Source: Rhodovulum bhavnagarense (GTDB lineage: Bacteria; Pseudomonadota; Alphaproteobacteria; Rhodobacterales; Rhodobacteraceae). From it: DNA of 64,000 nt. The translations under genes were made by a program, and so were the position numbers. Positions 1 to 64,000 of this stretch are shown piece by piece (positions within the stretch are counted from its first letter, which is position 1; every line of letters starts with the position of its first letter). The notes beneath the pieces were generated by a model, which searched no databases, had not been told where the DNA came from, and was given only the letters and a program-made list of their open reading frames with translations. The stretch spans positions 1 to 64,000 of the forward strand of contig NZ_SLXU01000002.1 in assembly GCF_004343505.1 (NCBI RefSeq), read 5' to 3'.

Positions 1-678
1 GGCGTATCGTTCCTCTTGGAAGTTCTGGCAGGCTTCAGCACCCGCCACGATACGCCACCCTCTCAAACCCCGTCACCCAGTTTCACGCATAGCTCGTGTC
101 CAAGGTCAGTCATAGCTTTGGGCGCATTGGGTGCGTTGCCGAAAAGGTGGCGTGTAAAGCCGACAGGGTAACCCCGGCTTCCTTGCAAAAGGTTGCGCTT
201 ATGACAGGCGGGAAGCAACTCGGATGAGATGTTCGTCATATCAAGGCTGCGGATAGCCTTGGTATGACTTCACAATCTGGATGAGCTCCCCAATTGACCA
301 CTCGCAGATTATTCAAATCAGTTGACGCTGAAATATCCTGTCGAAGACCTTAGACTTGAAGCCGGTTGCGACTGAGCGGCAGCGACAGAGCAACAGGCGA
401 AAGGCAGCTGTGCCGAAGGCCAGCTCATAATCCAGCAAACAGTTGAAACACATGATGCGGCTGGCAGGGCTCTGGCTTGATGACACTCATGGCGCAGCAC
501 TCAGGTGGCAGCATCATCATGGCCAGCACGACAGAGGCCAAAACCTAAGGTAAGTCGTATTTCCTTAGGTTTTTGCCGATGTCATTGAAATCATTGATGA
601 TCTGATGAAGCCTTTTCGGATCGACTGGTCCAGACCTAATAGTTTATCGTCAAGTACATGAAAACATTAGGTTTTAGC
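1..678. other. Gene-poor region with inverted repeats
   Basis: I see no credible coding region here; a 60-residue minus-strand frame at 318-500 has no family features. What can be seen are inverted repeats. GGCGTATCG at 1-9 is matched by CGATACGCC at 48-56. AAAACCTAAGG at 541-551 is matched by CCTTAGGTTTT at 564-574 with a 12-nt spacer. CCTAAT at 635-640 is matched by ATTAGG at 666-671. The last two sets share the TTAGGTTTT core and lie directly upstream of the small cysteine protein gene, so they may be regulatory or recombinase sites. Confidence 0.4.
541..574. repeat. 11-bp inverted repeat, 12-nt spacer
   Basis: AAAACCTAAGG (541-551) and CCTTAGGTTTT (564-574) are perfect complements. With the T run after the second arm it could act as an intrinsic terminator for plus-strand transcription entering from the left. 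Alternatively it is a protein-binding site, because its TTAGGTTTT half recurs at 667-675, just inside the next gene. Confidence 0.45.
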
Positions 679-903
679 ATGACGACAACGACGACATCAG
701 CTCAGTATCGGATTTGCGCCACCTGCACCTACTGGACAGGCAATCGCGCAGTGCGCGGGCCACGTGGCAGCTTCGTGGCGGTGGATATCGACAGCTCGGC
801 TCGTTGCGCACCCCCTGGGGGCAGACCACATGCGCTGACCAATGCCAAACAGAGCTGCGGTCGGCATGTGCGCTGGACTGCGTTGCACGGAGGTCGCCCA
901 TGA
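679..903 (+). CDS. Small four-cysteine protein coupled to a recombinase
   Basis: A 74-residue protein (start at 679; an alternative ATG at 658 would add seven residues, and neither start has a strong ribosome site). It has a CxxC pair near residues 13-16 and two later cysteines, a spacing suggesting a small zinc-ribbon-like or disulfide-bonded fold. The gene ends ATGA with the recombinase start at 900, so the two are translationally coupled. I recall similar small cysteine proteins beside integrases in beta- and gammaproteobacterial mobile DNA, but this is memory, not a search result. Function unknown; a role linked to the recombinase or to element maintenance is inferred from the coupling only. 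Confidence 0.5.
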   Translation: MTTTTTSAQYRICATCTYWTGNRAVRGPRGSFVAVDIDSSARCAPPGGRPHALTNAKQSCGRHVRWTALHGGRP

Positions 904-1466
904 AGCAGGCGCAAACACTCAACGAAGCCCAGCTGCGTCGTGTGCTGCAATACTGCCGCAGTCGCCGCCATGCCATGCGTGACGAAACCATTGTGTTGGT
1001 CAGCTTTTATGCAGGGCTCAGGGCCAAGGAGATCGCGTCGCTGTGCGTGGGCGATGTCATGGACGCGGCGGGCAATGTGCGCGAGCAATTCGTGCTTAGA
1101 GCGATCCAGAGCAAGGGCGGTCGCACGCGCACTGTGTACGTCAATCAGCGACTGCGCCGTGCACTGGCCGACTACGCACTGACCATCAACATATCCGATG
1201 CGCAGGCTCCTTTGTTTGCCAGCCAGAAGGGCGGGCATTTCAGCCCAACCACCATGTGCCAGCTGTTTCAGGACATCTACCGTGCTGTGGGGCTCAAGGA
1301 CGCATCAAGCCATTCAGGTAGGCGCACTTACATCACGCGCTTGGCCAACAAGGGCGTGGGGGTGCGTGTGTTGGCGGCGCTGGCAGGACACAGCAGCATT
1401 CAGGTCACGCAACGCTACATCGACGTCAACTCGGATCAGATGGCAGCGGCGGTAGAATTATTGTGA
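900..1466 (+). CDS. Short tyrosine recombinase (catalytic domain only)
   Basis: A 188-residue phage-integrase-family recombinase starting at 900 behind a good ribosome site (GGAGG near 889). The catalytic set is complete: R41 (in GLRAKE), K72 (in SKGGR), H138 and R141 (HSGRR), H164 (AGHSS) and the nucleophile Y173 (RYID). The N-terminal core-binding (SAM-like) domain of full-length integrases is absent; the protein begins directly at the catalytic fold. Catalytic-only recombinases of this size occur on plasmids and integrons-like elements. It overlaps the small cysteine protein by four bases. It probably acts on a site other than the tRNA-Cys attachment site, which already has two larger integrases nearby. 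Confidence 0.85.
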   Translation: MKQAQTLNEAQLRRVLQYCRSRRHAMRDETIVLVSFYAGLRAKEIASLCVGDVMDAAGNVREQFVLRAIQSKGGRTRTVYVNQRLRRALADYALTINISDAQAPLFASQKGGHFSPTTMCQLFQDIYRAVGLKDASSHSGRRTYITRLANKGVGVRVLAALAGHSSIQVTQRYIDVNSDQMAAAVELL

Positions 1467-1467
1467 A

Positions 1468-1992
1468 TTATCTTGGAAGGCGTAAATATTTACACTTTGG
1501 AGCAGTCTTTTTCAATTGTGCCAAAAAATCAGTGGCGTAAGTGGCCCGCATTTGCGCTAGAGTAAATGGATCAATTTTCTCTGGATCGTTGCTTGCTAGG
1601 CTTGCTCTTGGATCGATTGTGTCTTTCGCTGCGATGAAAAACGGCTTGAGACATTGATAGGCGTCAGGGTCAAGTTCAAACCTAAATCTATCCCAGCATT
1701 CACAGGAAATCCTCTTGGCGATGGCCTCCATGACCATGACCTCATTGTATCCAGTTGAGCCGTCAGTTATATTTTTCCGCGCTTCCCAAGCCCGACAAAT
1801 GCCCTCCATTTGACGTGCTGTTTCAGATAATTCATTTTGAATTATTTGGAGAACGCTTTTCTTGCGAATATAGGTATTGATAACGGGAAGTAGAAAAACC
1901 GCCAATACGGTCAGGGCAGCCGAGGCTGCTGAGACCATAGGCCAAAAATGCTGGACGCTGAGGCTAGTTTCCAAAAAATTTCCTATACGCAC
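1468..1992 (-). CDS. Membrane-anchored protein of unknown function
   Basis: A 174-residue protein with one hydrophobic segment at about residues 19-42 followed by a positively charged junction (RKK) and a mainly helical soluble part rich in charged residues; by the positive-inside rule the soluble part should face the cytoplasm. The gene converges on the recombinase at 1466 with a one-base gap, and its composition is more AT-rich than the chromosome. I do not recognise a family. Single-TM proteins with a cytoplasmic helical domain are common cargo of integrated elements, including some phage-defence effectors, but nothing in the sequence proves that role. Confidence 0.6.
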   Translation of the reverse strand: MRIGNFLETSLSVQHFWPMVSAASAALTVLAVFLLPVINTYIRKKSVLQIIQNELSETARQMEGICRAWEARKNITDGSTGYNEVMVMEAIAKRISCECWDRFRFELDPDAYQCLKPFFIAAKDTIDPRASLASNDPEKIDPFTLAQMRATYATDFLAQLKKTAPKCKYLRLPR

Positions 1993-2054
1993 CGCTTGTC
2001 CTGCAGTTGTTGTTTACTTGCCTGAAAGTATCGTTGACGCTCGGACATTCCAAG

Positions 2055-3548
2055 TCAGTTTCCCAAGACCTTGATCAATCCATCCTCGCTGAGCCTGCCT
2101 GCCTCAATGGACGCCAGCGCCCTGACCGTTATGGCCTCCGTTGCCACGTACCCTGTGCGCGACACGCCCAGAGCGGCGAGCAGAGCTGCTTCACCAATCT
2201 TGCCAGCGTCGAACAGCTCAAAGGCCTTGGCTGCGGCTGTGGGAAGCTCCGACACAGGCACTGGGGCGACAATGACTGCTTCTGCTACTTCTGGCGGCTT
2301 TGCAGGTGCGTCGTCCGAGGTGTTCTGAACGAATGCGCGACCCGACAGCAGCTCAGCGTTCATGCGCGGCGACAGTTTCGAATAGAAGCGGCTGATGACT
2401 TCTGGGCTGTTGCCCATCTGGCTGCTGAGCAGGTCAGATGTCATTCCGCGAACCAAGCCCTGCGTGGCATAGAAGTGGCGGAAGCTGTACAGGGTGCGTT
2501 GCTTGCCATCTGGACCGCGTTCCATGTTGTTTTCTGTCAGGTAGCGGCGGAAATGGCGGACCAAGTTGTAGTAATCGACTTTTGTGCCGCTGCGCACCTT
2601 GAACACGTAGTCGTCGATCTTGGCGTCGATGACTTCTTCCAAGGTCATGTCGGCCAAGGCTGAGTTCATCTCACGCTGGCGATCCAGAAATCGAACCGTG
2701 CGGTCTCTGACAACGGCCTCGCGTACGCCAGTCTTGCCTGATGGGTAGACCGCCATGTAACGCTCCCCTTCTTTGGTGAACCAGCCGATGTTGCGCCATT
2801 TCAGGTTGAGCGCTTCAGTGCCATGACGCACGCCTGTGTTGGCCAAGAAAAGCACGTAGTTGCGCAACACTTCACGAGTTTCACGGGCAATGGGATGATA
2901 AGTCTTTTCGTGATAAGTGCGCAGGTCAGTGTAGATCTTCTTGTATTCCTCAGGCGAAAACGTTCCACGGCTCTTGGGTTTCACGCCTTTGTTGAGCAGG
3001 GTAGGGCGGATTGAGCTGGTGATCCAACCGCGCAGTTCTGCTTCGTCCAGGACCCTGTTCAGCGCGGAATTGTGCGTATTGATGGTGCTGTGTGAGGCTT
3101 TGCGCCCCATCTGCTCGGTGCGCCAAGTATCGAACTTTTGCAAAGCGGCCACATCGATGTTGACTACTTCCCATTTGCCAAAGAACGGGATCAGGTAGCG
3201 GTTAATGGCCGTGATGTAGTCGTTGAACACGACCTTGCCGCCGCCAGCTGCCATCTCGTTGCGCATGCGTTCGCAAGCATATTCGGCGACCTGCCTAAAC
3301 TTGCGGGTGTTCTGGGGCAGATTGTTTTTCAGGCGCTCGTCAGCGGCATAGTAGAACTTCAGCGCCACGTCTTTGGCTTCGTCCAGATCGCTGGTCTTGG
3401 TTGAGAAGCGATGCCATTCGCCAGACGCGAGCTTCACACGAGCCTGCCAGCGCGGACTGTCCTTGCGCTTGTCCAGTCGCACTCGTTCGTTGATGACGAT
3501 GGTTTCGACGTCTGCGCCCACTGCACCTGTGCCCCACGGTTGGTACAC
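2055..3548 (-). CDS. Tyrosine-type integrase of the left element
   Basis: A 497-residue site-specific recombinase. Residues about 80-175 form the core-binding domain (with an ALNRVLDEAELRGWI stretch typical of that fold) and 195-395 the catalytic domain. Visible catalytic positions: R241 (TGVRHGTE), K272 (PSGKTG), R357 (YSFRH) and nucleophile Y389 (RFYSK). The two usual histidines are replaced by Y354 and N380. Residues after about 405 form an Ala/Pro/Glu-rich linker and a C-terminal tail of about 90 residues outside the integrase fold. The only plausible start is GTG at 3548; the first ATG codons are far inside. It reads away from the tRNA-derived repeat at 3654, so it is probably the enzyme that inserted the left element there. 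Confidence 0.85.
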   Translation of the reverse strand: MYQPWGTGAVGADVETIVINERVRLDKRKDSPRWQARVKLASGEWHRFSTKTSDLDEAKDVALKFYYAADERLKNNLPQNTRKFRQVAEYACERMRNEMAAGGGKVVFNDYITAINRYLIPFFGKWEVVNIDVAALQKFDTWRTEQMGRKASHSTINTHNSALNRVLDEAELRGWITSSIRPTLLNKGVKPKSRGTFSPEEYKKIYTDLRTYHEKTYHPIARETREVLRNYVLFLANTGVRHGTEALNLKWRNIGWFTKEGERYMAVYPSGKTGVREAVVRDRTVRFLDRQREMNSALADMTLEEVIDAKIDDYVFKVRSGTKVDYYNLVRHFRRYLTENNMERGPDGKQRTLYSFRHFYATQGLVRGMTSDLLSSQMGNSPEVISRFYSKLSPRMNAELLSGRAFVQNTSDDAPAKPPEVAEAVIVAPVPVSELPTAAAKAFELFDAGKIGEAALLAALGVSRTGYVATEAITVRALASIEAGRLSEDGLIKVLGN

Positions 3549-3608
3549 AGACTATAGCGCCTGCGAACTCAAAATCAATCTGTGTATGATTTGTGAGAGC
3601 GTACACAG
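3544..3608. promoter_or_regulatory. TACACAG repeats upstream of the left integrase
   Basis: TACACAGA at 3544-3551 and its complement TCTGTGTA at 3579-3586 form an inverted repeat, and TACACAG recurs at 3602-3608. They lie between the integrase start and the tRNA-derived repeat, where arm-type integrase sites and the integrase promoter are normally found. The role is inferred from position. Confidence 0.35.
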
Positions 3609-3653
3609 CTGGTCTGCGGCGGGTGGTTTTTCTTTTGATTTCAGGGGTTTATT

Positions 3654-3700
3654 TGGAGGCGGGTACCGGAATCGAACCGGTCTTCACGGATTTGCAATCC
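3654..3700 (-). repeat. tRNA-Cys 3'-end copy, left attachment site
   Basis: This 47-bp block repeats bases 14058-14104 of the tRNA-Cys gene with three differences. It includes CCA, the 3' acceptor strand, T-arm, variable region and the 3' side of the anticodon arm, then stops: the 5' half of a tRNA is missing, so it is not a functional gene. One difference is in the acceptor strand (GGCGGG instead of GGCGAG on the plus strand) and two are in the variable region. It is the junction shared by the left element and the satellite-like element. Confidence 0.85.
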
Positions 3701-3740
3701 CGCTTCTTTCCACGCCAAAACAACTCCTTAGCCGCTAAAA

Positions 3741-3781
3741 GGTATCAGGACAAAGCGCAAACCAATAGCGAACCTGATACC
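3741..3781. promoter_or_regulatory. Inverted GGTATCAGG/CCTGATACC, possible integrase arm sites
   Basis: GGTATCAGG (3741-3749) and CCTGATACC (3773-3781) are perfect complements 23 bp apart. The TGATACC core also occurs twice at the other end of the element (14002-14008 and 14014-14020). Shared heptamers just inside both ends of an element are the pattern expected of arm-type integrase or excisionase sites. They also lie upstream of the initiator gene and could be operators. Confidence 0.45.
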
Positions 3782-3816
3782 CGGCCAATTCGTCCCTTGG
3801 GCAGTCTGGCGGCGCT

Positions 3817-4557
3817 ATGACGGGCCAGACACTTAACCGCTTCGAATGGCTGAAAGCTGTGAACAGATCAGACCTTTTGCCCCGCGCAAAGGTGGTCGCA
3901 TCGGCCTTGGCAATCGAATTCTGCAACGATGAAACCGGACGGCTTGACCCCGGAGTGAAGACGCTGGCGGACGCCACATGCCAGACCGTGGACACGGTGA
4001 AACGCGCCATCCGCGACCTGACAGACGGCGGGTGGCTGGCGCGTACCGAAGGGCGCGGGCGAGGCAACAAGACCGAGTACACCCTGCTGTCACCGGGCAA
4101 GGTTATCGCCATTTCCAGCACGAAAAAGGGGGCAGACATGCACCGGGCAAAAGGGGGCACCGATGCACCTTTAACAAAAGAAAAGGGGGCACCCGTGCAC
4201 GGAAAAGGGGGCACCGATGCACTTTCCTATAATAAGGATAAACAAACTCTGAACAAAGAAGGCGCGAACCCCGACCGCTTCCGCCATCATCAATTCACCG
4301 GCAACGCTTGGACAGGTCCAGCCGTGGTGCCTGCTACCGACCACGCCGCGCTTGGCGAGTGGGGGCGCTGGCTCAAGGCAGAAGGCTTCCCGGCACTGTC
4401 GGAATTCCCAATCAAGCGGCAAGGTTCGAAGAAGGGCAGCGAATTCTTCGCCCTGCCATGGCGGCGACCGCCGACCGACATGGAGCAGGCCGACGAAGCA
4501 CGGGCCTATTTCTCTGCCATGATAGAACCGGAAGGGCTTCGCTATGCTGCGCAGTGA
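3817..4557 (+). CDS. Winged-helix replication-initiator-like protein with origin iterons inside the gene
   Basis: A 246-residue protein, first gene of the element. Residues 1-92 form a winged helix-turn-helix (HTH near 49-74, wing near 75-92), as in phage replication initiators and replisome organisers. Residues about 101-140 are a low-complexity KGGTDA-type stretch encoded by four 20-bp DNA repeats (4124-4222). Residues 165-246 form a second small domain with several Trp residues. A DNA-binding N-terminus plus repeats in the middle of its own gene is the arrangement of lambda O, whose origin lies inside the O gene. The start at 3817 has only a weak ribosome site. There is no helicase or primase in the element, so replication would depend on host or helper enzymes. 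Confidence 0.65.
   Translation: MTGQTLNRFEWLKAVNRSDLLPRAKVVASALAIEFCNDETGRLDPGVKTLADATCQTVDTVKRAIRDLTDGGWLARTEGRGRGNKTEYTLLSPGKVIAISSTKKGADMHRAKGGTDAPLTKEKGAPVHGKGGTDALSYNKDKQTLNKEGANPDRFRHHQFTGNAWTGPAVVPATDHAALGEWGRWLKAEGFPALSEFPIKRQGSKKGSEFFALPWRRPPTDMEQADEARAYFSAMIEPEGLRYAAQ
4124..4222 (+). repeat. Four 20-bp iterons (candidate replication origin)
   Basis: Copies begin at 4124, 4149, 4181 and 4203; consensus AAAAGGGGGCACCGATGCAC. The second and fourth are identical, the first differs at 3 positions (AGACA for CCGA region) and the third at 2. Spacing is uneven (25, 32, 22 bp). All lie within the initiator-like gene and in the same orientation. The next 38 bases (4223-4260) are markedly AT-rich, as expected of a DNA-unwinding element next to iterons. 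Confidence 0.7.
4223..4260. other. AT-rich stretch beside the iterons (possible unwinding element)
   Basis: This is the most AT-rich part of the gene, with TTTCCTATAATAAGG and AAACAAACT-type runs, immediately downstream of the fourth iteron. By analogy with lambda-type origins it could be where strands open. The role is inferred from position and composition. Confidence 0.4.
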
Positions 4558-4860
4558 CGCCCGCCGAAAAGAACCCCCACAAAAAAAAGGCGGCTTTTTT
4601 CTGGGCATTTTTCCTGAAAAAACGTCTGCATCCCGTTCATTCGGACATCACCGCCGTGGCGCACGTGATCTTCACCGGGGCGCAGGCCATCGCAACAACG
4701 CGAACCTTCTGGCGAACCCTTTTCAAAGACCCTGCGCCGCAAGTCGTCGCGCTTTTGTGTGCCCTGTTCTGCTGGAAGGGTCCCTCCCAAGAAAACCTCT
4801 AGCGGGTGCGAAACAGCCCGAGGGTTCAGCCGCTGCAAAAATTGCTAAGGGGTGAAAATC
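4558..4860. other. Gap between initiator and terminase genes, no convincing gene
   Basis: About 300 bases with two overlapping plus-strand frames (one from 4544 to 4855, one from 4308 to 4802). Both are rich in Arg and Ala, have no recognisable domain, and look like chance frames in GC-rich DNA. An A8GGCGGCT6 tract occurs at about 4580-4600. A promoter for the packaging genes could lie here, and the end of the region carries the AAGGGG ribosome site of the next gene. Confidence 0.4.
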
Positions 4861-5352
4861 ATGAAGATTTTGTCGGAATTGTCGTTTGGCGAAGAGCCGC
4901 TGCACACCGTTGGTGGCAAGGACCTTTGCGCGCTTTTCGACATCTCACCCGCAGCCCTAACCGACCTGAAGAAACGCGGGATTGCGGTTCACCTGTCACA
5001 CGACACTTACGACCTGACCGCCACAACCCGCGCCTATGTCCAGCACCTTCGCGGCATGGCCGCAGGCTGGGGCACGGGGGATCAGGCGGCGAACCTCACC
5101 AGCGAACGGGCGCGGCTTGCCAAGGAACAGGCGGACGCGCAGGCCATCAAGAACGCGAAGCTGCGCGGCGAACTGGTGGAAGCTTCCGAAGTCGAACGCA
5201 CTTGGGCGGAAGCACTTCGCCAGCTTCGCGCCCGTATCATGGCCGTGCCGTCCCGCCTGCGGTCCGAACTTCCCGACATTGATCCGCAGGCCATAGACGC
5301 GATGGACCGGGCCTTGCGCGCCACGCTGACGGAGGTTGGCAATGGAAATTGA
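4861..5352 (+). CDS. Terminase small subunit (Nu1-like)
   Basis: A 163-residue protein with an N-terminal winged-helix-like segment (residues about 15-50, with DLCALFDISPAALTDLKKRG as in Nu1-type DNA recognition), followed by a long Ala/Arg/Glu-rich helical region (75-160) suited to oligomerisation. Small terminase subunits recognise the packaging site and regulate the large subunit. The start at 4861 has AAGGGG 8-12 bases upstream. It overlaps the large subunit gene by 11 bases. The position directly before a GpA-type gene supports the call; sequence alone gives only a moderate family match. Confidence 0.75.
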   Translation: MKILSELSFGEEPLHTVGGKDLCALFDISPAALTDLKKRGIAVHLSHDTYDLTATTRAYVQHLRGMAAGWGTGDQAANLTSERARLAKEQADAQAIKNAKLRGELVEASEVERTWAEALRQLRARIMAVPSRLRSELPDIDPQAIDAMDRALRATLTEVGNGN

Positions 5353-7120
5353 ACAGGTTCTTTCCAACGCCCTGCGCGCCCTAATCCCGCCGCCGCGTCT
5401 TCGGCTGTCCGAGTGGATCGAATCCGAAGTGGTTCTGCCCGAAGGCGTCAGTGCGCAGCCGGGGCCGGTCCAGCTTTGGCCCTTCCAGCGGGAAATCGCG
5501 GACGCCATCGGTGATCCGGCCATTGAACGGGTGACGCTGGTCAAGCCGGTACGGGTGGGCTTCACAACGCTTTTGACATCGGCGGTGGCGTCCTTTGTCG
5601 CCAACGAACCGGCGGCAATTCTCTGTGTCCTTCCCGCCGAAGCCGATTGCCGCCGCTACATGGTTTCGGACGTGGAACCGATTTTCGCCGCTTCGCCAAT
5701 GGTCGCAAAGGCACTGACCTATGACCGCGACCGGGACGAACGGAACACCCTTCTGGCGCGGCGCTTTCCGGGCGGTTCGCTGACGCTGGTCGCGGCGAAA
5801 GCACCCCGCAACCTGCGAAGCCACAACGTCCGGGTTCTGTTCATGGACGAAGTGGACGCCATGGACCCCACGTCCGAAGGTTCACCGATCCAGCTTGCCG
5901 AAAAGCGAACGCTGTCCTTCCCTGACCGCAAGATTGTCATGGGCAGCACCCCGGTTCACGAGGAAACCAGCAACGTGTTGCGCGCCTTCGCGGATTCGGA
6001 CGCCCGGATTTATGAAGTGCCTTGCCCGGAATGCGGGGCATTTGCCGAAATCCTGTGGGATGCCATCCGATGGGATGAAGGCAAGCCGGAAACCGCCCGC
6101 TGGCAGTGCCCCCATTGCGCCGCCGAGATAGCGGAACGCCACAAGCCGAAGATGGTGGCACAGGGGCAATGGCGCGCGACCCGGCCCGAGGTGCAGGGCC
6201 ATGCGGGATTCCAGTTGAACGCCCTGGTATCGCTTCACGCCAACGCATCTTGGCCGCAGCTGGTCCGCGAATTCCTTTCTGCGAAGAAAGACCCGACCAC
6301 GTTGCAGACCTTCGTCAACACCATCCTTGGGCAAGGCTGGACCGGCGCGGGGGATGAACTGGACGATAGCGAACTGGCGGGCCGCAATGAACCCTTCGGG
6401 CTGGACGACTTGCCCGAAGACGTTCTGACCATCGCCGCCGGGATCGACACCCAACATGACCGGCTTGAATGCACCCTTATCGGCTACGCCAAGGACGAAA
6501 CCGCCTTCATCCTCGGGCATAGGGTCATCTGGGGACAATGGGACCACCACGAGACGTGGGCCGAACTGGATGACCTGTTAAAGACTAAGTGGAAGCATCC
6601 GCTTGGCGGTTCTCTGGGCGTGGAAGCCGCCGCAATCGACGCGGGCGACGGTGCGACCATGGAAGCCGTCAAAGCCTTCTGTGCCCCTCGCCAGCGCCGC
6701 CGCATCATGGCTATCAAGGGGGTTTCAGGAACCCGGCCCTTCATCGAGCCGTCACGGGGGCGCAATACGAGGGGCGCACGCCTTTGGCTGGTCGGGGTGG
6801 ACGGGATCAAAACCGCCATCATGGCGCGGCTGTCGCGGGCTGGGTCTATCCGATTTTCCGGTGATCTGCCGCCGGTCTGGTATGAACAGCTTGCCAGTGA
6901 AAGGGCAGTAACGCGGTATGTGCGGGGCCAGCCGCAGCGCCGGTTTGAGCGGGTGCCGGGACGGCGGGCCGAGGCGCTGGATTGTGTGGTCTATGCCATC
7001 GCCGCGCGGCAAGTGGTTCACGTCAACTTCGAAGAACGGGAATCGCAGTTGCGCGCCGGGGGCATTCAGGACCGGCCCAAGCCGAAGAATGTCTATCGGT
7101 CGAAATTCCTTTCGGGATAG
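5342..7120 (+). CDS. Terminase large subunit (lambda GpA family)
   Basis: A 592-residue DNA-packaging motor. It shows the deviant Walker A of GpA proteins (KPVRVGFT, residues 68-75), Walker B with catalytic Glu (VLFMDEVD, D169/E170), a four-cysteine zinc ribbon (C228, C231, C256, C259) and the RNase-H-like nuclease start (GIDTQHDRLE, D369) with later Asp residues (DAGDG, ALDC). It translocates DNA into the prohead and cuts it. The start at 5342 follows GGAGG with a six-base spacer; a TTG at 5336 abuts that site and is unlikely. Length is within the GpA range. It converges on a minus-strand small membrane protein gene with a 28-bp overlap. Having its own large terminase separates this element from satellites that only redirect helper packaging. 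Confidence 0.95.
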   Translation: MEIEQVLSNALRALIPPPRLRLSEWIESEVVLPEGVSAQPGPVQLWPFQREIADAIGDPAIERVTLVKPVRVGFTTLLTSAVASFVANEPAAILCVLPAEADCRRYMVSDVEPIFAASPMVAKALTYDRDRDERNTLLARRFPGGSLTLVAAKAPRNLRSHNVRVLFMDEVDAMDPTSEGSPIQLAEKRTLSFPDRKIVMGSTPVHEETSNVLRAFADSDARIYEVPCPECGAFAEILWDAIRWDEGKPETARWQCPHCAAEIAERHKPKMVAQGQWRATRPEVQGHAGFQLNALVSLHANASWPQLVREFLSAKKDPTTLQTFVNTILGQGWTGAGDELDDSELAGRNEPFGLDDLPEDVLTIAAGIDTQHDRLECTLIGYAKDETAFILGHRVIWGQWDHHETWAELDDLLKTKWKHPLGGSLGVEAAAIDAGDGATMEAVKAFCAPRQRRRIMAIKGVSGTRPFIEPSRGRNTRGARLWLVGVDGIKTAIMARLSRAGSIRFSGDLPPVWYEQLASERAVTRYVRGQPQRRFERVPGRRAEALDCVVYAIAARQVVHVNFEERESQLRAGGIQDRPKPKNVYRSKFLSG

Positions 7121-7278
7121 TCATCCCGGCGCAAAGGCTGCTGGAAGGCGTTTAAGGTAGGGTCGCGCTTCTGGCGGCTGGTGCCGGTGCCGATCATCAT
7201 CTCCACCACGCCCCAAAGAATGGCGAAGCCGAAGAATGCACCGGCGGCGCATGTTATCCAGAACAGGGCTTCAATCAT
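7093..7278 (-). CDS. Small single-pass membrane protein in the repressor operon
   Basis: A 61-residue protein with one strong hydrophobic segment (residues 2-28, about ALFWITCAAGAFFGFAILW) and a charged C-terminal tail. It starts at 7278, overlapping the end of the XRE regulator gene by eight bases on the same strand, so the two are probably one operon expressed when the element is quiescent. Small membrane proteins made with a repressor often act in superinfection exclusion, but no family is recognised and that role is inference. Confidence 0.55.
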   Translation of the reverse strand: MIEALFWITCAAGAFFGFAILWGVVEMMIGTGTSRQKRDPTLNAFQQPLRRDDYPERNFDR

Positions 7279-7543
7279 TGGGGCTATTGGGCCGTGAAAG
7301 GCGTACGCCAGCGCCGCCGCCGTTCTCTTCGATGAAGACCACACCGGCGGCTTCAAGTGCAGACCGCATCGCACTCTTGTTCGCTTGGGTCGCGCTGACG
7401 AAGCCTGTCTCTGCTTCGCAACGCCTGACCGTTGCCACCCCGACACCTGCCCTGTCCGCCAAATCTTGCGCGGACCATCGAACCAATGCCCGTCCGGCCC
7501 TTAGCTGTTCTGCGGTGATATTTATTTTATCAGGTGATAGCAT
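7271..7543 (-). CDS. XRE-family helix-turn-helix repressor
   Basis: A 90-residue protein with an XRE HTH at residues about 10-48 (LRAGRALVRWSAQDLADRAG followed by VATVRRCE). The remaining 40 residues form a short dimerisation tail; there is no peptidase domain, so it is not a LexA-like self-cleaving repressor. It is transcribed opposite to the exported-protein gene at 7613, with palindromes containing TGATA half-sites at 7528-7539 and 7565-7581, which fits a C1-like role for an element switch. The start codon at 7543 lies beside the first palindrome, implying autoregulation. How the repressor would be inactivated is unclear; a helper-phage antirepressor is one possibility. Confidence 0.75.
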   Translation of the reverse strand: MLSPDKINITAEQLRAGRALVRWSAQDLADRAGVGVATVRRCEAETGFVSATQANKSAMRSALEAAGVVFIEENGGGAGVRLSRPNSPND

Positions 7544-7581
7544 ATTGATCTAACCTAGGTGGCATGATAGGAAAGCTATCA
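7528..7581. promoter_or_regulatory. Twin operators for the XRE repressor
   Basis: TATCAGGTGATA (7528-7539) and TGATAGGAAAGCTATCA (7565-7581) are perfect inverted repeats sharing the half-site TGATA. The first covers the start of the repressor gene; the second lies between the divergent genes. An extra half-site is at 7516-7520. This is the expected layout for repressor autoregulation and control of the rightward promoter. Confidence 0.55.
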
Positions 7582-7612
7582 CATGACTTGAAATTAGACA
7601 ACGGAGTTTCCC

Positions 7613-8017
7613 ATGACTATCACCCGCCGCGCCACCTTGGCCGCTCTGACCGCAAGCCCGTTAACTATTGCTTCGGTTGCTACGCAAGCCGCACCCGGCG
7701 GCGAAGGGCAGACCACGCTTGAAAAAACCTATGTGGAATGGCTGTCCGCGCTGAACGATATTGAAGAAACGCTGATCCTACATCCGGCGGATAAGCTGAC
7801 AAAAGTCGATGAAAACCGGATACTTGGGCCACTCTATGACCGCGCTGACACGCTTCAAGAGGCGATGATCGCCGCGCCTGTCACCGGCCCCCGCGACCTT
7901 GCGGTCAAGGTTCTGGTGGTTCTCGCCACGCCGGGGGCGCTGGACGATGACGCAGTTGACCGGATCAAGGCCGATGCCATGCGGCTGGTCAATCTCACCG
8001 ACGCCAAAACCACGTAG
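7613..8017 (+). CDS. Exported protein of unknown function (Tat-like signal)
   Basis: A 134-residue protein with an N-terminal TRRATLAALTASPLTIAS segment resembling a twin-arginine signal peptide, with a probable cleavage site after ATQAA near residue 27. The mature part (about 107 residues) is helical and acidic with no domain I recognise. A GGAG ribosome site precedes ATG 7613. It is the first gene rightward of the repressor operators, so it may be controlled by the repressor. An exported host-altering protein among packaging genes is typical of a moron (cargo gene). Confidence 0.55.
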   Translation: MTITRRATLAALTASPLTIASVATQAAPGGEGQTTLEKTYVEWLSALNDIEETLILHPADKLTKVDENRILGPLYDRADTLQEAMIAAPVTGPRDLAVKVLVVLATPGALDDDAVDRIKADAMRLVNLTDAKTT

Positions 8018-8060
8018 TTGACATAAGAGGTGGAAACCTTTTATACGAAATAAAAGGTTT
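8018..8060 (+). promoter_or_regulatory. Promoter with a 27-bp inverted repeat over the -10 element
   Basis: TTGACA at 8018-8023 and TTATAC at 8041-8046 are separated by 17 bases, a good sigma-70-type promoter. AAACCTTTTAT (8034-8044) and ATAAAAGGTTT (8050-8060) are perfect 11-bp complements around a 5-nt spacer and cover the -10 region, so a bound protein would block or remodel the promoter. The next gene (8072) encodes a MerR-like regulator that could bind here. Confidence 0.55.
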
Positions 8061-8071
8061 AGGGGGACGCG

Positions 8072-8557
8072 ATGCGCTTGTCTGCAATCTGTAAAGAACT
8101 GGACCTGCCCAAAGGGCGGGTAGAACAGTGGGGGCACCGGGGCCTTCTGGTGTTTGACAATGAGACCAAACCCGGAGCCGCGCGGGAATGCACCAAAGCG
8201 GACGCGGCGCGCATTGCGATGCTCGGATATCTTTCCAATTCAGGTGTTTCTGTCGAAGCCGCCTCGAAGCAAATTGCGCAAGCGATGAAGCACCTGTTCT
8301 TGTTCACGGGTGAGAAGTCTTTTCTGGTCATTTCTTCGTCGCGGGCTGGTGAAATCATCCCGCCCACCCCGAGGGGCGGGCCGGGCACCAAGAAGGGCGA
8401 AGGCATTCAAATCGTGACTGATCCGCATTTCATTGCGAATGCGGTTCGGGAACGTGACTTGGCTTCGCACCTTGGAAACCCTGAATTCGACTATTCACTG
8501 ATTTTCGACCTTACGGAAATTGAAGCCCGTATTGACGAATTCTGGTTGGAATCGTGA
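8072..8557 (+). CDS. MerR-type DNA-binding protein
   Basis: A 161-residue protein. Residues 1-70 look like a MerR winged helix (LSAICKELDLPKGRVEQWGHRGLLV) followed by a helix with ADAARIAMLGYLSNSG. Residues 75-161 have no known effector domain; the last 35 residues are acidic. AGGGGGA at 8061-8067 precedes ATG 8072. It sits behind a promoter covered by a long inverted repeat and ahead of the portal gene, so it could control the late (capsid) genes or its own promoter. It is not a canonical metal or drug sensor, since no cysteine cluster is present. Confidence 0.6.
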   Translation: MRLSAICKELDLPKGRVEQWGHRGLLVFDNETKPGAARECTKADAARIAMLGYLSNSGVSVEAASKQIAQAMKHLFLFTGEKSFLVISSSRAGEIIPPTPRGGPGTKKGEGIQIVTDPHFIANAVRERDLASHLGNPEFDYSLIFDLTEIEARIDEFWLES

Positions 8558-8594
8558 TCCGATGGTCGGCTTGGGTGCCATGACCATCGGTAAG

Positions 8595-8626
8595 GCGGGG
8601 GCGTGGTCCACCAAGCGCGCCCCCGC
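8595..8626 (+). terminator. GC-rich hairpin between the MerR-type and portal genes
   Basis: GCGGGGGCG (8595-8603) pairs perfectly with CGCCCCCGC (8618-8626) around a 14-nt loop, followed by a moderately T-rich stretch (TATATTTTCTT). It may be a partial terminator separating regulatory and late genes or an RNA structure in the portal leader. The U-tract is imperfect. Confidence 0.4.
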
Positions 8627-8662
8627 TGCCTATATTTTCTTGGAACATAAAGGAATCCGGTG

Positions 8663-10105
8663 ATGCGCAGTCTTAAAGGTGTCTCCTTGTCGCGCATCAT
8701 CGGAACCGCCGCCCGTGCCTTCCACTTCCCTGCCGCGTCCCACATGGCGCAGGGTGGCACGGGCGGCAATCATCGCCGCAGCCTAGACGCCGCAACCGGC
8801 GGGCGGCGCGGCGGTGGATTGGGCACCTTCGGCCCGATCAATTCCGAAGTATCTGCGGGCCTGTCGCTTGTCGGCAGTCGGGCGGCATACCAAGCCGTCA
8901 ACAATCCTTACATCGCCAACGCGGTTGCAAACCTTGTCACCGCCCTTGTGGGCACCGGGCAGCGCCCGAATGTGCGTGGTGTCGAACGGGAACTGCGCCG
9001 CCAGCTACACTATGCGTTTGATCGCTTTTGCGAGACCGCAGACCACGCGGGGCGAACCGACTTTGGTGGGCTTTTGGCCCAGATCGCCCGCGACATGGTG
9101 GTGTATGGCGAAGGTCTGGCCGTGATGCACAACACGGCGGACGGGCTGCAAATCCAAGTCATCCCGCCGGATCATCTGGACCCGGCAAAGACCGAAATCC
9201 TGCGCGATGGTCGCCAGATTGTACAAGGGGTGGAATTCGACGCCAGCGGGCGGCGGGTGGCCTACTGGATATTCCCCGAACGGCCCCATTCTGTCTTCGC
9301 TGACCATTCCCCCGCCGTCCGGGTGGAGGCGGCGCATGTTCTGCACGTCTTTCATCCGATCGCGCCGGGGCAGGTGCGCGGCCTGTCTTGGGTCGCACCG
9401 GCGGTTGTGACGGCGAACGAGTTGAACCAGTGGAAAGACGCCACGCTTGTCGGTGCGAAAATGTCCGCAATGCAGGCGGGCTTCATTACTGACACGTCAG
9501 ACATTGGCGGCGACGAAGAACTATTCGCGGAACCAACTTGGGAGCCGGGTGGCCTTGTCCGTTTGCCCTTGGGAACTGACGTGAAATTCAGCGCCCCGGA
9601 CCAGATCAAAGACGCACCCGCCTTGCTGCGCATGACGTTGCAGGAACTTGCCGCTGCGCTTGGGGTGCCGGAATTCCTGCTTTCGGGTGACCTGACCAAC
9701 GCGAACTATTCCAGCCTCCGGGCGGGATTGATTCCCTTCCGGGCGCGCATCGACCAAGTGCAGCACAACACCCTTGTTCCCCAAGTCTTGCGCCCTGTCT
9801 GGCGGCGCTGGCTGGCGCTGGAAATCCTTGCGGGCCGCATCGACGCCCCCGCCGACACCCCGTGCGACTGGATCATGCCGCGCCCGCAACAGGTGGACCC
9901 GGCTAAGGACTTGGAAGCGACCGAAAAGGCGCTGGCCCTTGGTTTGACCAGCCGCACCAACGCCATCAATGAACTGGGGTGGAACGCGGACGATATTGAC
10001 GAAGAAATCCAAGCGGATCGCGCCCGCGAAGCCGAATTGGGCCTGACCTTCGCCACCCCGACAACGCAACCCACGAATCCGAAGGAGGGCACCGATGCCG
10101 CTTGA
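8663..10105 (+). CDS. Phage portal protein (lambda GpB family)
   Basis: A 480-residue portal. Homology is evident in the core (YQAVNNPYIANAVANLV near residue 75, then RDMVVYGEGLAV, RGLSWVAPAV, and GVPEFLLSGDLTNANYSSLR near 340-360, a hallmark of lambda-type portals). Portals form the dodecameric ring through which DNA enters the prohead. ATG 8663 has AGGA eight bases upstream; GTG 8660 is an alternative. The gene overlaps the protease-capsid gene by 11 bases, which carries its own AAGGAGG site inside the portal C-terminus. Confidence 0.93.
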   Translation: MRSLKGVSLSRIIGTAARAFHFPAASHMAQGGTGGNHRRSLDAATGGRRGGGLGTFGPINSEVSAGLSLVGSRAAYQAVNNPYIANAVANLVTALVGTGQRPNVRGVERELRRQLHYAFDRFCETADHAGRTDFGGLLAQIARDMVVYGEGLAVMHNTADGLQIQVIPPDHLDPAKTEILRDGRQIVQGVEFDASGRRVAYWIFPERPHSVFADHSPAVRVEAAHVLHVFHPIAPGQVRGLSWVAPAVVTANELNQWKDATLVGAKMSAMQAGFITDTSDIGGDEELFAEPTWEPGGLVRLPLGTDVKFSAPDQIKDAPALLRMTLQELAAALGVPEFLLSGDLTNANYSSLRAGLIPFRARIDQVQHNTLVPQVLRPVWRRWLALEILAGRIDAPADTPCDWIMPRPQQVDPAKDLEATEKALALGLTSRTNAINELGWNADDIDEEIQADRAREAELGLTFATPTTQPTNPKEGTDAA

Positions 10106-11843
10106 CGCCACCATGGCCCCGGCCAGCTTCGACCCCGAAGCCCGCACCGTGGAGGCGGTTATTGCCACCACCGCACCCTTAATGAAGCGCGATGCGCGGG
10201 GCACCTTTGCCGAGGTGTTGGACTTCACAACGCTGGACCTGACCAATGCCGCGAGCCTTCGCGTTTTGGACAGTCACCGCACCGCCAGCATCCGCGACAC
10301 CATGGGCACCGTGGAAGCGGTGCGGGTGGAAGGCGACAAGCTGATTGCCAAGCTGAAATTGAGCGCCGCCGATGACGTGACCCCGGTCCTGCAAAGGATT
10401 GCGGACGGCACTATTAGCGGCGTGTCCATCGGATACCGCGTCAAGCGCTGGACCGAAAACCAAAGCGGGGGAACCCGCACCCGACGCCCCGCAGAATGGG
10501 CACTGACGGAAGTCACCCTGACTTCGAACCCCGCCGATCCGGCGGCAACCCTGCGACACAAAAAGGAGGCCGGTATGGCTGATGATGTGATTGAAACCAC
10601 CCCGGCGGATGACGCCGAAAAGACCCGCCGCACCGAAATTCGGTCGCTGGTCCGGTCTGCTGGCCTTGAGCCGCAGATTGCCGATGACCTGATTGACGCC
10701 GGTGCGGACCTGACCCGCGCCAAGGCCGAAATCTTCGATGCGCAGCAAAACCGCCAGCGTAGCGCGCCGATCATCCGCAGCCATGCCCCGGCCAATGATG
10801 ACCCGGCGGTCATCACGCGCCGCCAGACGGACGCGGTGGCCTACCGCATGGCCGGTGGCGAACTGCCCGACGATGCGCGGCAATATGTGAACATGAGCCT
10901 GCGCGACATGGCGGTTGAAAGCCTCGCCCGCGAAGGTGTTTCGACACGCGGTATGTCCGCCGATGAAGTGTTCACGCGGGCGGCGCACACGTCCAGCGAC
11001 TTCCCGCTGGTGGTGTCGAACGCCGCGAACAAGGTGGCGCTGGATACCTACAAGGCAGCGGAAAGCCCCCTGAAGACGCTCTGCCGCCAGCGGACGCTTC
11101 CGAACTTCAAGGAAAGCAACGCCATCCGCTTGGGCGACATGGGGCGGCTGGAACCGCTGTCCGAAGACGGGGAAATCAAGGCCACCAGCCGCGCAGAAAA
11201 CGGCGAGTCCATGCGCCTGAAAACCTTCGCCCGTGGCCTGACCGTCACCCGCGAACTGCTTATCAACGATGACCTTGGGATGTTGGGCGACATGACCGCC
11301 GCCCTTGGCGAAGCCGCCGCGCAGACCGAGGCGGATGAACTGGTGAAGCTGCTGACCGGCAACCCGGCAATGTCGGACGGAACCCCTGTCTTCGACGCCA
11401 GCCGGGGCAATGTCGGCACCGCCGGTGCCCCTTCGGTGACCGCCCTGACCGAGACCCGCAAAACGATGCGGACCCGCAAGGGGATGGACGGGAAAACCAT
11501 CATCGCGGTGGCACCGCGATACCTTCTGGTATCGGCGGCGCTGGAAACCGAAGCCGAAAAGGTTCTGGCGTCCATCCAGCCGAACAAGGCCGATGACGTG
11601 AACCCCTTCGGCGGCAAGCTGTCGCTTCTGGTGGAACCCCGCCTGCCGGATGACTTCTGGTACGTCTTCGCGGACCCGGCCCGACTGGCGGCGATGCAAT
11701 ATGCCTACCTGTCCGCCGCGCAGGGCGTCCAGATCCAGCGGACGGAGGCGTGGGACACGCTTGGGATGAAATTCCGGGCATTCCTCGACTTCGGTGCGGG
11801 GTGGCTGGACTGGCGTCCCGCCCAACAAATTCCGGCCGCGTGA
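10095..11843 (+). CDS. Prohead protease fused to major capsid protein
   Basis: A 582-residue fusion. Residues 1-155 are a U35/S78-type prohead protease with likely triad H61 (LDSHRT), S111 (GVSIGY) and E139 (LTEVTL). Residues about 165-265 are a charged helical delta/scaffold-like region. Residues about 290-580 are an HK97-fold/Mu gpT-like major capsid protein. The protease would cut the fusion during maturation. An in-frame ATG at 10575 (residue 161) has a perfect AAGGAGG five bases upstream, so a separate 422-residue scaffold-capsid protein is probably made in excess over the fusion. Start at 10095 follows AAGGAGG at 10083-10089. Confidence 0.92.
   Translation: MPLDATMAPASFDPEARTVEAVIATTAPLMKRDARGTFAEVLDFTTLDLTNAASLRVLDSHRTASIRDTMGTVEAVRVEGDKLIAKLKLSAADDVTPVLQRIADGTISGVSIGYRVKRWTENQSGGTRTRRPAEWALTEVTLTSNPADPAATLRHKKEAGMADDVIETTPADDAEKTRRTEIRSLVRSAGLEPQIADDLIDAGADLTRAKAEIFDAQQNRQRSAPIIRSHAPANDDPAVITRRQTDAVAYRMAGGELPDDARQYVNMSLRDMAVESLAREGVSTRGMSADEVFTRAAHTSSDFPLVVSNAANKVALDTYKAAESPLKTLCRQRTLPNFKESNAIRLGDMGRLEPLSEDGEIKATSRAENGESMRLKTFARGLTVTRELLINDDLGMLGDMTAALGEAAAQTEADELVKLLTGNPAMSDGTPVFDASRGNVGTAGAPSVTALTETRKTMRTRKGMDGKTIIAVAPRYLLVSAALETEAEKVLASIQPNKADDVNPFGGKLSLLVEPRLPDDFWYVFADPARLAAMQYAYLSAAQGVQIQRTEAWDTLGMKFRAFLDFGAGWLDWRPAQQIPAA
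10563..10577 (+). promoter_or_regulatory. Internal ribosome site and start codon for capsid-only product
   Basis: AAGGAGG at 10563-10569, a full match to the 16S rRNA anti-Shine-Dalgarno, lies five bases before ATG 10575, in frame in the protease-capsid gene. It falls exactly at the end of the protease domain. This recalls nested starts such as lambda C/Nu3, but here it would supply capsid subunits. Confidence 0.7.
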
Positions 11844-12058
11844 TGACGCTGGAAGAACTCACCGCGTGCCGGGATAGACTCCGGCGCGCGCGCTTCAAGG
11901 GGATCATGACCGTCATGATCGACGGCGAAACCGTCACCTACAAATCGGACATGCAAATGGCTTCGGCGCTTGCAGCGATTGAGGCGGAAATCTCGAAACT
12001 CACACGCGGGCCGCGCCCGCGCACCATCTATCCGCAGACCACGAAAGGACTGACCTGA
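11843..12058 (+). CDS. Head-tail joining protein-like (gpW type)
   Basis: A 71-residue protein that starts one base into the capsid stop codon (TGATG). It has two amphipathic helices around a short beta hairpin (FKGIMTVMIDGETVTYKSD) and ends RTIYPQTTKGL. The order helix-hairpin-helix, the length and the place right after the capsid gene match the gpW-type head completion proteins of lambda-like phages, which seal the portal and receive the tail. In a tail-less element this would be the docking point for a helper tail. Confidence 0.65.
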   Translation: MTLEELTACRDRLRRARFKGIMTVMIDGETVTYKSDMQMASALAAIEAEISKLTRGPRPRTIYPQTTKGLT

Positions 12059-12387
12059 TGCGCAATTTTGTCCAAACCGGTGACACGCTCACCTTCACCA
12101 GCCCCGACCCGGTTGCCTCCGGGCAGGGCGTTGTCATGAATGCTCTGTTCGGGGTGGCCGCAAGCGCCGCGCCCGCCGGTGACCCCTTTGAAGCCGCTGT
12201 GGTGGGGGTGTTCGAACTGCCGAAAACCGCAGGTGCCATCGCCGCAGGGGCGAAGGTCTACTGGAAGGCTGACACCGCCAATGTGACCACGACCGCAACC
12301 GGCAACAAGCTGATTGGCGCGGCGACCGAAGCCGCAGATGATGCCGCGACCACGGTTCGCGTCCGCCTGAATGGAACGGCTGCGTAA
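12058..12387 (+). CDS. DUF2190 family capsid decoration-like protein
   Basis: A 109-residue beta-rich protein with the DUF2190 pattern: an N-terminal NFVQTGDTLTFTSP, a central GVFELPKTAGAIAAGAKVYW and a C-terminal small-residue strand ending VRVRLN. DUF2190 proteins of siphophages are head decoration or cement proteins with a lambda gpD-like role. The gene overlaps the upstream stop codon by one base and is the last structural gene of the element. Confidence 0.8.
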   Translation: MRNFVQTGDTLTFTSPDPVASGQGVVMNALFGVAASAAPAGDPFEAAVVGVFELPKTAGAIAAGAKVYWKADTANVTTTATGNKLIGAATEAADDAATTVRVRLNGTAA

Positions 12388-12400
12388 GGCGGATGTGACG

Positions 12401-12778
12401 ATGCAGGCTATTCGCAGCGAAGACATGGAATACCCGATTCCGGTGGACACCCGTCCAGCGGTCAATCGGGCCATGGTCTGGCGCTGCGAATGGTGGCTTT
12501 CTTCGGAATTCAGGCTGCTGGCTGACAAGGATGTTCGCGCAATTGCCTTCGATTTGTTCTGTATCGCGCAGCATCAAAACCCGCTTGGCACATTGCCAAC
12601 GGATGAAAGAATTCTGGCCCGTCTGGTCGGTGAGCCAATGGAAGAATGGCACCGACTTATGGGGAAGCCGATCAATCCATTGAGTGGGTGGCGGCGCTGT
12701 ATTTTGAGCAACGGGGATCGCAGATTGTATCACCCGGTAAGCCTTGAAATCGCCCGCGCAGCCCTTCGGAAGAAATGA
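12401..12778 (+). CDS. Unknown protein, possibly related to phage DUF1376-type replication proteins
   Basis: A 125-residue protein (start at 12401 behind AAGGCGG; ATG 12371 is possible but has no ribosome site). The stretch LADKDVRAIAFDLFCIAQHQ followed by PLGTLPTDERILARL resembles the replisome-organiser-like DUF1376 pattern (small W-rich N-terminus, then a helix counting layers and a GTLP...LAR motif). The similarity is from memory and weak. It is coupled to the excisionase-like gene by an ATGA overlap, so it belongs to the integration/early module and not to the capsid module. Confidence 0.45.
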   Translation: MQAIRSEDMEYPIPVDTRPAVNRAMVWRCEWWLSSEFRLLADKDVRAIAFDLFCIAQHQNPLGTLPTDERILARLVGEPMEEWHRLMGKPINPLSGWRRCILSNGDRRLYHPVSLEIARAALRKK

Positions 12779-12984
12779 CGGCGGTTACCCCCATACTGGC
12801 CAATGAGCGCACCGCCGCGCGGCTTCTTGACGTGGGCGTGACAGAGTTTCGGGCGCTGGTCGACGCAGGACACCTGCCGAAAGGCCGGGAAATTGCTCCG
12901 GGCCTTGTGCGCTGGCCTGTCGATGATTTGCGCCGCATTGCGAAGGGTGACGCGGTGGAGGGTATGGGGGATGTGCAATGGTGA
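12775..12984 (+). CDS. Excisionase-like helix-turn-helix protein
   Basis: A 69-residue protein with a MerR/AlpA-like winged helix (ARLLDVGVTEFRALVDAG then HLPKG) and a final basic segment, the size and fold of Xis/AlpA excisionases. It overlaps the upstream gene by four bases and the integrase start by seven, so it is co-translated with the integrase. Its likely binding sites are the TGATACC repeats at the element ends, which is inferred. Confidence 0.65.
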   Translation: MTAVTPILANERTAARLLDVGVTEFRALVDAGHLPKGREIAPGLVRWPVDDLRRIAKGDAVEGMGDVQW

Positions 12985-13976
12985 AGAAGAAGTACCTTTG
13001 GCGTCATCCCGCCGGGCGGATTTATGTCCGCCTGAAAGGCCGCTTGTATCGCATCCACGCGCAGGAGGGCACGGAAGACTTTGACCGGGAATATTGGGAA
13101 ATCCTGACCGGCAAACGGATGCAGGCCAAAACGTCTTGGAATGCGCTGATTGAGGACTACCGGACTTCTGACCGGTGGCTGGGCCTGAAACCCCGAACGC
13201 GCCAAGACTATGACAAGGTCATGCTATACCTGCGCGAAAAGATTGGCCCCCGCGATGTGAAATCGCTCACCCGCTCGGATGTGATCGCGGCACAGAAAGC
13301 AAATTCCCATCGAACGCGGTTCGCAAACTACATCCCGCAGATGTTGGTGATTCTGTGTGAACACGCCATTGATTTGGGATGGATTGCCAACAACCCGGCA
13401 AAGGGTGTTCGGGCACTGAAGACCCCGCAGCACCGCAAGAAAGAGCATTTGCCGTGGCCCGATTGGGCAGTGGACAAATTCCGCGCAGAAGCAAGTGATC
13501 TGCCACGCCTGATTTTCGAGATTGGTGTGGGAAGCGTCCAGCGCCCCGGTGATTGGGTAGGGTTTCGGTGGGGCGACTATGACGGCGATTCCCTGACCCT
13601 TCGGCAGAACAAGACGGACAAGCCGCTGGTGCTTCCATGCACGGCAGAACTGAAATCCGCACTGGACACCGCCAAGGCGGCTTTGGGCGTCATCCCCATT
13701 GCCGGGAAGCCGATCCTGAGCAAGCTGGACGGCAACCCGATGGGCTATCGGTACATGTCGCAAGTCATGTTGAGGGAACGCCGTCGCCTTGGGCTGGAAG
13801 CCTATGATCTTCACGCGCTTCGGTATCGGGGAGTGCAGGAATTGGCGTGGCAGGGCTGCACAGACGATGAAATCGCCGCCTATAGCGGACACGCCACAAA
13901 AGCGATGATTGAGAAGTATGCGGGCGAAGCAAGACAGGTCATGCGCGCCCGCCAAGCGCGGGAGAAGCGCAAGTGA
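12978..13976 (+). CDS. int: Tyrosine integrase of the satellite-like element
   Basis: A 332-residue integrase. The N-terminal 60 residues are basic (arm-type DNA binding), about 65-135 are the core-binding domain, and 150-325 the catalytic domain with R in SVQRPGDW, K in NKTDKP, HALR (H and R), H in YSGHATK and the nucleophile Tyr in IEKYAGEA. It ends about 80 bp from the tRNA-Cys gene and reads toward it, the standard position for an enzyme that integrates at that site. Start at 12978 (ATG GTG AAG). Confidence 0.92.
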   Translation: MVKKKYLWRHPAGRIYVRLKGRLYRIHAQEGTEDFDREYWEILTGKRMQAKTSWNALIEDYRTSDRWLGLKPRTRQDYDKVMLYLREKIGPRDVKSLTRSDVIAAQKANSHRTRFANYIPQMLVILCEHAIDLGWIANNPAKGVRALKTPQHRKKEHLPWPDWAVDKFRAEASDLPRLIFEIGVGSVQRPGDWVGFRWGDYDGDSLTLRQNKTDKPLVLPCTAELKSALDTAKAALGVIPIAGKPILSKLDGNPMGYRYMSQVMLRERRRLGLEAYDLHALRYRGVQELAWQGCTDDEIAAYSGHATKAMIEKYAGEARQVMRARQAREKRK

Positions 13977-14001
13977 ACAGAACAAGAGCAGAACGCGAAC
14001 G

Positions 14002-14020
14002 TGATACCCTGTTTGATACC
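14002..14020 (+). promoter_or_regulatory. Two TGATACC repeats near the right end
   Basis: TGATACCC occurs at 14002-14009 and again at 14014-14021, 12 bp apart, between the integrase stop and the attachment repeat. The same octamer is at 3775-3782 near the left end. This is the pattern of integrase arm-type or excisionase sites. Confidence 0.45.
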
Positions 14021-14057
14021 CCAAGCGGGGCAGGTGACGCTAAGTGTCTGAAAGTAT

Positions 14058-14104
14058 TGGAGGCGAGTACCGGAATCGAACCGGTGTACACGGATTTGCA
14101 ATCC
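14058..14104 (-). repeat. Right attachment site, 3' part of tRNA-Cys
   Basis: The block matches 3654-3700 at 44 of 47 positions and forms the 3' part of the intact tRNA-Cys gene. The longest identical runs, ACCGGAATCGAACCGGT and CACGGATTTGCAATCC, cover the T-arm and the anticodon arm; the crossover is most likely in one of them. After integration the tRNA gene remains whole. Confidence 0.85.
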
Positions 14105-14131
14105 GCTGCGTAACCACTCCGCCAACTCGCC
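14058..14131 (-). tRNA. tRNA-Cys (GCA)
   Basis: A complete 74-nt cloverleaf on the minus strand. The 5' acceptor strand GGCGAGT pairs with ACTCGCC, the anticodon loop is TTGCAAA with anticodon GCA, the T-arm is CCGG-TTCGATT-CCGG, and CCA is encoded. Its 3' half is the insertion site of the accessory elements to the left. Confidence 0.95.
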
Positions 14132-14290
14132 GAAGCCGGTCTGCGTCATAGCCCAAGGGGCGGGGGGCCGCAAGGGCTGAGATGTTCCAATTCTGCCATA
14201 GCGGTGGGTCGCAGATCCCGTGGCGGTTGCCGAGGGGGTGCTTCTGTGGCATCACTCTGGTATCCGTCTCGAACCGGAGAGTTCAGCTAA

Positions 14291-14944
14291 ATGCCCGATT
14301 TCGACGCGCGACGCCTGTTGATGGTCGACACCCAGGTTCGCCCTTCCGATGTTACCCGATTGCCGATCATCGAGGCGATGCTTGCCGTCCCGCGAGAGGT
14401 CTACGTGCCCGCCGCCCTGCGCGAGGCGGCCTATATCGGCGAGAATCTCGCGCTGGCCAAGGACCGCACGATCCTCGATCCGCGGACATTCTCAAAGATG
14501 CTTGAGGCGCTCGATCTCGGGCCGGGTGACCTCGTGCTCGACCTGGGGTGCGGGCTGGGCTATTCGGCCGCCGTCATGGCGCGCATGGCCGATGCGGTCG
14601 TCGCCGTCGAGGAGGACGGCGCCATGGCGCGCGAGGCATTGGCCACGCTGTCCGAACAGGGCGTGGACAATGTCGCGGTGGAACATGCCGCATTGGCCGA
14701 GGGTGCGCCGCGCCACGGGCCCTATGACGCGATCGTGGTCGAGGGGGCCATCGACATCCTGCCCGATGCCATATGCGACCAACTCAAGGAGGGCGGGCGC
14801 ATCGTCGCGCTGTCATCCGAGGGCGCGTTGGGGGCTGCGCGGCTCGGCCACAAGGTCGGGGGCGCGTTAAGCTGGCGCTTTCTTTTCAACGCTGGGGCCC
14901 CTGTCTTGCCAGGCTTTGCCCGCATCCCTGAATTCGAGTTCTGA
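14291..14944 (+). CDS. Protein-L-isoaspartate O-methyltransferase family protein
   Basis: A 217-residue SAM-dependent methyltransferase of the PCMT family. Motif I is clear ([19 protein letters not shown] near 79-97), preceded by the family's [17 protein letters not shown] region and followed by an acidic post-I (VAVEED). PCMT enzymes methylate damaged isoaspartyl residues for repair. The first accessory-free gene to the right of the tRNA, it lies 60 bp upstream of tolC on the same strand, a pairing common in alphaproteobacteria. The region where classical Pcm enzymes carry their substrate-binding TSGTV-type motif is not well conserved here, so the substrate may differ. Confidence 0.85.
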
Positions 14945-15003
14945 AACAAGCAAAAACCCATGACGCCGCAGACAGGCCAGCGGCGCAGTCGAGGCGAGAA
15001 GAC

Positions 15004-16386
15004 ATGAGCAGGTTCGTAAAAAGGCTTTCCGGCGCCGCCGCCGTGGCGGTGATGCTGGCCGGTGGCACGATGGCACGCGCGGAAACGCTGACCGATGCGT
15101 TGATCGCGGCATACAAGAATTCTTATTTGCTGGAGCAGAACCGGGCGCTTTTGCGTGCTGCAGATGAGGATGTCGCGCAGTCGGTGGCCGCGCTGCGTCC
15201 GATCATCCAGTTCGCGATCAATGCCAGCCAGACAGATGCGAACGCCCCGATTTCCTCGGCGGGCACCACCCATTCCAGCAGCGCTTCGGCCGACCTGACG
15301 GCCAGCCTGACCCTTTACGACGGGGGCAACAACCGCTTGGCCGTCGATGCCGCGAAAGAGGCCGTCATGGCCACCCGCGCAGCGCTGATCGGGGTCGAGC
15401 AGAATGTTCTGCTCTCGGCGGTGCAGGCTTACATGGATGTCTTTGCCGCGCTGCAGAACGTGTCGTTGGCTGAGAACAACGTGCGTCTGATCACCGAACA
15501 GTTGCGCGCTGCACAGGATCGTTTCGAGGTGGGCGAGGTGACGCGTACCGATGTGTCGCTCGCGGAATCGCGCTTGGCTGCGTCGCGATCCAACCTGGTT
15601 GCCGCGCAGGGCGATCTTGCTGTGGCCCGCGAGGCATACAAGGTCGCCATCGGGCACTATCCCAAGGCAATCAGCGGCATTCCTGGTCTGCCCGCTCTGC
15701 CCGAAAGCGTGGACGAGGCAAAAAGCGTCGCGGTCCAGACCCACCCCAACATTATCCAGGCCCAGCATAACGTGACCGCGGCAGAGTTGAACGTCGCCCG
15801 CGCCAGGTCCGCGCGGGGCCCCACGCTATCGGCCAGTGCGGGCCTGTCGGCACAGGATAACGGTGTGAAGTCCAGTTCGGTTGGCCTGTCGCTGAACCAG
15901 ACGCTGTATCGCGGTGGGGGGCTTTATGCCGCCGAGCGCCAGGCGCGCGCGAATTCGGAAAGCGCCCGGGCGGGCCTGTTGCAGACCGTGCGGCTGATCG
16001 AAGAGCAGGTCGGCAATTCATGGTCAAGCCTTGCCGTCGCCCGCGCCCAGATCAACGCCATCAACCGTCAGATCCGTGCAGCGCAATTGGCCTATGAAGG
16101 CACCCGCGAAGAGGCGCGGCTTGGTGCGCGCACGACGCTTGACGTGCTGGATGCCGAACAGGAACTGCTTGATGCCCGCACTAGCCGGGTGACCGCAGAG
16201 GCCAACCAGTATGTCGCGATTTACGCGGTTCTGTCCTCGATGGGCCTTTTAACGGTCGAGCATCTGGGGCTGGGCATTCCGACTTATGATCCGCTGGTCT
16301 ATTACAATGCCGTTCGCAACGCGCCCGCGAAAAGTGTGCAGGGGCGCAAGCTTGACAAGGTTCTGGAAAGCATTGGTCAGCAATAA
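15004..16386 (+). CDS. tolC: TolC family outer membrane efflux protein
   Basis: A 460-residue outer-membrane channel of type I secretion and RND efflux systems. Signal peptide at residues 1-26 (cut after ARA), then two TolC repeats beginning TLTDALIAAYKNSYLLEQNRA and near residue 235-245, each with long helical hairpins. It has the VTRTDVSLAESRL and RTTLDVLDAEQELLDAR motifs characteristic of the TolC subfamily. No inner-membrane partner is encoded nearby, so it is probably shared among several exporters, as TolC usually is. Confidence 0.93.
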   Translation: MSRFVKRLSGAAAVAVMLAGGTMARAETLTDALIAAYKNSYLLEQNRALLRAADEDVAQSVAALRPIIQFAINASQTDANAPISSAGTTHSSSASADLTASLTLYDGGNNRLAVDAAKEAVMATRAALIGVEQNVLLSAVQAYMDVFAALQNVSLAENNVRLITEQLRAAQDRFEVGEVTRTDVSLAESRLAASRSNLVAAQGDLAVAREAYKVAIGHYPKAISGIPGLPALPESVDEAKSVAVQTHPNIIQAQHNVTAAELNVARARSARGPTLSASAGLSAQDNGVKSSSVGLSLNQTLYRGGGLYAAERQARANSESARAGLLQTVRLIEEQVGNSWSSLAVARAQINAINRQIRAAQLAYEGTREEARLGARTTLDVLDAEQELLDARTSRVTAEANQYVAIYAVLSSMGLLTVEHLGLGIPTYDPLVYYNAVRNAPAKSVQGRKLDKVLESIGQQ

Positions 16387-16455
16387 GGGGCCAGGTGTTG
16401 TGTGACTTCGGCCACAGTGCTACTGTTTGTGCCATGGGGGATGTGGGGAGTGTGA

Positions 16456-17202
16456 ATGTCCGAGACTGCAAAACCCCGCGACATAGAGGATGTCCTTTCG
16501 TCGATCCGACGGCTTGTCACCGAAGAGGCAGAGGCCCTGTCCAGGCCTCTTGCAGGTTCGGCGAACCGGTTGGTTCTGACGCCTGCCTTGCGGGTTGATC
16601 CGGGCGCCGAGGCGCGCCCCGATCCCGTTGACACAGGCCCGCGACCAGACGACCGCGTGCAGGACGCGGCCGCGGTCGGGGGCGAGTCTCCGTTGCGGCT
16701 GGAATTGGCGCAGGCGGCGGAAACTCCGGCACCCGAAACGATGCCGCCCGGCCATGAGGCCGCGCCGCTCGGTCTCGATGGGGACGCCACCGCCGCCGTG
16801 GATATGGCGGAGGATGTGCCGGTCTTCTCTCTTGAGGACCGCATTGCAGAGCTTGAGGCCGCGGTTTCCTTTTGCGACGAGGATTGGGAACCTGACGGCA
16901 GCGAGGCGGAGGATGAACAGCCCTATCGCTGGACGTTGGGGGGCGCGATGTCGGATGGCACGGCGATGCCCGGCCGGGATGACGAGGGCGCCCCTGCCGA
17001 GGACTGTGCAGAGACCCAGTCGATCTTTGACGACATGGAGGACGACACAGCCATCCTTGACGAGGAAATGCTGCGCGACCTGGTCAGCGATATCGTGCGC
17101 CAAGAGCTTCAGGGGGCGTTGGGGGAACGCATCACCCGAAACGTTCGCAAACTGGTTCGCCGAGAAATCAACCGCGCGCTGTCGGTACGGGATTTCGAGT
17201 AG
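16456..17202 (+). CDS. PopZ-like (DUF2497-type) acidic protein
   Basis: A 248-residue protein with three parts: a short N-terminal helix (DIEDVLSSIRRLVTEE, residues 9-24), a long Pro/Ala/acidic low-complexity linker (about 45-190), and a C-terminal helical segment (ILDEEMLRDLVSDIVRQELQ to the end, with a basic RKLVRREINRAL). This short helix, acidic linker, oligomerising C-terminus layout is that of PopZ (DUF2497), the pole-organising protein of alphaproteobacteria, but the match is architectural. It follows tolC on the same strand. A role as a polar scaffold is inference. Confidence 0.5.
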   Translation: MSETAKPRDIEDVLSSIRRLVTEEAEALSRPLAGSANRLVLTPALRVDPGAEARPDPVDTGPRPDDRVQDAAAVGGESPLRLELAQAAETPAPETMPPGHEAAPLGLDGDATAAVDMAEDVPVFSLEDRIAELEAAVSFCDEDWEPDGSEAEDEQPYRWTLGGAMSDGTAMPGRDDEGAPAEDCAETQSIFDDMEDDTAILDEEMLRDLVSDIVRQELQGALGERITRNVRKLVRREINRALSVRDFE

Positions 17203-17230
17203 CCACGCCCGCAAACGGCAGGCGACGAAA

Positions 17231-17257
17231 AACAAAAGCGCGCCCTGTCAGGCGCGC
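17231..17257 (-). terminator. Intrinsic terminator of the DUF6280-like gene
   Basis: On the minus strand GCGCGCC (17257-17251) pairs with GGCGCGC (17244-17238) around a 6-nt loop, followed by a TTTTGTTTTT run. It lies 27 bp after the stop of the 17284-17604 gene and also ends transcription from the converging PopZ-like gene less efficiently. Confidence 0.7.
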
Positions 17258-17283
17258 CTTGCTCTGGCAAGATATCTCGTGGA

Positions 17284-17604
17284 TCAGGCGGCTTCGGCGC
17301 GATCCTGCAACTGCCGACGCTCGCTTTCCTCGCGTGACAACGCCACCGAGGTCCGCACGCCGCGGGCGACGAATTCCATCAGCCCCTGCACCACGCGTTC
17401 GTTCGGGTCGATGCCGGCACAGGACAGCACCTCGCGGCCATCGCGCGAGCGGGCCCAGCGGGCAATCTGTTCGGGACCATTACCGTATTTCTTGTCATCG
17501 GCAATGGCGTCGTCCAGCGCCGCGAGAACCACGGCGGCAAACAACTTGCGCGCGCGGTTACCTTGTTCGTGGTTGAAAGCGGTGCCATCAACGAAATCGG
17601 CCAT
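17284..17604 (-). CDS. DUF6280-like protein conserved in Rhodobacterales
   Basis: A 106-residue cytoplasmic protein with the very conserved block NRARKLFAAVVLAALDD followed by KYGNGPEQIARWARSRDGREVL. I recall such proteins as DUF6280, found mainly in Rhodobacterales. The central SRDG/VLSCAGIDPNERV segment suggests a small helical DNA- or protein-binding fold, but the function is unknown. It is divergent from efp with a 215-bp intergenic region full of inverted repeats and is followed by a good terminator. Confidence 0.65.
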   Translation of the reverse strand: MADFVDGTAFNHEQGNRARKLFAAVVLAALDDAIADDKKYGNGPEQIARWARSRDGREVLSCAGIDPNERVVQGLMEFVARGVRTSVALSREESERRQLQDRAEAA

Positions 17605-17674
17605 CTCGTCGTCCTTTTATTCTTGCTCTTGCGTTTTGGGCGTGCGGGCGAATATGACGGTTTTATTGCGATTC

Positions 17675-17716
17675 GGTATTTCCCATTTGGAATACCACAT
17701 ATGCATTTTTTGCATA
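17675..17716. promoter_or_regulatory. Two adjacent inverted repeats in the efp upstream region
   Basis: GGTATT (17675-17680) pairs with AATACC (17691-17696), and three bases later TATGCA (17700-17705) pairs with TGCATA (17711-17716) around T5. Both are perfect six-base repeats between divergent genes and could be binding sites for a regulator of either gene, or one could be part of a leader RNA. Confidence 0.35.
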
Positions 17717-17819
17717 CCTCGCTGCGCGACACCACCCTATCTGGTTGCCTTGCCAGCCCTCGACCAACGATATATAGGGACCGCAACGTCCCGATCAACC
17801 TATTGTCAAGGGTTTTACC

Positions 17820-18383
17820 ATGCCCAAGATCAACGGAAACGAAATCCGGCCCGGCAATGTGCTGGAGCATAATGGCGGGCTTTGGGCCGCCGTGAAAGTA
17901 GACCATGTGAAGCCGGGCAAGGGCGGTGCGTTTGCCCAGGTGGAAATGCGTAACCTGCGCAACGGTTCCAAGCTCAACGAGCGCTTCCGCAGTGCCGACA
18001 AGGTAGAGCGTGTGCGGCTGGAGCAGAAGGATCAGCAGTTTCTCTATGAAACCGATGGGAAGCTCGTGTTCATGGACATGGAGACCTATGAACAGATTGA
18101 ACTGCCCGCAGACATCCTGGGCGAGCGGCGTCCGTTCCTGCAAGACGGCATGACCGTCGTCGTCGAATATTACGAATCCGAGGCTCTGAACGCGACCCTG
18201 CCGCAAAAGGTGGTCTGCAAGATTGTCGAAACAGAGCCCGTGGTGAAGGGGCAGACCGCCGCCAACAGCTTCAAGCCCGCATTGCTTGACAACGGGGTTC
18301 GGGTGATGGTGCCGCCTTTCGTCGGCCCCGACGAGGATATCGTGGTCAATACCGAAACGATGGAATACGCCGAGCGCGCCTGA
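17820..18383 (+). CDS. efp: Elongation factor P
   Basis: A 187-residue translation factor that relieves ribosome stalling at polyproline stretches. The N-terminal KOW-like domain shows VKPGKGGAF with K34 at the tip, the residue that is modified or extends to the peptidyl-transferase centre; no lysine modification enzyme (EpmA/EpmB) is visible in the window. The middle and C-terminal OB domains (residues 65-187) contain the EF-P signature near KTASTNSF-like [15 protein letters not shown]. Start at 17820 after a purine-rich GGGTTTTACC leader. A GC hairpin terminator follows. Confidence 0.97.
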
Positions 18384-18411
18384 CATCCATGTGGACGTTT
18401 GCATGACATGG

Positions 18412-18433
18412 GGGCGGCCCGCAGGGGCCGCCC
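18412..18433 (+). terminator. Intrinsic terminator after efp
   Basis: GGGCGGCCC (18412-18420) pairs with GGGCCGCCC (18425-18433) around a GCAG loop, followed by TTGTCGTTT. It lies about 30 bp after the efp stop. Confidence 0.75.
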
Positions 18434-18512
18434 TTGTCGTTTCGGGGCATTGCAAATCCCCGGCTTTGCGGTTTTCCTGCGCGCCATAGCCATTGGTCGG
18501 GCCGGGGAAAAG

Positions 18513-19130
18513 ATGCTGAGACTGGATCACCTTGCGGTGTCGGCCGTAACGCTAGAGGCAGGCGTTGCGGCGATCGAGGAGCGGCTGGGCGTCAGGCTGG
18601 CCGCCGGAGGGCGCCATGCCGCGATGGGAACGCATAACCGCCTTATGGCGCTGGCGCCCGGCTTGTATCTCGAGGTCATCGCCATAGACCCGGACGCGCC
18701 CCCGCCTGGTCATCCCCGCTGGTTCGATCTGGACAATTTCGCGGGGCTCCCGCGGTTGACGAACTGGGTGGCGCGCTGCGACGATCTGCAGGGCGCGCTG
18801 GCCCGGGCGCCAAGAGGCGCCGGCAGGCCGGTATCGCTTGCGCGGGGGGATCTGCGCTGGCAGATGGCCGTACCTGCCGATGGCAGGCTGCCCTTTGATG
18901 GTCTTTTCCCGGCGCTGATCGCATGGCAGGGCAGTTTGCACCCCGCGCCGATGCTGCCCGAGACCGGGTGCCGGCTGGCGGGGTTGGAGCTTTACCACCC
19001 CCGCGCCGACGACTTGCGGCGCGCGTTGACGGGGCTGTTGGACGATCCGCTGGTGGCGGTGCATCCGGGCAACGAGATTGCGATCCGGGCGCTGATCGAT
19101 ACTCCGGCCGGCCGGCGCGTGCTGGAATGA
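18513..19130 (+). CDS. VOC-superfamily protein (glyoxalase-like)
   Basis: A 205-residue protein of the vicinal oxygen chelate fold, related to glyoxalase-like domain proteins. It begins LDHLAVSAVTLEAGVAAIEERLG with a potential metal His at residue 5, continues with LYLEVIAIDPDAPPPGHPRWFDLD, and has a second half with HPRADDLRRAL. The ATG at 18513 follows GGGGAAA; longer upstream readings lack a ribosome site. Substrate unknown. It ends ATGA with the GNAT gene, so the two are co-translated. Confidence 0.75.
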   Translation: MLRLDHLAVSAVTLEAGVAAIEERLGVRLAAGGRHAAMGTHNRLMALAPGLYLEVIAIDPDAPPPGHPRWFDLDNFAGLPRLTNWVARCDDLQGALARAPRGAGRPVSLARGDLRWQMAVPADGRLPFDGLFPALIAWQGSLHPAPMLPETGCRLAGLELYHPRADDLRRALTGLLDDPLVAVHPGNEIAIRALIDTPAGRRVLE

Positions 19131-19615
19131 CCGTCAGATCGGCCAACGTGACAGATGCCGACGTTATCGCGGCGATCTGGGGTCATTACATCCGCGATAC
19201 GCTGGTCACCTTCAACGCGACGGAAAAGACGCCCTGTGAGGTGGCCGCGATGATCGCCGGGCGGCAGGCGGAGGGTCTGGGCTTTTTCGTGGTGGCGCAG
19301 GCGGATCGGGTTCTGGGCTTTGCGACCTACAGCCAGTTTCGTGGCGGTGTCGGTTATGCCCGCACGATGGAGCATACGATCCTCCTGGCCCCGTCGGTCC
19401 GTGGCAGAGGCCTGGGGCGCATGCTGTTGGGCGCGGTGGAAGATCACGCCAGCGCCGGGGGGGCGCATTCGATCCTGGCCGGTGTGAGTTCGGCCAATCC
19501 TGATGGTATCGCCTTTCACGCCGCAATGGGTTACGTTGAAATCGCGCGTCTGCCAGAGGTCGGTCATAAGGCAGGTCGTTGGCTTGACCTCGTTCTGATG
19601 CAGAAATTCCTCTGA
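19127..19615 (+). CDS. GNAT family N-acetyltransferase (phosphinothricin-type)
   Basis: A 162-residue acetyltransferase. The acetyl-CoA loop is RGRGLGRMLL (residues about 104-113). The N-terminus VRSANVTDADVIAAIWGHYIRDT and the central GFATYSQFRGGVGYARTMEHTILL resemble phosphinothricin/methionine sulfoximine N-acetyltransferases. It overlaps the VOC gene by four bases. These enzymes often detoxify amino acid analogues; the physiological substrate here is unknown. Confidence 0.85.
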   Translation: MTVRSANVTDADVIAAIWGHYIRDTLVTFNATEKTPCEVAAMIAGRQAEGLGFFVVAQADRVLGFATYSQFRGGVGYARTMEHTILLAPSVRGRGLGRMLLGAVEDHASAGGAHSILAGVSSANPDGIAFHAAMGYVEIARLPEVGHKAGRWLDLVLMQKFL

Positions 19616-19651
19616 GCCCGGCCTGACTTTCTCCGTCCGCGGGGGTAGGGT

Positions 19652-20341
19652 ATGCCCATGTCGTTATGGTCACGCATAGCCGATGCCGTTTCCGCACTGG
19701 CGCAAGGGGAAAGCCTTGCGTTGGTGTTCGATCGGCTGCGCACGCCGCCAGAGCGCAGCGTGGCATTCACCATCGCGGTGATCGCACTTGGGGCCAAGAT
19801 GGCCAAGGCGGATGGGCAGGTGACCCGCGACGAGGTCGCGGCCTTTCGCGAGGTGTTCACGATCCCCCCCGCCGAAGAGGCGAACGCAGCGCGCGTGTTC
19901 AACCTCGCCCGCCAGGACGTCGCCGGGTTCGAGGACTATGCCGCCCGGATCGCGCGGATGTTCCGAAAAGACCGCGAGGCGATTTGCGACCTGATGGAGG
20001 GGCTGTTCTTCATCGCCATGGCGGACGGGGCCTACCATCCGGCCGAGGATGCCTTTCTCAATCGGGTGGCACAGATTTTCGGGCTTGGTGATCGGCAATT
20101 CGTCACCCTGAGGGCGCGTTTCGTTCCCGACGCGGCGCCCGATCCCTACACGGTGCTCGGGGTTGCGCCCGAGGATGACCTGGACAAGATCCGCAAGATC
20201 TGGCGCGCTGAGGTGCGTGCATCCCATCCCGACCGGATGCAGGCGCGTGGTGTGCCCCAAGAGGCGGTAAAACTGGCCGAGAAACGCCTGGTCGCGGTCA
20301 ATACCGCCTGGGAGCGGATCGTGGCAGAGCGCGCCGCATGA
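19652..20341 (+). CDS. TerB/DnaJ domain protein (DjlA-like)
   Basis: A 229-residue co-chaperone-like protein. Residues 35-150 form a TerB-like helical domain with acidic metal-binding-type loops (KADGQVTRDE and MADGAYHPAED). Residues 165-229 are a J domain with HPD (SHPDRMQ). Unlike E. coli DjlA no transmembrane segment is evident at the N-terminus, although residues 35-50 are fairly hydrophobic. It should stimulate DnaK ATPase in a stress or envelope-signalling context. It overlaps the next gene by four bases. Confidence 0.88.
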   Translation: MPMSLWSRIADAVSALAQGESLALVFDRLRTPPERSVAFTIAVIALGAKMAKADGQVTRDEVAAFREVFTIPPAEEANAARVFNLARQDVAGFEDYAARIARMFRKDREAICDLMEGLFFIAMADGAYHPAEDAFLNRVAQIFGLGDRQFVTLRARFVPDAAPDPYTVLGVAPEDDLDKIRKIWRAEVRASHPDRMQARGVPQEAVKLAEKRLVAVNTAWERIVAERAA

Positions 20342-21369
20342 GGATTGCCACCTACAATGTCGAATGGTTCAACAACCTGTTCGATGACGAGGGCAACCTT
20401 CTGGACGATAGGGGATGGTCGGGTCGACAGGATATCCGGCGATCCGATCAGCTTGCCGCGCTGGGGATCGTGTTTACGGCCCTGGATGCCGATGCCATCT
20501 TGATCGTCGAGGCGCCCGATCACAATGGCCGTCGTGAAACGGTATCCGCGCTCGAAACCTTTGCCCGCACCATCGGTTTGCGCGCACGCCGGGCCGTTGT
20601 GGGCTTTCCCAATGACACGCAGCAGGAAATCGCGCTGCTTTACGATCCCGACCGGCTATCTGTGCAGCATGCGCCAAAGGGTGATCCGACAGGCAAGAAA
20701 GGGTCGTTTGACGCGCCGCGTTTCGACGGGGTGTTCCGCTGGGATGTGAACGTTGATGCCGCCCCGGACCTGATCCGCTTTTCCAAGCCGCCGCTTGAAC
20801 TGGCGGCGAAAACGGCGGGTGGGCGGCAGTTTCGCATGATCGGTGTGCATGTGAAATCGAAGGCGCCGCACGGGGCATCGACCCCGGACGAGGTAATGCG
20901 GTTGTCGATCGAGAACCGTCGCAAGCAACTGGCGCAATGCATCTGGCTGCGCCAGCGGGTCGAGACACACCTGGCCGCCGGCGACAGCCTTGTCGTACTG
21001 GGTGATTTCAACGACGGTCCGGGTCTGGACGAATATGAAAAGCTGTTCGGCCGTTCGGGCGTCGAGATCGTTCTGGGGGTGGACGAACCGCCCGAGCGTC
21101 GCCTGTTCGATCCCCACGTCCGCCGCGCCTTGCAGGGGGTCTTGGCCGCCCAGCCCGCCACCGCGCGGTTCTTCATCGCCGCGGAGGCGCGCTATCTGTC
21201 GGCGCTTCTGGATTACATCATGGTTTCGCCCGACCTGCATGCGCTATCGCCTCGCTGGCGTATCTGGCATCCTTTCGACGATCCTGCGCTTTACCGGGTG
21301 CCCGAACTGCGCGAGGCGTTGTTGACCGCCTCGGATCACTTTCCGGTGACACTGGATATCGCGCTATAG
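20338..21369 (+). CDS. Endonuclease/exonuclease/phosphatase family protein
   Basis: A 343-residue protein of the EEP (DNase I-like) superfamily with the metal and catalytic motifs TYNVEWFNN (Asn5/Glu7), DADAILIVEAPD, VHVKSKAP, LVVLGDFNDGP (Asp and Asn) and the terminal SDHFPVTLDI. It acts on phosphodiester bonds in nucleic acid, nucleotides or lipids; there is no signal peptide, so it is probably cytoplasmic. The start overlaps the DjlA-like stop codon. Confidence 0.85.
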   Translation: MRIATYNVEWFNNLFDDEGNLLDDRGWSGRQDIRRSDQLAALGIVFTALDADAILIVEAPDHNGRRETVSALETFARTIGLRARRAVVGFPNDTQQEIALLYDPDRLSVQHAPKGDPTGKKGSFDAPRFDGVFRWDVNVDAAPDLIRFSKPPLELAAKTAGGRQFRMIGVHVKSKAPHGASTPDEVMRLSIENRRKQLAQCIWLRQRVETHLAAGDSLVVLGDFNDGPGLDEYEKLFGRSGVEIVLGVDEPPERRLFDPHVRRALQGVLAAQPATARFFIAAEARYLSALLDYIMVSPDLHALSPRWRIWHPFDDPALYRVPELREALLTASDHFPVTLDIAL

Positions 21370-21405
21370 CTTTTCCCGCGGCGTGGGCGTTCCTATATCA
21401 GGGTC

Positions 21406-21747
21406 ATGACACGAATTGCCGCCCTGATGATTGCCGCGCTTGTCGCGTTCACCCCCGCCGCCGCCCAACAGGCCGACGAGGGCGCCGACATGCGCGAGGG
21501 GCTGGACCTGCTCGGCGAGGGGATGCGCCTGCTGTTCAAGGGGCTTGGCGACGAGATCGAGCCGCAGTTGAAGGATCTGGCCGACCGGATGCAGCCCGCT
21601 ATGACCCGGCTGATGGAGCTGATCGATGACATTGACGCCTATCATCCGCCAGAGAAACTGCCCAACGGCGATATCATCCTGCGCCGTAAAACGCCGGACG
21701 AAGAGGTCGCGCCCCCTGCCGATCCGCAAGCTGAGATCGAGATCTGA
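21406..21747 (+). CDS. Small exported acidic protein
   Basis: A 113-residue protein with a signal peptide (residues 1-20, ending FTPAAA), then an amphipathic helical region (residues 28-80) and an acidic, Pro-rich tail. Rhodobacterales genomes contain similar proteins that are sometimes mislabelled AAA+ ATPase; no ATPase motif is present. It converges on ppx. Function unknown; a periplasmic helical protein is all the sequence shows. Confidence 0.6.
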   Translation: MTRIAALMIAALVAFTPAAAQQADEGADMREGLDLLGEGMRLLFKGLGDEIEPQLKDLADRMQPAMTRLMELIDDIDAYHPPEKLPNGDIILRRKTPDEEVAPPADPQAEIEI

Positions 21748-21790
21748 GCCGAACGCTGGCCGTGAGATGGCGTGCGGGCAATCTGTCGCC

Positions 21791-23338
21791 TTATCCTCGC
21801 CTGACGCGCATCGCGGTATCGACCCCCATGGATTTTGCCAACGAGGCAAAGCGCGCCTGCGCCACCTCGCCAAATAGCGGTTCGGCGCCGGGCGACAACA
21901 CCAATTCCAGCCGTTTCTTCTTGGGGTAATGGCGCAGTTCGGCCACGCTGTCCGGCGCCTGCGTCGAGAACATCGCGCCAAAGCGCATCGCCTTGCCCAA
22001 CATTTCGGCCTCGCGCAATTGCTGCGGGGTCAACAGGTCTAATAGCGGCTCGAACCGGCTGCATGTGCGGCTGTTCTTGTAGCGGTGCAGCAGCGCCACG
22101 CCCATATAAACGCGTTCCCAATGTTCCAGCCCACCGAGATTGGCACGGGTTGCGCTGTCAAAACAGACCTCGTGGCGGTAATCGGGATGCGCGCGCCAGG
22201 CGGTATCATGCAACAGGCAGGCGGCCTTGATGAGGCGCCGCTTGGCCGGGGCCGCGTCACCGAAGATCGGCAGCACGAAATTGTAAAGCCGTTTGCCGAA
22301 CCCGGGCAGCCGGGCCGAAGCGGCCTCGGCAAAGCGGCAGGCCTCGATCAGGGGGTCACGGGCGCGCAGTTCGGCCGGCATCTGTTCGTAAAGCAGGCCC
22401 TCGCGGATGCCATAACTTGAGACCGCGATTTCCCCGGGTTTGAGAACGCTCACGAGTTGGCGCAGAACCTCGCCGGCATAGGGAACCAGCGCCATCCGAT
22501 CCGACGAGATGCCGGTGCGCGCGCGCAACTCGTCGGGGTTGTTCGCCCCGATCCATTCCAGCGTCGTCAAAAGAGATTTCCGCGTCATGCGGTATTCGTG
22601 CAGCACCGTCAGCGGGTAACCCTGCCGCTCCATGTCCAGCCGCGCGATCGCCCGCCACGATCCGCCAACAAGGTACAGCCGTTCGGGGGCTGGGGGCATC
22701 AACGCGACCAGCTTTTCGATTTCTTCGACGATATAGCCGCTCAGCCCTTTCTTGTCTGCTGGCACATCGCGCAGTTTCAGCGGCCCCAGCGGCGAGGTGC
22801 CCCGCGCGCCGACCATGCCGCCGCGTAGTTCGGCCAGCTCCATTGACGAGCCGCCGATGTCGCAGACCACGCCCTCGGCCCCCGGCCAGCCAAGCAGAAC
22901 GCCCTGCGCCGACAGCCGCGCCTCTTCGGTGCCGTCGATGACCCAGGGCTTCAGTCCGGTTTCGCGCTGGATTTGCGCGCGGAACTCTGGCCCGTCCTCG
23001 GCGTCGCGCATCGCGGCGGTGGCAACCACGGTCAGGGGGGCGGCCCCCATGCCCTCGGCCAGCAATGCAAACCGCTTGAGCGCCCCCAATGCGCGCACGC
23101 GGCCCTCTGCCGACAGCCGCCCCGTTTCGCCCAGGCCCGCGCCCAGGCCGCACATCACCTTTTCGTTGAAGAAATAGGCCGGGCTGCGCGCCGCGCCGTC
23201 AAAGACCACCAGTCGGACCGAGTTCGACCCGATATCGACGACGCCCACGCGCGCCAGCGCCCGCGCCTCGGGGCCCCCGAAAAGTGGCCGGTCGAACGGG
23301 TCCCAGGTGTCGGGCCTGTCCTCGGCGCTGCCATCCAT
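21791..23338 (-). CDS. ppx: Ppx/GppA family exopolyphosphatase
   Basis: A 515-residue phosphatase that removes phosphate from polyphosphate ends (or from pppGpp). The N-terminal ASKHA domains show VVDIGSNSVRLVVFDG (residues 30-45) and DIGGSSMEL (residues about 155-163). The C-terminal half (about 325-515) is HD-like, with the LLHDTAWRAHPDYRHE motif. ATG 23338 has AAGGGGG eight bases upstream; an ATG at 23422 would overlap ppk1 and has no ribosome site. It lies downstream of ppk1, so synthesis and degradation of polyphosphate are co-transcribed. Confidence 0.9.
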   Translation of the reverse strand: MDGSAEDRPDTWDPFDRPLFGGPEARALARVGVVDIGSNSVRLVVFDGAARSPAYFFNEKVMCGLGAGLGETGRLSAEGRVRALGALKRFALLAEGMGAAPLTVVATAAMRDAEDGPEFRAQIQRETGLKPWVIDGTEEARLSAQGVLLGWPGAEGVVCDIGGSSMELAELRGGMVGARGTSPLGPLKLRDVPADKKGLSGYIVEEIEKLVALMPPAPERLYLVGGSWRAIARLDMERQGYPLTVLHEYRMTRKSLLTTLEWIGANNPDELRARTGISSDRMALVPYAGEVLRQLVSVLKPGEIAVSSYGIREGLLYEQMPAELRARDPLIEACRFAEAASARLPGFGKRLYNFVLPIFGDAAPAKRRLIKAACLLHDTAWRAHPDYRHEVCFDSATRANLGGLEHWERVYMGVALLHRYKNSRTCSRFEPLLDLLTPQQLREAEMLGKAMRFGAMFSTQAPDSVAELRHYPKKKRLELVLSPGAEPLFGEVAQARFASLAKSMGVDTAMRVRRG

Positions 23339-23390
23339 TGCACGTTCCCCCTTGGTGCCCTGCGAGTCTGCCAAACCCGGCATCGGCCCG

Positions 23391-25559
23391 TCAATCTCTG
23401 GGCTTGGCGAGTTTGGGTACATCCCCCGCCCCGGCAGTGCCTCGGCCCGAAAGCGAGGGATTTTCCATGAAGAACCGATGGCAGTTGAACGCGTCCTTCC
23501 CGGCGGAGGAGCGCAGGAAATGGCCGTCGGGCTGCATCACCCAGCTTTGGGCCTCGTCGGCGAGGTTGGCGGCCATGATCTGGTCGACGATCTGCGCCTT
23601 GACCGTGGGGTTGATGCATTCGACCAGCGTTTCCACCCGGCGGTTCAGGTTGCGACCCATCCAGTCCGCCGACGAGATGTAGACCCGCGCTTGCGGCGAA
23701 GGCAGGCCGTGCCCATTGCCGAAACACACGATGCGCGAGTGTTCCAGGAACCGGCCTATGATGGATTTCACGCGGATATTCTCGGACAATCCCTTGATGC
23801 CCGGCCTCAGCCCGCAGATCCCGCGCACCACGAGATCGATTTTCACCCCCGCATTCGACGCCGCGTAAAGCGCATCGATCACGTCCGCCTCGATCAGCGA
23901 ATTCATCTTGCCCCAGATATGCGCCGGACGGCCCTGGAGCGCATGTTCGGCCTCCTGGGCGATACGCTCGATCAGGGTAGATTTCAGTGTCAGCGGCGAG
24001 ATGGCGAGGTTTTCCATCCCCTCGGGCTCGGCATAGCCACCGACATAGTTGAATACCTTTGTCGCGTCCCGCCCCAGCGCGGGATCGCAGGTGAACAGCG
24101 ACAGGTCTGTATAGATGCGCGCGGTGATCGGGTGATAGTTGCCGGTGCCGTAATGGGTATAGGTCACCAGGCTGTCGCCCTCGCGCCGGACGACCGTGCT
24201 GATCTTGGCGTGGGTCTTGTAGTTGATGAACCCATAGATCACATGCGCGCCCGCGCGTTCCAGTCGGCGCGACTGGCGGATATTGGCGGCCTCGTCAAAG
24301 CGCGCCTTGAGTTCGACCAGCGCGGTGACCGACTTGCCGTCCTCGGCCGCCTCGCACAGCGCCGCGACGATGGGCGAGTCCTTGGAGGTGCGGTAAAGCG
24401 TTTGCTTGATCGCGACGACATCGGGATCGCGCGCCGCCTGCTCGACAAAGCGCACCACCATGTCAAAGGTTTCGTAGGGATGGTGCAGCAGCATGTCCTT
24501 TTGTCGGATCGCGGCGAACATGTCGCCCTCGTGATCCTGTACCCTCTCGGGAACGCGGGGGGTAAAGCTTTTCCACAGCAGGTCGCGGCGGTCGCCCAGG
24601 ACCAGTTCCGACAGGTCGGCCAAGCCGATCAGGCCCCGGATCTCGATCACCTCCTCCTCGGTGATGTCGAGTTCGTCCATGATGACGCTACGCAATTGCT
24701 CGGGGGCGCCGGCGGACATCTTCATGCGGACCACCTCGCCCCGGCGCCGGCGTTTCAATGCGACCTCGAATTCGCGCACGAGATCCTCGGCCTCTTCCTC
24801 GACCTCCAGATCGCTGTCGCGCAGCACGCGAAAGCTGCAATTGCCGACCATGCGGTAACCGGGGAAAAGCGATCCAAGGTGGATCAACAGCAATTCCTCC
24901 AGCGGGAGAAACCGGTGCTGCCCCTCGCGGGCGGGCAAGGGGATGAACCGGTCGATCTGGTGCGGGATCGGCAAGAGCGCTTGCAGGGGCTGGCCATCGC
25001 GCACCCTTTCAAGCTGAAGCGCGAGGCAGAAGCCGGTATTGGGAATGAAAGGAAAGGGATGCGCAGGGTCGATCGCCAGCGGCGAGAGCACCGGAAAGAC
25101 CTTGTGCAGGAAATAATCGGCAAGTGTTTCGCGGTCGGCCTTGGTCAGTCGAGAACGGGTCAGAATATGGATGCCCTGTTCCTCGATCTCGCGCCGCAAC
25201 TTGTTCCAGGCGGCCTGCTGGGCCTGCAACAGCTTGCGCGCATCGCGGTCGATCAACACAAGTTGTTCGGCCGGCGTCAGCCCGTCGGCGGCTGGCATGG
25301 TATTGCCCTTTTTCGCCAGTTCCCGCAGGCCCGCCACGCGCACGGTATAGAACTCGTCCAGGTTGGTGGCCGAGATCGACACGAAACGCACCCGTTCCAA
25401 GAGCGGCACGCGCGGGTTCGAGGCCTGTTCCAGAACCCGCCAGTTAAAGCCCAACCAGGACAGTTCGCGGTTGTAGAACCGCTTTGGTCCGGTGCGCTGG
25501 ACCTCGGGAATCTCGATGGGTTTGGGCAGGGGGGCGGTCAGGAAATCGGCCTGTGTCAT
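23391..25559 (-). CDS. ppk1: Polyphosphate kinase 1 (RNA-degradosome-type annotation)
   Basis: A 722-residue PPK1 that polymerises the gamma-phosphate of ATP to polyphosphate. The N-domain begins [19 protein letters not shown], and both catalytic histidines are visible: [10 protein letters not shown] (the autophosphorylated His) and RFLEHSRI. The order ppk1-ppx on one strand, with hda upstream, is common in Rhodobacterales. A second polyphosphate kinase (PPK2) is encoded at 36212. Confidence 0.96.
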
Positions 25560-25597
25560 GCCAATGCTTTTCTTTGTCCTAAGGATGATTGAAATAG

Positions 25598-26284
25598 TTA
25601 TCGGTCTGCCAGGGGGGCTTTGTCCAGAATCTCGCGCGCCAGTTTCACCCCCGGTTTGCGCCCGGTGGCCAGCGCTTCGTGGTCGATCATGGCAACGATC
25701 CGTTGCGCGGCGGAAAACGATCTTTCCATCCGTTCCACCAGGTAGGGGATAAGCGCGGGCGGCACCGCAAGCTGACGGTCGGCAAAGAGCTTGACCAGCA
25801 CCGCCGAAAGCAGCGTGTCGTCGGGCGGGGCAAGCTGGGCAAGCGCCGTGCCCTGAATCCGGCTGGCCAGATCGGGCAGGATCAGCGGCCAGCCCGCAGC
25901 CGGGATTCGCGCGGTCATCAAGAACGCGCCGCCTTCGGCTAGGGTCAGATTGTGGAGGTGAAACAGGGCTTCTTCCAGTGCCCGCACCCCGGCAACGCGG
26001 TCGGCCCCGTCGACCGCGATGGCCCCGGTTGCGGCCAGTGCGGGCAGTTCGGCCCCGGCCAGCGCCTGTGCCTCGATCACCGCCGCGCCGGCCTGCTCTG
26101 CCCAGACATGGGCGAGATGCGTCTTGCCCGCGCCCTCTGGCCCGATCAGCAACAGCTTGCCCTGCGGCCAGTCGCGCCAGTCATCGATCTGCGCCACGCC
26201 AAGCGCATTCGTCGGCGAAACGAAGAAGTCGGATCGCCCCCGCGCGGGACGCCCGGGCAGATCAAGGGTCAGTTGATGCGCCAT
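25598..26284 (-). CDS. hdaA: DnaA-related regulator of replication initiation
   Basis: A 228-residue AAA+ protein homologous to DnaA but without the C-terminal DNA-binding domain. The N-terminus carries a sliding-clamp-binding motif (QLTLDLP, residues 4-10), followed by Walker A GPEGAGKT (48-55). HdaA with the beta clamp promotes hydrolysis of DnaA-ATP after initiation. It is separated by one base from the AI-2E permease gene, the same arrangement seen elsewhere in the Rhodobacterales. Confidence 0.88.
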
Positions 26285-26285
26285 G

Positions 26286-27386
26286 TCAGGCGTCGTCCCC
26301 CCCGCGGTTCCTGCTGTCCAGGTCGACGTGGTGCCATGTCAGGCCCTTGTAAAGACGACTGTCGAGATATTGCTGGATGGCAAAACGCGCCAGCACACCC
26401 AGTGCTGCGGCCACCGGAACCGCCACCAGCAAGCCTACGAAACCGAAAACCGCGCCGAAGGCCGACAGCGCGAAGATCACCCAGACCGGGTGTAGTCCTA
26501 CCGACGAGCCGACCAGCTTGGGCGTCAGCACGTTGCCCTCCAGGATCTGGCCGCCAATGTAGATAACCGCCACCAGTGCGATCATCGGCCATGCACCCCA
26601 GAACTGAAAGATCGCCAGCCCGATGGCAAAGACCCCGCCAAGAATGGAACTCACGAAGGGAATGAAGGCCAGCAGCCCCGACAAGAGCCCCACAACCAGA
26701 CCGAATTGCAGCCCCACCGCCATCAGGGTAGTGCCATAGAACACCGCCATGATCAGGCAGACCGTCCCCTGGCCGCGCACGAACGAGGACAGCGCCCGGT
26801 CGATGCTTTGGGCCAGGCTGCGGATCGTGGGCGCGTGGTCGCGCGGCAGCATCTCGTCCATATGCGCAACGATCTGGTCCCAGTCGAGCAGCAGGTAAAA
26901 GGTCACGACCGGCACGATGAACAACAGCAACAGCACGCTGATCACGCCCATCGCCGAACTCAGAACCCGGTTCAGCAACTCGCCGCCGCGCGCCTGCACT
27001 GCCTCGCCAATACCTTGCAGTGATCTGGACATCGAGGAATCGGTGTCCATCAGCGCAGGGAACTGCCCGGTAAGCCAAGTCTGAAGCTGGGTAAACATCG
27101 CCGGGGTGCTGCGCACCAGTTGCGTGGCCTGTTCGATCAACATCGGCGCGATCAGCAGCACGCAGGCCGCCGTGACCAGAACCAGCGACAGCATGATGAC
27201 GATGACGGCCACGATCCGGCTGGCCCCCAGTCGTTCGAGGCGGTCGGCGACGGGGTCAAGGAAATAGGCGATTGCCGCGCCAAGCAGGAATGGCGTGATG
27301 ACATCGCCCAGCAACCATAACACGACAAAAAACACCGCGATGGCGGCGCCCCAATAGGTAAGCTGTTCCCGGACGGGCAAGGCCAT
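26286..27386 (-). CDS. AI-2E family transporter (PerM-like)
   Basis: A 366-residue inner-membrane protein of the AI-2 exporter/PerM family with about eight hydrophobic segments. Family landmarks include the N-terminal [23 protein letters not shown], the central amphipathic [11 protein letters not shown] region and the C-terminal [20 protein letters not shown]. The start at 27386 is the first ATG with a good context; longer readings run into the divergent proS region. Despite the name, transport of autoinducer-2 is not shown for most members; some act as ion antiporters. Confidence 0.87.
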
Positions 27387-27516
27387 GGCGGCCCCCTTTT
27401 TGCTGCGATGTCTTGTCTTCGCCCAGCCGTGCGCGCGGCGCAAGCCCGCCGCTTGTCTGGCCGTGCGCGATGGCATAGACGGGGCGCAATGTCCACCGTT
27501 GAGGCACGACCCCGAT

Positions 27517-28908
27517 ATGCGCCTGTCCCGCTATTTCCTGCCCGTTCTCAAAGAGACCCCCGCCGAGGCCCAGATCGCCAGCCACCGCCTGATGCTGCGC
27601 GCCGGCATGATCAAGCAGGCTGCTGCCGGCATCTATTCCTGGCTGCCGATGGGCTTCAAGGTATTGAAAAAAATCGAGGCCATCGTCCACGAGGAACAGG
27701 TGCGCGCGGGCCATATCCCGATGCTGATGCCGACGCTGCAATCGGCCGATCTTTGGCGCGAGTCGGGGCGCTATGACGATTACGGCGAGGAAATGCTGCG
27801 CATCACCGATCGCCACGGTCGAGACATGCTTTATGGTCCCACCAACGAAGAGTTGATCACGGATATCTTCCGCGCCCATGTCGGCAGCTACAAGGATCTG
27901 CCGCTGACGCTCTATCACATCCAGTGGAAGTTCCGCGACGAGATCCGCCCGCGTTTCGGCGTGATGCGGGGGCGCGAGTTCTACATGAAGGACGGCTACA
28001 ACTTCGACATCGACTATGACAGCGCCATCCACGCCTATAACCGGCACATGGTCAGCTACCTGCGCACCTACGAACGCATGGGGCTGAAGGCGATCCCGAT
28101 GCGCGCCGATAGCGGGCCGATCGGCGGCGAGGACACCCATGAATTCCTCGTGCTGGCCGATACCGGCGAGTCCGAAGTGTTTTACGACAGCGCGATTCTC
28201 GATCTGACCCTGGGCGAGCGCGTGGTGAACTATGACGACCGTGCCGAATGCGCCGGGATCGTGCGCGAGTGGACCACACCCTATGCCCGCACTGACGAGA
28301 CCCATGACGAGGCGGTCTTTGCCCATGTCCCCGAGGTGCGGCGCAAATCCTCGCGTGCAATCGAAGTTGGCCAGATTTTCTATTTCGGAACAAAGTATTC
28401 CGAGCCGATGGGCGCGGTCGTGACCAACGACAAGGGCGAGCGTTTGCCCGTCCACATGGGCAGCCACGGCATCGGCGTCTCGCGCCTGGTCGGCGCGATC
28501 ATCGAGGCCAGCCATGATGAAAACGGCATCATCTGGCCCGAGGGCGTGACGCCCTTCCATTGCGGGATCGTGAACCTGAAACAGGGCGATGCCGAGGCCG
28601 ACGGTGCTTGCGCCGGACTCTACAAGGCGCTGGTCGAAAAGGGGCTGGAACCCCTTTACGACGACCGCGAGGAACGCGCGGGCGCGAAATTCGCCACGAT
28701 GGACCTGATCGGTCTGCCCTGGCGGATCACCGTGGGCCCGCGCGGCCTGAAAAACGGGGTTGTGGAGTTGACCTGCCGCCGCACCGGCGACAGCGAGGAA
28801 ATGAGCCCCGAGGCCGCGGTGGCGAAGATTGCCGAGATCTATGCCCCCCACCACACCGCCGCCCATTGGGAGCCGATGGCGAAATCGAGCTTCCACACCT
28901 GGCTTTAA
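27517..28908 (+). CDS. proS: Prolyl-tRNA synthetase (short type)
   Basis: A 463-residue class II synthetase. Motif 2 ([21 protein letters not shown], residues about 135-155) and motif 3 ([16 protein letters not shown]) are intact. The roughly 180-residue editing insertion of typical bacterial ProRS between motifs 2 and 3 is absent; this short form is normal for alphaproteobacteria, which use separate trans-editing proteins, but none lies nearby. ATG 27517 is chosen because the sequence from there matches the family start ([19 protein letters not shown]). Confidence 0.97.
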
Positions 28909-28917
28909 GGGGGGGGG

Positions 28918-28955
28918 CGATTTTTCTACGAAAAATCGTGCGCCGCTCTGGCGCA
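28918..28955. repeat. Paired hairpins after proS
   Basis: CGATTTTTC (28918-28926) and GAAAAATCG (28930-28938) form a perfect 9-bp stem with a 3-nt loop. TGCGCC (28939-28944) and GGCGCA (28950-28955) form a second stem directly after it. A run of nine G precedes them. The first palindrome resembles a sequence I recall as repeated between Rhodobacterales genes. It could terminate proS transcription or be a repetitive extragenic element. Confidence 0.5.
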
Positions 28956-28971
28956 GGAAAGGAAATGAGGT

Positions 28972-29367
28972 ATGGCAAAGGCCGTTCACAGCATGATCCG
29001 TGTTCTGGACGAGGCGCGCTCGGTCGATTTCTACCGCCGCGCCTTCGGGCTGGAGGTCGCCGACCGGCTGGATTTCCCCGATTTCACGCTGATCTATCTC
29101 GGCAATCCCGAAACCGCCTTCGAGGTCGAGCTGACCGTGAACAAGGGGCGTACGGCGCCCTACGACCTGGGCGACGGCTATGGCCACCTTGCGGTGACGG
29201 TCGACGACCTGGCGGCCGAACATGCCCGTTTCGAGGCCGAGGGCCTGGCGCCGCGCAAGATCGTGGATTTCGCCCCGGCAGGGCAGCGGGTGGCGCGGTT
29301 CTTCTTCGTGGCCGATCCCGACGGCTACCAGATCGAAGTGATCGAGCGCGGCGGCCGGTTCGGCTGA
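28972..29367 (+). CDS. Lactoylglutathione lyase/VOC family enzyme
   Basis: A 131-residue glyoxalase I-type protein with the four metal positions of the family: H5-region HSMIRV, E in FEVEL, H in GHLAVTV and E in YQIEVIERGG. It begins AVHSMIRVLDEARSVDFYRRAFGLEV, the pattern of GloA. It would convert the methylglutathione hemithioacetal of methylglyoxal to lactoylglutathione, or act on a related substrate. A second GloA-type gene is at 42307. ATG 28972 follows a GAGG site. Confidence 0.85.
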   Translation: MAKAVHSMIRVLDEARSVDFYRRAFGLEVADRLDFPDFTLIYLGNPETAFEVELTVNKGRTAPYDLGDGYGHLAVTVDDLAAEHARFEAEGLAPRKIVDFAPAGQRVARFFFVADPDGYQIEVIERGGRFG

Positions 29368-29460
29368 ACCGCCGGGCACCGGAACCTGTGCGGATGGCGT
29401 TGCGGCTTGACCCGGCGGGCCTATCCGCCCAGTCTCCGCCGCGAAACGATCCGACAGGAT

Positions 29461-30753
29461 ATGCCCTTGGTCAACCGCACAGCCCCCTTCGCCCGCTATG
29501 AATGGATGATCGCCTGGCGCTATCTGCGTGCCCGGCGCGCTGATGGGGGTGTCAGCGTGATGACCTGGATTTCGCTGGTCGGGATCACGCTGGCGGTTTT
29601 CGCGCTGATTGCCACGCTTGCGGTGCGCGCGGGTTTTCGCGCGGAATTCGTCGATACGATTCTCGGCGCGAATGCTCATGTGACGGTCTATTCCACCGTT
29701 TACGTGACACCGGATGGCCAAAGCACCCGCGCGATCACCGATTACGCCGCCATGGCGGACAGGCTGCGCGCGGTGCCGGGTGTGACGCGCGTGGCGCCAC
29801 TTGTGCGCGGGCAGGTCATGGCCGCAGGGCAAGGGCGCAATACCGGCATCGAGGTCTACGGCATTACCCCCGAGGACCTGGCCACGATCCCGCGCGTGGC
29901 CGATCCCGAACAGGCCTGGGGCGATATCGCGCGTTTTGCCGAAGGCATCGCCATCGGGTCCGGCGTGGCGCGTGAGTTGGGGGTCGGCGTGGGAGACCGC
30001 ATCCGGCTGATCTCGCCTGACGGGGTCAAGACGCCCTTTGGCACCAGCCCGCGGGTGAACGCCTACGAGGTGGTCTATGTCTTTACCGCCGGGCGCTATG
30101 ACATCGACCGCACCCGCGCCTACCTGCCTTTTGCCGAGACGCAGAGCTTTTTCAATCGCGAGGGGGTGGCGGATGAACTCGAAGTGATGGTCGAAAACCC
30201 CGACCGGGTGGAGGAGATGACGCTCGAGCTGCTGCGCGCGGCCGGCGAGCGGGCCCTGCTGTGGAGCTGGCGCGACGCCTCGGGGGCGTTCCTGCGCGCG
30301 CTCACGATCGAGGACAACGTGATGTTCATCATTCTGTCCATCCTCGTGCTGATCGCGGCGATGAACATCGTTTCGGGGCTGATCATGCTGGTGAAGAACA
30401 AGGGCCGCGACATTGGCATCCTGCGGACCATGGGGCTGACCGAGGGCGCGGTTCTGCGTGTCTTCTTCATCTGTGGAGCGTCCGTTGGCCTGATTGGCAC
30501 GGGTGCGGGTGTGATCCTGGGGTGCCTGTTCGCGATCTACATCGACACGATCTTTTCGGCGGTTAACTACGTTTCGGGCGGCGGCGTGTGGGACCCGTCG
30601 ATCCGGGGCATCTACGAATTGCCGGCCAAGTTGCAGGCCCACGACGTGGCCTCGGCGGTGATCCTGTCGCTGGGCCTGTCCTTTGTCGTCACGATCTTTC
30701 CCGCACGTCGCGCAGCGCGGATGAACCCGGTGGAGGCCCTGCGCTATGAGTGA
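29461..30753 (+). CDS. lolC: Lipoprotein-releasing system permease (LolC/LolE)
   Basis: A 430-residue ABC permease of the MacB/LolCE type: one transmembrane segment near residues 29-50 ([27 protein letters not shown]), a large periplasmic domain (about 52-290), then three C-terminal segments ([22 protein letters not shown], the [24 protein letters not shown] region, and [20 protein letters not shown]). As in many alphaproteobacteria a single LolC/E-type protein probably homodimerises. ATG 29461 starts at the family N-terminus ([16 protein letters not shown]). It overlaps lolD by eight bases. Confidence 0.93.
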
Positions 30754-31423
30754 GCCCGTTCTGGCGCTGGAGGGGATCGAAAAGGTCTATAACAAGGGCC
30801 TGCCCTCGGAGGTGCAGGTGCTGCGCGGTGCCTCTCTTGTCATTTCGCCCGGCGAGGTGGTCGCGCTGGTCGCCCCCTCGGGGGCGGGCAAGTCCACGTT
30901 GCTCCATATAGCGGGGCTATTGGATATGGCTGATGGGGGCCGGGTGCGCATTGGCGGGCAGGATATGACCGGCGCCTCGGACCGCAGGCGCACCATGGCA
31001 CGGCGGGCAGATATCGGGTTCATCTACCAGTTTCACCACCTCTTGCCGGAATTCACGGCGCTGGAAAATATCGTGTTGCCGCAACTGGCGGCGGGCGTGC
31101 GTCCGGCCGCGGCCGAGACGCGGGCCCGCGCCTTGCTCGATAGCGTCGGGATTGCGCCGCGCGCCGATCACCGGCCTGCCGCGCTGTCGGGTGGCGAACA
31201 GCAGCGTGTGGCCTTTTGCCGGGCGCTCGCCAATGCGCCCCGGCTTTTGCTGGCGGATGAGCCGACCGGAAATCTTGACCCGTTAACCTCGGACACGGTT
31301 TTTGCCGCGCTGATGGGGCTTGTGCGGGGCACCGGGCTGGCCGCGTTGATCGCCACCCATAACCTGGAACTTGCCGCGCGTATGGACCGGGTTGTGCACC
31401 TGGATGCGGGGCGGCTGGTCTGA
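30746..31423 (+). CDS. lolD: Lipoprotein-releasing system ATP-binding protein LolD
   Basis: A 225-residue ABC ATPase with Walker A ([12 protein letters not shown]), Q-loop, signature ([19 protein letters not shown]), Walker B ([12 protein letters not shown]) and H-loop (IATHNLE). With LolC/E it extracts lipoproteins from the inner membrane for transfer to LolA. The Leu-Pro-rich N-terminal loop [16 protein letters not shown] is typical of LolD rather than MacB. Confidence 0.95.
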
Positions 31424-31456
31424 GTTTGCATCGGCTTTTCCGCAGCCTCCGCCCGA

Positions 31457-32413
31457 TCACAAGATCACGGTAAGCCCGCTGTCCAGGTAGGCGACGATCG
31501 CGCGGCGCAGGTTTTCCGCCTTTTCGGCGCCGCGGTCGATGGTGGCGAACTTGTCTGCCAGTTCGACGCCGATGAAAAAGGGCAAGAGTTGTCCGCGGTC
31601 GACCGGGGTCAACAGTGTCAGCGGCGCGGTCAGCGCCTGAAGGTCAAGCCTGGACATGCCGAAAAGGCGCGGACCGTATGTCCGGGGGTGGTTGGTTTCC
31701 AGATAGACCAGGAACCGGGCCACGTCCTTGACCAGTGGTAGCCAATGATCGTTCTGGATGTCGATGCCATAAAGCGCGGCCTCGGTCACGATCAGGTTGG
31801 CCGGAGCAAAATCGCCATGGCACCGGGCCTGGGTGATTTCCTGACCGACAAGCGCCGGTAGCCGTGCGGCCAGCCGGTTTGCCAGGGCCTGCGCCAACTC
31901 GCCGTCGGTGCCGCCCTGCACGCGCGACAGCGCCTGGGTGCGCACGCGCACCCAGTAACGCCCGCCAAATTCCGCGGGGCGGGTGGCCGCGGCGACGAGA
32001 TGGGCCAGCCATTGCCCGGCCCCCCCGATCAGCGCATCGCGATCATGGGGCGCGCAGGCGGCCAGCATGGTGTCCATCGGCACGCCGTCGATCCGTCCGG
32101 TGACAGTGATACCTTCGCCGGGCCATGCGTCGATCAGCGGCGCCACGCGATAACGCCCCCGAGCCATGAAGGCGCTCAGGCGCTCGAGCTCGCGCTTTTG
32201 GGCACGGGCCTGGTCGGTGCGCTTGTCGCCGCCAAAAAGTTTCAGGATCGCGGGCTGGTTGTCATAGCGTCCGTCGAACACTGTTGCGTTCGGGCCTGAG
32301 GTCAGCACGCTTTTGACCTCGAACCGGGCGATTGCCTTTCGGCGCGACTGGATTTCTCGCAACGTTTCCGCCGCATCGAGAAATTGTTCCAGCTCTGTGA
32401 GTTCTCGTGCCAT
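31457..32413 (-). CDS. Kinase-like (aminoglycoside phosphotransferase fold) protein
   Basis: A 318-residue protein. The C-terminal half has the phosphotransferase motifs RCHGDFAPANLIV (Brenner-type catalytic loop, with HGD) and LYGIDIQN (metal-binding Asp of a DFG-like motif). The N-terminal half has the coiled-coil-like LTELEQFLDAAETLREIQSRRKAIARFEVKSVL and a P-loop-like NATVF. APH/ChoK-like kinases phosphorylate small molecules; the substrate is unknown. It starts at 32413 on the ATG shared with a MAREL sequence and lies 47 bp downstream of the DUF5765-type gene. Confidence 0.75.
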   Translation of the reverse strand: MARELTELEQFLDAAETLREIQSRRKAIARFEVKSVLTSGPNATVFDGRYDNQPAILKLFGGDKRTDQARAQKRELERLSAFMARGRYRVAPLIDAWPGEGITVTGRIDGVPMDTMLAACAPHDRDALIGGAGQWLAHLVAAATRPAEFGGRYWVRVRTQALSRVQGGTDGELAQALANRLAARLPALVGQEITQARCHGDFAPANLIVTEAALYGIDIQNDHWLPLVKDVARFLVYLETNHPRTYGPRLFGMSRLDLQALTAPLTLLTPVDRGQLLPFFIGVELADKFATIDRGAEKAENLRRAIVAYLDSGLTVIL

Positions 32414-32460
32414 GGCCAAAGTCTCGGCTTGCCGCGCGAGGCGGTCAAGCGGTTGTTGTG

Positions 32461-33183
32461 TCAACCCGCATGTGCCCGCCGCCTGTGCCCGCCCAGCGGG
32501 CGGCGGATCGCCGGGCTGAGCCCCACCAGCAGCAGCGCGATGGAGAACAGGCACCAGATCGCGGGCATCTCGTTGGGGTTGTCGGTCAGCAGGTTCGCCA
32601 GCACCGGGCCAAAGGCCGCGTGAAACAGCACGAAGCGCCACGCGCCATAGGCCAGAGGCACCAGGAAGGCCGCGATCAGGTAGCTGGGAAATTGCAGCGC
32701 GCGGTCCCAGACATGGGGCACCCAGCCGGTGAGGCCGTTCAGCGGCACCTCCCATCCCAGGTGCCAGTTGCCCGAGACCGTGCATAGCCGCGTGCCACAC
32801 AGGACCGAGCCGGGGCGGCATGTTCCCAGGGCGTCCAGCGGGATCAGTTGTGCCACCATGACGGCCGAGGCCGCGGCGCAAACCGCCCAGACCGCGCGGC
32901 GGGTGGCGGCGGGTACCTCGCGCGCGAGGATCGCCATGCAGAACGCGTTGATGAAGAAGGGCTGGAAAGCGATGTGCAGGTAGGACAGCAGCGTGATCGA
33001 CCTGTTCGCCGGGTTGGCGCAATCGTCGATCACGGCGTAACCGGCGGCCTGCAGCGCCTCCATCAGGGTGAAATAGCCCAGCGTCACCCAGACACCGCGC
33101 GGATCGCCCCGCCGCGCGGTGACGATGGTCGCGGCGGCGCCAAGCCCCACCATGCCGATCGAGACCTCGGCCGTCCAGCACAT
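32461..33183 (-). CDS. Multi-pass membrane protein (DUF5765-like)
   Basis: A 240-residue inner-membrane protein with five or six hydrophobic segments and a conserved cysteine-rich loop (TCRPGSVLCGTRLCTVSGNWHLGW). The Leu-Ile-Pro-Leu-Asp-Ala-Leu-Gly-Thr-Cys-Arg stretch and the C-terminal heavy Leu segment match proteins I recall as DUF5765 in Rhodobacterales. ATG 33183 has AAAGGAGA six bases upstream. A cysteine-rich external loop suggests a redox or metal role, which is inference. It is co-directional with the kinase-like gene. Confidence 0.7.
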   Translation of the reverse strand: MCWTAEVSIGMVGLGAAATIVTARRGDPRGVWVTLGYFTLMEALQAAGYAVIDDCANPANRSITLLSYLHIAFQPFFINAFCMAILAREVPAATRRAVWAVCAAASAVMVAQLIPLDALGTCRPGSVLCGTRLCTVSGNWHLGWEVPLNGLTGWVPHVWDRALQFPSYLIAAFLVPLAYGAWRFVLFHAAFGPVLANLLTDNPNEMPAIWCLFSIALLLVGLSPAIRRPLGGHRRRAHAG

Positions 33184-33296
33184 GCGCGTCTCCTTTCCCT
33201 TGCGGGCGAGTGTGCGGGGGGACGGGGGCGGTTGGCAAGGGGGAAGGGAGTGCAGGGGGTAACCCACCGGTGGCGGGGGTGCCTGCCCTGCGGTTG

Positions 33297-33359
33297 CTAT
33301 GCTTCCTCGGCCGTGGCCGGGGTGGCGAGGGTCAGGGCAAGGGCAAGCGGGCGCAGCAT
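33297..33359 (-). CDS. Possible 20-residue leader peptide
   Basis: A 20-codon frame beginning ATG at 33359 behind GGAG and ending TAG at 33297. The peptide (MLRPLALALTLATPATAEEA) looks like a bare secretion signal ending at its cleavage site. It lies 113 bp upstream of the DUF5765-type gene on the same strand. It may be a leader ORF, a small exported peptide or chance; I give it low confidence. Confidence 0.25.
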   Translation of the reverse strand: MLRPLALALTLATPATAEEA

Positions 33360-33427
33360 GGGGGCTCCGTCGGGTCGGTGTCCCTCAGGAGGTAGGGCGC
33401 AGATGGGGGGAGGGTAGGGGGAGTGAC

Positions 33428-33476
33428 AACCCACCATTGGCCGGGTGATTGGCAGGGTGGTGGGTTGGCACCCACC
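33428..33476. repeat. Mutually exclusive hairpins, GGTGGGT repeats
   Basis: CAACCCACC (33428-33436) can pair with GGTGGGTTG (33459-33467), while GGTGGGT (33459-33465) can pair with ACCCACC (33470-33476) around a TGGC loop. The GGTGGGT/ACCCACC sequence is therefore shared by two alternative stems, as in attenuators. The orientation relative to a gene is unclear: the low-GC gene ends at 33477 on the minus strand, so this is its 3' flank and the upstream flank of the DUF5765 operon. Confidence 0.4.
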
Positions 33477-34034
33477 CTACAGTCTCTGGCCGTTCTGGCT
33501 CTCAATTCCGATACAGTCACGAAGGGCATTCATTGTGCGGTCATATTTCTCAAAGACCTCGCGCCTATTCGGAAGATCGACGTCCGTAAAAAGCCTATTG
33601 TAGCCCTCTTCCCATTCGTAGTTCGCGTGTTTTGTGCGGTCGCCCCAAGAGTTCGCCACCTCGCTCTTAATGAGAGCGTCTTTCCCATGGCCAGTATACG
33701 TTTGGAAGATTGTATGAATGAAGTCACCGTATAGAATATAGAATTCATCACTTAAAAGATGTTTATAGATATTTACGGTCTTGTCGAGGCTGCGCTTTGC
33801 CTCAAGCATTTGCTTCGGAGAGATTTCTTTCCAGTAACCAACCCAAGTGCAAAAGCAGAGCATTAGGTTGAGATCGGGAGCAATCTGATCGTAGAGTTCC
33901 AGCCGCTTTTCAACGATTTTTCGGCTCTGCCATTGAGCGTTATCGATGCTCTTAAGTCGTTGATTAAGAAAATAGCCTACGAAAGCCACTGTGATGGGTG
34001 TAACTAGGGAGATAACAATCTTGATTATTTCCAT
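33477..34034 (-). CDS. Low-GC orphan membrane-anchored protein
   Basis: A 185-residue protein with one hydrophobic segment at the N-terminus (residues 4-22, IKIVISLVTPITVAFVGYF) followed by a cytoplasmic helical domain rich in Lys, Glu and aromatic residues (for example KRLELYDQIAPDLNLMLCFCTWVGYWKE). The gene is distinctly AT-richer than its neighbours and is inserted between parE and the DUF5765 operon, so it was probably acquired. The architecture (short N-terminal anchor plus a helical domain) resembles that of the 1468-1992 gene. No family is recognised. Confidence 0.65.
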   Translation of the reverse strand: MEIIKIVISLVTPITVAFVGYFLNQRLKSIDNAQWQSRKIVEKRLELYDQIAPDLNLMLCFCTWVGYWKEISPKQMLEAKRSLDKTVNIYKHLLSDEFYILYGDFIHTIFQTYTGHGKDALIKSEVANSWGDRTKHANYEWEEGYNRLFTDVDLPNRREVFEKYDRTMNALRDCIGIESQNGQRL

Positions 34035-34046
34035 TCGAGATGTCTC

Positions 34047-36011
34047 CTAAACATCCACCTCCTCCACAAACCTCGCATTCTCCTGGATATACTGGAACCG
34101 CAATTCAGGTTTCTTGCCCATCAGCCGTTCCACCAGGTCGGCGGTTTCGCCCGGTTCGTCCTCGTCGATCGACACCCGGATCAGCTTGCGGCTGGCCGGG
34201 TCCATCGTGGTTTCCTTCAGGTCCTTGGCGTCCATCTCGCCCAGGCCCTTGAACCGCGACACGTCGATCTTGCCCTTGCCGCCCAGCCCCTTGGCCAGCC
34301 ACATCTCTTTCTCGGCCTCGTCCAGCGCGTAGACCCGTTTCGCCCCCTGCGTCAGGCGGAACAGCGGCGGACAGGCGAGGTACAGGTGGCCGTGGTCGAT
34401 CAGCGGGCGCATCTGGGTAAAGAAAAAGGTCATCAACAGCGATGCGATATGCGCGCCGTCCACGTCGGCATCGGTCATGATGATGACCTTTTCATAGCGC
34501 AGGTCTTCGATGTTGAATTTCGTTCCCATGCCGGTGCCCAGTGCCTGGGTCAGGTCGCTGATTTCCGCGTTGCTGCCCAGTTTCGACGAGGCCGCCCCCA
34601 GCACGTTCAGGATCTTGCCGCGCAGGGGCAAAAGGGCCTGGGTTTTCCGGTCGCGCGCCATCTTGGCCGATCCGCCCGCGCTGTCGCCCTCGACGATGAA
34701 CAGTTCCGTTCCCTCGCGGGTGCTGGCCGAACAATCCACCAGCTTGCCCGGCAGGCGCAGCCGCTTGGTGGCGGATTTGCGCGCGGTTTCCTTTTCGGCG
34801 CGGCGGCGCAGCCGTTCCTCGGCCCTCAGCACCAGGAAATCCAGGATCGCGCCAGCCGATTTCGGATCGGCGGCAAGCCAGTGGTCGAAATGGTCGCGCA
34901 CCGCGCCCTCGACCAGGCGGGCGGCCTCGGTCGTGGCAAGCCTATCCTTGGTCTGGCCGACGAATTCGGGTTCGCGGATAAAGGTCGAGACCAGCGCGCA
35001 AGCCCCGCCCATCAGGTCGTCGCGGCTGATCTGCGCGGCCTTGCGGTTATTGGCTAACTCGCCATAGGCGCGGATGCCCTTGAGGATCGCGGCCCAAAAT
35101 CCGGCCTCGTGCGTGCCGCCCTCGGGCGTGGGAACGGTGTTGCAGTAGGAATTGATGAAACCGTCACGCGCGGGTGTCCAGTTCACCGCCCATTCAACGC
35201 TGCCGGGCTGGCCGAATTTTTCCTCGAAACTGACCTTCCCGGCAAAGGGGCGGTCTGAATAGGTGGCCGCCGCGCCCAAGGTCTCGGCCAGGTAATCGGC
35301 AAGCCCGCCGGGAAAGTGAAACGTTGCCTCTTGCGGGGTGTCGCCATCCTCGATCGCCGATTTCCAGCGGATCTCGACGCCCGAGAACAGGTAGGCCTTT
35401 GAACGGACCATCTTGAACAGCCGCGCGGGCTTGAACCTGTGGCTGCCAAAGATCGTTTCATCGGCGTGAAAGGTAACGGTGGTGCCGCGCCGGTTCGACG
35501 TGCTGCCCAGTTTCTGCAAACCGCCCTGGGGGATGCCGCGGGAAAATTCCTGGGCGAACAGCTCGCGGTTGCGCGCCACCTCGACCCGCAGGCGATCGGA
35601 CAGCGCGTTGACCACGCTGACACCCACGCCGTGCAGGCCCCCCGAGGTCTGATACGCCTTGCCCGAGAACTTGCCGCCCGCGTGCAGGGTACACAAGATC
35701 ACCTCAAGCGCGGACTTGTCGGGGAATTTCGGATGGGGATCAACCGGGATGCCGCGCCCGTTATCGCGGATCGTGACCGAATGATCGGTATGCAATTCGA
35801 CCTCGATGCGGTTGGCATGTCCTGCCACCGCCTCGTCCATCGAGTTGTCCAGCACCTCGGCCACGAGGTGATGCAGCGCGCGTTCGTCGGTGCCGCCGAT
35901 ATACATGCCGGGGCGCTTGCGGACGGGTTCCAGCCCCTCCAGCACCTCGATGGAAGAGGCGTCGTAGGTATCACCGGCTGTGGCGCCAGAGAGAAGATCG
36001 TCGGCGGGCAT
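34047..36011 (-). CDS. parE: DNA topoisomerase IV subunit B
   Basis: A 654-residue type IIA topoisomerase ATPase subunit. The GHKL domain shows DNSMDEA, DNGRGIPV and the GGLHGVGVSVVNALS lid. The TOPRIM domain shows FIVEGDSAGGSA and DADVDGAHI. With ParC it decatenates replicated chromosomes. ATG 36011 (MPADDLLSG) is chosen; upstream extensions have no conserved residues. Its C-terminal domain is the short ParE type without the GyrB insert. Confidence 0.95.
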   Translation of the reverse strand: MPADDLLSGATAGDTYDASSIEVLEGLEPVRKRPGMYIGGTDERALHHLVAEVLDNSMDEAVAGHANRIEVELHTDHSVTIRDNGRGIPVDPHPKFPDKSALEVILCTLHAGGKFSGKAYQTSGGLHGVGVSVVNALSDRLRVEVARNRELFAQEFSRGIPQGGLQKLGSTSNRRGTTVTFHADETIFGSHRFKPARLFKMVRSKAYLFSGVEIRWKSAIEDGDTPQEATFHFPGGLADYLAETLGAAATYSDRPFAGKVSFEEKFGQPGSVEWAVNWTPARDGFINSYCNTVPTPEGGTHEAGFWAAILKGIRAYGELANNRKAAQISRDDLMGGACALVSTFIREPEFVGQTKDRLATTEAARLVEGAVRDHFDHWLAADPKSAGAILDFLVLRAEERLRRRAEKETARKSATKRLRLPGKLVDCSASTREGTELFIVEGDSAGGSAKMARDRKTQALLPLRGKILNVLGAASSKLGSNAEISDLTQALGTGMGTKFNIEDLRYEKVIIMTDADVDGAHIASLLMTFFFTQMRPLIDHGHLYLACPPLFRLTQGAKRVYALDEAEKEMWLAKGLGGKGKIDVSRFKGLGEMDAKDLKETTMDPASRKLIRVSIDEDEPGETADLVERLMGKKPELRFQYIQENARFVEEVDV

Positions 36012-36211
36012 GGCTGCTCGTATCCAGAGGGTTGGTTGCCGCATTAGAGCAGGTTTTGGGGGGCGCCTGCAATGGGCCGCTAGCTGTTGAGACGGTCGCC
36101 TTCGGGCTTGTTTGGCGGAACCGGCGGTTTTTTGACCGTTTCTTGACATCCCTCAAGGCGGTCCCGGGATCAGATGTTTAGAATTGTTCAAAATGATAAA
36201 AGGAGTCCCGC

Positions 36212-37156
36212 ATGACAGAGATCCAATCCGCGGCGCCCGTCGCCGCGCCCGGCCCTGTTTCCCCCGGCCGAGCGGGCAAGGCCGACGCCTCCCCCGCGCG
36301 GATAGCTCATGCATTTGAATCTGGCGAATACCCCTATGATACAAGGATGTCGCGTCGCAGTTACGAGACGCAAAAAGCCAGGTTGCAGGCGGAGCTTTTG
36401 AAGGTTCAGCTTTGGGCGCAGGAGACCGAGCAGAAATTCGTGATCCTGTTCGAGGGGCGGGACGCCGCGGGCAAGGGGGGCACGATCAAGCGCTTTACCG
36501 AGCATCTGAATCCCCGCTCAGCCCGCGTCGTAGCCCTGAACAAGCCCACGTGGGAAGAACGGGGCCAGTGGTTTTTCCAGCGTTATATCAGAGAGTTGCC
36601 AACCTCGGGCGAAATGGTTTTCTATGACCGCTCTTGGTATAACCGCGCCGGCGTGGAACGCGTCATGGGGTTTTGCACGCCCAATGAGTACCTCGAATTC
36701 ATGCGCCAGACACCCGAGCTTGAGAGGATGCTCGTCCGTTCCGGCATCCGGCTATACAAATACTGGTTCTCGGTCACGCAAGAAGAACAGCGCCGCCGCT
36801 TTACCGCGCGCGAGACCGATCCGTTGAAGCGTTGGAAGCTGTCGCCGATCGACAAGGCCAGCCTCGACAAGTGGGACGATTACACCGAGGCAAAAGAGGC
36901 GATGTTCTTTTACACCGACACCGCCGATGCGCCCTGGGCGATCATCAAGTCCGACGACAAGAAACGTGCGCGCCTCAACTGCATGCGGCATTTCCTGCAT
37001 TCCCTGGATTACCCCGGCAAGGACACCCGGATTGCCTGTGCGCCGGACCCCCTGATCGTGGGGCAGGCCGAACATGTGATCCACAAGGCCGATCACATCC
37101 TGGGAACCTCGCTGCATCCCGACTTGCGCAAGGGTCGCGAAGACCCGGCGGCCTGA
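36212..37156 (+). CDS. ppk2: Polyphosphate kinase 2
   Basis: A 314-residue PPK2 that moves phosphate between polyphosphate and nucleotides. Walker A is FEGRDAAGKGGTIKRF, the central lid and substrate motifs are KPTWEERGQWFFQRYI and FYDRSWYNRAGVERVMGF, and the C-terminus is full-length. Before this the N-terminal 35 residues are low-complexity. The length and motifs fit a single-domain PPK2, class I by my reading. With PPK1 and Ppx it completes a polyphosphate cycle. Confidence 0.95.
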   Translation: MTEIQSAAPVAAPGPVSPGRAGKADASPARIAHAFESGEYPYDTRMSRRSYETQKARLQAELLKVQLWAQETEQKFVILFEGRDAAGKGGTIKRFTEHLNPRSARVVALNKPTWEERGQWFFQRYIRELPTSGEMVFYDRSWYNRAGVERVMGFCTPNEYLEFMRQTPELERMLVRSGIRLYKYWFSVTQEEQRRRFTARETDPLKRWKLSPIDKASLDKWDDYTEAKEAMFFYTDTADAPWAIIKSDDKKRARLNCMRHFLHSLDYPGKDTRIACAPDPLIVGQAEHVIHKADHILGTSLHPDLRKGREDPAA

Positions 37157-37254
37157 ACCCTCTTGCGCTTCCGCCAGGCGGCCTCCAGGTCGCGTGGCGG
37201 GAGGGCGGATCACGCGCCCTTGCCGCGGACTGCGCGCTGGCCTAGGCCGTTGCC

Positions 37255-38637
37255 ATGACAGTGCCTGTTTCCCAGCCGGCTCTTGCCGCCCATTTGCGCG
37301 CCACCGCGCGCCTTGGCCTGCCGCTGATCGGCAGCCACCTGGCGCAATTCGCGATTTCGCTGACCGATGCGCTGATGCTGGGATGGTATGACATCGATGC
37401 GCTGGCGGCCGAGGTCTTGGGGGGGGCGCTGTTTTTCGTCCTGTTCCTCGTGGGGTCGGGATTTGCCTGGGCGGTGATGCCGATGGTGGCGACGGCGGCC
37501 GGCGCGGGCGACGAGGTTCAGGTGCGCCGCGTCACGCGGATGGGTTTGTGGATTTCAACCGGGTTCGGGCTTATGTGCCTGCCGCTTTTCGTGGTGGCGG
37601 AATGGCTGTTCCTGCGGCTGGGCCAGGCGCCCGAGATGGCCGCGATCGCGCAGGTTTACCTGACCATTGCCGGACCGGCCTTGGTGCCCGCGCTATTGGT
37701 GATGGTGCTGAAAAGCTATCTCGCCGCACTGGAGCGCACGCGCGTCGTGCTGGGGGTGACGCTGGCGGCGGTTGCCCTCAACGCGCTTGGGAACTATGCG
37801 CTGATCTTTGGCAACTGGGGCCTGCCGGAACTGGGCGTGCGCGGCGCGGCACTGGCATCGGTCCTGGTCAATCTAGCCTCGATGATGGCGCTGGTGGCCT
37901 ATGCCGCGCGGGCGGTGCCAGCGCATACGCTGTTTCACAGGCTCTGGCGCCCCGACTGGGAAGCCTTTGCCAGGGTCTTTCGCCTGGGCTGGCCGATCGG
38001 CCTGACCAATCTTGCCGAGGTGGGATTGTTTGCCGCCTCTTCCGTGATGATGGGGTGGCTGGGGACGCTGGCGCTGGCCGCCCACGGGATCGCGTTGCAG
38101 ATCACTTCCGCCGTGTTCATGGTGCATCTTGGGCTGTCGAACGCGGCAACCATCCGGGCGGGGCGCGCGATGGGACAGGCGGATCGGGTGGGATTGCGCC
38201 GTGGCGCGGTGGCGGCATTGATCCTGTCGGGTTTGACGGTGGCCGTGTCGATCGTGGTCTTCCTTGCATTTCCAGAGCCGCTGATCGGGCTGTTCCTAAG
38301 CCCGGACGATCAGGATCGTGCGGCTGTGGTTGCGATGGGCGTCGGACTTTTGGCGGCGGCCGCGCTGTTTCAGATGGTGGACGCGGCACAGGTGATGGCA
38401 CTAGGTCTTTTGCGCGGGGTGCAGGACACGCGGGTGCCGATGATCATGGCGGCCGTCAGCTATTGGCTTGTGGGCATGCCGGTCGCCTATTTGCTGGGCT
38501 TTGGCCTGGGTTGGGGCGGGGTCGGTATCTGGCTTGGGCTTGCGGCGGGGCTGGCATTGGCGGGTGTCCTGATGATGTATCGGTTCTGGGCGGTGCATGG
38601 GCGCCGCACGCTCGACAATCGGCCTGCAAGCCGGTAG
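37255..38637 (+). CDS. MATE family efflux transporter
   Basis: A 460-residue inner-membrane protein with 12 predicted transmembrane segments in two bundles, characteristic of MATE exporters (DinF/NorM group). Landmarks are the N-terminal GLPLIGSHLAQFAISLTDALMLGWYD and the mid-protein GWPIGLTNLAEVGLFAASSVMMGW. It expels organic cations or drugs with Na+ or H+. The family members are broadly specific; the natural substrate is unknown. The start at 37255 is the first in-frame ATG after GGCCGTTGCC. Confidence 0.9.
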   Translation: MTVPVSQPALAAHLRATARLGLPLIGSHLAQFAISLTDALMLGWYDIDALAAEVLGGALFFVLFLVGSGFAWAVMPMVATAAGAGDEVQVRRVTRMGLWISTGFGLMCLPLFVVAEWLFLRLGQAPEMAAIAQVYLTIAGPALVPALLVMVLKSYLAALERTRVVLGVTLAAVALNALGNYALIFGNWGLPELGVRGAALASVLVNLASMMALVAYAARAVPAHTLFHRLWRPDWEAFARVFRLGWPIGLTNLAEVGLFAASSVMMGWLGTLALAAHGIALQITSAVFMVHLGLSNAATIRAGRAMGQADRVGLRRGAVAALILSGLTVAVSIVVFLAFPEPLIGLFLSPDDQDRAAVVAMGVGLLAAAALFQMVDAAQVMALGLLRGVQDTRVPMIMAAVSYWLVGMPVAYLLGFGLGWGGVGIWLGLAAGLALAGVLMMYRFWAVHGRRTLDNRPASR

Positions 38638-38674
38638 CACCGGGATCACAACAATTTTCCACACGAACACGCCC

Positions 38675-39244
38675 ATGATCGGATTCCTGCGCGCACTGGC
38701 CCTGGTTGCCACTATCGCCCTCGCGGCTTGTGCCACCGCGCCCGAGATGTCCGGGCACGCAGCTGTGGACAGCCTTTCCGCCGCGATCCGCGCGCTCGGT
38801 CCCGAGGTCGATGCCGGCGAGGCCGAGCGTGCCGCCGCGGTCGCTTATTCCGAGACGGCCGCCTTGGCGCGGTCTTACCAGATCACCGACCCGCCGCTGG
38901 TTCACAACATGAAAGTCAATATGGGGCTGCGGCCAAGGGGACTTTGCTGGCACTGGGCCGAAGACATGGAAAGGCGGCTGAAACAGGAGGGGTTCGAGAC
39001 CCTTGAGGTGCGCCGCGCCATAGCCAACGCAGACAACCCGTTCCGTATCGACCATAGCACCGCGATCCTGACGCGGCGGGGCGACCCGTTTGACCGGGGC
39101 ATCGTTCTGGACCCGTGGCGCCAGGGCGGGGTGTTGTTCTGGGCGCCGGTTGGCGAGGATGACCGCTATCACTGGCGCGCGCGTGAGGCCGTTATTGCAG
39201 AAAAGCGTGACAGGCTCGTGGCGCGCGGCTCGGCGCTGCCCTAA
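38675..39244 (+). CDS. Lipoprotein of unknown function
   Basis: A 189-residue lipoprotein with a signal peptide and lipobox LAAC (Cys19), mature protein starting CATAPEMSG. The mature part has two conserved regions: NMKVNMGLRPRGLCWHWAEDMERRLK and a C-terminal DRGIVLDPWRQGGVLFWAPV, with a buried Cys and His suggesting a compact alpha/beta fold. It resembles conserved Rhodobacterales lipoproteins without assigned function. It converges on the next gene with a four-base overlap of stop codons. Confidence 0.75.
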   Translation: MIGFLRALALVATIALAACATAPEMSGHAAVDSLSAAIRALGPEVDAGEAERAAAVAYSETAALARSYQITDPPLVHNMKVNMGLRPRGLCWHWAEDMERRLKQEGFETLEVRRAIANADNPFRIDHSTAILTRRGDPFDRGIVLDPWRQGGVLFWAPVGEDDRYHWRAREAVIAEKRDRLVARGSALP

Positions 39245-39672
39245 TCCTCTTGTCGATCCTCGGAATGGTCCTGGGCGCGCAGGATGCGCTCGGCCTTCTT
39301 GCGGACCAGGGTGCTGCGCAGATCGTGCATAGCAAGCAATAGCGCGTCGGTGACCACGTCCAGATCGTGATCCGATGCCCGGCTTTGCACCCATTGGGTG
39401 GTCAGGTTCAAGTGATCGACTGCGCGCAGGATATCGTCGATCTCGCGTTCGGCAAGAACCGCGCGGCGGTCGGCGATCCATCCCTCGATCACCGCGCGGT
39501 CCTCATCCGACAGGACATGGTCGCCATGCGACTTGGTCTCGCCGTTACGGATATTGACCGTGGCGATCTGGTTCATGTCGATCCGGCGTTGCCGGTTCTC
39601 GGTGTCTATGCGAAAGACCAGCGCCCCGTTTTCGCGCACGCGGAAATAGTAATCGGGCAGGTCGCTGGACAT
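39241..39672 (-). CDS. Conserved small cytoplasmic protein of unknown function
   Basis: A 143-residue protein starting MSSDLPDYYFRVRENGALVFRID, a beta-rich N-terminus with a characteristic TENRQRRIDMNQIATVN segment, followed by two or three helices. No catalytic motif is visible. It lies 14 bases downstream of the aspartate aminotransferase gene on the same strand and may be co-transcribed. Function unknown. Confidence 0.6.
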   Translation of the reverse strand: MSSDLPDYYFRVRENGALVFRIDTENRQRRIDMNQIATVNIRNGETKSHGDHVLSDEDRAVIEGWIADRRAVLAEREIDDILRAVDHLNLTTQWVQSRASDHDLDVVTDALLLAMHDLRSTLVRKKAERILRAQDHSEDRQED

Positions 39673-39686
39673 GTCGCGGGCTCGAC

Positions 39687-40922
<1,236 letters not shown>

Positions 40923-40974
40923 TCATAGGGTGCGGGGGATATCCCTTGCAAGCGGCTTTGCCGTGAAAGGTGCC

Positions 40975-41382
40975 ATGATGAACGATCAGCCCGAACCAGG
41001 ATCGGATTGGTATTCCGAAGACACCGCCACCTTTGGTGACCGCGTGGCCGGCGCGCGTGAAGCGCTGGGGCTGACGCGGTCGGAACTGGCCAAGCGGATG
41101 GGGGTCAAGCTCAAGACCGTGGCGGGCTGGGAAGAGGACCTGGCCGAGCCGCGGGCCAACAAGTTGCAGATGCTGGCCGGCGTGCTGAACGTGTCGATCA
41201 TGTGGCTGTTGAACGGGCAGGGTGACGGGCTGGATGGCCCCGACGAGGCCCATGTTCTGCCTGGCGATGTGCGTGCGATCCTGACCGAAATCCGGCAGGT
41301 CAAGACCGAGATGGGGCGGCTGTCAGACCGCCTGGGCGTTCTGGAAAAGAAACTGCGCCATACCTTGAAGGAGCACGGTTGA
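40975..41382 (+). CDS. XRE-type helix-turn-helix protein
   Basis: A 135-residue cytoplasmic protein with an HTH at residues 20-72 (FGDRVAGAREALGLTRSELAKRMGVKLKTVAGWE), followed by a helix that ends LNVSIMWLLNGQGDG. The C-terminal half (95-135) is a coiled coil (IRQVKTEMGRLSDRLGVLEKKLRH). Two ATG codons at 40975 and 40978 follow GAAAGG. It overlaps the region next to sdhE, so this pair is likely one operon, and it may be the first gene of it. Target unknown. Confidence 0.8.
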   Translation: MMNDQPEPGSDWYSEDTATFGDRVAGAREALGLTRSELAKRMGVKLKTVAGWEEDLAEPRANKLQMLAGVLNVSIMWLLNGQGDGLDGPDEAHVLPGDVRAILTEIRQVKTEMGRLSDRLGVLEKKLRHTLKEHG

Positions 41383-41384
41383 GC

Positions 41385-41648
41385 ATGACCGAATCGGCAG
41401 AGGCACGGCGTAAACGGATGCACATCCGGGCCTGGCGGCGCGGAACCAAGGAAATGGACCTTATCCTGGGCGGTTATGCCGACGCGTATCTTGCCGGCAT
41501 GGACGGCGCGGCGCTGGACGGGTTCGAGGCCCTGCTGGCACAGGACGATCACGCGCTTTATCAATGGGTGACGGGGCAGGTTGCCGCGCCCGACGAATTC
41601 GCCTCGCTCGTATCCGAACTGACCATGCGGCAGGCAGGGGGACGATAG
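41385..41648 (+). CDS. sdhE: Succinate dehydrogenase assembly factor SdhE
   Basis: An 87-residue Sdh5/SdhE-type protein that attaches FAD to the succinate dehydrogenase flavoprotein. The RRKRMHIRAWRRGTKEMDLILGGYAD motif (RxxRxxxWRRGxKEMDxxLG) is diagnostic. AAGGAG at 41368-41373 precedes it; ATG 41385 is 11 bases away and TTG 41379 is five bases away, so the start could be TTG. The succinate dehydrogenase genes are not in the window. Confidence 0.9.
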   Translation: MTESAEARRKRMHIRAWRRGTKEMDLILGGYADAYLAGMDGAALDGFEALLAQDDHALYQWVTGQVAAPDEFASLVSELTMRQAGGR

Positions 41649-41731
41649 CGCGCCTTTCTCGGGCTCCTTAACTGCTTGTTCGCGATTCGGTCCGTATTGC
41701 TTGCCTTGCACAGCGAACGGCGGAGCAAGAC

Positions 41732-42229
41732 ATGAGTATCCATTCCCCCCTTTCGGTCAAGGGCAGGGCCGGCGTCATGGACGACTACCTTGAGGTCCTG
41801 TCGCTGGTCGAACGGCTGCACCGGCTGCTTCTCGATGTCATCAAGGACGAGTTCGAGCGGCTGGGCCTGCTGGAATTGAACGCGGTTCAGGCGCTTTTGT
41901 TGTTCAATATAGGCGATAACGAGGTGACGGCGGGCGAGTTGAAAAGCCGCGGCTATTACCAGGGATCGAACGTGTCCTACAACCTCAAGAAACTTGTGGA
42001 AAAAGGCTATATGCACCACCAGCGTTGCGAGATCGACCGCCGCGCGGTGCGCGTGCGACTGACCCAGAAGGGACGAATGATCCGCGATCTGGTCAGCGCG
42101 CTGTTTGCCCGCCATGCCGAGGGGCTGGACGGGCGCGGCGTGATTGATCCGGGCGGCCTGATCGAGATTACCCACGCGCTCAAACGGATGGAACGTTACT
42201 GGTCCGACCAGATTCGCTATATCTACTAG
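41732..42229 (+). CDS. MarR-family regulator (LdtR-like)
   Basis: A 165-residue winged-helix regulator. The recognition region GYYQGSNVSYNLKKLVEKGYMHHQR is typical of the alphaproteobacterial LdtR subgroup of MarR, which controls L,D-transpeptidase genes and cell-wall stress tolerance in Liberibacter. The wing has DRRAVRVRLTQKG. No L,D-transpeptidase gene is adjacent; the targets are elsewhere. The ATG at 41732 follows GCGGAGC. Confidence 0.8.
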   Translation: MSIHSPLSVKGRAGVMDDYLEVLSLVERLHRLLLDVIKDEFERLGLLELNAVQALLLFNIGDNEVTAGELKSRGYYQGSNVSYNLKKLVEKGYMHHQRCEIDRRAVRVRLTQKGRMIRDLVSALFARHAEGLDGRGVIDPGGLIEITHALKRMERYWSDQIRYIY

Positions 42230-42306
42230 GCGCGATGCGGGGATCTACGGGGCGCCGTGAAAGGCGCCTGTTTCGCCGCGACGCATGGCCGCTTGACCCG
42301 CCCGCC

Positions 42307-42747
42307 TCACCAATGGCCGGTATTGGCCATGCTGGCCCAGGGTTCGGCGGGCGCCAGCGGTTCGCCCATCTGCAACAGTTCGACCGAGATGTTGTCGGGG
42401 CTGCGCACGAAGGCCATCTTGCCATCGCGCGGTGGGCGATTGATGGTCACGCCGGCCTGCATCAGCCTGGTGCAGATCGCGTAGATATCCTCTACCGCGT
42501 AGGCGAGATGACCGAAATGACGGCTGTCAGAGGGCAGGGCCGCGTCTCCGTCCCAGTTGTAGGTCAGTTCGACCGGGCATTCCTCTTGACCCGGCGGAGC
42601 CATGAAGACCAGCGTGAAGCGGCCTTTTTCATCCTCGCGCCGGCGGACCTCTGTCAGGCCGAGAAGCGCATAGAATGCCATGGATTTCTCAAGGTCCTTC
42701 ACCCGGACCATGGTGTGCAGGTAACGGATTTGCATGATGTCCTCCAT
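42307..42747 (-). CDS. gloA: Lactoylglutathione lyase (glyoxalase I)
   Basis: A 146-residue GloA. The four metal ligands are visible: H7 (RYLHTMVRVKD), E in CPVELTYN, H in FGHLAYAV and E in ISVELLQ, in the order of Ni/Co-type glyoxalase I. It isomerises the glutathione hemithioacetal of methylglyoxal. The C-terminal MGEPLAPAEPW extension is short. Confidence 0.92.
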   Translation of the reverse strand: MEDIMQIRYLHTMVRVKDLEKSMAFYALLGLTEVRRREDEKGRFTLVFMAPPGQEECPVELTYNWDGDAALPSDSRHFGHLAYAVEDIYAICTRLMQAGVTINRPPRDGKMAFVRSPDNISVELLQMGEPLAPAEPWASMANTGHW

Positions 42748-42925
42748 TTGACGTCAGGCTAGCGCAAAAAACCTAGGGATCGAGGGATAATCAGGCCAGC
42801 CCCTTGCGTCGGTGCCATATCGCACCGAATTGCCTCAACGCATCAACATCATGTCGCGGTTTCCCAGGAGCGCGTGCATAGATATAGTTGCGGCCGACTC
42901 GCATACCGCCCAAGAGGAGCCCCAG

Positions 42926-43840
42926 ATGACGCTTACCGCCGAACAACTGTCCGAGATCGAGGCGCAGCGCAGCCATCATGGCCAAACCCTGCGCGCGATC
43001 GCACCGGGGATGGAAAGGCGTCTTTACACTGCACACAGCGTTCTGGATCACGGGTTCGTGCGCGTGATCGACTACATGGGCGACGATGCCGCGATCTGCC
43101 AGGCCGCGCGGGTCAGCTATGGCAAGGGTACAAAGGCGGTTTCGAATGACGAGGGTCTGATCCGCTATCTCATGCGCCACTGGCATTCGACCCCGTTCGA
43201 GATGTGCGAGGTCAAGTTCCACGTCAAGTTGCCGGTCTTTGTCGCGCGCCAGTGGATTCGTCATCGTACTGCCAACGTCAACGAATACTCTGCCCGCTAT
43301 TCGATCCTCGATCGCGAGTTCTACATCCCCGCCCCCGATGCGCTGGCCGCACAGTCCACGGTCAACAATCAAGGCCGCGGCGAGTTGTTGGAAGGTGAAG
43401 AGGCTGCGCGCGTGCTGGAAATTCTCAAGGGCGATGCGATGCGCGCCTATGACAATTACGAATCCATGCTGTCGACCGAGGGGCAAAAGGGCCTCGCCCG
43501 CGAGCTTGCCCGGATGAACCTGCCCGCCAATATCTATACCCAGTGGTATTGGAAGGTGGACCTGCACAACCTGTTTCACTTCTTGAGGCTGCGGGCGGAT
43601 GTGCATGCCCAGTATGAAATCAGGGTCTATGCCGAAAAGATCTGCGAGATCGTCGCCGATTGGGTTCCGATCGCGTTCAAGGCGTTCGAGGATTACAGGA
43701 TGGGCGGTGTGACCTTGTCGGCCAGCGCGATGGACTGCATCCGGCGGATGCTCAAGGGCGAAACCGTCACCCAGGAAACATCGGGCATGTCCGCGGGCGA
43801 ATGGCGCGAATTCGAGGGCGTGATCGCAGCTCGGGATTAG
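42926..43840 (+). CDS. thyX: FAD-dependent thymidylate synthase ThyX
   Basis: A 304-residue flavoenzyme that makes dTMP without the ThyA reaction. The ThyX motif RHR-x7-S is present ([12 protein letters not shown]112-S122), with the HWHSTPFEM segment that contacts FAD and dUMP, and an N-terminal extension. The start at 42926 is chosen because it has a GAGGAGC ribosome site. A ThyX of this length is widespread in alphaproteobacteria. Confidence 0.95.
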
Positions 43841-43962
43841 GCGGCGCCTTGGTCCTTGGTCCGCCGGATGTGCCGCCTGCCTGCTCGTGAGCCTTTTCGT
43901 GGCAGGCCGAGGGCGGCGGTCACGCGATGTGATCGGGTTCGCGGCCGGATCGTGGGTGCCGC

Positions 43963-44283
43963 CTAGTTGAAGCTGCCAAAAACGTCATACATCACCGGCT
44001 CGAAGCTCTTGCAGAGTTCGGCCAGCCGCCTGTTGCGTCCGCGCATCTCTTCGGATCGCAGCATGGCCTGGAAATCCTCGCGCCTCGTCCATTGCGAGTA
44101 GTTTGCCACCCTTGTCTGCGCATCGTTCACGTGCAGACCCGCACCGATGAATCCGGGCTGTTTCGAGATGAAGTTCGTATAGGCATCGCAAAGCTCATCC
44201 AGAAGATCTTGGCAGGTGCCCGGCGTGACCTCGAACGTGGTGATGACCGTTTGCAAGTCGGCGTCGCGGGAAATGGTAGGCAT
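43963..44283 (-). CDS. ABM-fold (antibiotic biosynthesis monooxygenase-like) protein
   Basis: A 106-residue protein of the dimeric ferredoxin-like ABM fold, with the TVITTFEVTPGTCQDLLDELCDAY start, QPGFIGAGLHVNDAQTRVANYSQWTRREDFQAML (a GF and a YSQW segment typical of that family) and a C-terminal helix. ABM proteins are often heme-degrading or oxygenase-like enzymes or stress proteins. It is followed by a usp gene upstream on the same strand (24-base gap), so a stress role is possible, but unproven. Confidence 0.75.
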   Translation of the reverse strand: MPTISRDADLQTVITTFEVTPGTCQDLLDELCDAYTNFISKQPGFIGAGLHVNDAQTRVANYSQWTRREDFQAMLRSEEMRGRNRRLAELCKSFEPVMYDVFGSFN

Positions 44284-44307
44284 GGGCTGTCCTTCCTTGT
44301 TGATCGT

Positions 44308-44721
44308 TCAGCTTTCTCGCACGACGTGGACCGAGCAGGGCGCGTGACGCACGACGCGGGCCGCGGTGGACCCGAGAAAGAAGTCCTGAAGGCCGGGTCG
44401 ATGGGAATGCATCACGATGCAATCCACCCCATGCGCGGCCGCGAAATCGACGATCGCGTTTCCGGGGTGGCCGGTCACGATCCTGATCAGAATATCCGGG
44501 GCGTCTTGCAAATCGCCCTCAAGGTCGGACCGGACCGCCTCGCGCGTGGCGGCTTCCTGCCCCTCGGGCAGGTATTGCGACACATAGGACGGTATCGCCT
44601 CGACCACGGTCAGCACCGTGATTTGCCCGCCCTCTGCGCGCAGGCGGCGCGCGATATTCAGAACGTCGCGCAGCCTGGGGCCGTGATCGATCGCCACGGG
44701 TACGAGAATATTTTCATACAT
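44308..44721 (-). CDS. Universal stress protein (UspA family)
   Basis: A 137-residue single-domain Usp. It starts YENILVPVAIDHG and ends with the ATP-binding signature GxxGx9GS-like FLGSTAARVVRHAPCSVHVV (G-S-T-A). Members bind ATP or nucleotides and are induced by stress. It is upstream of the ABM-fold gene on the same strand, which suggests an operon. Confidence 0.9.
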   Translation of the reverse strand: MYENILVPVAIDHGPRLRDVLNIARRLRAEGGQITVLTVVEAIPSYVSQYLPEGQEAATREAVRSDLEGDLQDAPDILIRIVTGHPGNAIVDFAAAHGVDCIVMHSHRPGLQDFFLGSTAARVVRHAPCSVHVVRES

Positions 44722-44823
44722 GCTCAGCGTCTCCCTTTCGGCCAGCATGGCACGTGGTGCAGGCACCGGCAATGTCCGAGATGGGTTTGGCAAGTCCGCC
44801 GCGTTACAGGGGATGCCCCCGGG

Positions 44824-45465
44824 CTAGGCCCCATGTGCGGCGTCAAGAACGACCTGTGCCAGTGCCGCGATCTCGTCTGCCGCGGGCCCGCGGCGGGCCA
44901 GTTCCTGAACGCCGCGCCCCTGTCCCAATGCCTCGGCATAGGCGACGCGCCCGGCCAATTGGGGCAAGGCCAGCTCGGCGGACAGACCTCCGGCGGCGGT
45001 CATCACCTCCTGGCCCAGACGGGTTCCTGCGCGCATCCGGTTCAGCACCACCAGCGCGGGACGATCCTCGCGCCGCGCCAGGTCCAAAACGCCCTCTGTC
45101 GCCCAAAGATCGACATGGCTGGCCGCCACCGGCACCACCACCAGCGCGGCCGCCCGGAGTGCCGGGCGCAGGTCGCTATCGGCCTTGGGGGGCGTGTCGA
45201 CCAGTACCACGTCATGCGTACGGGCCAGTTTCTCGGTCTCATAGCTTACGCCCCAGGCCGAGGCGGTGGATAATTCCATGTCTGGCTTGTCCGCGTGGCG
45301 TTCCAGCCGCGCCATGAACCACCGCCCCAAACTGCCCTGCGGGTCGGTATCGATCAGCGCGACGCCAAGCCCCTGTCGTGCGTAGGCCACGGCAAGGTTG
45401 GCGGCAAGCGTGGTCTTGCCCGAACCGCCCTTCTGCTGCGCGATGGTGATGATCGTTCCCGCCAT
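44824..45465 (-). CDS. ParA family ATPase
   Basis: A 213-residue MinD/ParA-type ATPase with a deviant Walker A (KGGSGKTT, residues 12-19), DTDPQGS and the DTPP switch region. It is short and has no helix-turn-helix domain; no ParB-type gene is adjacent, so it is not the chromosome-partition pair. Orphan ParA proteins position protein complexes (chemoreceptors, carboxysomes, flagella) or act in plasmid maintenance. Start at 45465, the family N-terminus (MAGTIITIAQQKGG). Confidence 0.85.
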   Translation of the reverse strand: MAGTIITIAQQKGGSGKTTLAANLAVAYARQGLGVALIDTDPQGSLGRWFMARLERHADKPDMELSTASAWGVSYETEKLARTHDVVLVDTPPKADSDLRPALRAAALVVVPVAASHVDLWATEGVLDLARREDRPALVVLNRMRAGTRLGQEVMTAAGGLSAELALPQLAGRVAYAEALGQGRGVQELARRGPAADEIAALAQVVLDAAHGA

Positions 45466-45618
45466 ATCCGACCTGTCTTTGCCGCACTGCAGCATAGGCC
45501 GGACGGGCCGGATTGCCCAGCCCCCAATCGCGGGCATGATCACGGGGTCTGGCCTGCAAGCAGTTTAACCTGCGATTAACCACCTGACCGCCAAGCTGGC
45601 CGCGAAAGGACTCGGTTC

Positions 45619-46302
45619 ATGCGGCTGGCACTTGTAATTCTTGGGGTGATCGCCCTGTTTGCCCCACTATCGACGGCCCATGCCGGGGCGTGGCTGCGCG
45701 ATGAGGGGCGTGCGCTATTGTCCCTTTCGTACGAGCATGGCCGTGACAGGGACACGAAGCATGACCTCGAACATACCGGTCTTCTTGTTGAATACGGGCT
45801 GACACCGCGCCTGACGCTTGGGCTGGATACCGGGCGCGGCAGGGGTAATGACGGGGTCGAGGCGATGATTTTCCTGCGTCACGGGGTGCAGGCGGACCTG
45901 CTGCCGGGCGTTCTGTCCTGGACGGGTGGCTTGGGAAAAGGCGATCTTGCCGGGCAGGGCGCGTCGGGGCTTGTGCGGCTCGGGCTGAGTTGGGGGACCG
46001 GTTGGCAAACGTGGATGGGGGCGGCCTGGCTGAGCCTCGATGCGACGGCGGATTACTATCCGTCCGCCTCCGCAGAGGAATATGCGCTGGATGTCACGCT
46101 GGGCATGAAACCATCGGGGCGGACCTTGCTGACGCTGGAGTTGTGGGCCGAAGACCCGGCACAGGCGGATGCCAAGATTCGCCTTGCCCCCAGCCTGCAT
46201 CGCCGTGTGGGGGACCGCACATGGCTTCGTGTCGGGGCGACGGGCGGGATTCATGACGACGATGGCATGGGGCTGGTTTTGGGCACATGGCTGGAATTCT
46301 GA
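45619..46302 (+). CDS. Exported beta-barrel-like protein
   Basis: A 227-residue protein with a signal peptide (residues 1-22, ending TAHAGA) and a beta-rich mature part with alternating hydrophobic residues ending in Phe (TWLEF), the C-terminal pattern of outer-membrane beta barrels. No porin family is recognised. It is followed by a 9-bp-stem terminator and converges on the beta-helix gene. Confidence 0.65.
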   Translation: MRLALVILGVIALFAPLSTAHAGAWLRDEGRALLSLSYEHGRDRDTKHDLEHTGLLVEYGLTPRLTLGLDTGRGRGNDGVEAMIFLRHGVQADLLPGVLSWTGGLGKGDLAGQGASGLVRLGLSWGTGWQTWMGAAWLSLDATADYYPSASAEEYALDVTLGMKPSGRTLLTLELWAEDPAQADAKIRLAPSLHRRVGDRTWLRVGATGGIHDDDGMGLVLGTWLEF

Positions 46303-46318
46303 CAGGCCGGCGCCCTAC

Positions 46319-46341
46319 GGGCCATGCTCATTGCATGGCCC
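46319..46341. terminator. Bidirectional terminator between converging genes
   Basis: GGGCCATGC (46319-46327) and GCATGGCCC (46333-46341) form a perfect 9-bp stem with a 5-nt loop, between the stop codons of the 45619-46302 and 46364-48655 genes. A good T-run is absent, so termination may be weak. Confidence 0.55.
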
Positions 46342-46363
46342 GCGTGTTCGCGTCTGTTCGCGT

Positions 46364-48655
46364 TCAGACCGGGTTGTCCATGCGCGCGGTGACCTCCACC
46401 CGGCCCTTGCTGTCGACGGGCCAGACAAGCGAAATCGACTTGCCGCCGGTTCCCTGCTCAACCTTGGTGTAAGGCAGGGCCGACACAACGGCGCCATCGG
46501 TATCGCGGATCGCGTTTTCGGGCATGACCGAAATCACCTTGCGCGCGCGCCCGCCGAAGGGGAGGTAGCGGCCGAAATCCAGCGTCCAGGTTTTTTGCGG
46601 CGAGTTGATCTCGAATTCCAGCGTTGCCGGGTTGACGATCACCTGGTCGACGGCGTTGAACGCGTTACCCTGGACGGTGATGTTGCGTGCCAGCGCCATG
46701 TCCAGCGTGGCGTGGGTCGTGTCCACATGATCCACCCGGTCGATGGTGCCGTTGATCGACTTGAACACGTTGTCGGACAAGGTGAGCCCGTGGATGAAAT
46801 GCCCCTGGCCATGGGGTTTGACAACGAACCAGCGGAACCATGGGGCCACGTCGTTAACGGTAAAGATATTCCCCGACACCGTCAGCCCGCCGAAAGAGTA
46901 TTCGGAGGTGAAATCGGGCGCGGCATCATGCTCGTTCGTCCACTCTATGAAACTGTTGTCGATATAGTTGCCGGTGATCGTCGTCTTGACGTTGGGCTGG
47001 GTCAGGATGATGCCGGCAACCCGCGTGCCGTCGGTTTCGGTATCGCCCTGGAACCAGTGGTTGTTCGCGATCACGTGTCCCGATCCATGCAGTACCATGA
47101 AATGGGCAAAGCGTACTATGCGGTTGTCGCGGATCTTGACGTCGTTATCGTTGACGTTGATTGCGATCGTCGTGCGATCCTGTGCCCTGAGGGCCTGCTC
47201 GTTCGAGATGAACTGACAGCGGTCGACAAGCATCCCGTAACAGCCCTTGCCGATCGAGGTGATCCCCCGGTCTCTCGGTTTGGTGATGAAACAGTCACGG
47301 ACATGAAAGATCTGCCCCTCGGGGGGCAGCATGATTGCGCTGGCTTTGCCGTCGCACTGGAACTCGATATCGTCGAGGACGAACTTGTCGAGTGCGGCGA
47401 ATCCACTGAAATCAAGAACGTATCTGAACCGGGTAAAGGTATAGCTCTGCGTGCCCGCGGCATCGAACAGGGGCTGGCTGAGGGTCAGGGACCCCGCCCC
47501 CACGTTCACGGCGCGCACATAGATCTCGCGGCCCACGCCCAGCCCCCCGACCAGCGCGCCGACGGGGATGTTGGCGATGTTGGATACGCCTGACAGGGTC
47601 AGCGGCGCAGAGGGCGAATAAGTCGCTTGCGAATTGACCTGTGTCGCATCCCAAGCCGGTGACGGCTTTGCGTAGAATTGTCCGTTCCGGATCACGCGCC
47701 GGATCTGGAAGGTGTCCTTGTTGGCAACCGCTGCCTGCATGTCGATCGGGGCGGTGACCTCGACGCGGCGCCCGCCCATGTCCAGGCTGTCATGGTCGGA
47801 CGAGTTGAACAGGACCGCGACGGCGCGCTTGAACGCCTCCAGGTCATTGCCGAAAGCCGCGATATAGCTGGGCAGATCGAAATTCCGTGTGAGAGACAGG
47901 CGCTTGTCTGCGGGCATCGTAACCTGCCCCTCGAAACGGACCGGGTTTTCGAAGGTGACATGCTCGCCCAGGTGAAATGTGCCCTTCGGAATCAGAATCT
48001 CGCGCCCTGCCGCCGCGGTATCCGCCGCCTCGAAGGCCGCGCTGTCATCGCTTGTACCATCGCCCAAGGCGCCATAATCGCGCACATCGACCCAGTTCAT
48101 CATGTCGCGCAGAAAGATCGCGGTCACATCCTCGACCAGCAAATCGTCGATCCGGACAATCCCGCCATTGGCGCCGGTCAGATCCAGGCCCAGGTGGGCA
48201 TAAACCGGAACCAAGCCCCAGGACATGTCCACGCCCGTGCGGCGGCCGGTGCCGATGATCGCGGTTACGGTTTCGACCTGTCCGTAGGCCGACAATGCGA
48301 CAGAGGGGCCGACCTCGACCAGCCCGCCGACATGTTCCTCGTTGCCGTTGCCTGCCCATGCGGCGATGCGCAACGCAGGCAAGTTGCCCGCAACCGCCTT
48401 TACCCTTGCCGTAACCCGCAGGTAACAGCCCGGAATGATCGGCGTTTGACCCATGTGACGCAGTTTTTGCACGCTCTCGGTTTTTTGCAATTCCAGGCAA
48501 TCGCCGAAATCCTGGTCGGCGGGCACCAGTGCGGCATCGGCTGCGCCTGCATAGGTCAGGCTGCCCGGCGTGCCATCCTCGCGTGACCAGACGTCAAGCC
48601 CCTGTGCAAAGGACGGTGGCATCAGTGCCAGGCCGTCGGTAATCGCCTTGTTCAT
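46364..48655 (-). CDS. Large right-handed beta-helix protein (pectate lyase/GH28-like)
   Basis: A 763-residue protein. Residues 1-185 form a lectin-like or carbohydrate-binding-type domain. From about 190 (VDVRDYGALGDGTSDDSAAFEAAD) a parallel beta-helix with many N-x-G and V-x-G turn motifs extends to about 700, ending with a beta-sandwich region. The DYGALGDGxxDD sequence is the start of pectate lyase 3/GH28-related domains. There is no signal peptide, unusual for a secreted polysaccharide-active enzyme, which suggests type I secretion, a phage tailspike origin or annotation of a truncated start. Catalytic residues cannot be identified by reading. Confidence 0.8.
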   Translation of the reverse strand: MNKAITDGLALMPPSFAQGLDVWSREDGTPGSLTYAGAADAALVPADQDFGDCLELQKTESVQKLRHMGQTPIIPGCYLRVTARVKAVAGNLPALRIAAWAGNGNEEHVGGLVEVGPSVALSAYGQVETVTAIIGTGRRTGVDMSWGLVPVYAHLGLDLTGANGGIVRIDDLLVEDVTAIFLRDMMNWVDVRDYGALGDGTSDDSAAFEAADTAAAGREILIPKGTFHLGEHVTFENPVRFEGQVTMPADKRLSLTRNFDLPSYIAAFGNDLEAFKRAVAVLFNSSDHDSLDMGGRRVEVTAPIDMQAAVANKDTFQIRRVIRNGQFYAKPSPAWDATQVNSQATYSPSAPLTLSGVSNIANIPVGALVGGLGVGREIYVRAVNVGAGSLTLSQPLFDAAGTQSYTFTRFRYVLDFSGFAALDKFVLDDIEFQCDGKASAIMLPPEGQIFHVRDCFITKPRDRGITSIGKGCYGMLVDRCQFISNEQALRAQDRTTIAINVNDNDVKIRDNRIVRFAHFMVLHGSGHVIANNHWFQGDTETDGTRVAGIILTQPNVKTTITGNYIDNSFIEWTNEHDAAPDFTSEYSFGGLTVSGNIFTVNDVAPWFRWFVVKPHGQGHFIHGLTLSDNVFKSINGTIDRVDHVDTTHATLDMALARNITVQGNAFNAVDQVIVNPATLEFEINSPQKTWTLDFGRYLPFGGRARKVISVMPENAIRDTDGAVVSALPYTKVEQGTGGKSISLVWPVDSKGRVEVTARMDNPV

Positions 48656-48939
48656 CCAAACCCCTTTCCGACTGCGCCACGAGATCGCCGCGCACGGCCC
48701 CGGGGCCGGTGCGGCGCTCGATTGTCAGCCATTTCCCTGAGAAGACCCCACCGCGCCGAGCGCGCCGGGGACCGCGACAGTTGCTAGCAGAAAAGGGCTA
48801 ATGATGGATTAACCCGGCACATGCCGCGCCCCCTGGCCAGCCGGTGCATCCCGGTTCCAAAACCTGTCGCATGGCGATTACAATGTCCCGGTATCCGCTA
48901 AACAATACTCCGGTCGACAGCGTGGAGAACGATCGCCCG

Positions 48940-49827
48940 ATGGCCTATTGCCTTGAACATTCCGACAAGAACACGCAGTCCGCGCTGCGCCGTATCGCGA
49001 TCGAAGAGATCGATGCCGCGCTCGTCGAGATGGACGATCCTGCGATGAACCTGCATGAAAAGGTCCACCAGTTGCGCAAGCGTGCCAAGCGGTTGCGCGG
49101 GCTGTTGCGCCTCGTGCGTCCCGCCTTTCCCGATTTCGAGACCGAGAACGCCACGATCCGCGATGCCGCCCGGCGCCTGTCGGGTTTGCGTGACCGCGAG
49201 GGCATGGTTGAAACCCATGACAAGCTGGTTGCGGCCCTCGATATCGAGGGGTTCGACCCCGTGCGTGCCTACCTCGTCGCGCTGCGCGACGAGGCCGCCG
49301 CCAGGGCCCATGTCGAGGACGATCTTGCCGCCTTTCGTGAAACGCTGCTTGACCTTCGGGCACGGGCGCGGGGATGGCGTCTGACAGAAAAGGGGTTTGG
49401 TGCGATCCGTGCCGGGATGGAAAAGACCTTTGACCGTGCCCGCAAGGCGCGGCGACTGGCCGCCGATGCCACCGACCAGCGCGCGATACACGATTGGCGC
49501 AAGCGGGTAAAATATCACTGGTATCACACGCGCCTGCTGGCACCGTTGGCCCCGAACAAGATGGATCGGCGCGCCGATCGGGCGAAAGAGCTGTCAGAGA
49601 TTCTGGGCGATCACCACGATCTTGCCGTGCTGGACGATTTCATCGCCACGGCGGATGGCCTGCCGGGTGACCCGGCCCTCTGGTCGGCTTTTCGCGATCA
49701 CATCGCCACGCGTCAGCGCCTGCTTGACCAAGAGGCGCAGGGCCTTGGCCTGCGCCTGTTTGCCAGCCCCACGAAAGAGCTGGGCAAGCGCTGGTCGCGC
49801 TGGTGGAAACGCTGGAGGGCGGCCTAG
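48940..49827 (+). CDS. CHAD domain protein
   Basis: A 295-residue helical protein of the CHAD family (the ATG at 48940 is chosen; upstream ATG codons at 48844, 48871 and 48883 would add up to 32 residues). It has many His, Arg and Lys in amphipathic helices, including [21 protein letters not shown] and [21 protein letters not shown] domains bind polyphosphate on a basic groove. With ppk1, ppx and ppk2 on this window a role in polyphosphate granules is plausible. Confidence 0.85.
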
Positions 49828-51395
49828 CCGCGCGCCAGCGCCCCCTCGATCAGCTTGGTCGTTTCCTCGACACCGTAAAGCGCGATGAACCCGCCAAAGC
49901 GCGGGCCTTGGCTGGCCCCCAGGATCACCTCGTAAAGCGCCTTGAACCAGTCGCGCAGGTTATCGAACCCATGTTCGCGCCCTACGGCAAAGACAAGACT
50001 CTGCAATTCTTCGGCGTCCGGCCCGCCCGTCCAGGCCTTCAGCCGGGCAAGCAGGTCCTCCATCGCGGCGCGTTCCTTTTCGTCCGGGGCGCGGAATTCG
50101 CGATGTGGTGCCACGAAATCCCGGAAATACCGCACCGCGAATTGCGCGGCCTGATCGAGGTCGGGATGCGTTTCGGGCGAGGCCTCGGGCGCATAGCGCT
50201 TGATAAAGCCCCAAAGCCCGGCCTTGTCCTCGGCCCCGGCGACCGAGGCCAGGTTCAACAGCATGGCAAAGGGTACGACCATGTGACTTTGCGGGGGCGT
50301 GCCGTTATGAATGTGCCATACCGGGTTGGCCAATTGTTGTTCCGGCGTCTGGTCGGGGAAGGCGCGCAATTGCTGGTGGTATTCGTCCACCGCCTTGGGA
50401 ATCACATCCCACCACAGCCGCTTGGCGGTCTTGGGCTTCTGGAACATGAAGTAGGACAGGCTTTCGGTGGCGGCATAGGTCAGCCATTCGTCGATGGTCA
50501 GCCCGTTGCCCTTGGATTTCGAGATCTTTTCGCCGTTCTCGTCCAGGAACAGTTCGTAGGTGAAGTGTTCCGGCTTTCGTCCGCCCAGGATTTCGCAAAT
50601 CCGGTCGTAGATCGGCGTGTTGGTGGAATGGTCCTTGCCGTACATCTCGAAATCGACATCAAGGGCGGCCCAGCGGGCGCCGAAATCGGGTTTCCACTGC
50701 AATTTGACGTTGCCGCCGGTGACCGGCAGCGTCCACTCGCGCCCGTCCTCGTCGTCGAAAGTGACGGTGTGGGCGGCCGCGTCTACATGCTTCATCGGCA
50801 CATACAGCACGCGCCCCGTTTCGGGGTGGATCGGCAGGAAGATCGAATAGGTCTGCTGGCGTTCCTCGCGCAGCGATTTCAGCATCACCGCCATGATGTC
50901 GTCATAGCGCTCGGTTGCGCGACAGAGCACCGTGTCGAACCTGCCCGCCTTGTAGAAATCCGTTGCCGAGTGAAACTCGTACTCGAACCCGAAGGTGTCG
51001 AGGAACCGGCGCAGCATGGCGTTGTTGTGATGGCCGAAGCTTTCATGGGTGCCGAAGGGGTCGGGCACGCTGGTCAGCGGACGCTGAAGGTTCTCGTGCA
51101 GCATCTCCTGGTTGGGCACGTTGGAGGGCACCTTGCGCATGCCGTCCATGTCGTCGGAAAAACAGATCAGCCGGGTCGGGATGTCACTGATGGTCTCGAA
51201 AGCCCGGCGGATCATGGTGGTGCGCAGTACCTCGCCGAAAGTGCCGATATGCGGCAGGCCCGATGGCCCATAGCCCGTCTCAAACAGCACGTAGCCCTTT
51301 TCAGGCGGCTGTTTCTCGACGCGTTTGAGCAGTTTCCGAGCCTCCTCGAAGGGCCAGGCCTTGGAACTCATCGCGGCGTCGCGCAGATCGGACAT
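49824..51395 (-). CDS. lysK: Lysyl-tRNA synthetase, class I
   Basis: A 523-residue class I LysRS, as usual in alphaproteobacteria, with the PHIGT variant of HIGH ([18 protein letters not shown]) and KISKS (KISKSKGNG) motifs. The C-terminal domain carries [29 protein letters not shown]. The start at 51395 follows a purine-rich leader. Its 3' end overlaps that of the CHAD gene by four bases on opposite strands. Confidence 0.95.
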
Positions 51396-51505
51396 GTCAG
51401 CACTCCAGAGAGGCCGGGCGACATGCCCGGCAAGGCCCGTGTCCTATTGCTCGTGCGCCTCCACGTCAATATTCTGCACCGCGACAAGCCCCCAAGGAGG
51501 CCGAA

Positions 51506-51928
51506 TTGACCCAGGAAACCGCTCCCCTTACCGCACAGGACGCGCTGGTCGCCATCATGGTGGCCGTCTCGGCCTCGGACGAGACGATCCGCACCTCTGA
51601 ACTGGTGACTATCGAACGCATGGTGAACCACCTGCCGGTCTTTGCAGATTACGACGTGGACCGGATCGCCCCGGTCGCCCAGACGGTTCTGGAACTGTTC
51701 GAGGAATATGATGGGCTGGACGCGTTGTTTGGGCTGGTGCGCGAGGCGCTGCCCGACAAGCTGTTCGAGACGGCTTATGTCATGGCCTGCGACGTGGCCG
51801 CCGCCGACGGGCGCACGGGTGAACAAGAGCTGCGCTTGCTCGAGGAAATTCGCTACGAGTTGAACATCGACCGCTTGGCAGGTGCCGCGATCGAGCGGGC
51901 GGCGCGGGCGCGGCACATGGTCCTGTGA
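51506..51928 (+). CDS. TerB-like protein with a TTG start
   Basis: A 140-residue TerB-domain protein (helical, with the acidic DAAAADGRTGEQE loop near residue 95). The only well-placed start is TTG at 51506, with a perfect AAGGAGG five bases upstream; the first in-frame ATG is well inside the domain. TerB proteins are linked with tellurite and stress responses, but the fold is used widely. It overlaps the next gene (TGATG). Confidence 0.83.
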   Translation: MTQETAPLTAQDALVAIMVAVSASDETIRTSELVTIERMVNHLPVFADYDVDRIAPVAQTVLELFEEYDGLDALFGLVREALPDKLFETAYVMACDVAAADGRTGEQELRLLEEIRYELNIDRLAGAAIERAARARHMVL

Positions 51929-52296
51929 TGATCGCTGCCGGGCTGCCGGACCGTTTCTGGCCCTTTGCCGATGCCTTTGTTGCCGGGGCGCGGCTGGTGA
52001 TCGACCGTCCCCGCGGCAGCACCCATCCACGCTTTGCCCAGATCACCTACCCGCTGGATTACGGCTATCTGGAGGGCACTCGCGCGATTGATGGCGACGG
52101 CGTCGATGTCTGGCGCGGCAGTCTGGGCGCGGGGCAGGTTACCGGCGTTCTGGCTTCTTTGGACCTGACCAAGCGCGATGGCGAACTCAAGCTGTTGCTG
52201 GATTGCACAGCGGATGAACTGGCCCGCATCGATGCCTTCCACAACCAGGCCGAATGGGTGGCCGGGGTGCTGATCCGTCGGCCCGAAGGCGTCTGA
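51928..52296 (+). CDS. Short inorganic pyrophosphatase-like protein
   Basis: A 122-residue protein of the inorganic pyrophosphatase family. It keeps the order of the family (ITYPLDYGYLEGT, then the Asp motif GDGVDVW and TKRDGELKLLLD). However, the metal motif reads DGDGVD instead of the usual DGDPLD, and it is far shorter than the normal 170-180 residues, so activity on pyrophosphate is uncertain. ATG 51928 overlaps the upstream stop; a GTG at 51925 is also possible. Confidence 0.65.
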   Translation: MIAAGLPDRFWPFADAFVAGARLVIDRPRGSTHPRFAQITYPLDYGYLEGTRAIDGDGVDVWRGSLGAGQVTGVLASLDLTKRDGELKLLLDCTADELARIDAFHNQAEWVAGVLIRRPEGV

Positions 52297-52298
52297 AC

Positions 52299-53789
52299 CT
52301 AGCCGTAGAGCGTGCCCCAGCGATCCACGAGATCGCGTTGCAGCCGCCGCGCACGTCCCAGCCAGGCGCGCCCGCCGGGCGGACGCTCGCGCTCATCCCC
52401 GGTCAATGCCGCGCGCCGGGCCTCGTCTGCTGAGAAGATGGCGAAGACAAGCTCGCGCCCCGAATGCCCGGTCGCATAGCCCGCCAGCGTCGAGACGAAA
52501 TTCAACGTCCCGGTCTTGGCCCGGACCTTGACCGCGTGGTTCGCCACGACGCGCCCCTGATCGTCGCGCATTGGTATCTCTTTCATCAACGACGCAACCG
52601 GTCCCTCGGGACCCGCGGTGACCAGGATGCGAACCATTTCCGCCGGTGACAGGCGCGAGGCCGCGCCTAGACCTGAATGGTCGACGAACCGTGCCTTGTG
52701 CGTTCCGATCCGTTCGGTCAGCCATTCGGTCATCGACCGCCCCGAGGCCGCAAGGCTGACCGGATCGCCGCCCCGCGCCATGGTTGCACTCAACCCCACG
52801 GTCTCGGCCGTCAGGTTGGTCGAGTATTTCAACATGTCCCGCAGGATCGTGGAGAGCGGGTCGCTCTGGTGACGGGCCAGCACGAAGCCGGGGACCGGCA
52901 GATCGGACGCGACAGGGCGGGGAAGGCTCACGCCGTGAAACCGGGCAAGCGTGTGGAACACGTCGGCGCAGTAATGCCCGGGGCGTCGTACCGGCAACCA
53001 ACGCTGTCCCCCCTTGCCCAGTGCGCCCTGCGCGACGGTCCATTCATCCACCCCGCCGTTCGCGCGATAGGTATAGACCGGTGCCGCGCGCTGGACGACC
53101 TCGATGCGTGCTGTCCCGACCTCGGGGCGATAGCGCATGGCGCGGGCATCCATGCTGACCGCATAGCCCGTGCCCGCGCGCTGCCATTCGAAATGGACCC
53201 GGTTGAAATTCAGGTTCAGTCCCGAGACCGCCGGGTTATAGCCGGCATGCACCGGTTGCTCGGAATCGATACCCGAAAGCTCGGGCAGGGGACCGGAATG
53301 ATACAGGAACCGCCCCGTTACACCGCTGACCCCGGCAGCCGCCACTTGCAGCGCCAGATCGCCCAGCATATCGGTATCCAGCGTCGGATCGCCGCCGCCC
53401 ACAAGTACCAGGTCGCCCTGGATGGTGCGACCCTTCAGCGGCCCGGTGGCGATCAGGCGGGTTTCGAAACGGTGCTGCGCGCCCAGTGTCTCCAGCGCGT
53501 AAAGCGTCGTGACTGCCTTGGTGACAGAGGCCGGCGGCAGCCCCAGCAGCGGATTGTGAACCTCCAGCATTTCCCCGGTACGCGCATCGGCCACCGCGAA
53601 ACACAGCTTGCCGCTCAGACCGGCCCGCGCGATCAACCGCTCTGATGACGCGGCCCGCCCAGCCCCCGCGGGACGCGGCGCTGGCCGCGGGCTGCGTGCC
53701 AGGGGGGTGGCCAGTGCGCCCCCCGCCGCGACCGAAAGCACCGCCCCCAGGAACAGGCGTCGGCTGAACGGAGAGACAGGATGCATCAT
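52299..53789 (-). CDS. dacB: D-alanyl-D-alanine carboxypeptidase/endopeptidase (PBP4 type)
   Basis: A 496-residue S13 penicillin-binding protein. Catalytic motifs: SVTK (PPASVTKAVTTLYALETLG), SxN (YSTNLTAE) and KTG (RAKTGTLNFVSTLAGY). The N-terminus has a twin-arginine signal (RRLFLGAVLSVAAGG). The start is ATG 53789 (or 53786); the protein works in the periplasm on peptidoglycan cross-links. It converges on the PPase-like gene with two bases between stops. Confidence 0.9.
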   Translation of the reverse strand: MMHPVSPFSRRLFLGAVLSVAAGGALATPLARSPRPAPRPAGAGRAASSERLIARAGLSGKLCFAVADARTGEMLEVHNPLLGLPPASVTKAVTTLYALETLGAQHRFETRLIATGPLKGRTIQGDLVLVGGGDPTLDTDMLGDLALQVAAAGVSGVTGRFLYHSGPLPELSGIDSEQPVHAGYNPAVSGLNLNFNRVHFEWQRAGTGYAVSMDARAMRYRPEVGTARIEVVQRAAPVYTYRANGGVDEWTVAQGALGKGGQRWLPVRRPGHYCADVFHTLARFHGVSLPRPVASDLPVPGFVLARHQSDPLSTILRDMLKYSTNLTAETVGLSATMARGGDPVSLAASGRSMTEWLTERIGTHKARFVDHSGLGAASRLSPAEMVRILVTAGPEGPVASLMKEIPMRDDQGRVVANHAVKVRAKTGTLNFVSTLAGYATGHSGRELVFAIFSADEARRAALTGDERERPPGGRAWLGRARRLQRDLVDRWGTLYG

Positions 53790-53853
53790 GCCCGGAGTGA
53801 ACCAAATCCGCCGCTTCCGGGCAAGGCCCACGACGCCCCGGCCGGCCGGCCCG

Positions 53854-54450
53854 TCACCAACCGCCGCGCGCCCGGATATCGCTCGAGGAAAGATCGACCA
53901 TCGGCATGTTCACAAAGCACCAGGCTGGCGGATGTCGCATGGGCAGACACCGCGCCTGTGCCGCTCTCAGCCGATAGCGGGCATAGGCGATCGCCGCCCT
54001 TGACCGCTGCGCCGCCACCCCCTGTCCGGGCCGGGCCAGTATTCCGACCGGGACGTTGTCGAGGATCCATTCCCAATTCTCCCAGCGATGAAACCCGGTC
54101 AGGTTGTCTGCTCCCATCAGCCAGACGAACCGCACACCGGGATACAGCGCCATCAGCCTGGCCAATGTCGCCGCCGTATGGCGCGTGCCGATCCGCGACT
54201 CGATATCGGTGATGACAACGCGGGGGTGATGCATCACCGCCTCGGCCGCGGCCAGTCTCTGGGCCATCGGGGCGGGGCCATGTGCCTTGAGCGGGTTACC
54301 CGGGCTGACCAGCCACCAGACCCGGTCCAGCCCGAACCTGCGAAGCGCCTGCCGCGTGATATGGGCATGCCCCTCGTGGGCCGGATCGAAAGACCCGCCC
54401 AAAAGGCCGACGCGCATGCCCGGCCGCGCCTTGGGAAACCCGGTTCGCAT
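53854..54450 (-). CDS. nadD: Nicotinate-nucleotide adenylyltransferase
   Basis: A 198-residue nucleotidyltransferase of NAD synthesis. Motifs: [17 protein letters not shown] (HxGH) and the C-terminal [10 protein letters not shown] (ISSTxIR-like). ATG 54450 is used because the family N-terminus ([11 protein letters not shown]) is met from there, with a second possible start at 54417. It catalyses NaMN plus ATP to NaAD. Alone here, away from the proA/rsfS genes that often accompany it. Confidence 0.92.
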
Positions 54451-54542
54451 CGCCCCCCTCGCATTCTGCAGCCAACCGCTGCGCACGTTAACCTGTTGCA
54501 CATGGCCCTTGTCCAGCCCGAACCGGTTGCGCATGCCACGCC

Positions 54543-54609
54543 CTTCTTCTTGGCCTCAATACCCCGGGGGAGTCGCCCGGAACGGGCGGCGGGGGCAGCG
54601 CCCCCTGCC
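54543..54609 (+). repeat. Dispersed repeat, copy A
   Basis: CTTCTTCTTGG (54543-54553), then AATACCCC, a 6-bp hairpin with a GAA loop (CGCCCG 54574-54579 and CGGGCG 54583-54588) and a G5C/GC5 hairpin (54591-54605). It lies between the nadD start and the ettA start, upstream of both. Copies B and C have the same order of parts. Confidence 0.6.
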
Positions 54610-54691
54610 TGCTGCCTCGCGATTGCCCTTCCCCCCGGGAACAGCTATGTCAGGCGTCAAACCTCTCCACACAGCCCAAAGGCGGTTTCCG

Positions 54692-56359
54692 ATGGCTTCG
54701 TATCAGTATGTCTACCACATGGATGGCGTGTCCAAGACCTATCCCGGCGGCAAGAAATGCTTTGAAAACATCCGCCTCAGTTTTCTGCCCGGGGTCAAGA
54801 TCGGCGTGGTGGGTGTCAACGGCGCGGGCAAGTCCACGCTTTTGCGTATCATGGCCGGCTGGGACAAGGACTTCACCGGCGAGGCTTGGGCGGCCAAGGG
54901 TGCCAAGGTCGGGTACCTGCCGCAGGAACCCGAACTCGATCCGAACCTGAGCGTGCGCGAAAACGTCATGCTGGGCGTGGCCGAGAAGAAGGCCAAGATC
55001 GACCGCTTCAACGAGATCGCGATGGAGGTGGCCGAGAACTATTCCGACGAGTTGATGGAGGAGATGACCACCCTTCAGGATCAGATCGACGCGGAAAACC
55101 TCTGGGATCTCGACAGCCAGATCGACGTCGCGATGGAGGCCCTGCGCTGCCCCCCCGACGATGCGCCGGTCGAAACCCTCTCGGGCGGCGAACGCCGCCG
55201 GGTGGCGTTGTGCAAGCTCTTGCTCGAGGCCCCCGACATGCTGCTGCTGGATGAACCGACCAACCACCTGGATGCAGAAACCATCGCCTGGCTGCAAAAG
55301 CACCTGATCGAGTACAAGGGCACGATCCTGATCGTCACCCATGACCGCTATTTCCTGGACGACATCACGGGCTGGATTCTCGAACTCGACCGCGGTCGCG
55401 GCATTCCCTACGAAGGCAATTACTCCTCCTGGCTGGAACAGAAATCGAAACGCCTGGCGCAAGAGGCGCGCGAGGACAAGGCGAAACAGAAACAACTCGA
55501 ACGCGAACTCGACTGGATTCGCGCCGGCCAAAAGGCCCGCCAGGCGAAATCCAAGGCCCGGATCCAGGCCTACGAGGAAATGGCCAGCCAGTCGGAACGC
55601 GAGAAACTCTCGCGCGCCCAGATCATCATCCCAAACGGCCCGCGCCTGGGCGGCAAGGTGATCGAGGTAGAGGGGCTGCGCAAAGGCTATGGCGACCGGC
55701 TGTTGATCGAGGATCTGTCCTTTGCGCTTCCGCCCGGCGGCATCGTCGGCGTGATCGGCCCGAACGGCGCGGGCAAGTCCACGCTGTTCCGCATGTTGAC
55801 CGGGCAGGAACAGCCCGACGAGGGCAAGATCGAGTTCGGCGACACTGTGAAACTGAGCTATGTCGACCAGTCCCGCGACGCGCTGGATGCAAACAAGACC
55901 GTGTGGGAGGAAATCTCGGACGGGCTGGATATCGTGGTGCTGGGCGATGCCGAGGTGAACTCCCGCGCTTATTGCTCCTCTTTCAACTTCAAGGGCGGCG
56001 ATCAGCAGAAAAAGGTGGGGCTTCTGTCGGGCGGGGAACGCAACCGCGTCCACATGGCCAAGCTGTTGAAATCCGGCGGCAACGTGCTGCTGCTGGACGA
56101 GCCCACCAACGACCTGGACGTGGAAACCCTGCAGGCGCTGGAAGCGGCACTTGAGGATTTCGCCGGCTGCGCTGTCATCATCAGCCACGACCGCTTCTTT
56201 CTCGACCGCCTTTGCACTCACATCCTTGCGTTTGAGGGCGAGGCTCATGTCGAATGGTTCGAGGGCAATTTCGAGGCCTACGAGGAAGACAAGATCCGGC
56301 GCCTCGGACCTGATTCGGTGGAACCGAAGCGGGTGAAATATAAGAAATTCGCAAGGTGA
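54692..56359 (+). CDS. ettA: Energy-dependent translational throttle protein EttA
   Basis: A 555-residue ABC-F protein. Two ABC domains with Walker A ([12 protein letters not shown] and GPNGAGKSTLFR) and signatures (LSGGERRRVALC and LSGGERNRVHMA), a tRNA-interaction linker rich in Arg/Lys (KAKQKQLERELDWIRAGQKARQAK) and the arm region. ABC-F proteins bind the ribosomal E site and adjust translation to ATP supply. ATG 54692 is the family start (MASYQYVYHMDGVSKTYPGGK). Length 555 is the standard EttA length. Confidence 0.96.
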   Translation: MASYQYVYHMDGVSKTYPGGKKCFENIRLSFLPGVKIGVVGVNGAGKSTLLRIMAGWDKDFTGEAWAAKGAKVGYLPQEPELDPNLSVRENVMLGVAEKKAKIDRFNEIAMEVAENYSDELMEEMTTLQDQIDAENLWDLDSQIDVAMEALRCPPDDAPVETLSGGERRRVALCKLLLEAPDMLLLDEPTNHLDAETIAWLQKHLIEYKGTILIVTHDRYFLDDITGWILELDRGRGIPYEGNYSSWLEQKSKRLAQEAREDKAKQKQLERELDWIRAGQKARQAKSKARIQAYEEMASQSEREKLSRAQIIIPNGPRLGGKVIEVEGLRKGYGDRLLIEDLSFALPPGGIVGVIGPNGAGKSTLFRMLTGQEQPDEGKIEFGDTVKLSYVDQSRDALDANKTVWEEISDGLDIVVLGDAEVNSRAYCSSFNFKGGDQQKKVGLLSGGERNRVHMAKLLKSGGNVLLLDEPTNDLDVETLQALEAALEDFAGCAVIISHDRFFLDRLCTHILAFEGEAHVEWFEGNFEAYEEDKIRRLGPDSVEPKRVKYKKFAR

Positions 56360-56395
56360 GCAGGCCGGGCCAAGAGTCGGGCCAAGTATAGCAGG

Positions 56396-56422
56396 CGCCG
56401 GGGGCGTGCTACCGCCCCGGCG
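56396..56422 (+). terminator. Possible terminator after ettA
   Basis: CGCCGGGGGCG (56396-56406) pairs with CGCCCCGGCG (56413-56422) with one bulge around a 6-nt loop. No strong T-run follows. It lies 36 bp after the ettA stop. Confidence 0.45.
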
Positions 56423-56601
56423 TCCCGCTTCACCTCTTGATCTCGATTTCCGCGCCCCTTGCCAGCCGCGATGGCGCATCGGTCTTTGGCATGTCAACGC
56501 CAAGGCGCTGAGCGCTCTGCCGATCGGCACGAGGAGTACTGACGCACGAGACAACTGCCCGGATTACCCAAGGGCTATATTTAACATGTGTTACAGAGGT
56601 T

Positions 56602-56677
<76 letters not shown>

Positions 56678-56773
56678 ATGTGGTGCGTGCCTTCCGGCTC
56701 GCCCGGTTGTATCTATGAAAGCGGCGGGGGGAGTGCAAGCGAAAAAATGCCCCGCCGTTTTCCTTGATTCCGG

Positions 56774-57103
56774 TCAGTTCTCGTCGTCGTCAGAGGACAC
56801 GTCGGCAATGTCGTCGAGCGACACGTTATCGTCGTCATCATCGTCCAGGATGTCGTCATCCAAGTCGACATCGTTGCCGTCATCATCGTCGATCACGTCA
56901 TCGTCGTTGTCCAGCACGGCCGGCGCCGCCTTGGCAACCGTGGCTTTCTCGGTGATCATCTGGCGGCCCTTGCCCGGCAGCAGGCTATCTGCCGAAAAAC
57001 TTTGCCCGCAAGAGGGGCAGGTCATCGGGTCGCGCTGCAGGTCATAGAAGCGGGTCGAGCAGTGCGGGCAGACACGCTTTACGCCCCATTCTTCCTTTGG
57101 CAT
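56774..57103 (-). CDS. TIGR02300 family acidic protein
   Basis: A 109-residue protein with an N-terminal zinc-ribbon-like CPHCSTRFYDLQRDPMTCPSCG (four Cys) and a C-terminal tail of Asp runs (DDDVIDDDDG, DDDILDDDDDDN). This Fyd(L)N-acid-domain layout is TIGR02300, alphaproteobacterial and of unknown function. The acidic tail could bind cations or basic proteins. It is transcribed opposite to the next gene (57214). Confidence 0.88.
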   Translation of the reverse strand: MPKEEWGVKRVCPHCSTRFYDLQRDPMTCPSCGQSFSADSLLPGKGRQMITEKATVAKAAPAVLDNDDDVIDDDDGNDVDLDDDILDDDDDDNVSLDDIADVSSDDDEN

Positions 57104-57213
57104 GGAGTTCCTCTCGGGTCACGTCTTTTTGCGGTTGCAGCCACGTGCCACAAGTCCCCTTGTGTGTCAAAGCCCTTTTGCCCCGGTGCCCGCGCGCATG
57201 ACGAGAGGACGCG

Positions 57214-57906
57214 ATGCAGAGAACCCGCCTGCCCGGAACACCGCCGCTAGAGGTGATCCTGCGCCGATCGGCGCGGGCACGGCGCTATTCGCTACGAATC
57301 TCGCAGCTTGACGGCCGCGTGACGCTGACCCTGCCCAGCAGCGCGCCCCTGGCCGAGGGGCTGGCATTCCTGCGCGAAAAGGAAAACTGGATTCGCGGTC
57401 ATCTGGCCGCCAGGCCCGACGAACTCCGGGTGCGACTGGGCGGCGAGGTGCCGTACCGGGGACGCGCGCTGCCGGTGGTGCCAGGGCGCGGGCGCAGGGT
57501 GCAGCTTACAGAGATCGGCCTGGCGGTGCCCGGTCCGGACGCGCATGCCGGCCCGCAGGTCATGGCTTTTCTCAAGACCCGCGCGCGGGCCGATCTCGCG
57601 GCCGCCGCTGATGGCTATGCCGCAGCCCTCGGCCGGGGCTATGGCCGGTTGACATTGCGCGACACGCGATCGCGCTGGGGCTCCTGCTCGTCGCGGGGTG
57701 ATCTGATGTTTTCGTGGCGGCTGATCATGGCCCCGCCGCAGGTGCTCGATTACGTCGCCGCCCACGAGGTGGCCCACTTGGCAGAGATGAATCATTCCGC
57801 GGCCTTCTGGGCCGTTCTGGGCCGGCTGATGCCGGATTACGAGGCGCCGCGCGCATGGCTGCGCGCGAATGGTGCGTCGCTGCACCGAGTGCGCTTCGTC
57901 GATTGA
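57214..57906 (+). CDS. M48-like/YgjP-type metallopeptidase (DUF45)
   Basis: A 230-residue protein of COG1451. The metal site is HEVAHLAEMNHSAAFW (HExxH plus NHS), preceded by the diagnostic RWGSCSSRGDLMFSWRLIMAPPQVLDYV. N-terminal half is beta-rich. No signal peptide or TM; a cytoplasmic zinc hydrolase is expected, with substrate unknown. Confidence 0.85.
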   Translation: MQRTRLPGTPPLEVILRRSARARRYSLRISQLDGRVTLTLPSSAPLAEGLAFLREKENWIRGHLAARPDELRVRLGGEVPYRGRALPVVPGRGRRVQLTEIGLAVPGPDAHAGPQVMAFLKTRARADLAAAADGYAAALGRGYGRLTLRDTRSRWGSCSSRGDLMFSWRLIMAPPQVLDYVAAHEVAHLAEMNHSAAFWAVLGRLMPDYEAPRAWLRANGASLHRVRFVD

Positions 57907-57919
57907 CGCGGGCGACTTA

Positions 57920-57929
57920 TGTGATCACA
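57920..57929. promoter_or_regulatory. Palindrome TGTGATCACA before the GntR gene
   Basis: A perfect 10-bp palindrome 9 bases upstream of the GntR-family start at 57938 and within the 31-base gap after the metallopeptidase gene. The place suggests an autoregulatory operator for the GntR protein. Confidence 0.45.
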
Positions 57930-57937
57930 CTCGCACC

Positions 57938-58588
57938 ATGCTGATCCAGACCCGTCCAGGCGAAGGCGGCAGCGCCGCGCATGAGCGGCTTTACCGCGCG
58001 CTTCGCACCCAGATCATGCACGGCGAATTGACGCCGGGCGCCGCGCTGACCCTGCGTGGCATCGCGCGCCAGTTCGGTCTCTCCATGACCCCCGCGCGCG
58101 AGGCCGTGCGCCGCCTCGTGGCCGAGGGGGCGTTGACGCTTTCCGCCTCGGGCCGGGTGGCCACGCCGGAACTGTCGAACGAACGGATCGAAGAGCTGGC
58201 CGCGCTGCGCGCCCTGCTGGAGCCGGAACTGGCCAGCCGCGCGCTGCCGCGCGCCCATATGGCGCTGATCGACCGGATGCAGAAGATCAATACCGAGATC
58301 GGCGAGGTCATGGGCCGTGGCGATGCGGTCGCCTATATTCGGCTGAACCTGGAATTTCACCGCGCACTCTACCTGCGGGCACAAGCCCCCGCCATGCTGG
58401 CCATGGCTGAAACCGTCTGGCTCCAACTTGGCCCCACGATGCGGGCGCTTTACGGCCGTTTGCGCCGGTCCGAACCACCCCAGCACCACCGCATGATCCT
58501 TGCCGCGCTCAGGGCCGGGGATGAACCCGCGCTGCGGCTGGCTGTGCGAACAGATGTCACCCAAGGCCTCAGGATGCTGGCCACCTGA
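57938..58588 (+). CDS. GntR-family regulator (FCD subgroup)
   Basis: A 216-residue regulator: winged helix at residues 12-75 (HERLYRALRTQIMHGELTPGAALTLRGIARQFGLSMTPAREAVRRL) and an FCD ligand-binding domain (90-216) with RLNLEFHRALYLRA and HHRMILAALRAGD motifs holding the metal-binding His residues. FadR/VanR-type members control metabolism of acids and sugars. The upstream gap carries a palindrome. Its target genes are not known. Confidence 0.88.
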   Translation: MLIQTRPGEGGSAAHERLYRALRTQIMHGELTPGAALTLRGIARQFGLSMTPAREAVRRLVAEGALTLSASGRVATPELSNERIEELAALRALLEPELASRALPRAHMALIDRMQKINTEIGEVMGRGDAVAYIRLNLEFHRALYLRAQAPAMLAMAETVWLQLGPTMRALYGRLRRSEPPQHHRMILAALRAGDEPALRLAVRTDVTQGLRMLAT

Positions 58589-58605
58589 GCGCCTCACCCC
58601 CGGCC

Positions 58606-58647
58606 CTTCTTCTTGGTCAAAATACCCAAATGCCACCGCTGGCGGCA
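58606..58647 (+). repeat. Dispersed repeat, copy B
   Basis: CTTCTTCTTGG (58606-58616) followed by TCAAAATACCC and a hairpin TGCCaCC-GCT-GGcGGCA (58631-58647, one mismatch) with a 3-nt loop. It is 18 bp after the GntR stop codon, in the same orientation. The second hairpin of copies A and C is missing. Confidence 0.55.
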
Positions 58648-58695
58648 GGTGCCGAGGCGCGCGAGGTCTGTGCTGAAAATCCTTCGGCCGCGCCG

Positions 58696-60084
58696 TCAAC
58701 TGTGGATCGGGCCGTCGCCGCAGGCCAGCGCCGCCTCGCGGACCGCCTCTGAATAGGTCGGGTGGGCGTGGCAGGTGCGGGCCAGATCCTCGGCCGCGGC
58801 GCCGAATTCCATCGCCACGCAGATCTCGTGGATCAGCTCGCCCGCGGCGGGGCCGATGATATGGGCGCCCAGGATGCGGTCGGTCTCGGCATCGGCGAGG
58901 ATCTTGACGAAACCGTCGGCGGCGAAATTCGCCTTGGCCCGACCGTTGCCCATGAAGGAGAACTTGCCGACCTTGTAGGCGCGGCCCGCCTCTTTCAGGC
59001 TGTCCTCGGTCTTGCCGACGCTTGCGACCTCGGGATGGGTGTAGATCACGCCCGGGATCACGCCGTAATTCACATGGCCCGCCTGGCCGGCCAGGATCTC
59101 GGCCAGGGCCATGCCCTCGTCCTCGGCCTTGTGGGCCAGCATCGGGCCCTCGATCACGTCGCCGATGGCATAGATCCCGTCAACGGAGGTCTTGTACCGG
59201 GCATCCGTGGCGATCTGGCCGCGCTGGGTCATCTCGACGCCCAGCCCGTCCAGGCCCAGCCCGTCGGTGAAGGGTTTGCGCCCGGTGGCGACCAGCACCA
59301 CATCGGCGTCCAGCTGGTGTTCGCTGTCATCCTTGCGCAGGGTATAGGCGACCTTGGCCTTGGTCTTCAGCGCCTCGGTGCCCTGGACGGCGGCGCCGGT
59401 GATGATGTCCAGCCCCTGCTTTTTCAAGAGCGCGCGGAAGCTGCGCGCCACCTCGGTATCCATGCCCGGGGTGATCTGGTCGAGATATTCCAGTACCGTG
59501 ACCTCGGCGCCCAGGCGCGCATAGACCGAGCCCAGTTCCAGCCCGATCACGCCGGCGCCGATCACCGCCAGTTTCCTGGGGACTTTCGGCAGGGACAGCG
59601 CGCCGGTGGAGGAGACGACGGTGTTTTCGTCGATCTCCACCCCGGGGATCGTGGCCGGGGCCGAGCCCGAGGCGATGATGATGTGTTTCGCGGTATGGGT
59701 TTCCTCGCCCACCTCGACCGCGCCGGGTTCGGGGATGCGGGCCCAGCCCTTGATCCAGTCGACCTTGTTCTTCTTGAACAGGAACTCGATGCCCTTGGTG
59801 TTCTGGCCGATCACCTCGTCCTTGTAGCTCTGCATCTGCGCCCAGTCGACCGAGGGAGATTTGCCCTTCAGCCCCATCTTGGCAAAGTTGTGTTCGGCCT
59901 CGTGCAACTGGTGGCTGGCGTGCAGCAGTGCCTTGGAGGGGATGCAGCCCACGTTCAGGCAGGTGCCGCCGAGCGTATCGCGCCCCTCGACACAGGCGGT
60001 TTTCAGGCCGAGCTGTGCGCAGCGGATCGCGCAGACATAGCCGCCGGGGCCGGAACCGATGATGATGACGTCATAATTTGCCAT
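58696..60084 (-). CDS. lpdA: Dihydrolipoyl dehydrogenase
   Basis: A 462-residue flavoprotein (E3) of the 2-oxo-acid dehydrogenase complexes. The FAD domain [17 protein letters not shown] and redox disulfide [13 protein letters not shown] are at the N-terminus, NAD-binding [17 protein letters not shown] in the middle, and the C-terminal interface active-site His-Glu pair is in [11 protein letters not shown]. It follows two small membrane proteins in the odh operon and would serve 2-oxoglutarate dehydrogenase. Confidence 0.96.
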
Positions 60085-60130
60085 GGAGGCCTCCTATCGG
60101 GGCATGTCGTGGGGTGTTAATCGGGGAGGG

Positions 60131-60198
60131 GGGGGCTGTCTGCCCCCCGCCGCGCCGCTGGCGCGACTCCCCCCGAGGGTATTTCGGCCAAGAAGAAG
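60131..60198 (-). repeat. Dispersed repeat, copy C
   Basis: Reading on the minus strand: CTTCTTCTTGG (60198-60188) starts immediately after the MAPEG stop codon, then AATACCC, a 6-bp GC hairpin with a 3-nt loop (60165-60151) and a G-run/C-run hairpin (60148-60130). It has the same parts in the same order as copy A. Confidence 0.6.
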
Positions 60199-60594
60199 TC
60201 ACAGGAGAGCGGCCAGGGTCATCAGGATCGTGGCGGCGAAGCCGGTGGTCCAGATCAGCGAGCGGGCGGGCACCCAGCCGCGGGTATAGGCGGGCACGTA
60301 GGCGATGCGCGCGGCGAGGTAGATCCAGGCGCAGAGGGCTGTGAACCATGTGGACTGCTCGGAGACGGTGATCAGGACCACCGCCGCGGTGAACAGGATC
60401 AGCCCCTCGAAATGGTTGTTCAGCGCCCGCTGGGCGCGGGCGGTCTGGCGCGAGAGCTGGTCCGTGGGCGGTTCGTCCCGGGGCGAGAGGGTGTATTTCG
60501 TGCCCAGTTCCATATTGGCGGGGATCGCCAGCAGGGCGAATTGCACGGCCTGAACGAGGATGGCGAGGGCGAGGGCGTAGAGTTCGGGGGTCAT
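60199..60594 (-). CDS. MAPEG family membrane protein
   Basis: A 131-residue four-TM protein of the MAPEG family (membrane-associated eicosanoid and glutathione metabolism), with a YALALAILVQAVQFALLAI first segment and the RAQRALNNHFEGLILFTAAV region (Arg-Asn-x-x-E) that is the family signature. It overlaps the next operon gene by four bases. Inserted within an odh operon, it may have no direct role in the complex. Confidence 0.85.
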   Translation of the reverse strand: MTPELYALALAILVQAVQFALLAIPANMELGTKYTLSPRDEPPTDQLSRQTARAQRALNNHFEGLILFTAAVVLITVSEQSTWFTALCAWIYLAARIAYVPAYTRGWVPARSLIWTTGFAATILMTLAALL

Positions 60595-61066
60595 GGTTTG
60601 TAAGTCCTAAGAAAGTGCCGGATGCTGTCATCCGTCCGGGCGATCTGGGCCGGGTCGCGGAGGGCGAAACCCAGGGTCCAGATGAGCGGAACCTGAATAA
60701 GGAGCAGCAAGAGGGCGCCAATCGTGGCGGTCAGGACGCCGGCAAGGGCCAGGACGACCGTGACGGCGAGTAGCGCGGAGAGGTAGAAGCGGGCGCGTCC
60801 CCGCATCCTGGCCACATAGAACACGGCATAGGTCACGTCGTCCCAGAGGGCATAGACGGCCGCGATTGCAAGCGCTGCCCCCGGGAAGGCCATGCGGCTT
60901 TCGGTCAGGCCGAGGATCGCATTCGCGGCCACGAGCACCGCCACCGAGAGTGCGAGGCGTCTCTGGATGCGGCGGATGCTGTCGCGGGGCGGATCTTGCG
61001 CGGGGCGAAAACCGGGAACGGCCACGTTGCTGAGCAGCAGGTCCATGGGGACGTTGCGCAGACGCA

Positions 61067-61067
<1 letters not shown>
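60591..61067 (-). CDS. Small membrane protein of the odh operon
   Basis: A 158-residue protein with four hydrophobic segments after a basic 35-residue N-terminus. ATG 61067 overlaps the sucB stop (TGATG) and its own stop overlaps the MAPEG start, so all are one tightly coupled transcript. No family is recognised. Confidence 0.7.
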
Positions 61068-62593
<1,526 letters not shown>

Positions 62594-62597
62594 GGAC

Positions 62598-64000
62598 TTA
62601 CCCTTCGATTGTCAGCGCGTCGTTCACGAGCGCGGCTTGCTGTGCCTTGTGCTGGCTGGCCAGGCCCGTGGCGGGCGAGGCGGCGGCGGGGCGGCCCGCG
62701 TAGACGGGCCGACGGTGTTTCGCGTCGATCCGGGTGAGTACCCATTCGAGGTTCGGTTCGATGAAGGTCCAGGCCCCCTGGTTCCTGGGTTCTTCCTGGC
62801 ACCAGACGATCTCGGCCTCGCGGAAACGTTGCAACTCCTTGACCAGGCTGAGCGCCGGGAAAGGATAGAACTGTTCGATACGCAACAGGTAGACATCGTC
62901 GATGCCGCGCGCATCGCGTTCCTCAAGCAGGTCGTAATAGACCTTGCCAGAACAGAGTACGACGCGCTTGATCTCTGCATCCGGCTTGAGGGTCAGATCC
63001 GAGGCGCGATGGGTTTCCGCGTCATCCCACAGCACCCTGTGAAATGATGAACCGGTCAGGAATGCCCTTGCCTCGCTGACCGCCAAGCGATGGCGCAGCA
63101 GTGATTTCGGCGTCATCAGGATCAGCGGCTTGCGAAAATCGCGGTGCAGCTGGCGGCGCAGGATGTGGAAATAATTGGCCGGGGTCGAGCAGTTGGCGAC
63201 GATCCAGTTATCCTCGGCCGAGAGTTGCAGGAACCGTTCCAGCCGGGCCGATGAGTGTTCTGGCCCTTGCCCCTCGAACCCGTGCGGCAGCAGGACCACG
63301 AGGCCCGACATCCGCAACCATTTGCGTTCGCCGGAAGAAATGAACTGGTCGAACATGATCTGGGCGCCGTTGGCGAAATCGCCGAACTGGGCCTCCCACA
63401 TCACCAGTGCGTTGGGTTCGGCCAGGGAATAGCCGTATTCGAAACCCAGTACCGCGTATTCCGACAGCATCGAGTCGATGACCTCGTAGCTGGCCTGGCC
63501 CTTGCGGATGTGGTTCAGCGGATAATACCGCTCCTCGGTATCCTGGTTGATGATCGCGGAATGGCGCTGGCTGAAGGTGCCGCGCGCGCTGTCCTGGCCG
63601 GCCAGGCGCACCGGGTAGCCCTCGGTCAAGAGACCGCCAAAGGCCAGCGCCTCGGCCGTTGCCCAGTCGAACCCCTTGCCAGAGGCGAACATTTCCTTCT
63701 TGGTGTCCAGCAGGCGGCCCACGGTCTTGTGCATGTTGAAGCCATCGGGCACGTTGGTCAGTGCCGCCCCGATCGCCTGCATCGTCTCTTCGGAAATGGC
63801 GGTATCGCCTCGCTGGTATTCATCGCCGCCGCCGCGCTTTATATGGCTCCAGCGGCCGTCCAACCAGTCGGCCTTGTTGGGCTTGTAGTCTTTTCCGGCA
63901 TCGAATTCCTCGTTCAGGTGCGACTGGAACGCGGCCTTCATGTCCTCGATCTCGCCCTCGGGGATCAACCCGTCGGCAACCAGGCGTTCGGTGTAGAGTT
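62598..64000 (-). CDS. sucA: 2-oxoglutarate dehydrogenase E1, C-terminal part (truncated by window end)
   Basis: The window holds about the last 467 residues. They include the pyrimidine-binding and C-terminal domains: [19 protein letters not shown] (with the conserved His), [41 protein letters not shown] and [22 protein letters not shown]. The gene continues past 64000. It is the first enzyme of the complex, and is followed by sucB in the same operon. Confidence 0.95.

Follow-up and report, generated by a model that had tools for sequence, protein, structure and literature searches.

The segment of Rhodovulum bhavnagarense described here raises the question of whether an integrated element that encodes a phage head, and no recognisable tail or lysis function, is a functional capsid-forming phage satellite or the remnant of a prophage. 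Our analysis of the window (the whole stretch of 64,000 nucleotides, positions 1 to 64,000 of contig NZ_SLXU01000002.1) agrees with the original prediction in making the satellite the likely answer: tailless relatives recur, and no close tailed prophage was found among phage records.

Gene content and packaging genes

The element occupies positions 3653-14104 of the window, about 10.4 kb, and is integrated at a tRNA-Cys gene (Table 1). As predicted, direct repeats of this tRNA lie at both ends, the second copy within the intact gene; the predicted right end at 14104 was retained, while the left repeat begins at 3653 and not at 3654. The reading frames are open and adjacent ORFs overlap. Its sequence shows an integrated element that selection maintains and that carries genes of its own for head, portal, adaptor, terminase, integrase and regulators, together with an initiator and its repeats. 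Family matches were obtained for each of the proposed terminase (Nu1/GpA), portal, protease-capsid, gpW-like and DUF2190 genes. The integrase, excisionase-like protein, candidate XRE-like repressor and initiator with internal iterons are also present, the Xis match being weak and the XRE match weak and below its cut-off. Three small ORFs (82, 134 and 135 aa) matched no family. A family common to the proteins of the slot before the portal was considered and rejected, the 19 other aligned proteins being 10-23% identical to that of the window.

Table 1. Features of the integrated element, in window positions
Feature	Position	Strand	Evidence
attL, 48-nt partial copy of tRNA-Cys 3' end	3653..3700		direct repeat D2, 94% identical to 14057-14104
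Rep, lambda O-like replication initiator, 246 aa	3817..4557	+	phrog_270 E 2e-9; phrog_391 O-like E 7e-8
Four iterons (AAAAGGGGGCA core) within rep, presumed origin	4124..4225	+	repeat D1
Conserved non-coding cos-like block upstream of TerS (GGGTCCCTCC ... GCGGGT)	4778..4858	+	alignment of window and five relatives
TerS, Nu1-like small terminase	4861..5352	+	phrog_57 E 1.8e-31; PF07471 E 5e-7, slightly below cut-off
TerL, lambda GpA-like large terminase (ATPase and nuclease)	5336..7120	+	PF05876 E 5e-87; PF20454 E 7e-88
XRE-like repressor candidate	7271..7543	-	PF13560 E 9e-4, below cut-off
Unknown 134-aa protein, twin-arginine-like N terminus	7613..8017	+	alignment; no family match
MerR-like HTH regulator, hypervariable slot before portal	8072..8557	+	PF13411 E 6e-5, over cut-off; slot alignment
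Portal, lambda family	8660..10105	+	PF05136 E 5e-78; TIGR01539 over cut-off
Prohead protease/major capsid fusion	10095..11843	+	NF045541 648 bits vs cut-off 525; PF25209 E 2e-46
gpW-like head-tail adaptor Ad1	11843..12058	+	phrog_2545 E 4e-14; NF047331 69 bits vs cut-off 33
Head decoration / cement protein (DUF2190)	12058..12387	+	PF09956 E 2e-30; phrog_122
Unknown 135-aa protein	12371..12778	+	found in close relatives; no family match
Excisionase-like HTH (Xis)	12775..12984	+	phrog_66 E 4e-4; HTH_17 E 8e-4, below cut-off
Tyrosine integrase	12978..13976	+	phrog_1 E 2e-22; PF00589 over cut-off
attR, inside 3' part of tRNA-Cys	14057..14104		48-nt direct repeat
tRNA-Cys(GCA), intact integration target	14058..14131	-	ARAGORN

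Relatives retain most of the element's genes, and in L060, L061 and L141 three to five copies of the iterons stand at the corresponding position; the element is therefore not a chance array. Several relatives carry DUF5906 primases, and a second element of the same kind is found in the Rhodovulum genome.

Upstream of TerS, 47 of 59 elements show a loose form of the cos-like motif, versus 30 of 2290 control windows, with a pattern derived partly from the sequences on which it was then counted; it is absent from the other 12, L060 among them. The window holds a variant form only, exact GGGTCCTTCC giving 0 matches in it, and among 38 tailed loci only 2 have the strict form of the pattern.

One would also wonder whether such head genes serve mainly to interfere with or resize the capsid of a helper rather than to build a particle of their own. 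The distant relatives L269 and L277, which keep the capsid gene with no recognised portal or terminase, could be taken in this sense, as could two small plasmids bearing a capsid-like gene with no annotated terminase or portal. In the window element, however, terminase, portal, protease-capsid, adaptor and cement are all kept under constraint and a cos-like site of its own is present, so that we regard this role as very unlikely.

Tail genes and the distribution of relatives

The original prediction of an element with no tail, baseplate, holin or endolysin gene is borne out, since none of these families was matched by the element's proteins. The same holds for tail and lysis hits across 161 loci (the window, 80 from genomes and 80 from IMG/VR), a set in which some entries are the same element counted twice and many loci are short; in 102 of them the integrase follows the capsid at a distance of less than 4 kb. 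Among 131 non-core proteins from 22 elements, Pfam (E up to 0.001) returned 20 families, none of them tail or lysis, and PHROGs no tail family among the 25 of 91 families listed. Because the latter covers 25 of 91, the tail-free claim rests on all 20 Pfam families and on our own profiles. With PADLOC (E up to 1e-5), the families listed for these proteins (25 of 66, one member each) consist of models for methylases or restriction and of components of methylase-named defence systems.

We then turn to loci beyond this strain. A capsid search of 295 genomes, one per genus, seeded from tailless elements, gave 38 places above 600 bits in 32 genomes; the 36 places outside Rhodovulum's own genome were used for the tail-gene count. 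Of these 36 loci with the window capsid type, 34 gave no tail family; of 20 loci picked by hand that have the capsid type of tailed phages, 18 did contain tail families (Fisher p 1.5e-10). The two exceptions are L257, with a head-tail joiner homologue, and L244, where a truncated portal is accompanied by fragments of tail-tube and chaperone genes. The window element itself has the gpW-like Ad1 and no gpFII-like joiner by profile search, a profile that matches 33 proteins of tailed loci and, in satellite loci, gives a clear hit in L257 alone.

The tailless gene order was sought, as had been suggested, in other Rhodobacterales and was found in many of them, at many tRNAs in many genera and in part at the same tRNA-Cys. 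The make-up of the window element is shared by relatives integrated at different sites and by those of different genera. Relatives devoid of tail genes have capsids 93-98% identical to that of the window. Of the 33 tailless rows in the capsid tree, 28 group with the window in one starred clade that contains no tailed row, the branch joining all tailless rows having a support of only 72. A complete, closely related prophage that combines these head genes with tails, which would have spoken for recent decay, was looked for in 50,697 phage records: every terminase match (754 records) and capsid match (110 records) lies below 60% identity, and the 40 matches listed for each reach about 38% for the terminase and about 36% for the capsid.

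Another hypothesis is that of an autonomous virus needing no helper tail, which would enter by an unknown route or carry a minimal tail made of unrecognised small proteins. The three unmatched ORFs, one of which has a twin-arginine-like N terminus, and the want of a proven helper leave some room for it. Nevertheless, no lysis gene was recognised, 10.4 kb leaves little space for a tape measure, the portal is of lambda type and the adaptor gpW-like, and the 131 non-core proteins contain no tail or lysis family. We thus hold such a virus to be extremely unlikely.

Selection and signs of transfer between genera

Purifying selection acts on the genes for packaging and for the head. Relative to L060, dN/dS is 0.14 over all genes, with 0.02 for TerL, 0.06 for the portal and 0.10 for the capsid; constraint is weaker for Rep (0.50, same comparison) and for the 135-aa gene (0.57 versus L141). 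The Thioclava relative L061, located at the same tRNA, has packaging and head proteins 86-97% identical to those of the window and an integrase only 50% identical. Its element differs by a dS of 0.43, whereas the host genes flanking this tRNA-Cys give 2.1 and 2.6, near saturation, and tailless forms therefore seem to move between genera. Versus L062, the dS of the element is no lower than that of the host.

These data bear on the possibility that the element is a defective prophage, cut down by deletion to its head module and devoid of present function. Its head genes are of the type found in tailed phages, the same genus also harbours tailed prophages whose capsids are distantly related, and locus L244 does look degraded. 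On the other hand, the purifying selection, the same tailless make-up across many genera and tRNAs, the signs of transfer while tailless and the lack of a close tailed relative in the phage records argue against it, and we judge it highly improbable. The window element displays none of the usual signs, namely relaxed selection, broken frames and, among the phage records, close intact tailed relatives. Decay of a lone prophage is rejected in view of selection, recurrence and the signs of transfer.

Known satellites, possible helpers and significance

In the broad sense of a small, integrated, mobile element that encodes its replication and its head and lacks a tail, the window element is, as far as its genes indicate, a capsid-forming satellite. 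A parallel can be drawn with the cf-PICIs, described in the available text of PMC13230959, PMC10803314, PMC11389934 and PMC10690885 as having their own capsid, protease, portal, head-tail connector, terminases and integrase, with no tail and an average size of 14 kb (PMC10803314). The window element resembles them in its own head and packaging genes (capsid, protease, portal, TerS and TerL are all present), its integrase accompanied by an Xis regulator (phrog_1 and phrog_66, HTH_17 only below cut-off), its lack of a tail and its small size. The original statement equating the content of cf-PICIs with that of the element holds only in part. According to the same excerpts they combine a PF05065 capsid with HNH, whereas the window element, in an alphaproteobacterial host, has a PF25209 fusion capsid, a Nu1/GpA lambda-type terminase and a lambda portal. 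An HK97-type PF05065 capsid was not found in it, only PF25209, PF10124 and PF04586 appearing at E up to 10; HNH endonuclease gave no match in the element and no Pfam match in the 131 non-core proteins. Because of these differences in capsid family, terminase type and HNH, we call it cf-PICI-like rather than an established cf-PICI, and clustering of its capsid with published cf-PICI capsids is unlikely, as the Pfam family differs. A Paracoccus plasmid bears an element of the second subfamily with an HNH gene amid methylases.

As far as the accessible portions of the papers go, other systems are similar in part. The Streptomyces satellites MulchRoom and MiniFlayer (PMC10690885) also encode capsid, portal and terminase, and MulchRoom probably uses helper tails; no primase is reported for them and their helpers are virulent, whereas the present group has its own replication genes and integrates at tRNAs. 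Vibrio cf-PISP satellite-plasmids (PMC13230959) are head-only, with helper tails proposed, but are episomal, have a PF05065 capsid and have been found solely in Vibrio. P4, PICI, PLE and PICMI satellites (PMC10803314, PMC6092414) are likewise small and integrated with their own replication, but depend on a helper capsid, while the window element encodes the head itself. Rhodobacter phage RcMamaDuck and related siphoprophages share the terminase, lambda-type portal, protease-capsid fusion, cement and gpW-like adaptor. They differ by full tail and lysis modules, a size of about 42 kb and an adaptor located before the portal instead of after the capsid; the RcMamaDuck capsid is 29% identical to that of the window.

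Regarding a helper, the Rhodovulum genome contains pieces of tailed prophages, and the strain's own RcMamaDuck-like tailed prophages would be candidates. A full-length siphophage tail tube (>400 bits) is present in 15 of 32 satellite genomes versus 9 of 32 others selected non-randomly (tool tallies 17 and 9), a difference that is not significant (p 0.20); co-occurrence hence does not demonstrate a helper.

For the capsid-forming satellite, which remains our preferred reading, we infer packaging, tail borrowing and a helper as follows. Infection by, or induction of, a helper would lead to excision by Int/Xis, and replication would start from the iterons in rep. The Nu1/GpA-like terminase could then cut concatemers at the cos-like site before TerS, and the DNA would fill heads built from the protease-capsid fusion and closed by the gpW-like adaptor, the helper supplying tail, tail-joining protein and lysis. 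One could go further and imagine a separately arisen alphaproteobacterial lineage of capsid-forming satellites with a lambda/Mu-like head module, present in about one tenth of the sampled genera of the family and docking onto siphophage tails with a gene-transfer-agent-like tail protein, possibly onto the gene-transfer-agent tails of the host; taken as a whole this is very unlikely. Docking onto host gene-transfer-agent tails is open speculation; if they were used, no phage helper would be needed.

A wide distribution is claimed for satellites that make their own capsid and use the tails of a helper (available text of PMC10690885). The host families named in the consulted part of PMC10803314 include no alphaproteobacteria, the capsids described as used in the corresponding part of PMC13230959 belong to a Pfam family other than that of the window, and a literature search judged by titles and the start of abstracts found no paper describing this group. 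The element is part of a widespread tailless group in related bacteria, whose members probably take their tails from other viruses. If Rhodobacterales and other alphaproteobacteria hold a large group built on a different head module, a renewed origin of the strategy would be suggested. Since a sister subfamily carries restriction-modification genes, the group would also offer defence genes a further means of transfer, and its cultured hosts allow direct tests of tail docking.

Tail genes among relatives of the capsid

As a less biased test, we ran the capsid profile against 295 genomes, each standing for one genus of the family. Above 600 bits it found 38 places in 32 genomes, the next scores being only 453 bits and lower. 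We fetched the 36 of these places lying outside the own genome, as well as 20 hand-picked places at 300-400 bits. No tail or lysis family was recognised in 34 of the 36 loci, although several of these 34 are of limited length, down to 4,081 bases, whereas 18 of the 20 hand-picked loci contained tail families (Fisher p 1.5e-10). Of the two exceptions in the first set, L244 has a truncated portal with tail-tube and chaperone fragments close by, and L257 is an otherwise complete satellite, suggestive in that its sole tail-side gene, a head-tail joiner homologue, is the joint to a tail (Table). Of those in the second, L269 and L277, both carry a 54-aa ORF after the capsid gene, and L269 an integrase too. 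Relatives of the protease-capsid gene, with neither portal nor terminase annotated, are also seen on the plasmids RHOAph of Rhodovastum (10,690 bp) and pANS of Synechococcus (7,842 bp).

Scans with the capsid alignment, from which we kept the best 80 of 218 relatives in species genomes and the best 80 of 511 in viral contigs, gave the same picture as the original prediction, which had claimed that the element lacks tail and lysis genes: our own profiles matched none in these 160 relatives or in the window. The two collections overlap in some elements, and short contigs are frequent; an integrase lies less than 4 kb downstream of the capsid in 102 of the 161 loci. Ranked by large terminase (TerL), four of the six nearest loci other than the window's own (L037, L038, L039 and L042) display TerL, portal, capsid, DUF2190-type cement and integrase with no convincing tail match, a gpW-like adaptor being labelled in L038. 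In L041, TerL, portal, adaptor and cement are accompanied by no more than a 112-aa capsid piece, and no integrase was matched; L040 ends shortly after its integrase and TerL. In the other 14 loci of this set (L043-L056) TerL is 31-34% identical, and all 14 have tail matches. A second tailless element lies beside tRNA-Ser on contig C9 of the own genome (capsid 69%, portal 62%, TerL 57% identical).

The same tailless make-up, which the original prediction proposed to look for at tRNA-Cys in other Rhodobacterales, was indeed found in relatives, and the integration targets include tRNA-Cys, Trp, Ser, Tyr, Met, Phe, Thr, Arg, Glu and Gly. Hosts are mostly Rhodobacterales; the tree also has rows from Sphingomonadaceae, Erythrobacteraceae, Methylobacteriaceae, Methylopilaceae, Aurantimonadaceae and Magnetospirillaceae. 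We selected 22 elements in which repeats or tRNA positions allowed the ends to be placed. Their lengths range from 9.9 to 13.1 kb, apart from L042 with 15.8 kb; individual boundaries are uncertain since many repeats are just 14-19 nt. Their 131 non-core proteins matched 20 Pfam families, none of them tail or lysis families and chiefly HTH regulators and DUF5906, D5_N, Prim-Pol and VapE-like replication proteins. The window element has instead a short O-like initiator with iterons, as do its relatives L060, L061 and L141.

Features located in the window and in compared loci
Sequence	Positions	Feature
Window	900-1466	integrase-like (own profile)
Window	2055-3521	488-aa gene, tyrosine recombinase-like, judged by eye only
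Window	3653 and 14057	48-nt repeats flanking the element
Window	7613-8017	134-aa protein, twin-arginine-like N terminus, two divergent groups
L257	15844-16170	siphophage head-tail attachment protein homologue, between small terminase (TerS) and TerL
L269	9277-12375	capsid kept; terminase and portal not recognised
L277	3817-6222	capsid kept; terminase and portal not recognised
L042	9075-11245	NotI-like enzyme and cytosine methylase
L006 (own contig C21)	5453-7356	RcMamaDuck-like prophage terminase split over two frames

Integrity and probable transfer of the window element

The window begins contig C2 of a 3.15 Mb genome in 51 contigs. Its element spans about 10.4 kb and has 13 main genes; all terminase and head genes share a single orientation, with overlapping ends in most. 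The IMG/VR contig L140 (13,077 bases) is this same element, with a 100% identical capsid. Decay was considered and rejected: the frames are open and dN/dS over aligned genes against five relatives is low (0.14 to 0.21), which upholds the earlier argument against random decay. Values are 0.02-0.13 for TerL, 0.06-0.22 for the portal and 0.10-0.15 for the capsid, Rep (0.18-0.50) and a 135-aa gene (0.15-0.57) being under weaker constraint. The relative L141 has a stop codon within terL. As for the 134-aa protein, it is perhaps exported; its twin-arginine-like motif is absent from the L142 copy, as called.

Between the window element and L061, from Thioclava sp. SK-1, dS is 0.43, and TerS, TerL, portal, capsid, adaptor and cement are 86-97% identical. 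The genes adjoining the same tRNA-Cys have dS of 2.1 and 2.6 and identities of 62% and 53%. Since the dS of the element is far below that of the flanking host genes, this comparison indicates that the packaging and head genes, if not more, have moved between genera within tailless elements. The integrase (50%) and Xis (62%) are divergent, which points to a probable exchange of the integration module. For the L062 pair recent transfer was not shown, as element and host dS are similar. Left of the window element lie an integrase-like and a recombinase-like gene (Table), and L061 and L062 also have an Xis-Int pair on the left of theirs, which suggests stacked islands at this tRNA-Cys.

Capsid phylogeny, candidate packaging signal and cargo

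The capsid tree has 44 rows: 33 tailless (80 thinned at 82% identity), 10 tailed and one plasmid. Tailless rows form one side of a branch with weak support (72); 28 of the 33, the window included, fall in one starred clade, and L037, L042 and kin form a second group (support 88). The annotation of the tailed phages RcMamaDuck, yong2 and Vibrio phage 1.083 runs from TerL through adaptor and portal to the capsid, behind which come a small gene and neck or tail genes; in 1.083, additional ORFs precede the capsid. PBb002 is ordered alike with a hypothetical protein where the adaptor would be, and in LPPA33 every gene of the stretch examined is labelled hypothetical. In satellites, on the other hand, the adaptor is downstream of the capsid, and a few small genes separate the cement from the integrase that comes next.

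About 80 nt upstream of TerS are conserved in the window and five relatives, while DNA farther upstream has diverged. Of 59 elements, 47 show a loose cos-like motif, compared with 30 of 2290 control windows; the p value (3e-66) is overstated because the pattern was partly derived from the sequences then counted. Among 38 tailed loci, just 2 have a strict form of the motif. Joining the RcMamaDuck record ends, assumed to be the true cohesive ends, gives GGTTCTTCC, a spacer, ATG and CGGGG, an arrangement that the second subfamily shows as well.

This second subfamily (L042, L099-L139; capsid about 40% identical) tends to have large genes between TerL and portal. We scanned 54 of the 62 listed proteins of this slot, 47 of them from the second subfamily, leaving out three replication-like by size and place, two L115 copies of L042 genes and three of L136. 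The 25 of 48 families listed, members unnamed, include N6_Mtase (9 of 54), Eco57I (8), N6_N4_Mtase (5) and DNA_methylase (4), plus one or a few matches each to EcoRII, BsuBI/PstI, MmeI, type I and type III families. Restriction and methylase families are likewise among the PADLOC matches listed (25 of 327 families). In a copy on a Paracoccus plasmid, this slot is occupied by methylases and an HNH gene. Satellites are reported to carry anti-phage genes habitually (PMC9122126).

Possible helpers and known capsid-forming satellites

Contigs C20, C21 and C31 of the own genome hold tailed prophage pieces with RcMamaDuck-like tail genes; the pieces on C21 and C31 may belong to a single prophage split at a contig break. 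Across genomes, the association of satellites with a siphophage tail gene, which a tail-lending helper would carry, was not significant. The known helpers described for one capsid-forming PICI (cf-PICI) are not native to its strain (PMC11389934).

Passages on cf-PICIs describe PF05065 capsids, HNH and three capsid radiations (PMC13230959, PMC10803314, PMC11389934, PMC10690885); a host list in one names no alphaproteobacteria (PMC10803314), and another calls such satellites widely distributed (PMC10690885). On these descriptions we regard the group of the window element as probably a new variety of capsid-forming satellite, cf-PICI-like in its working though not necessarily of the same family.
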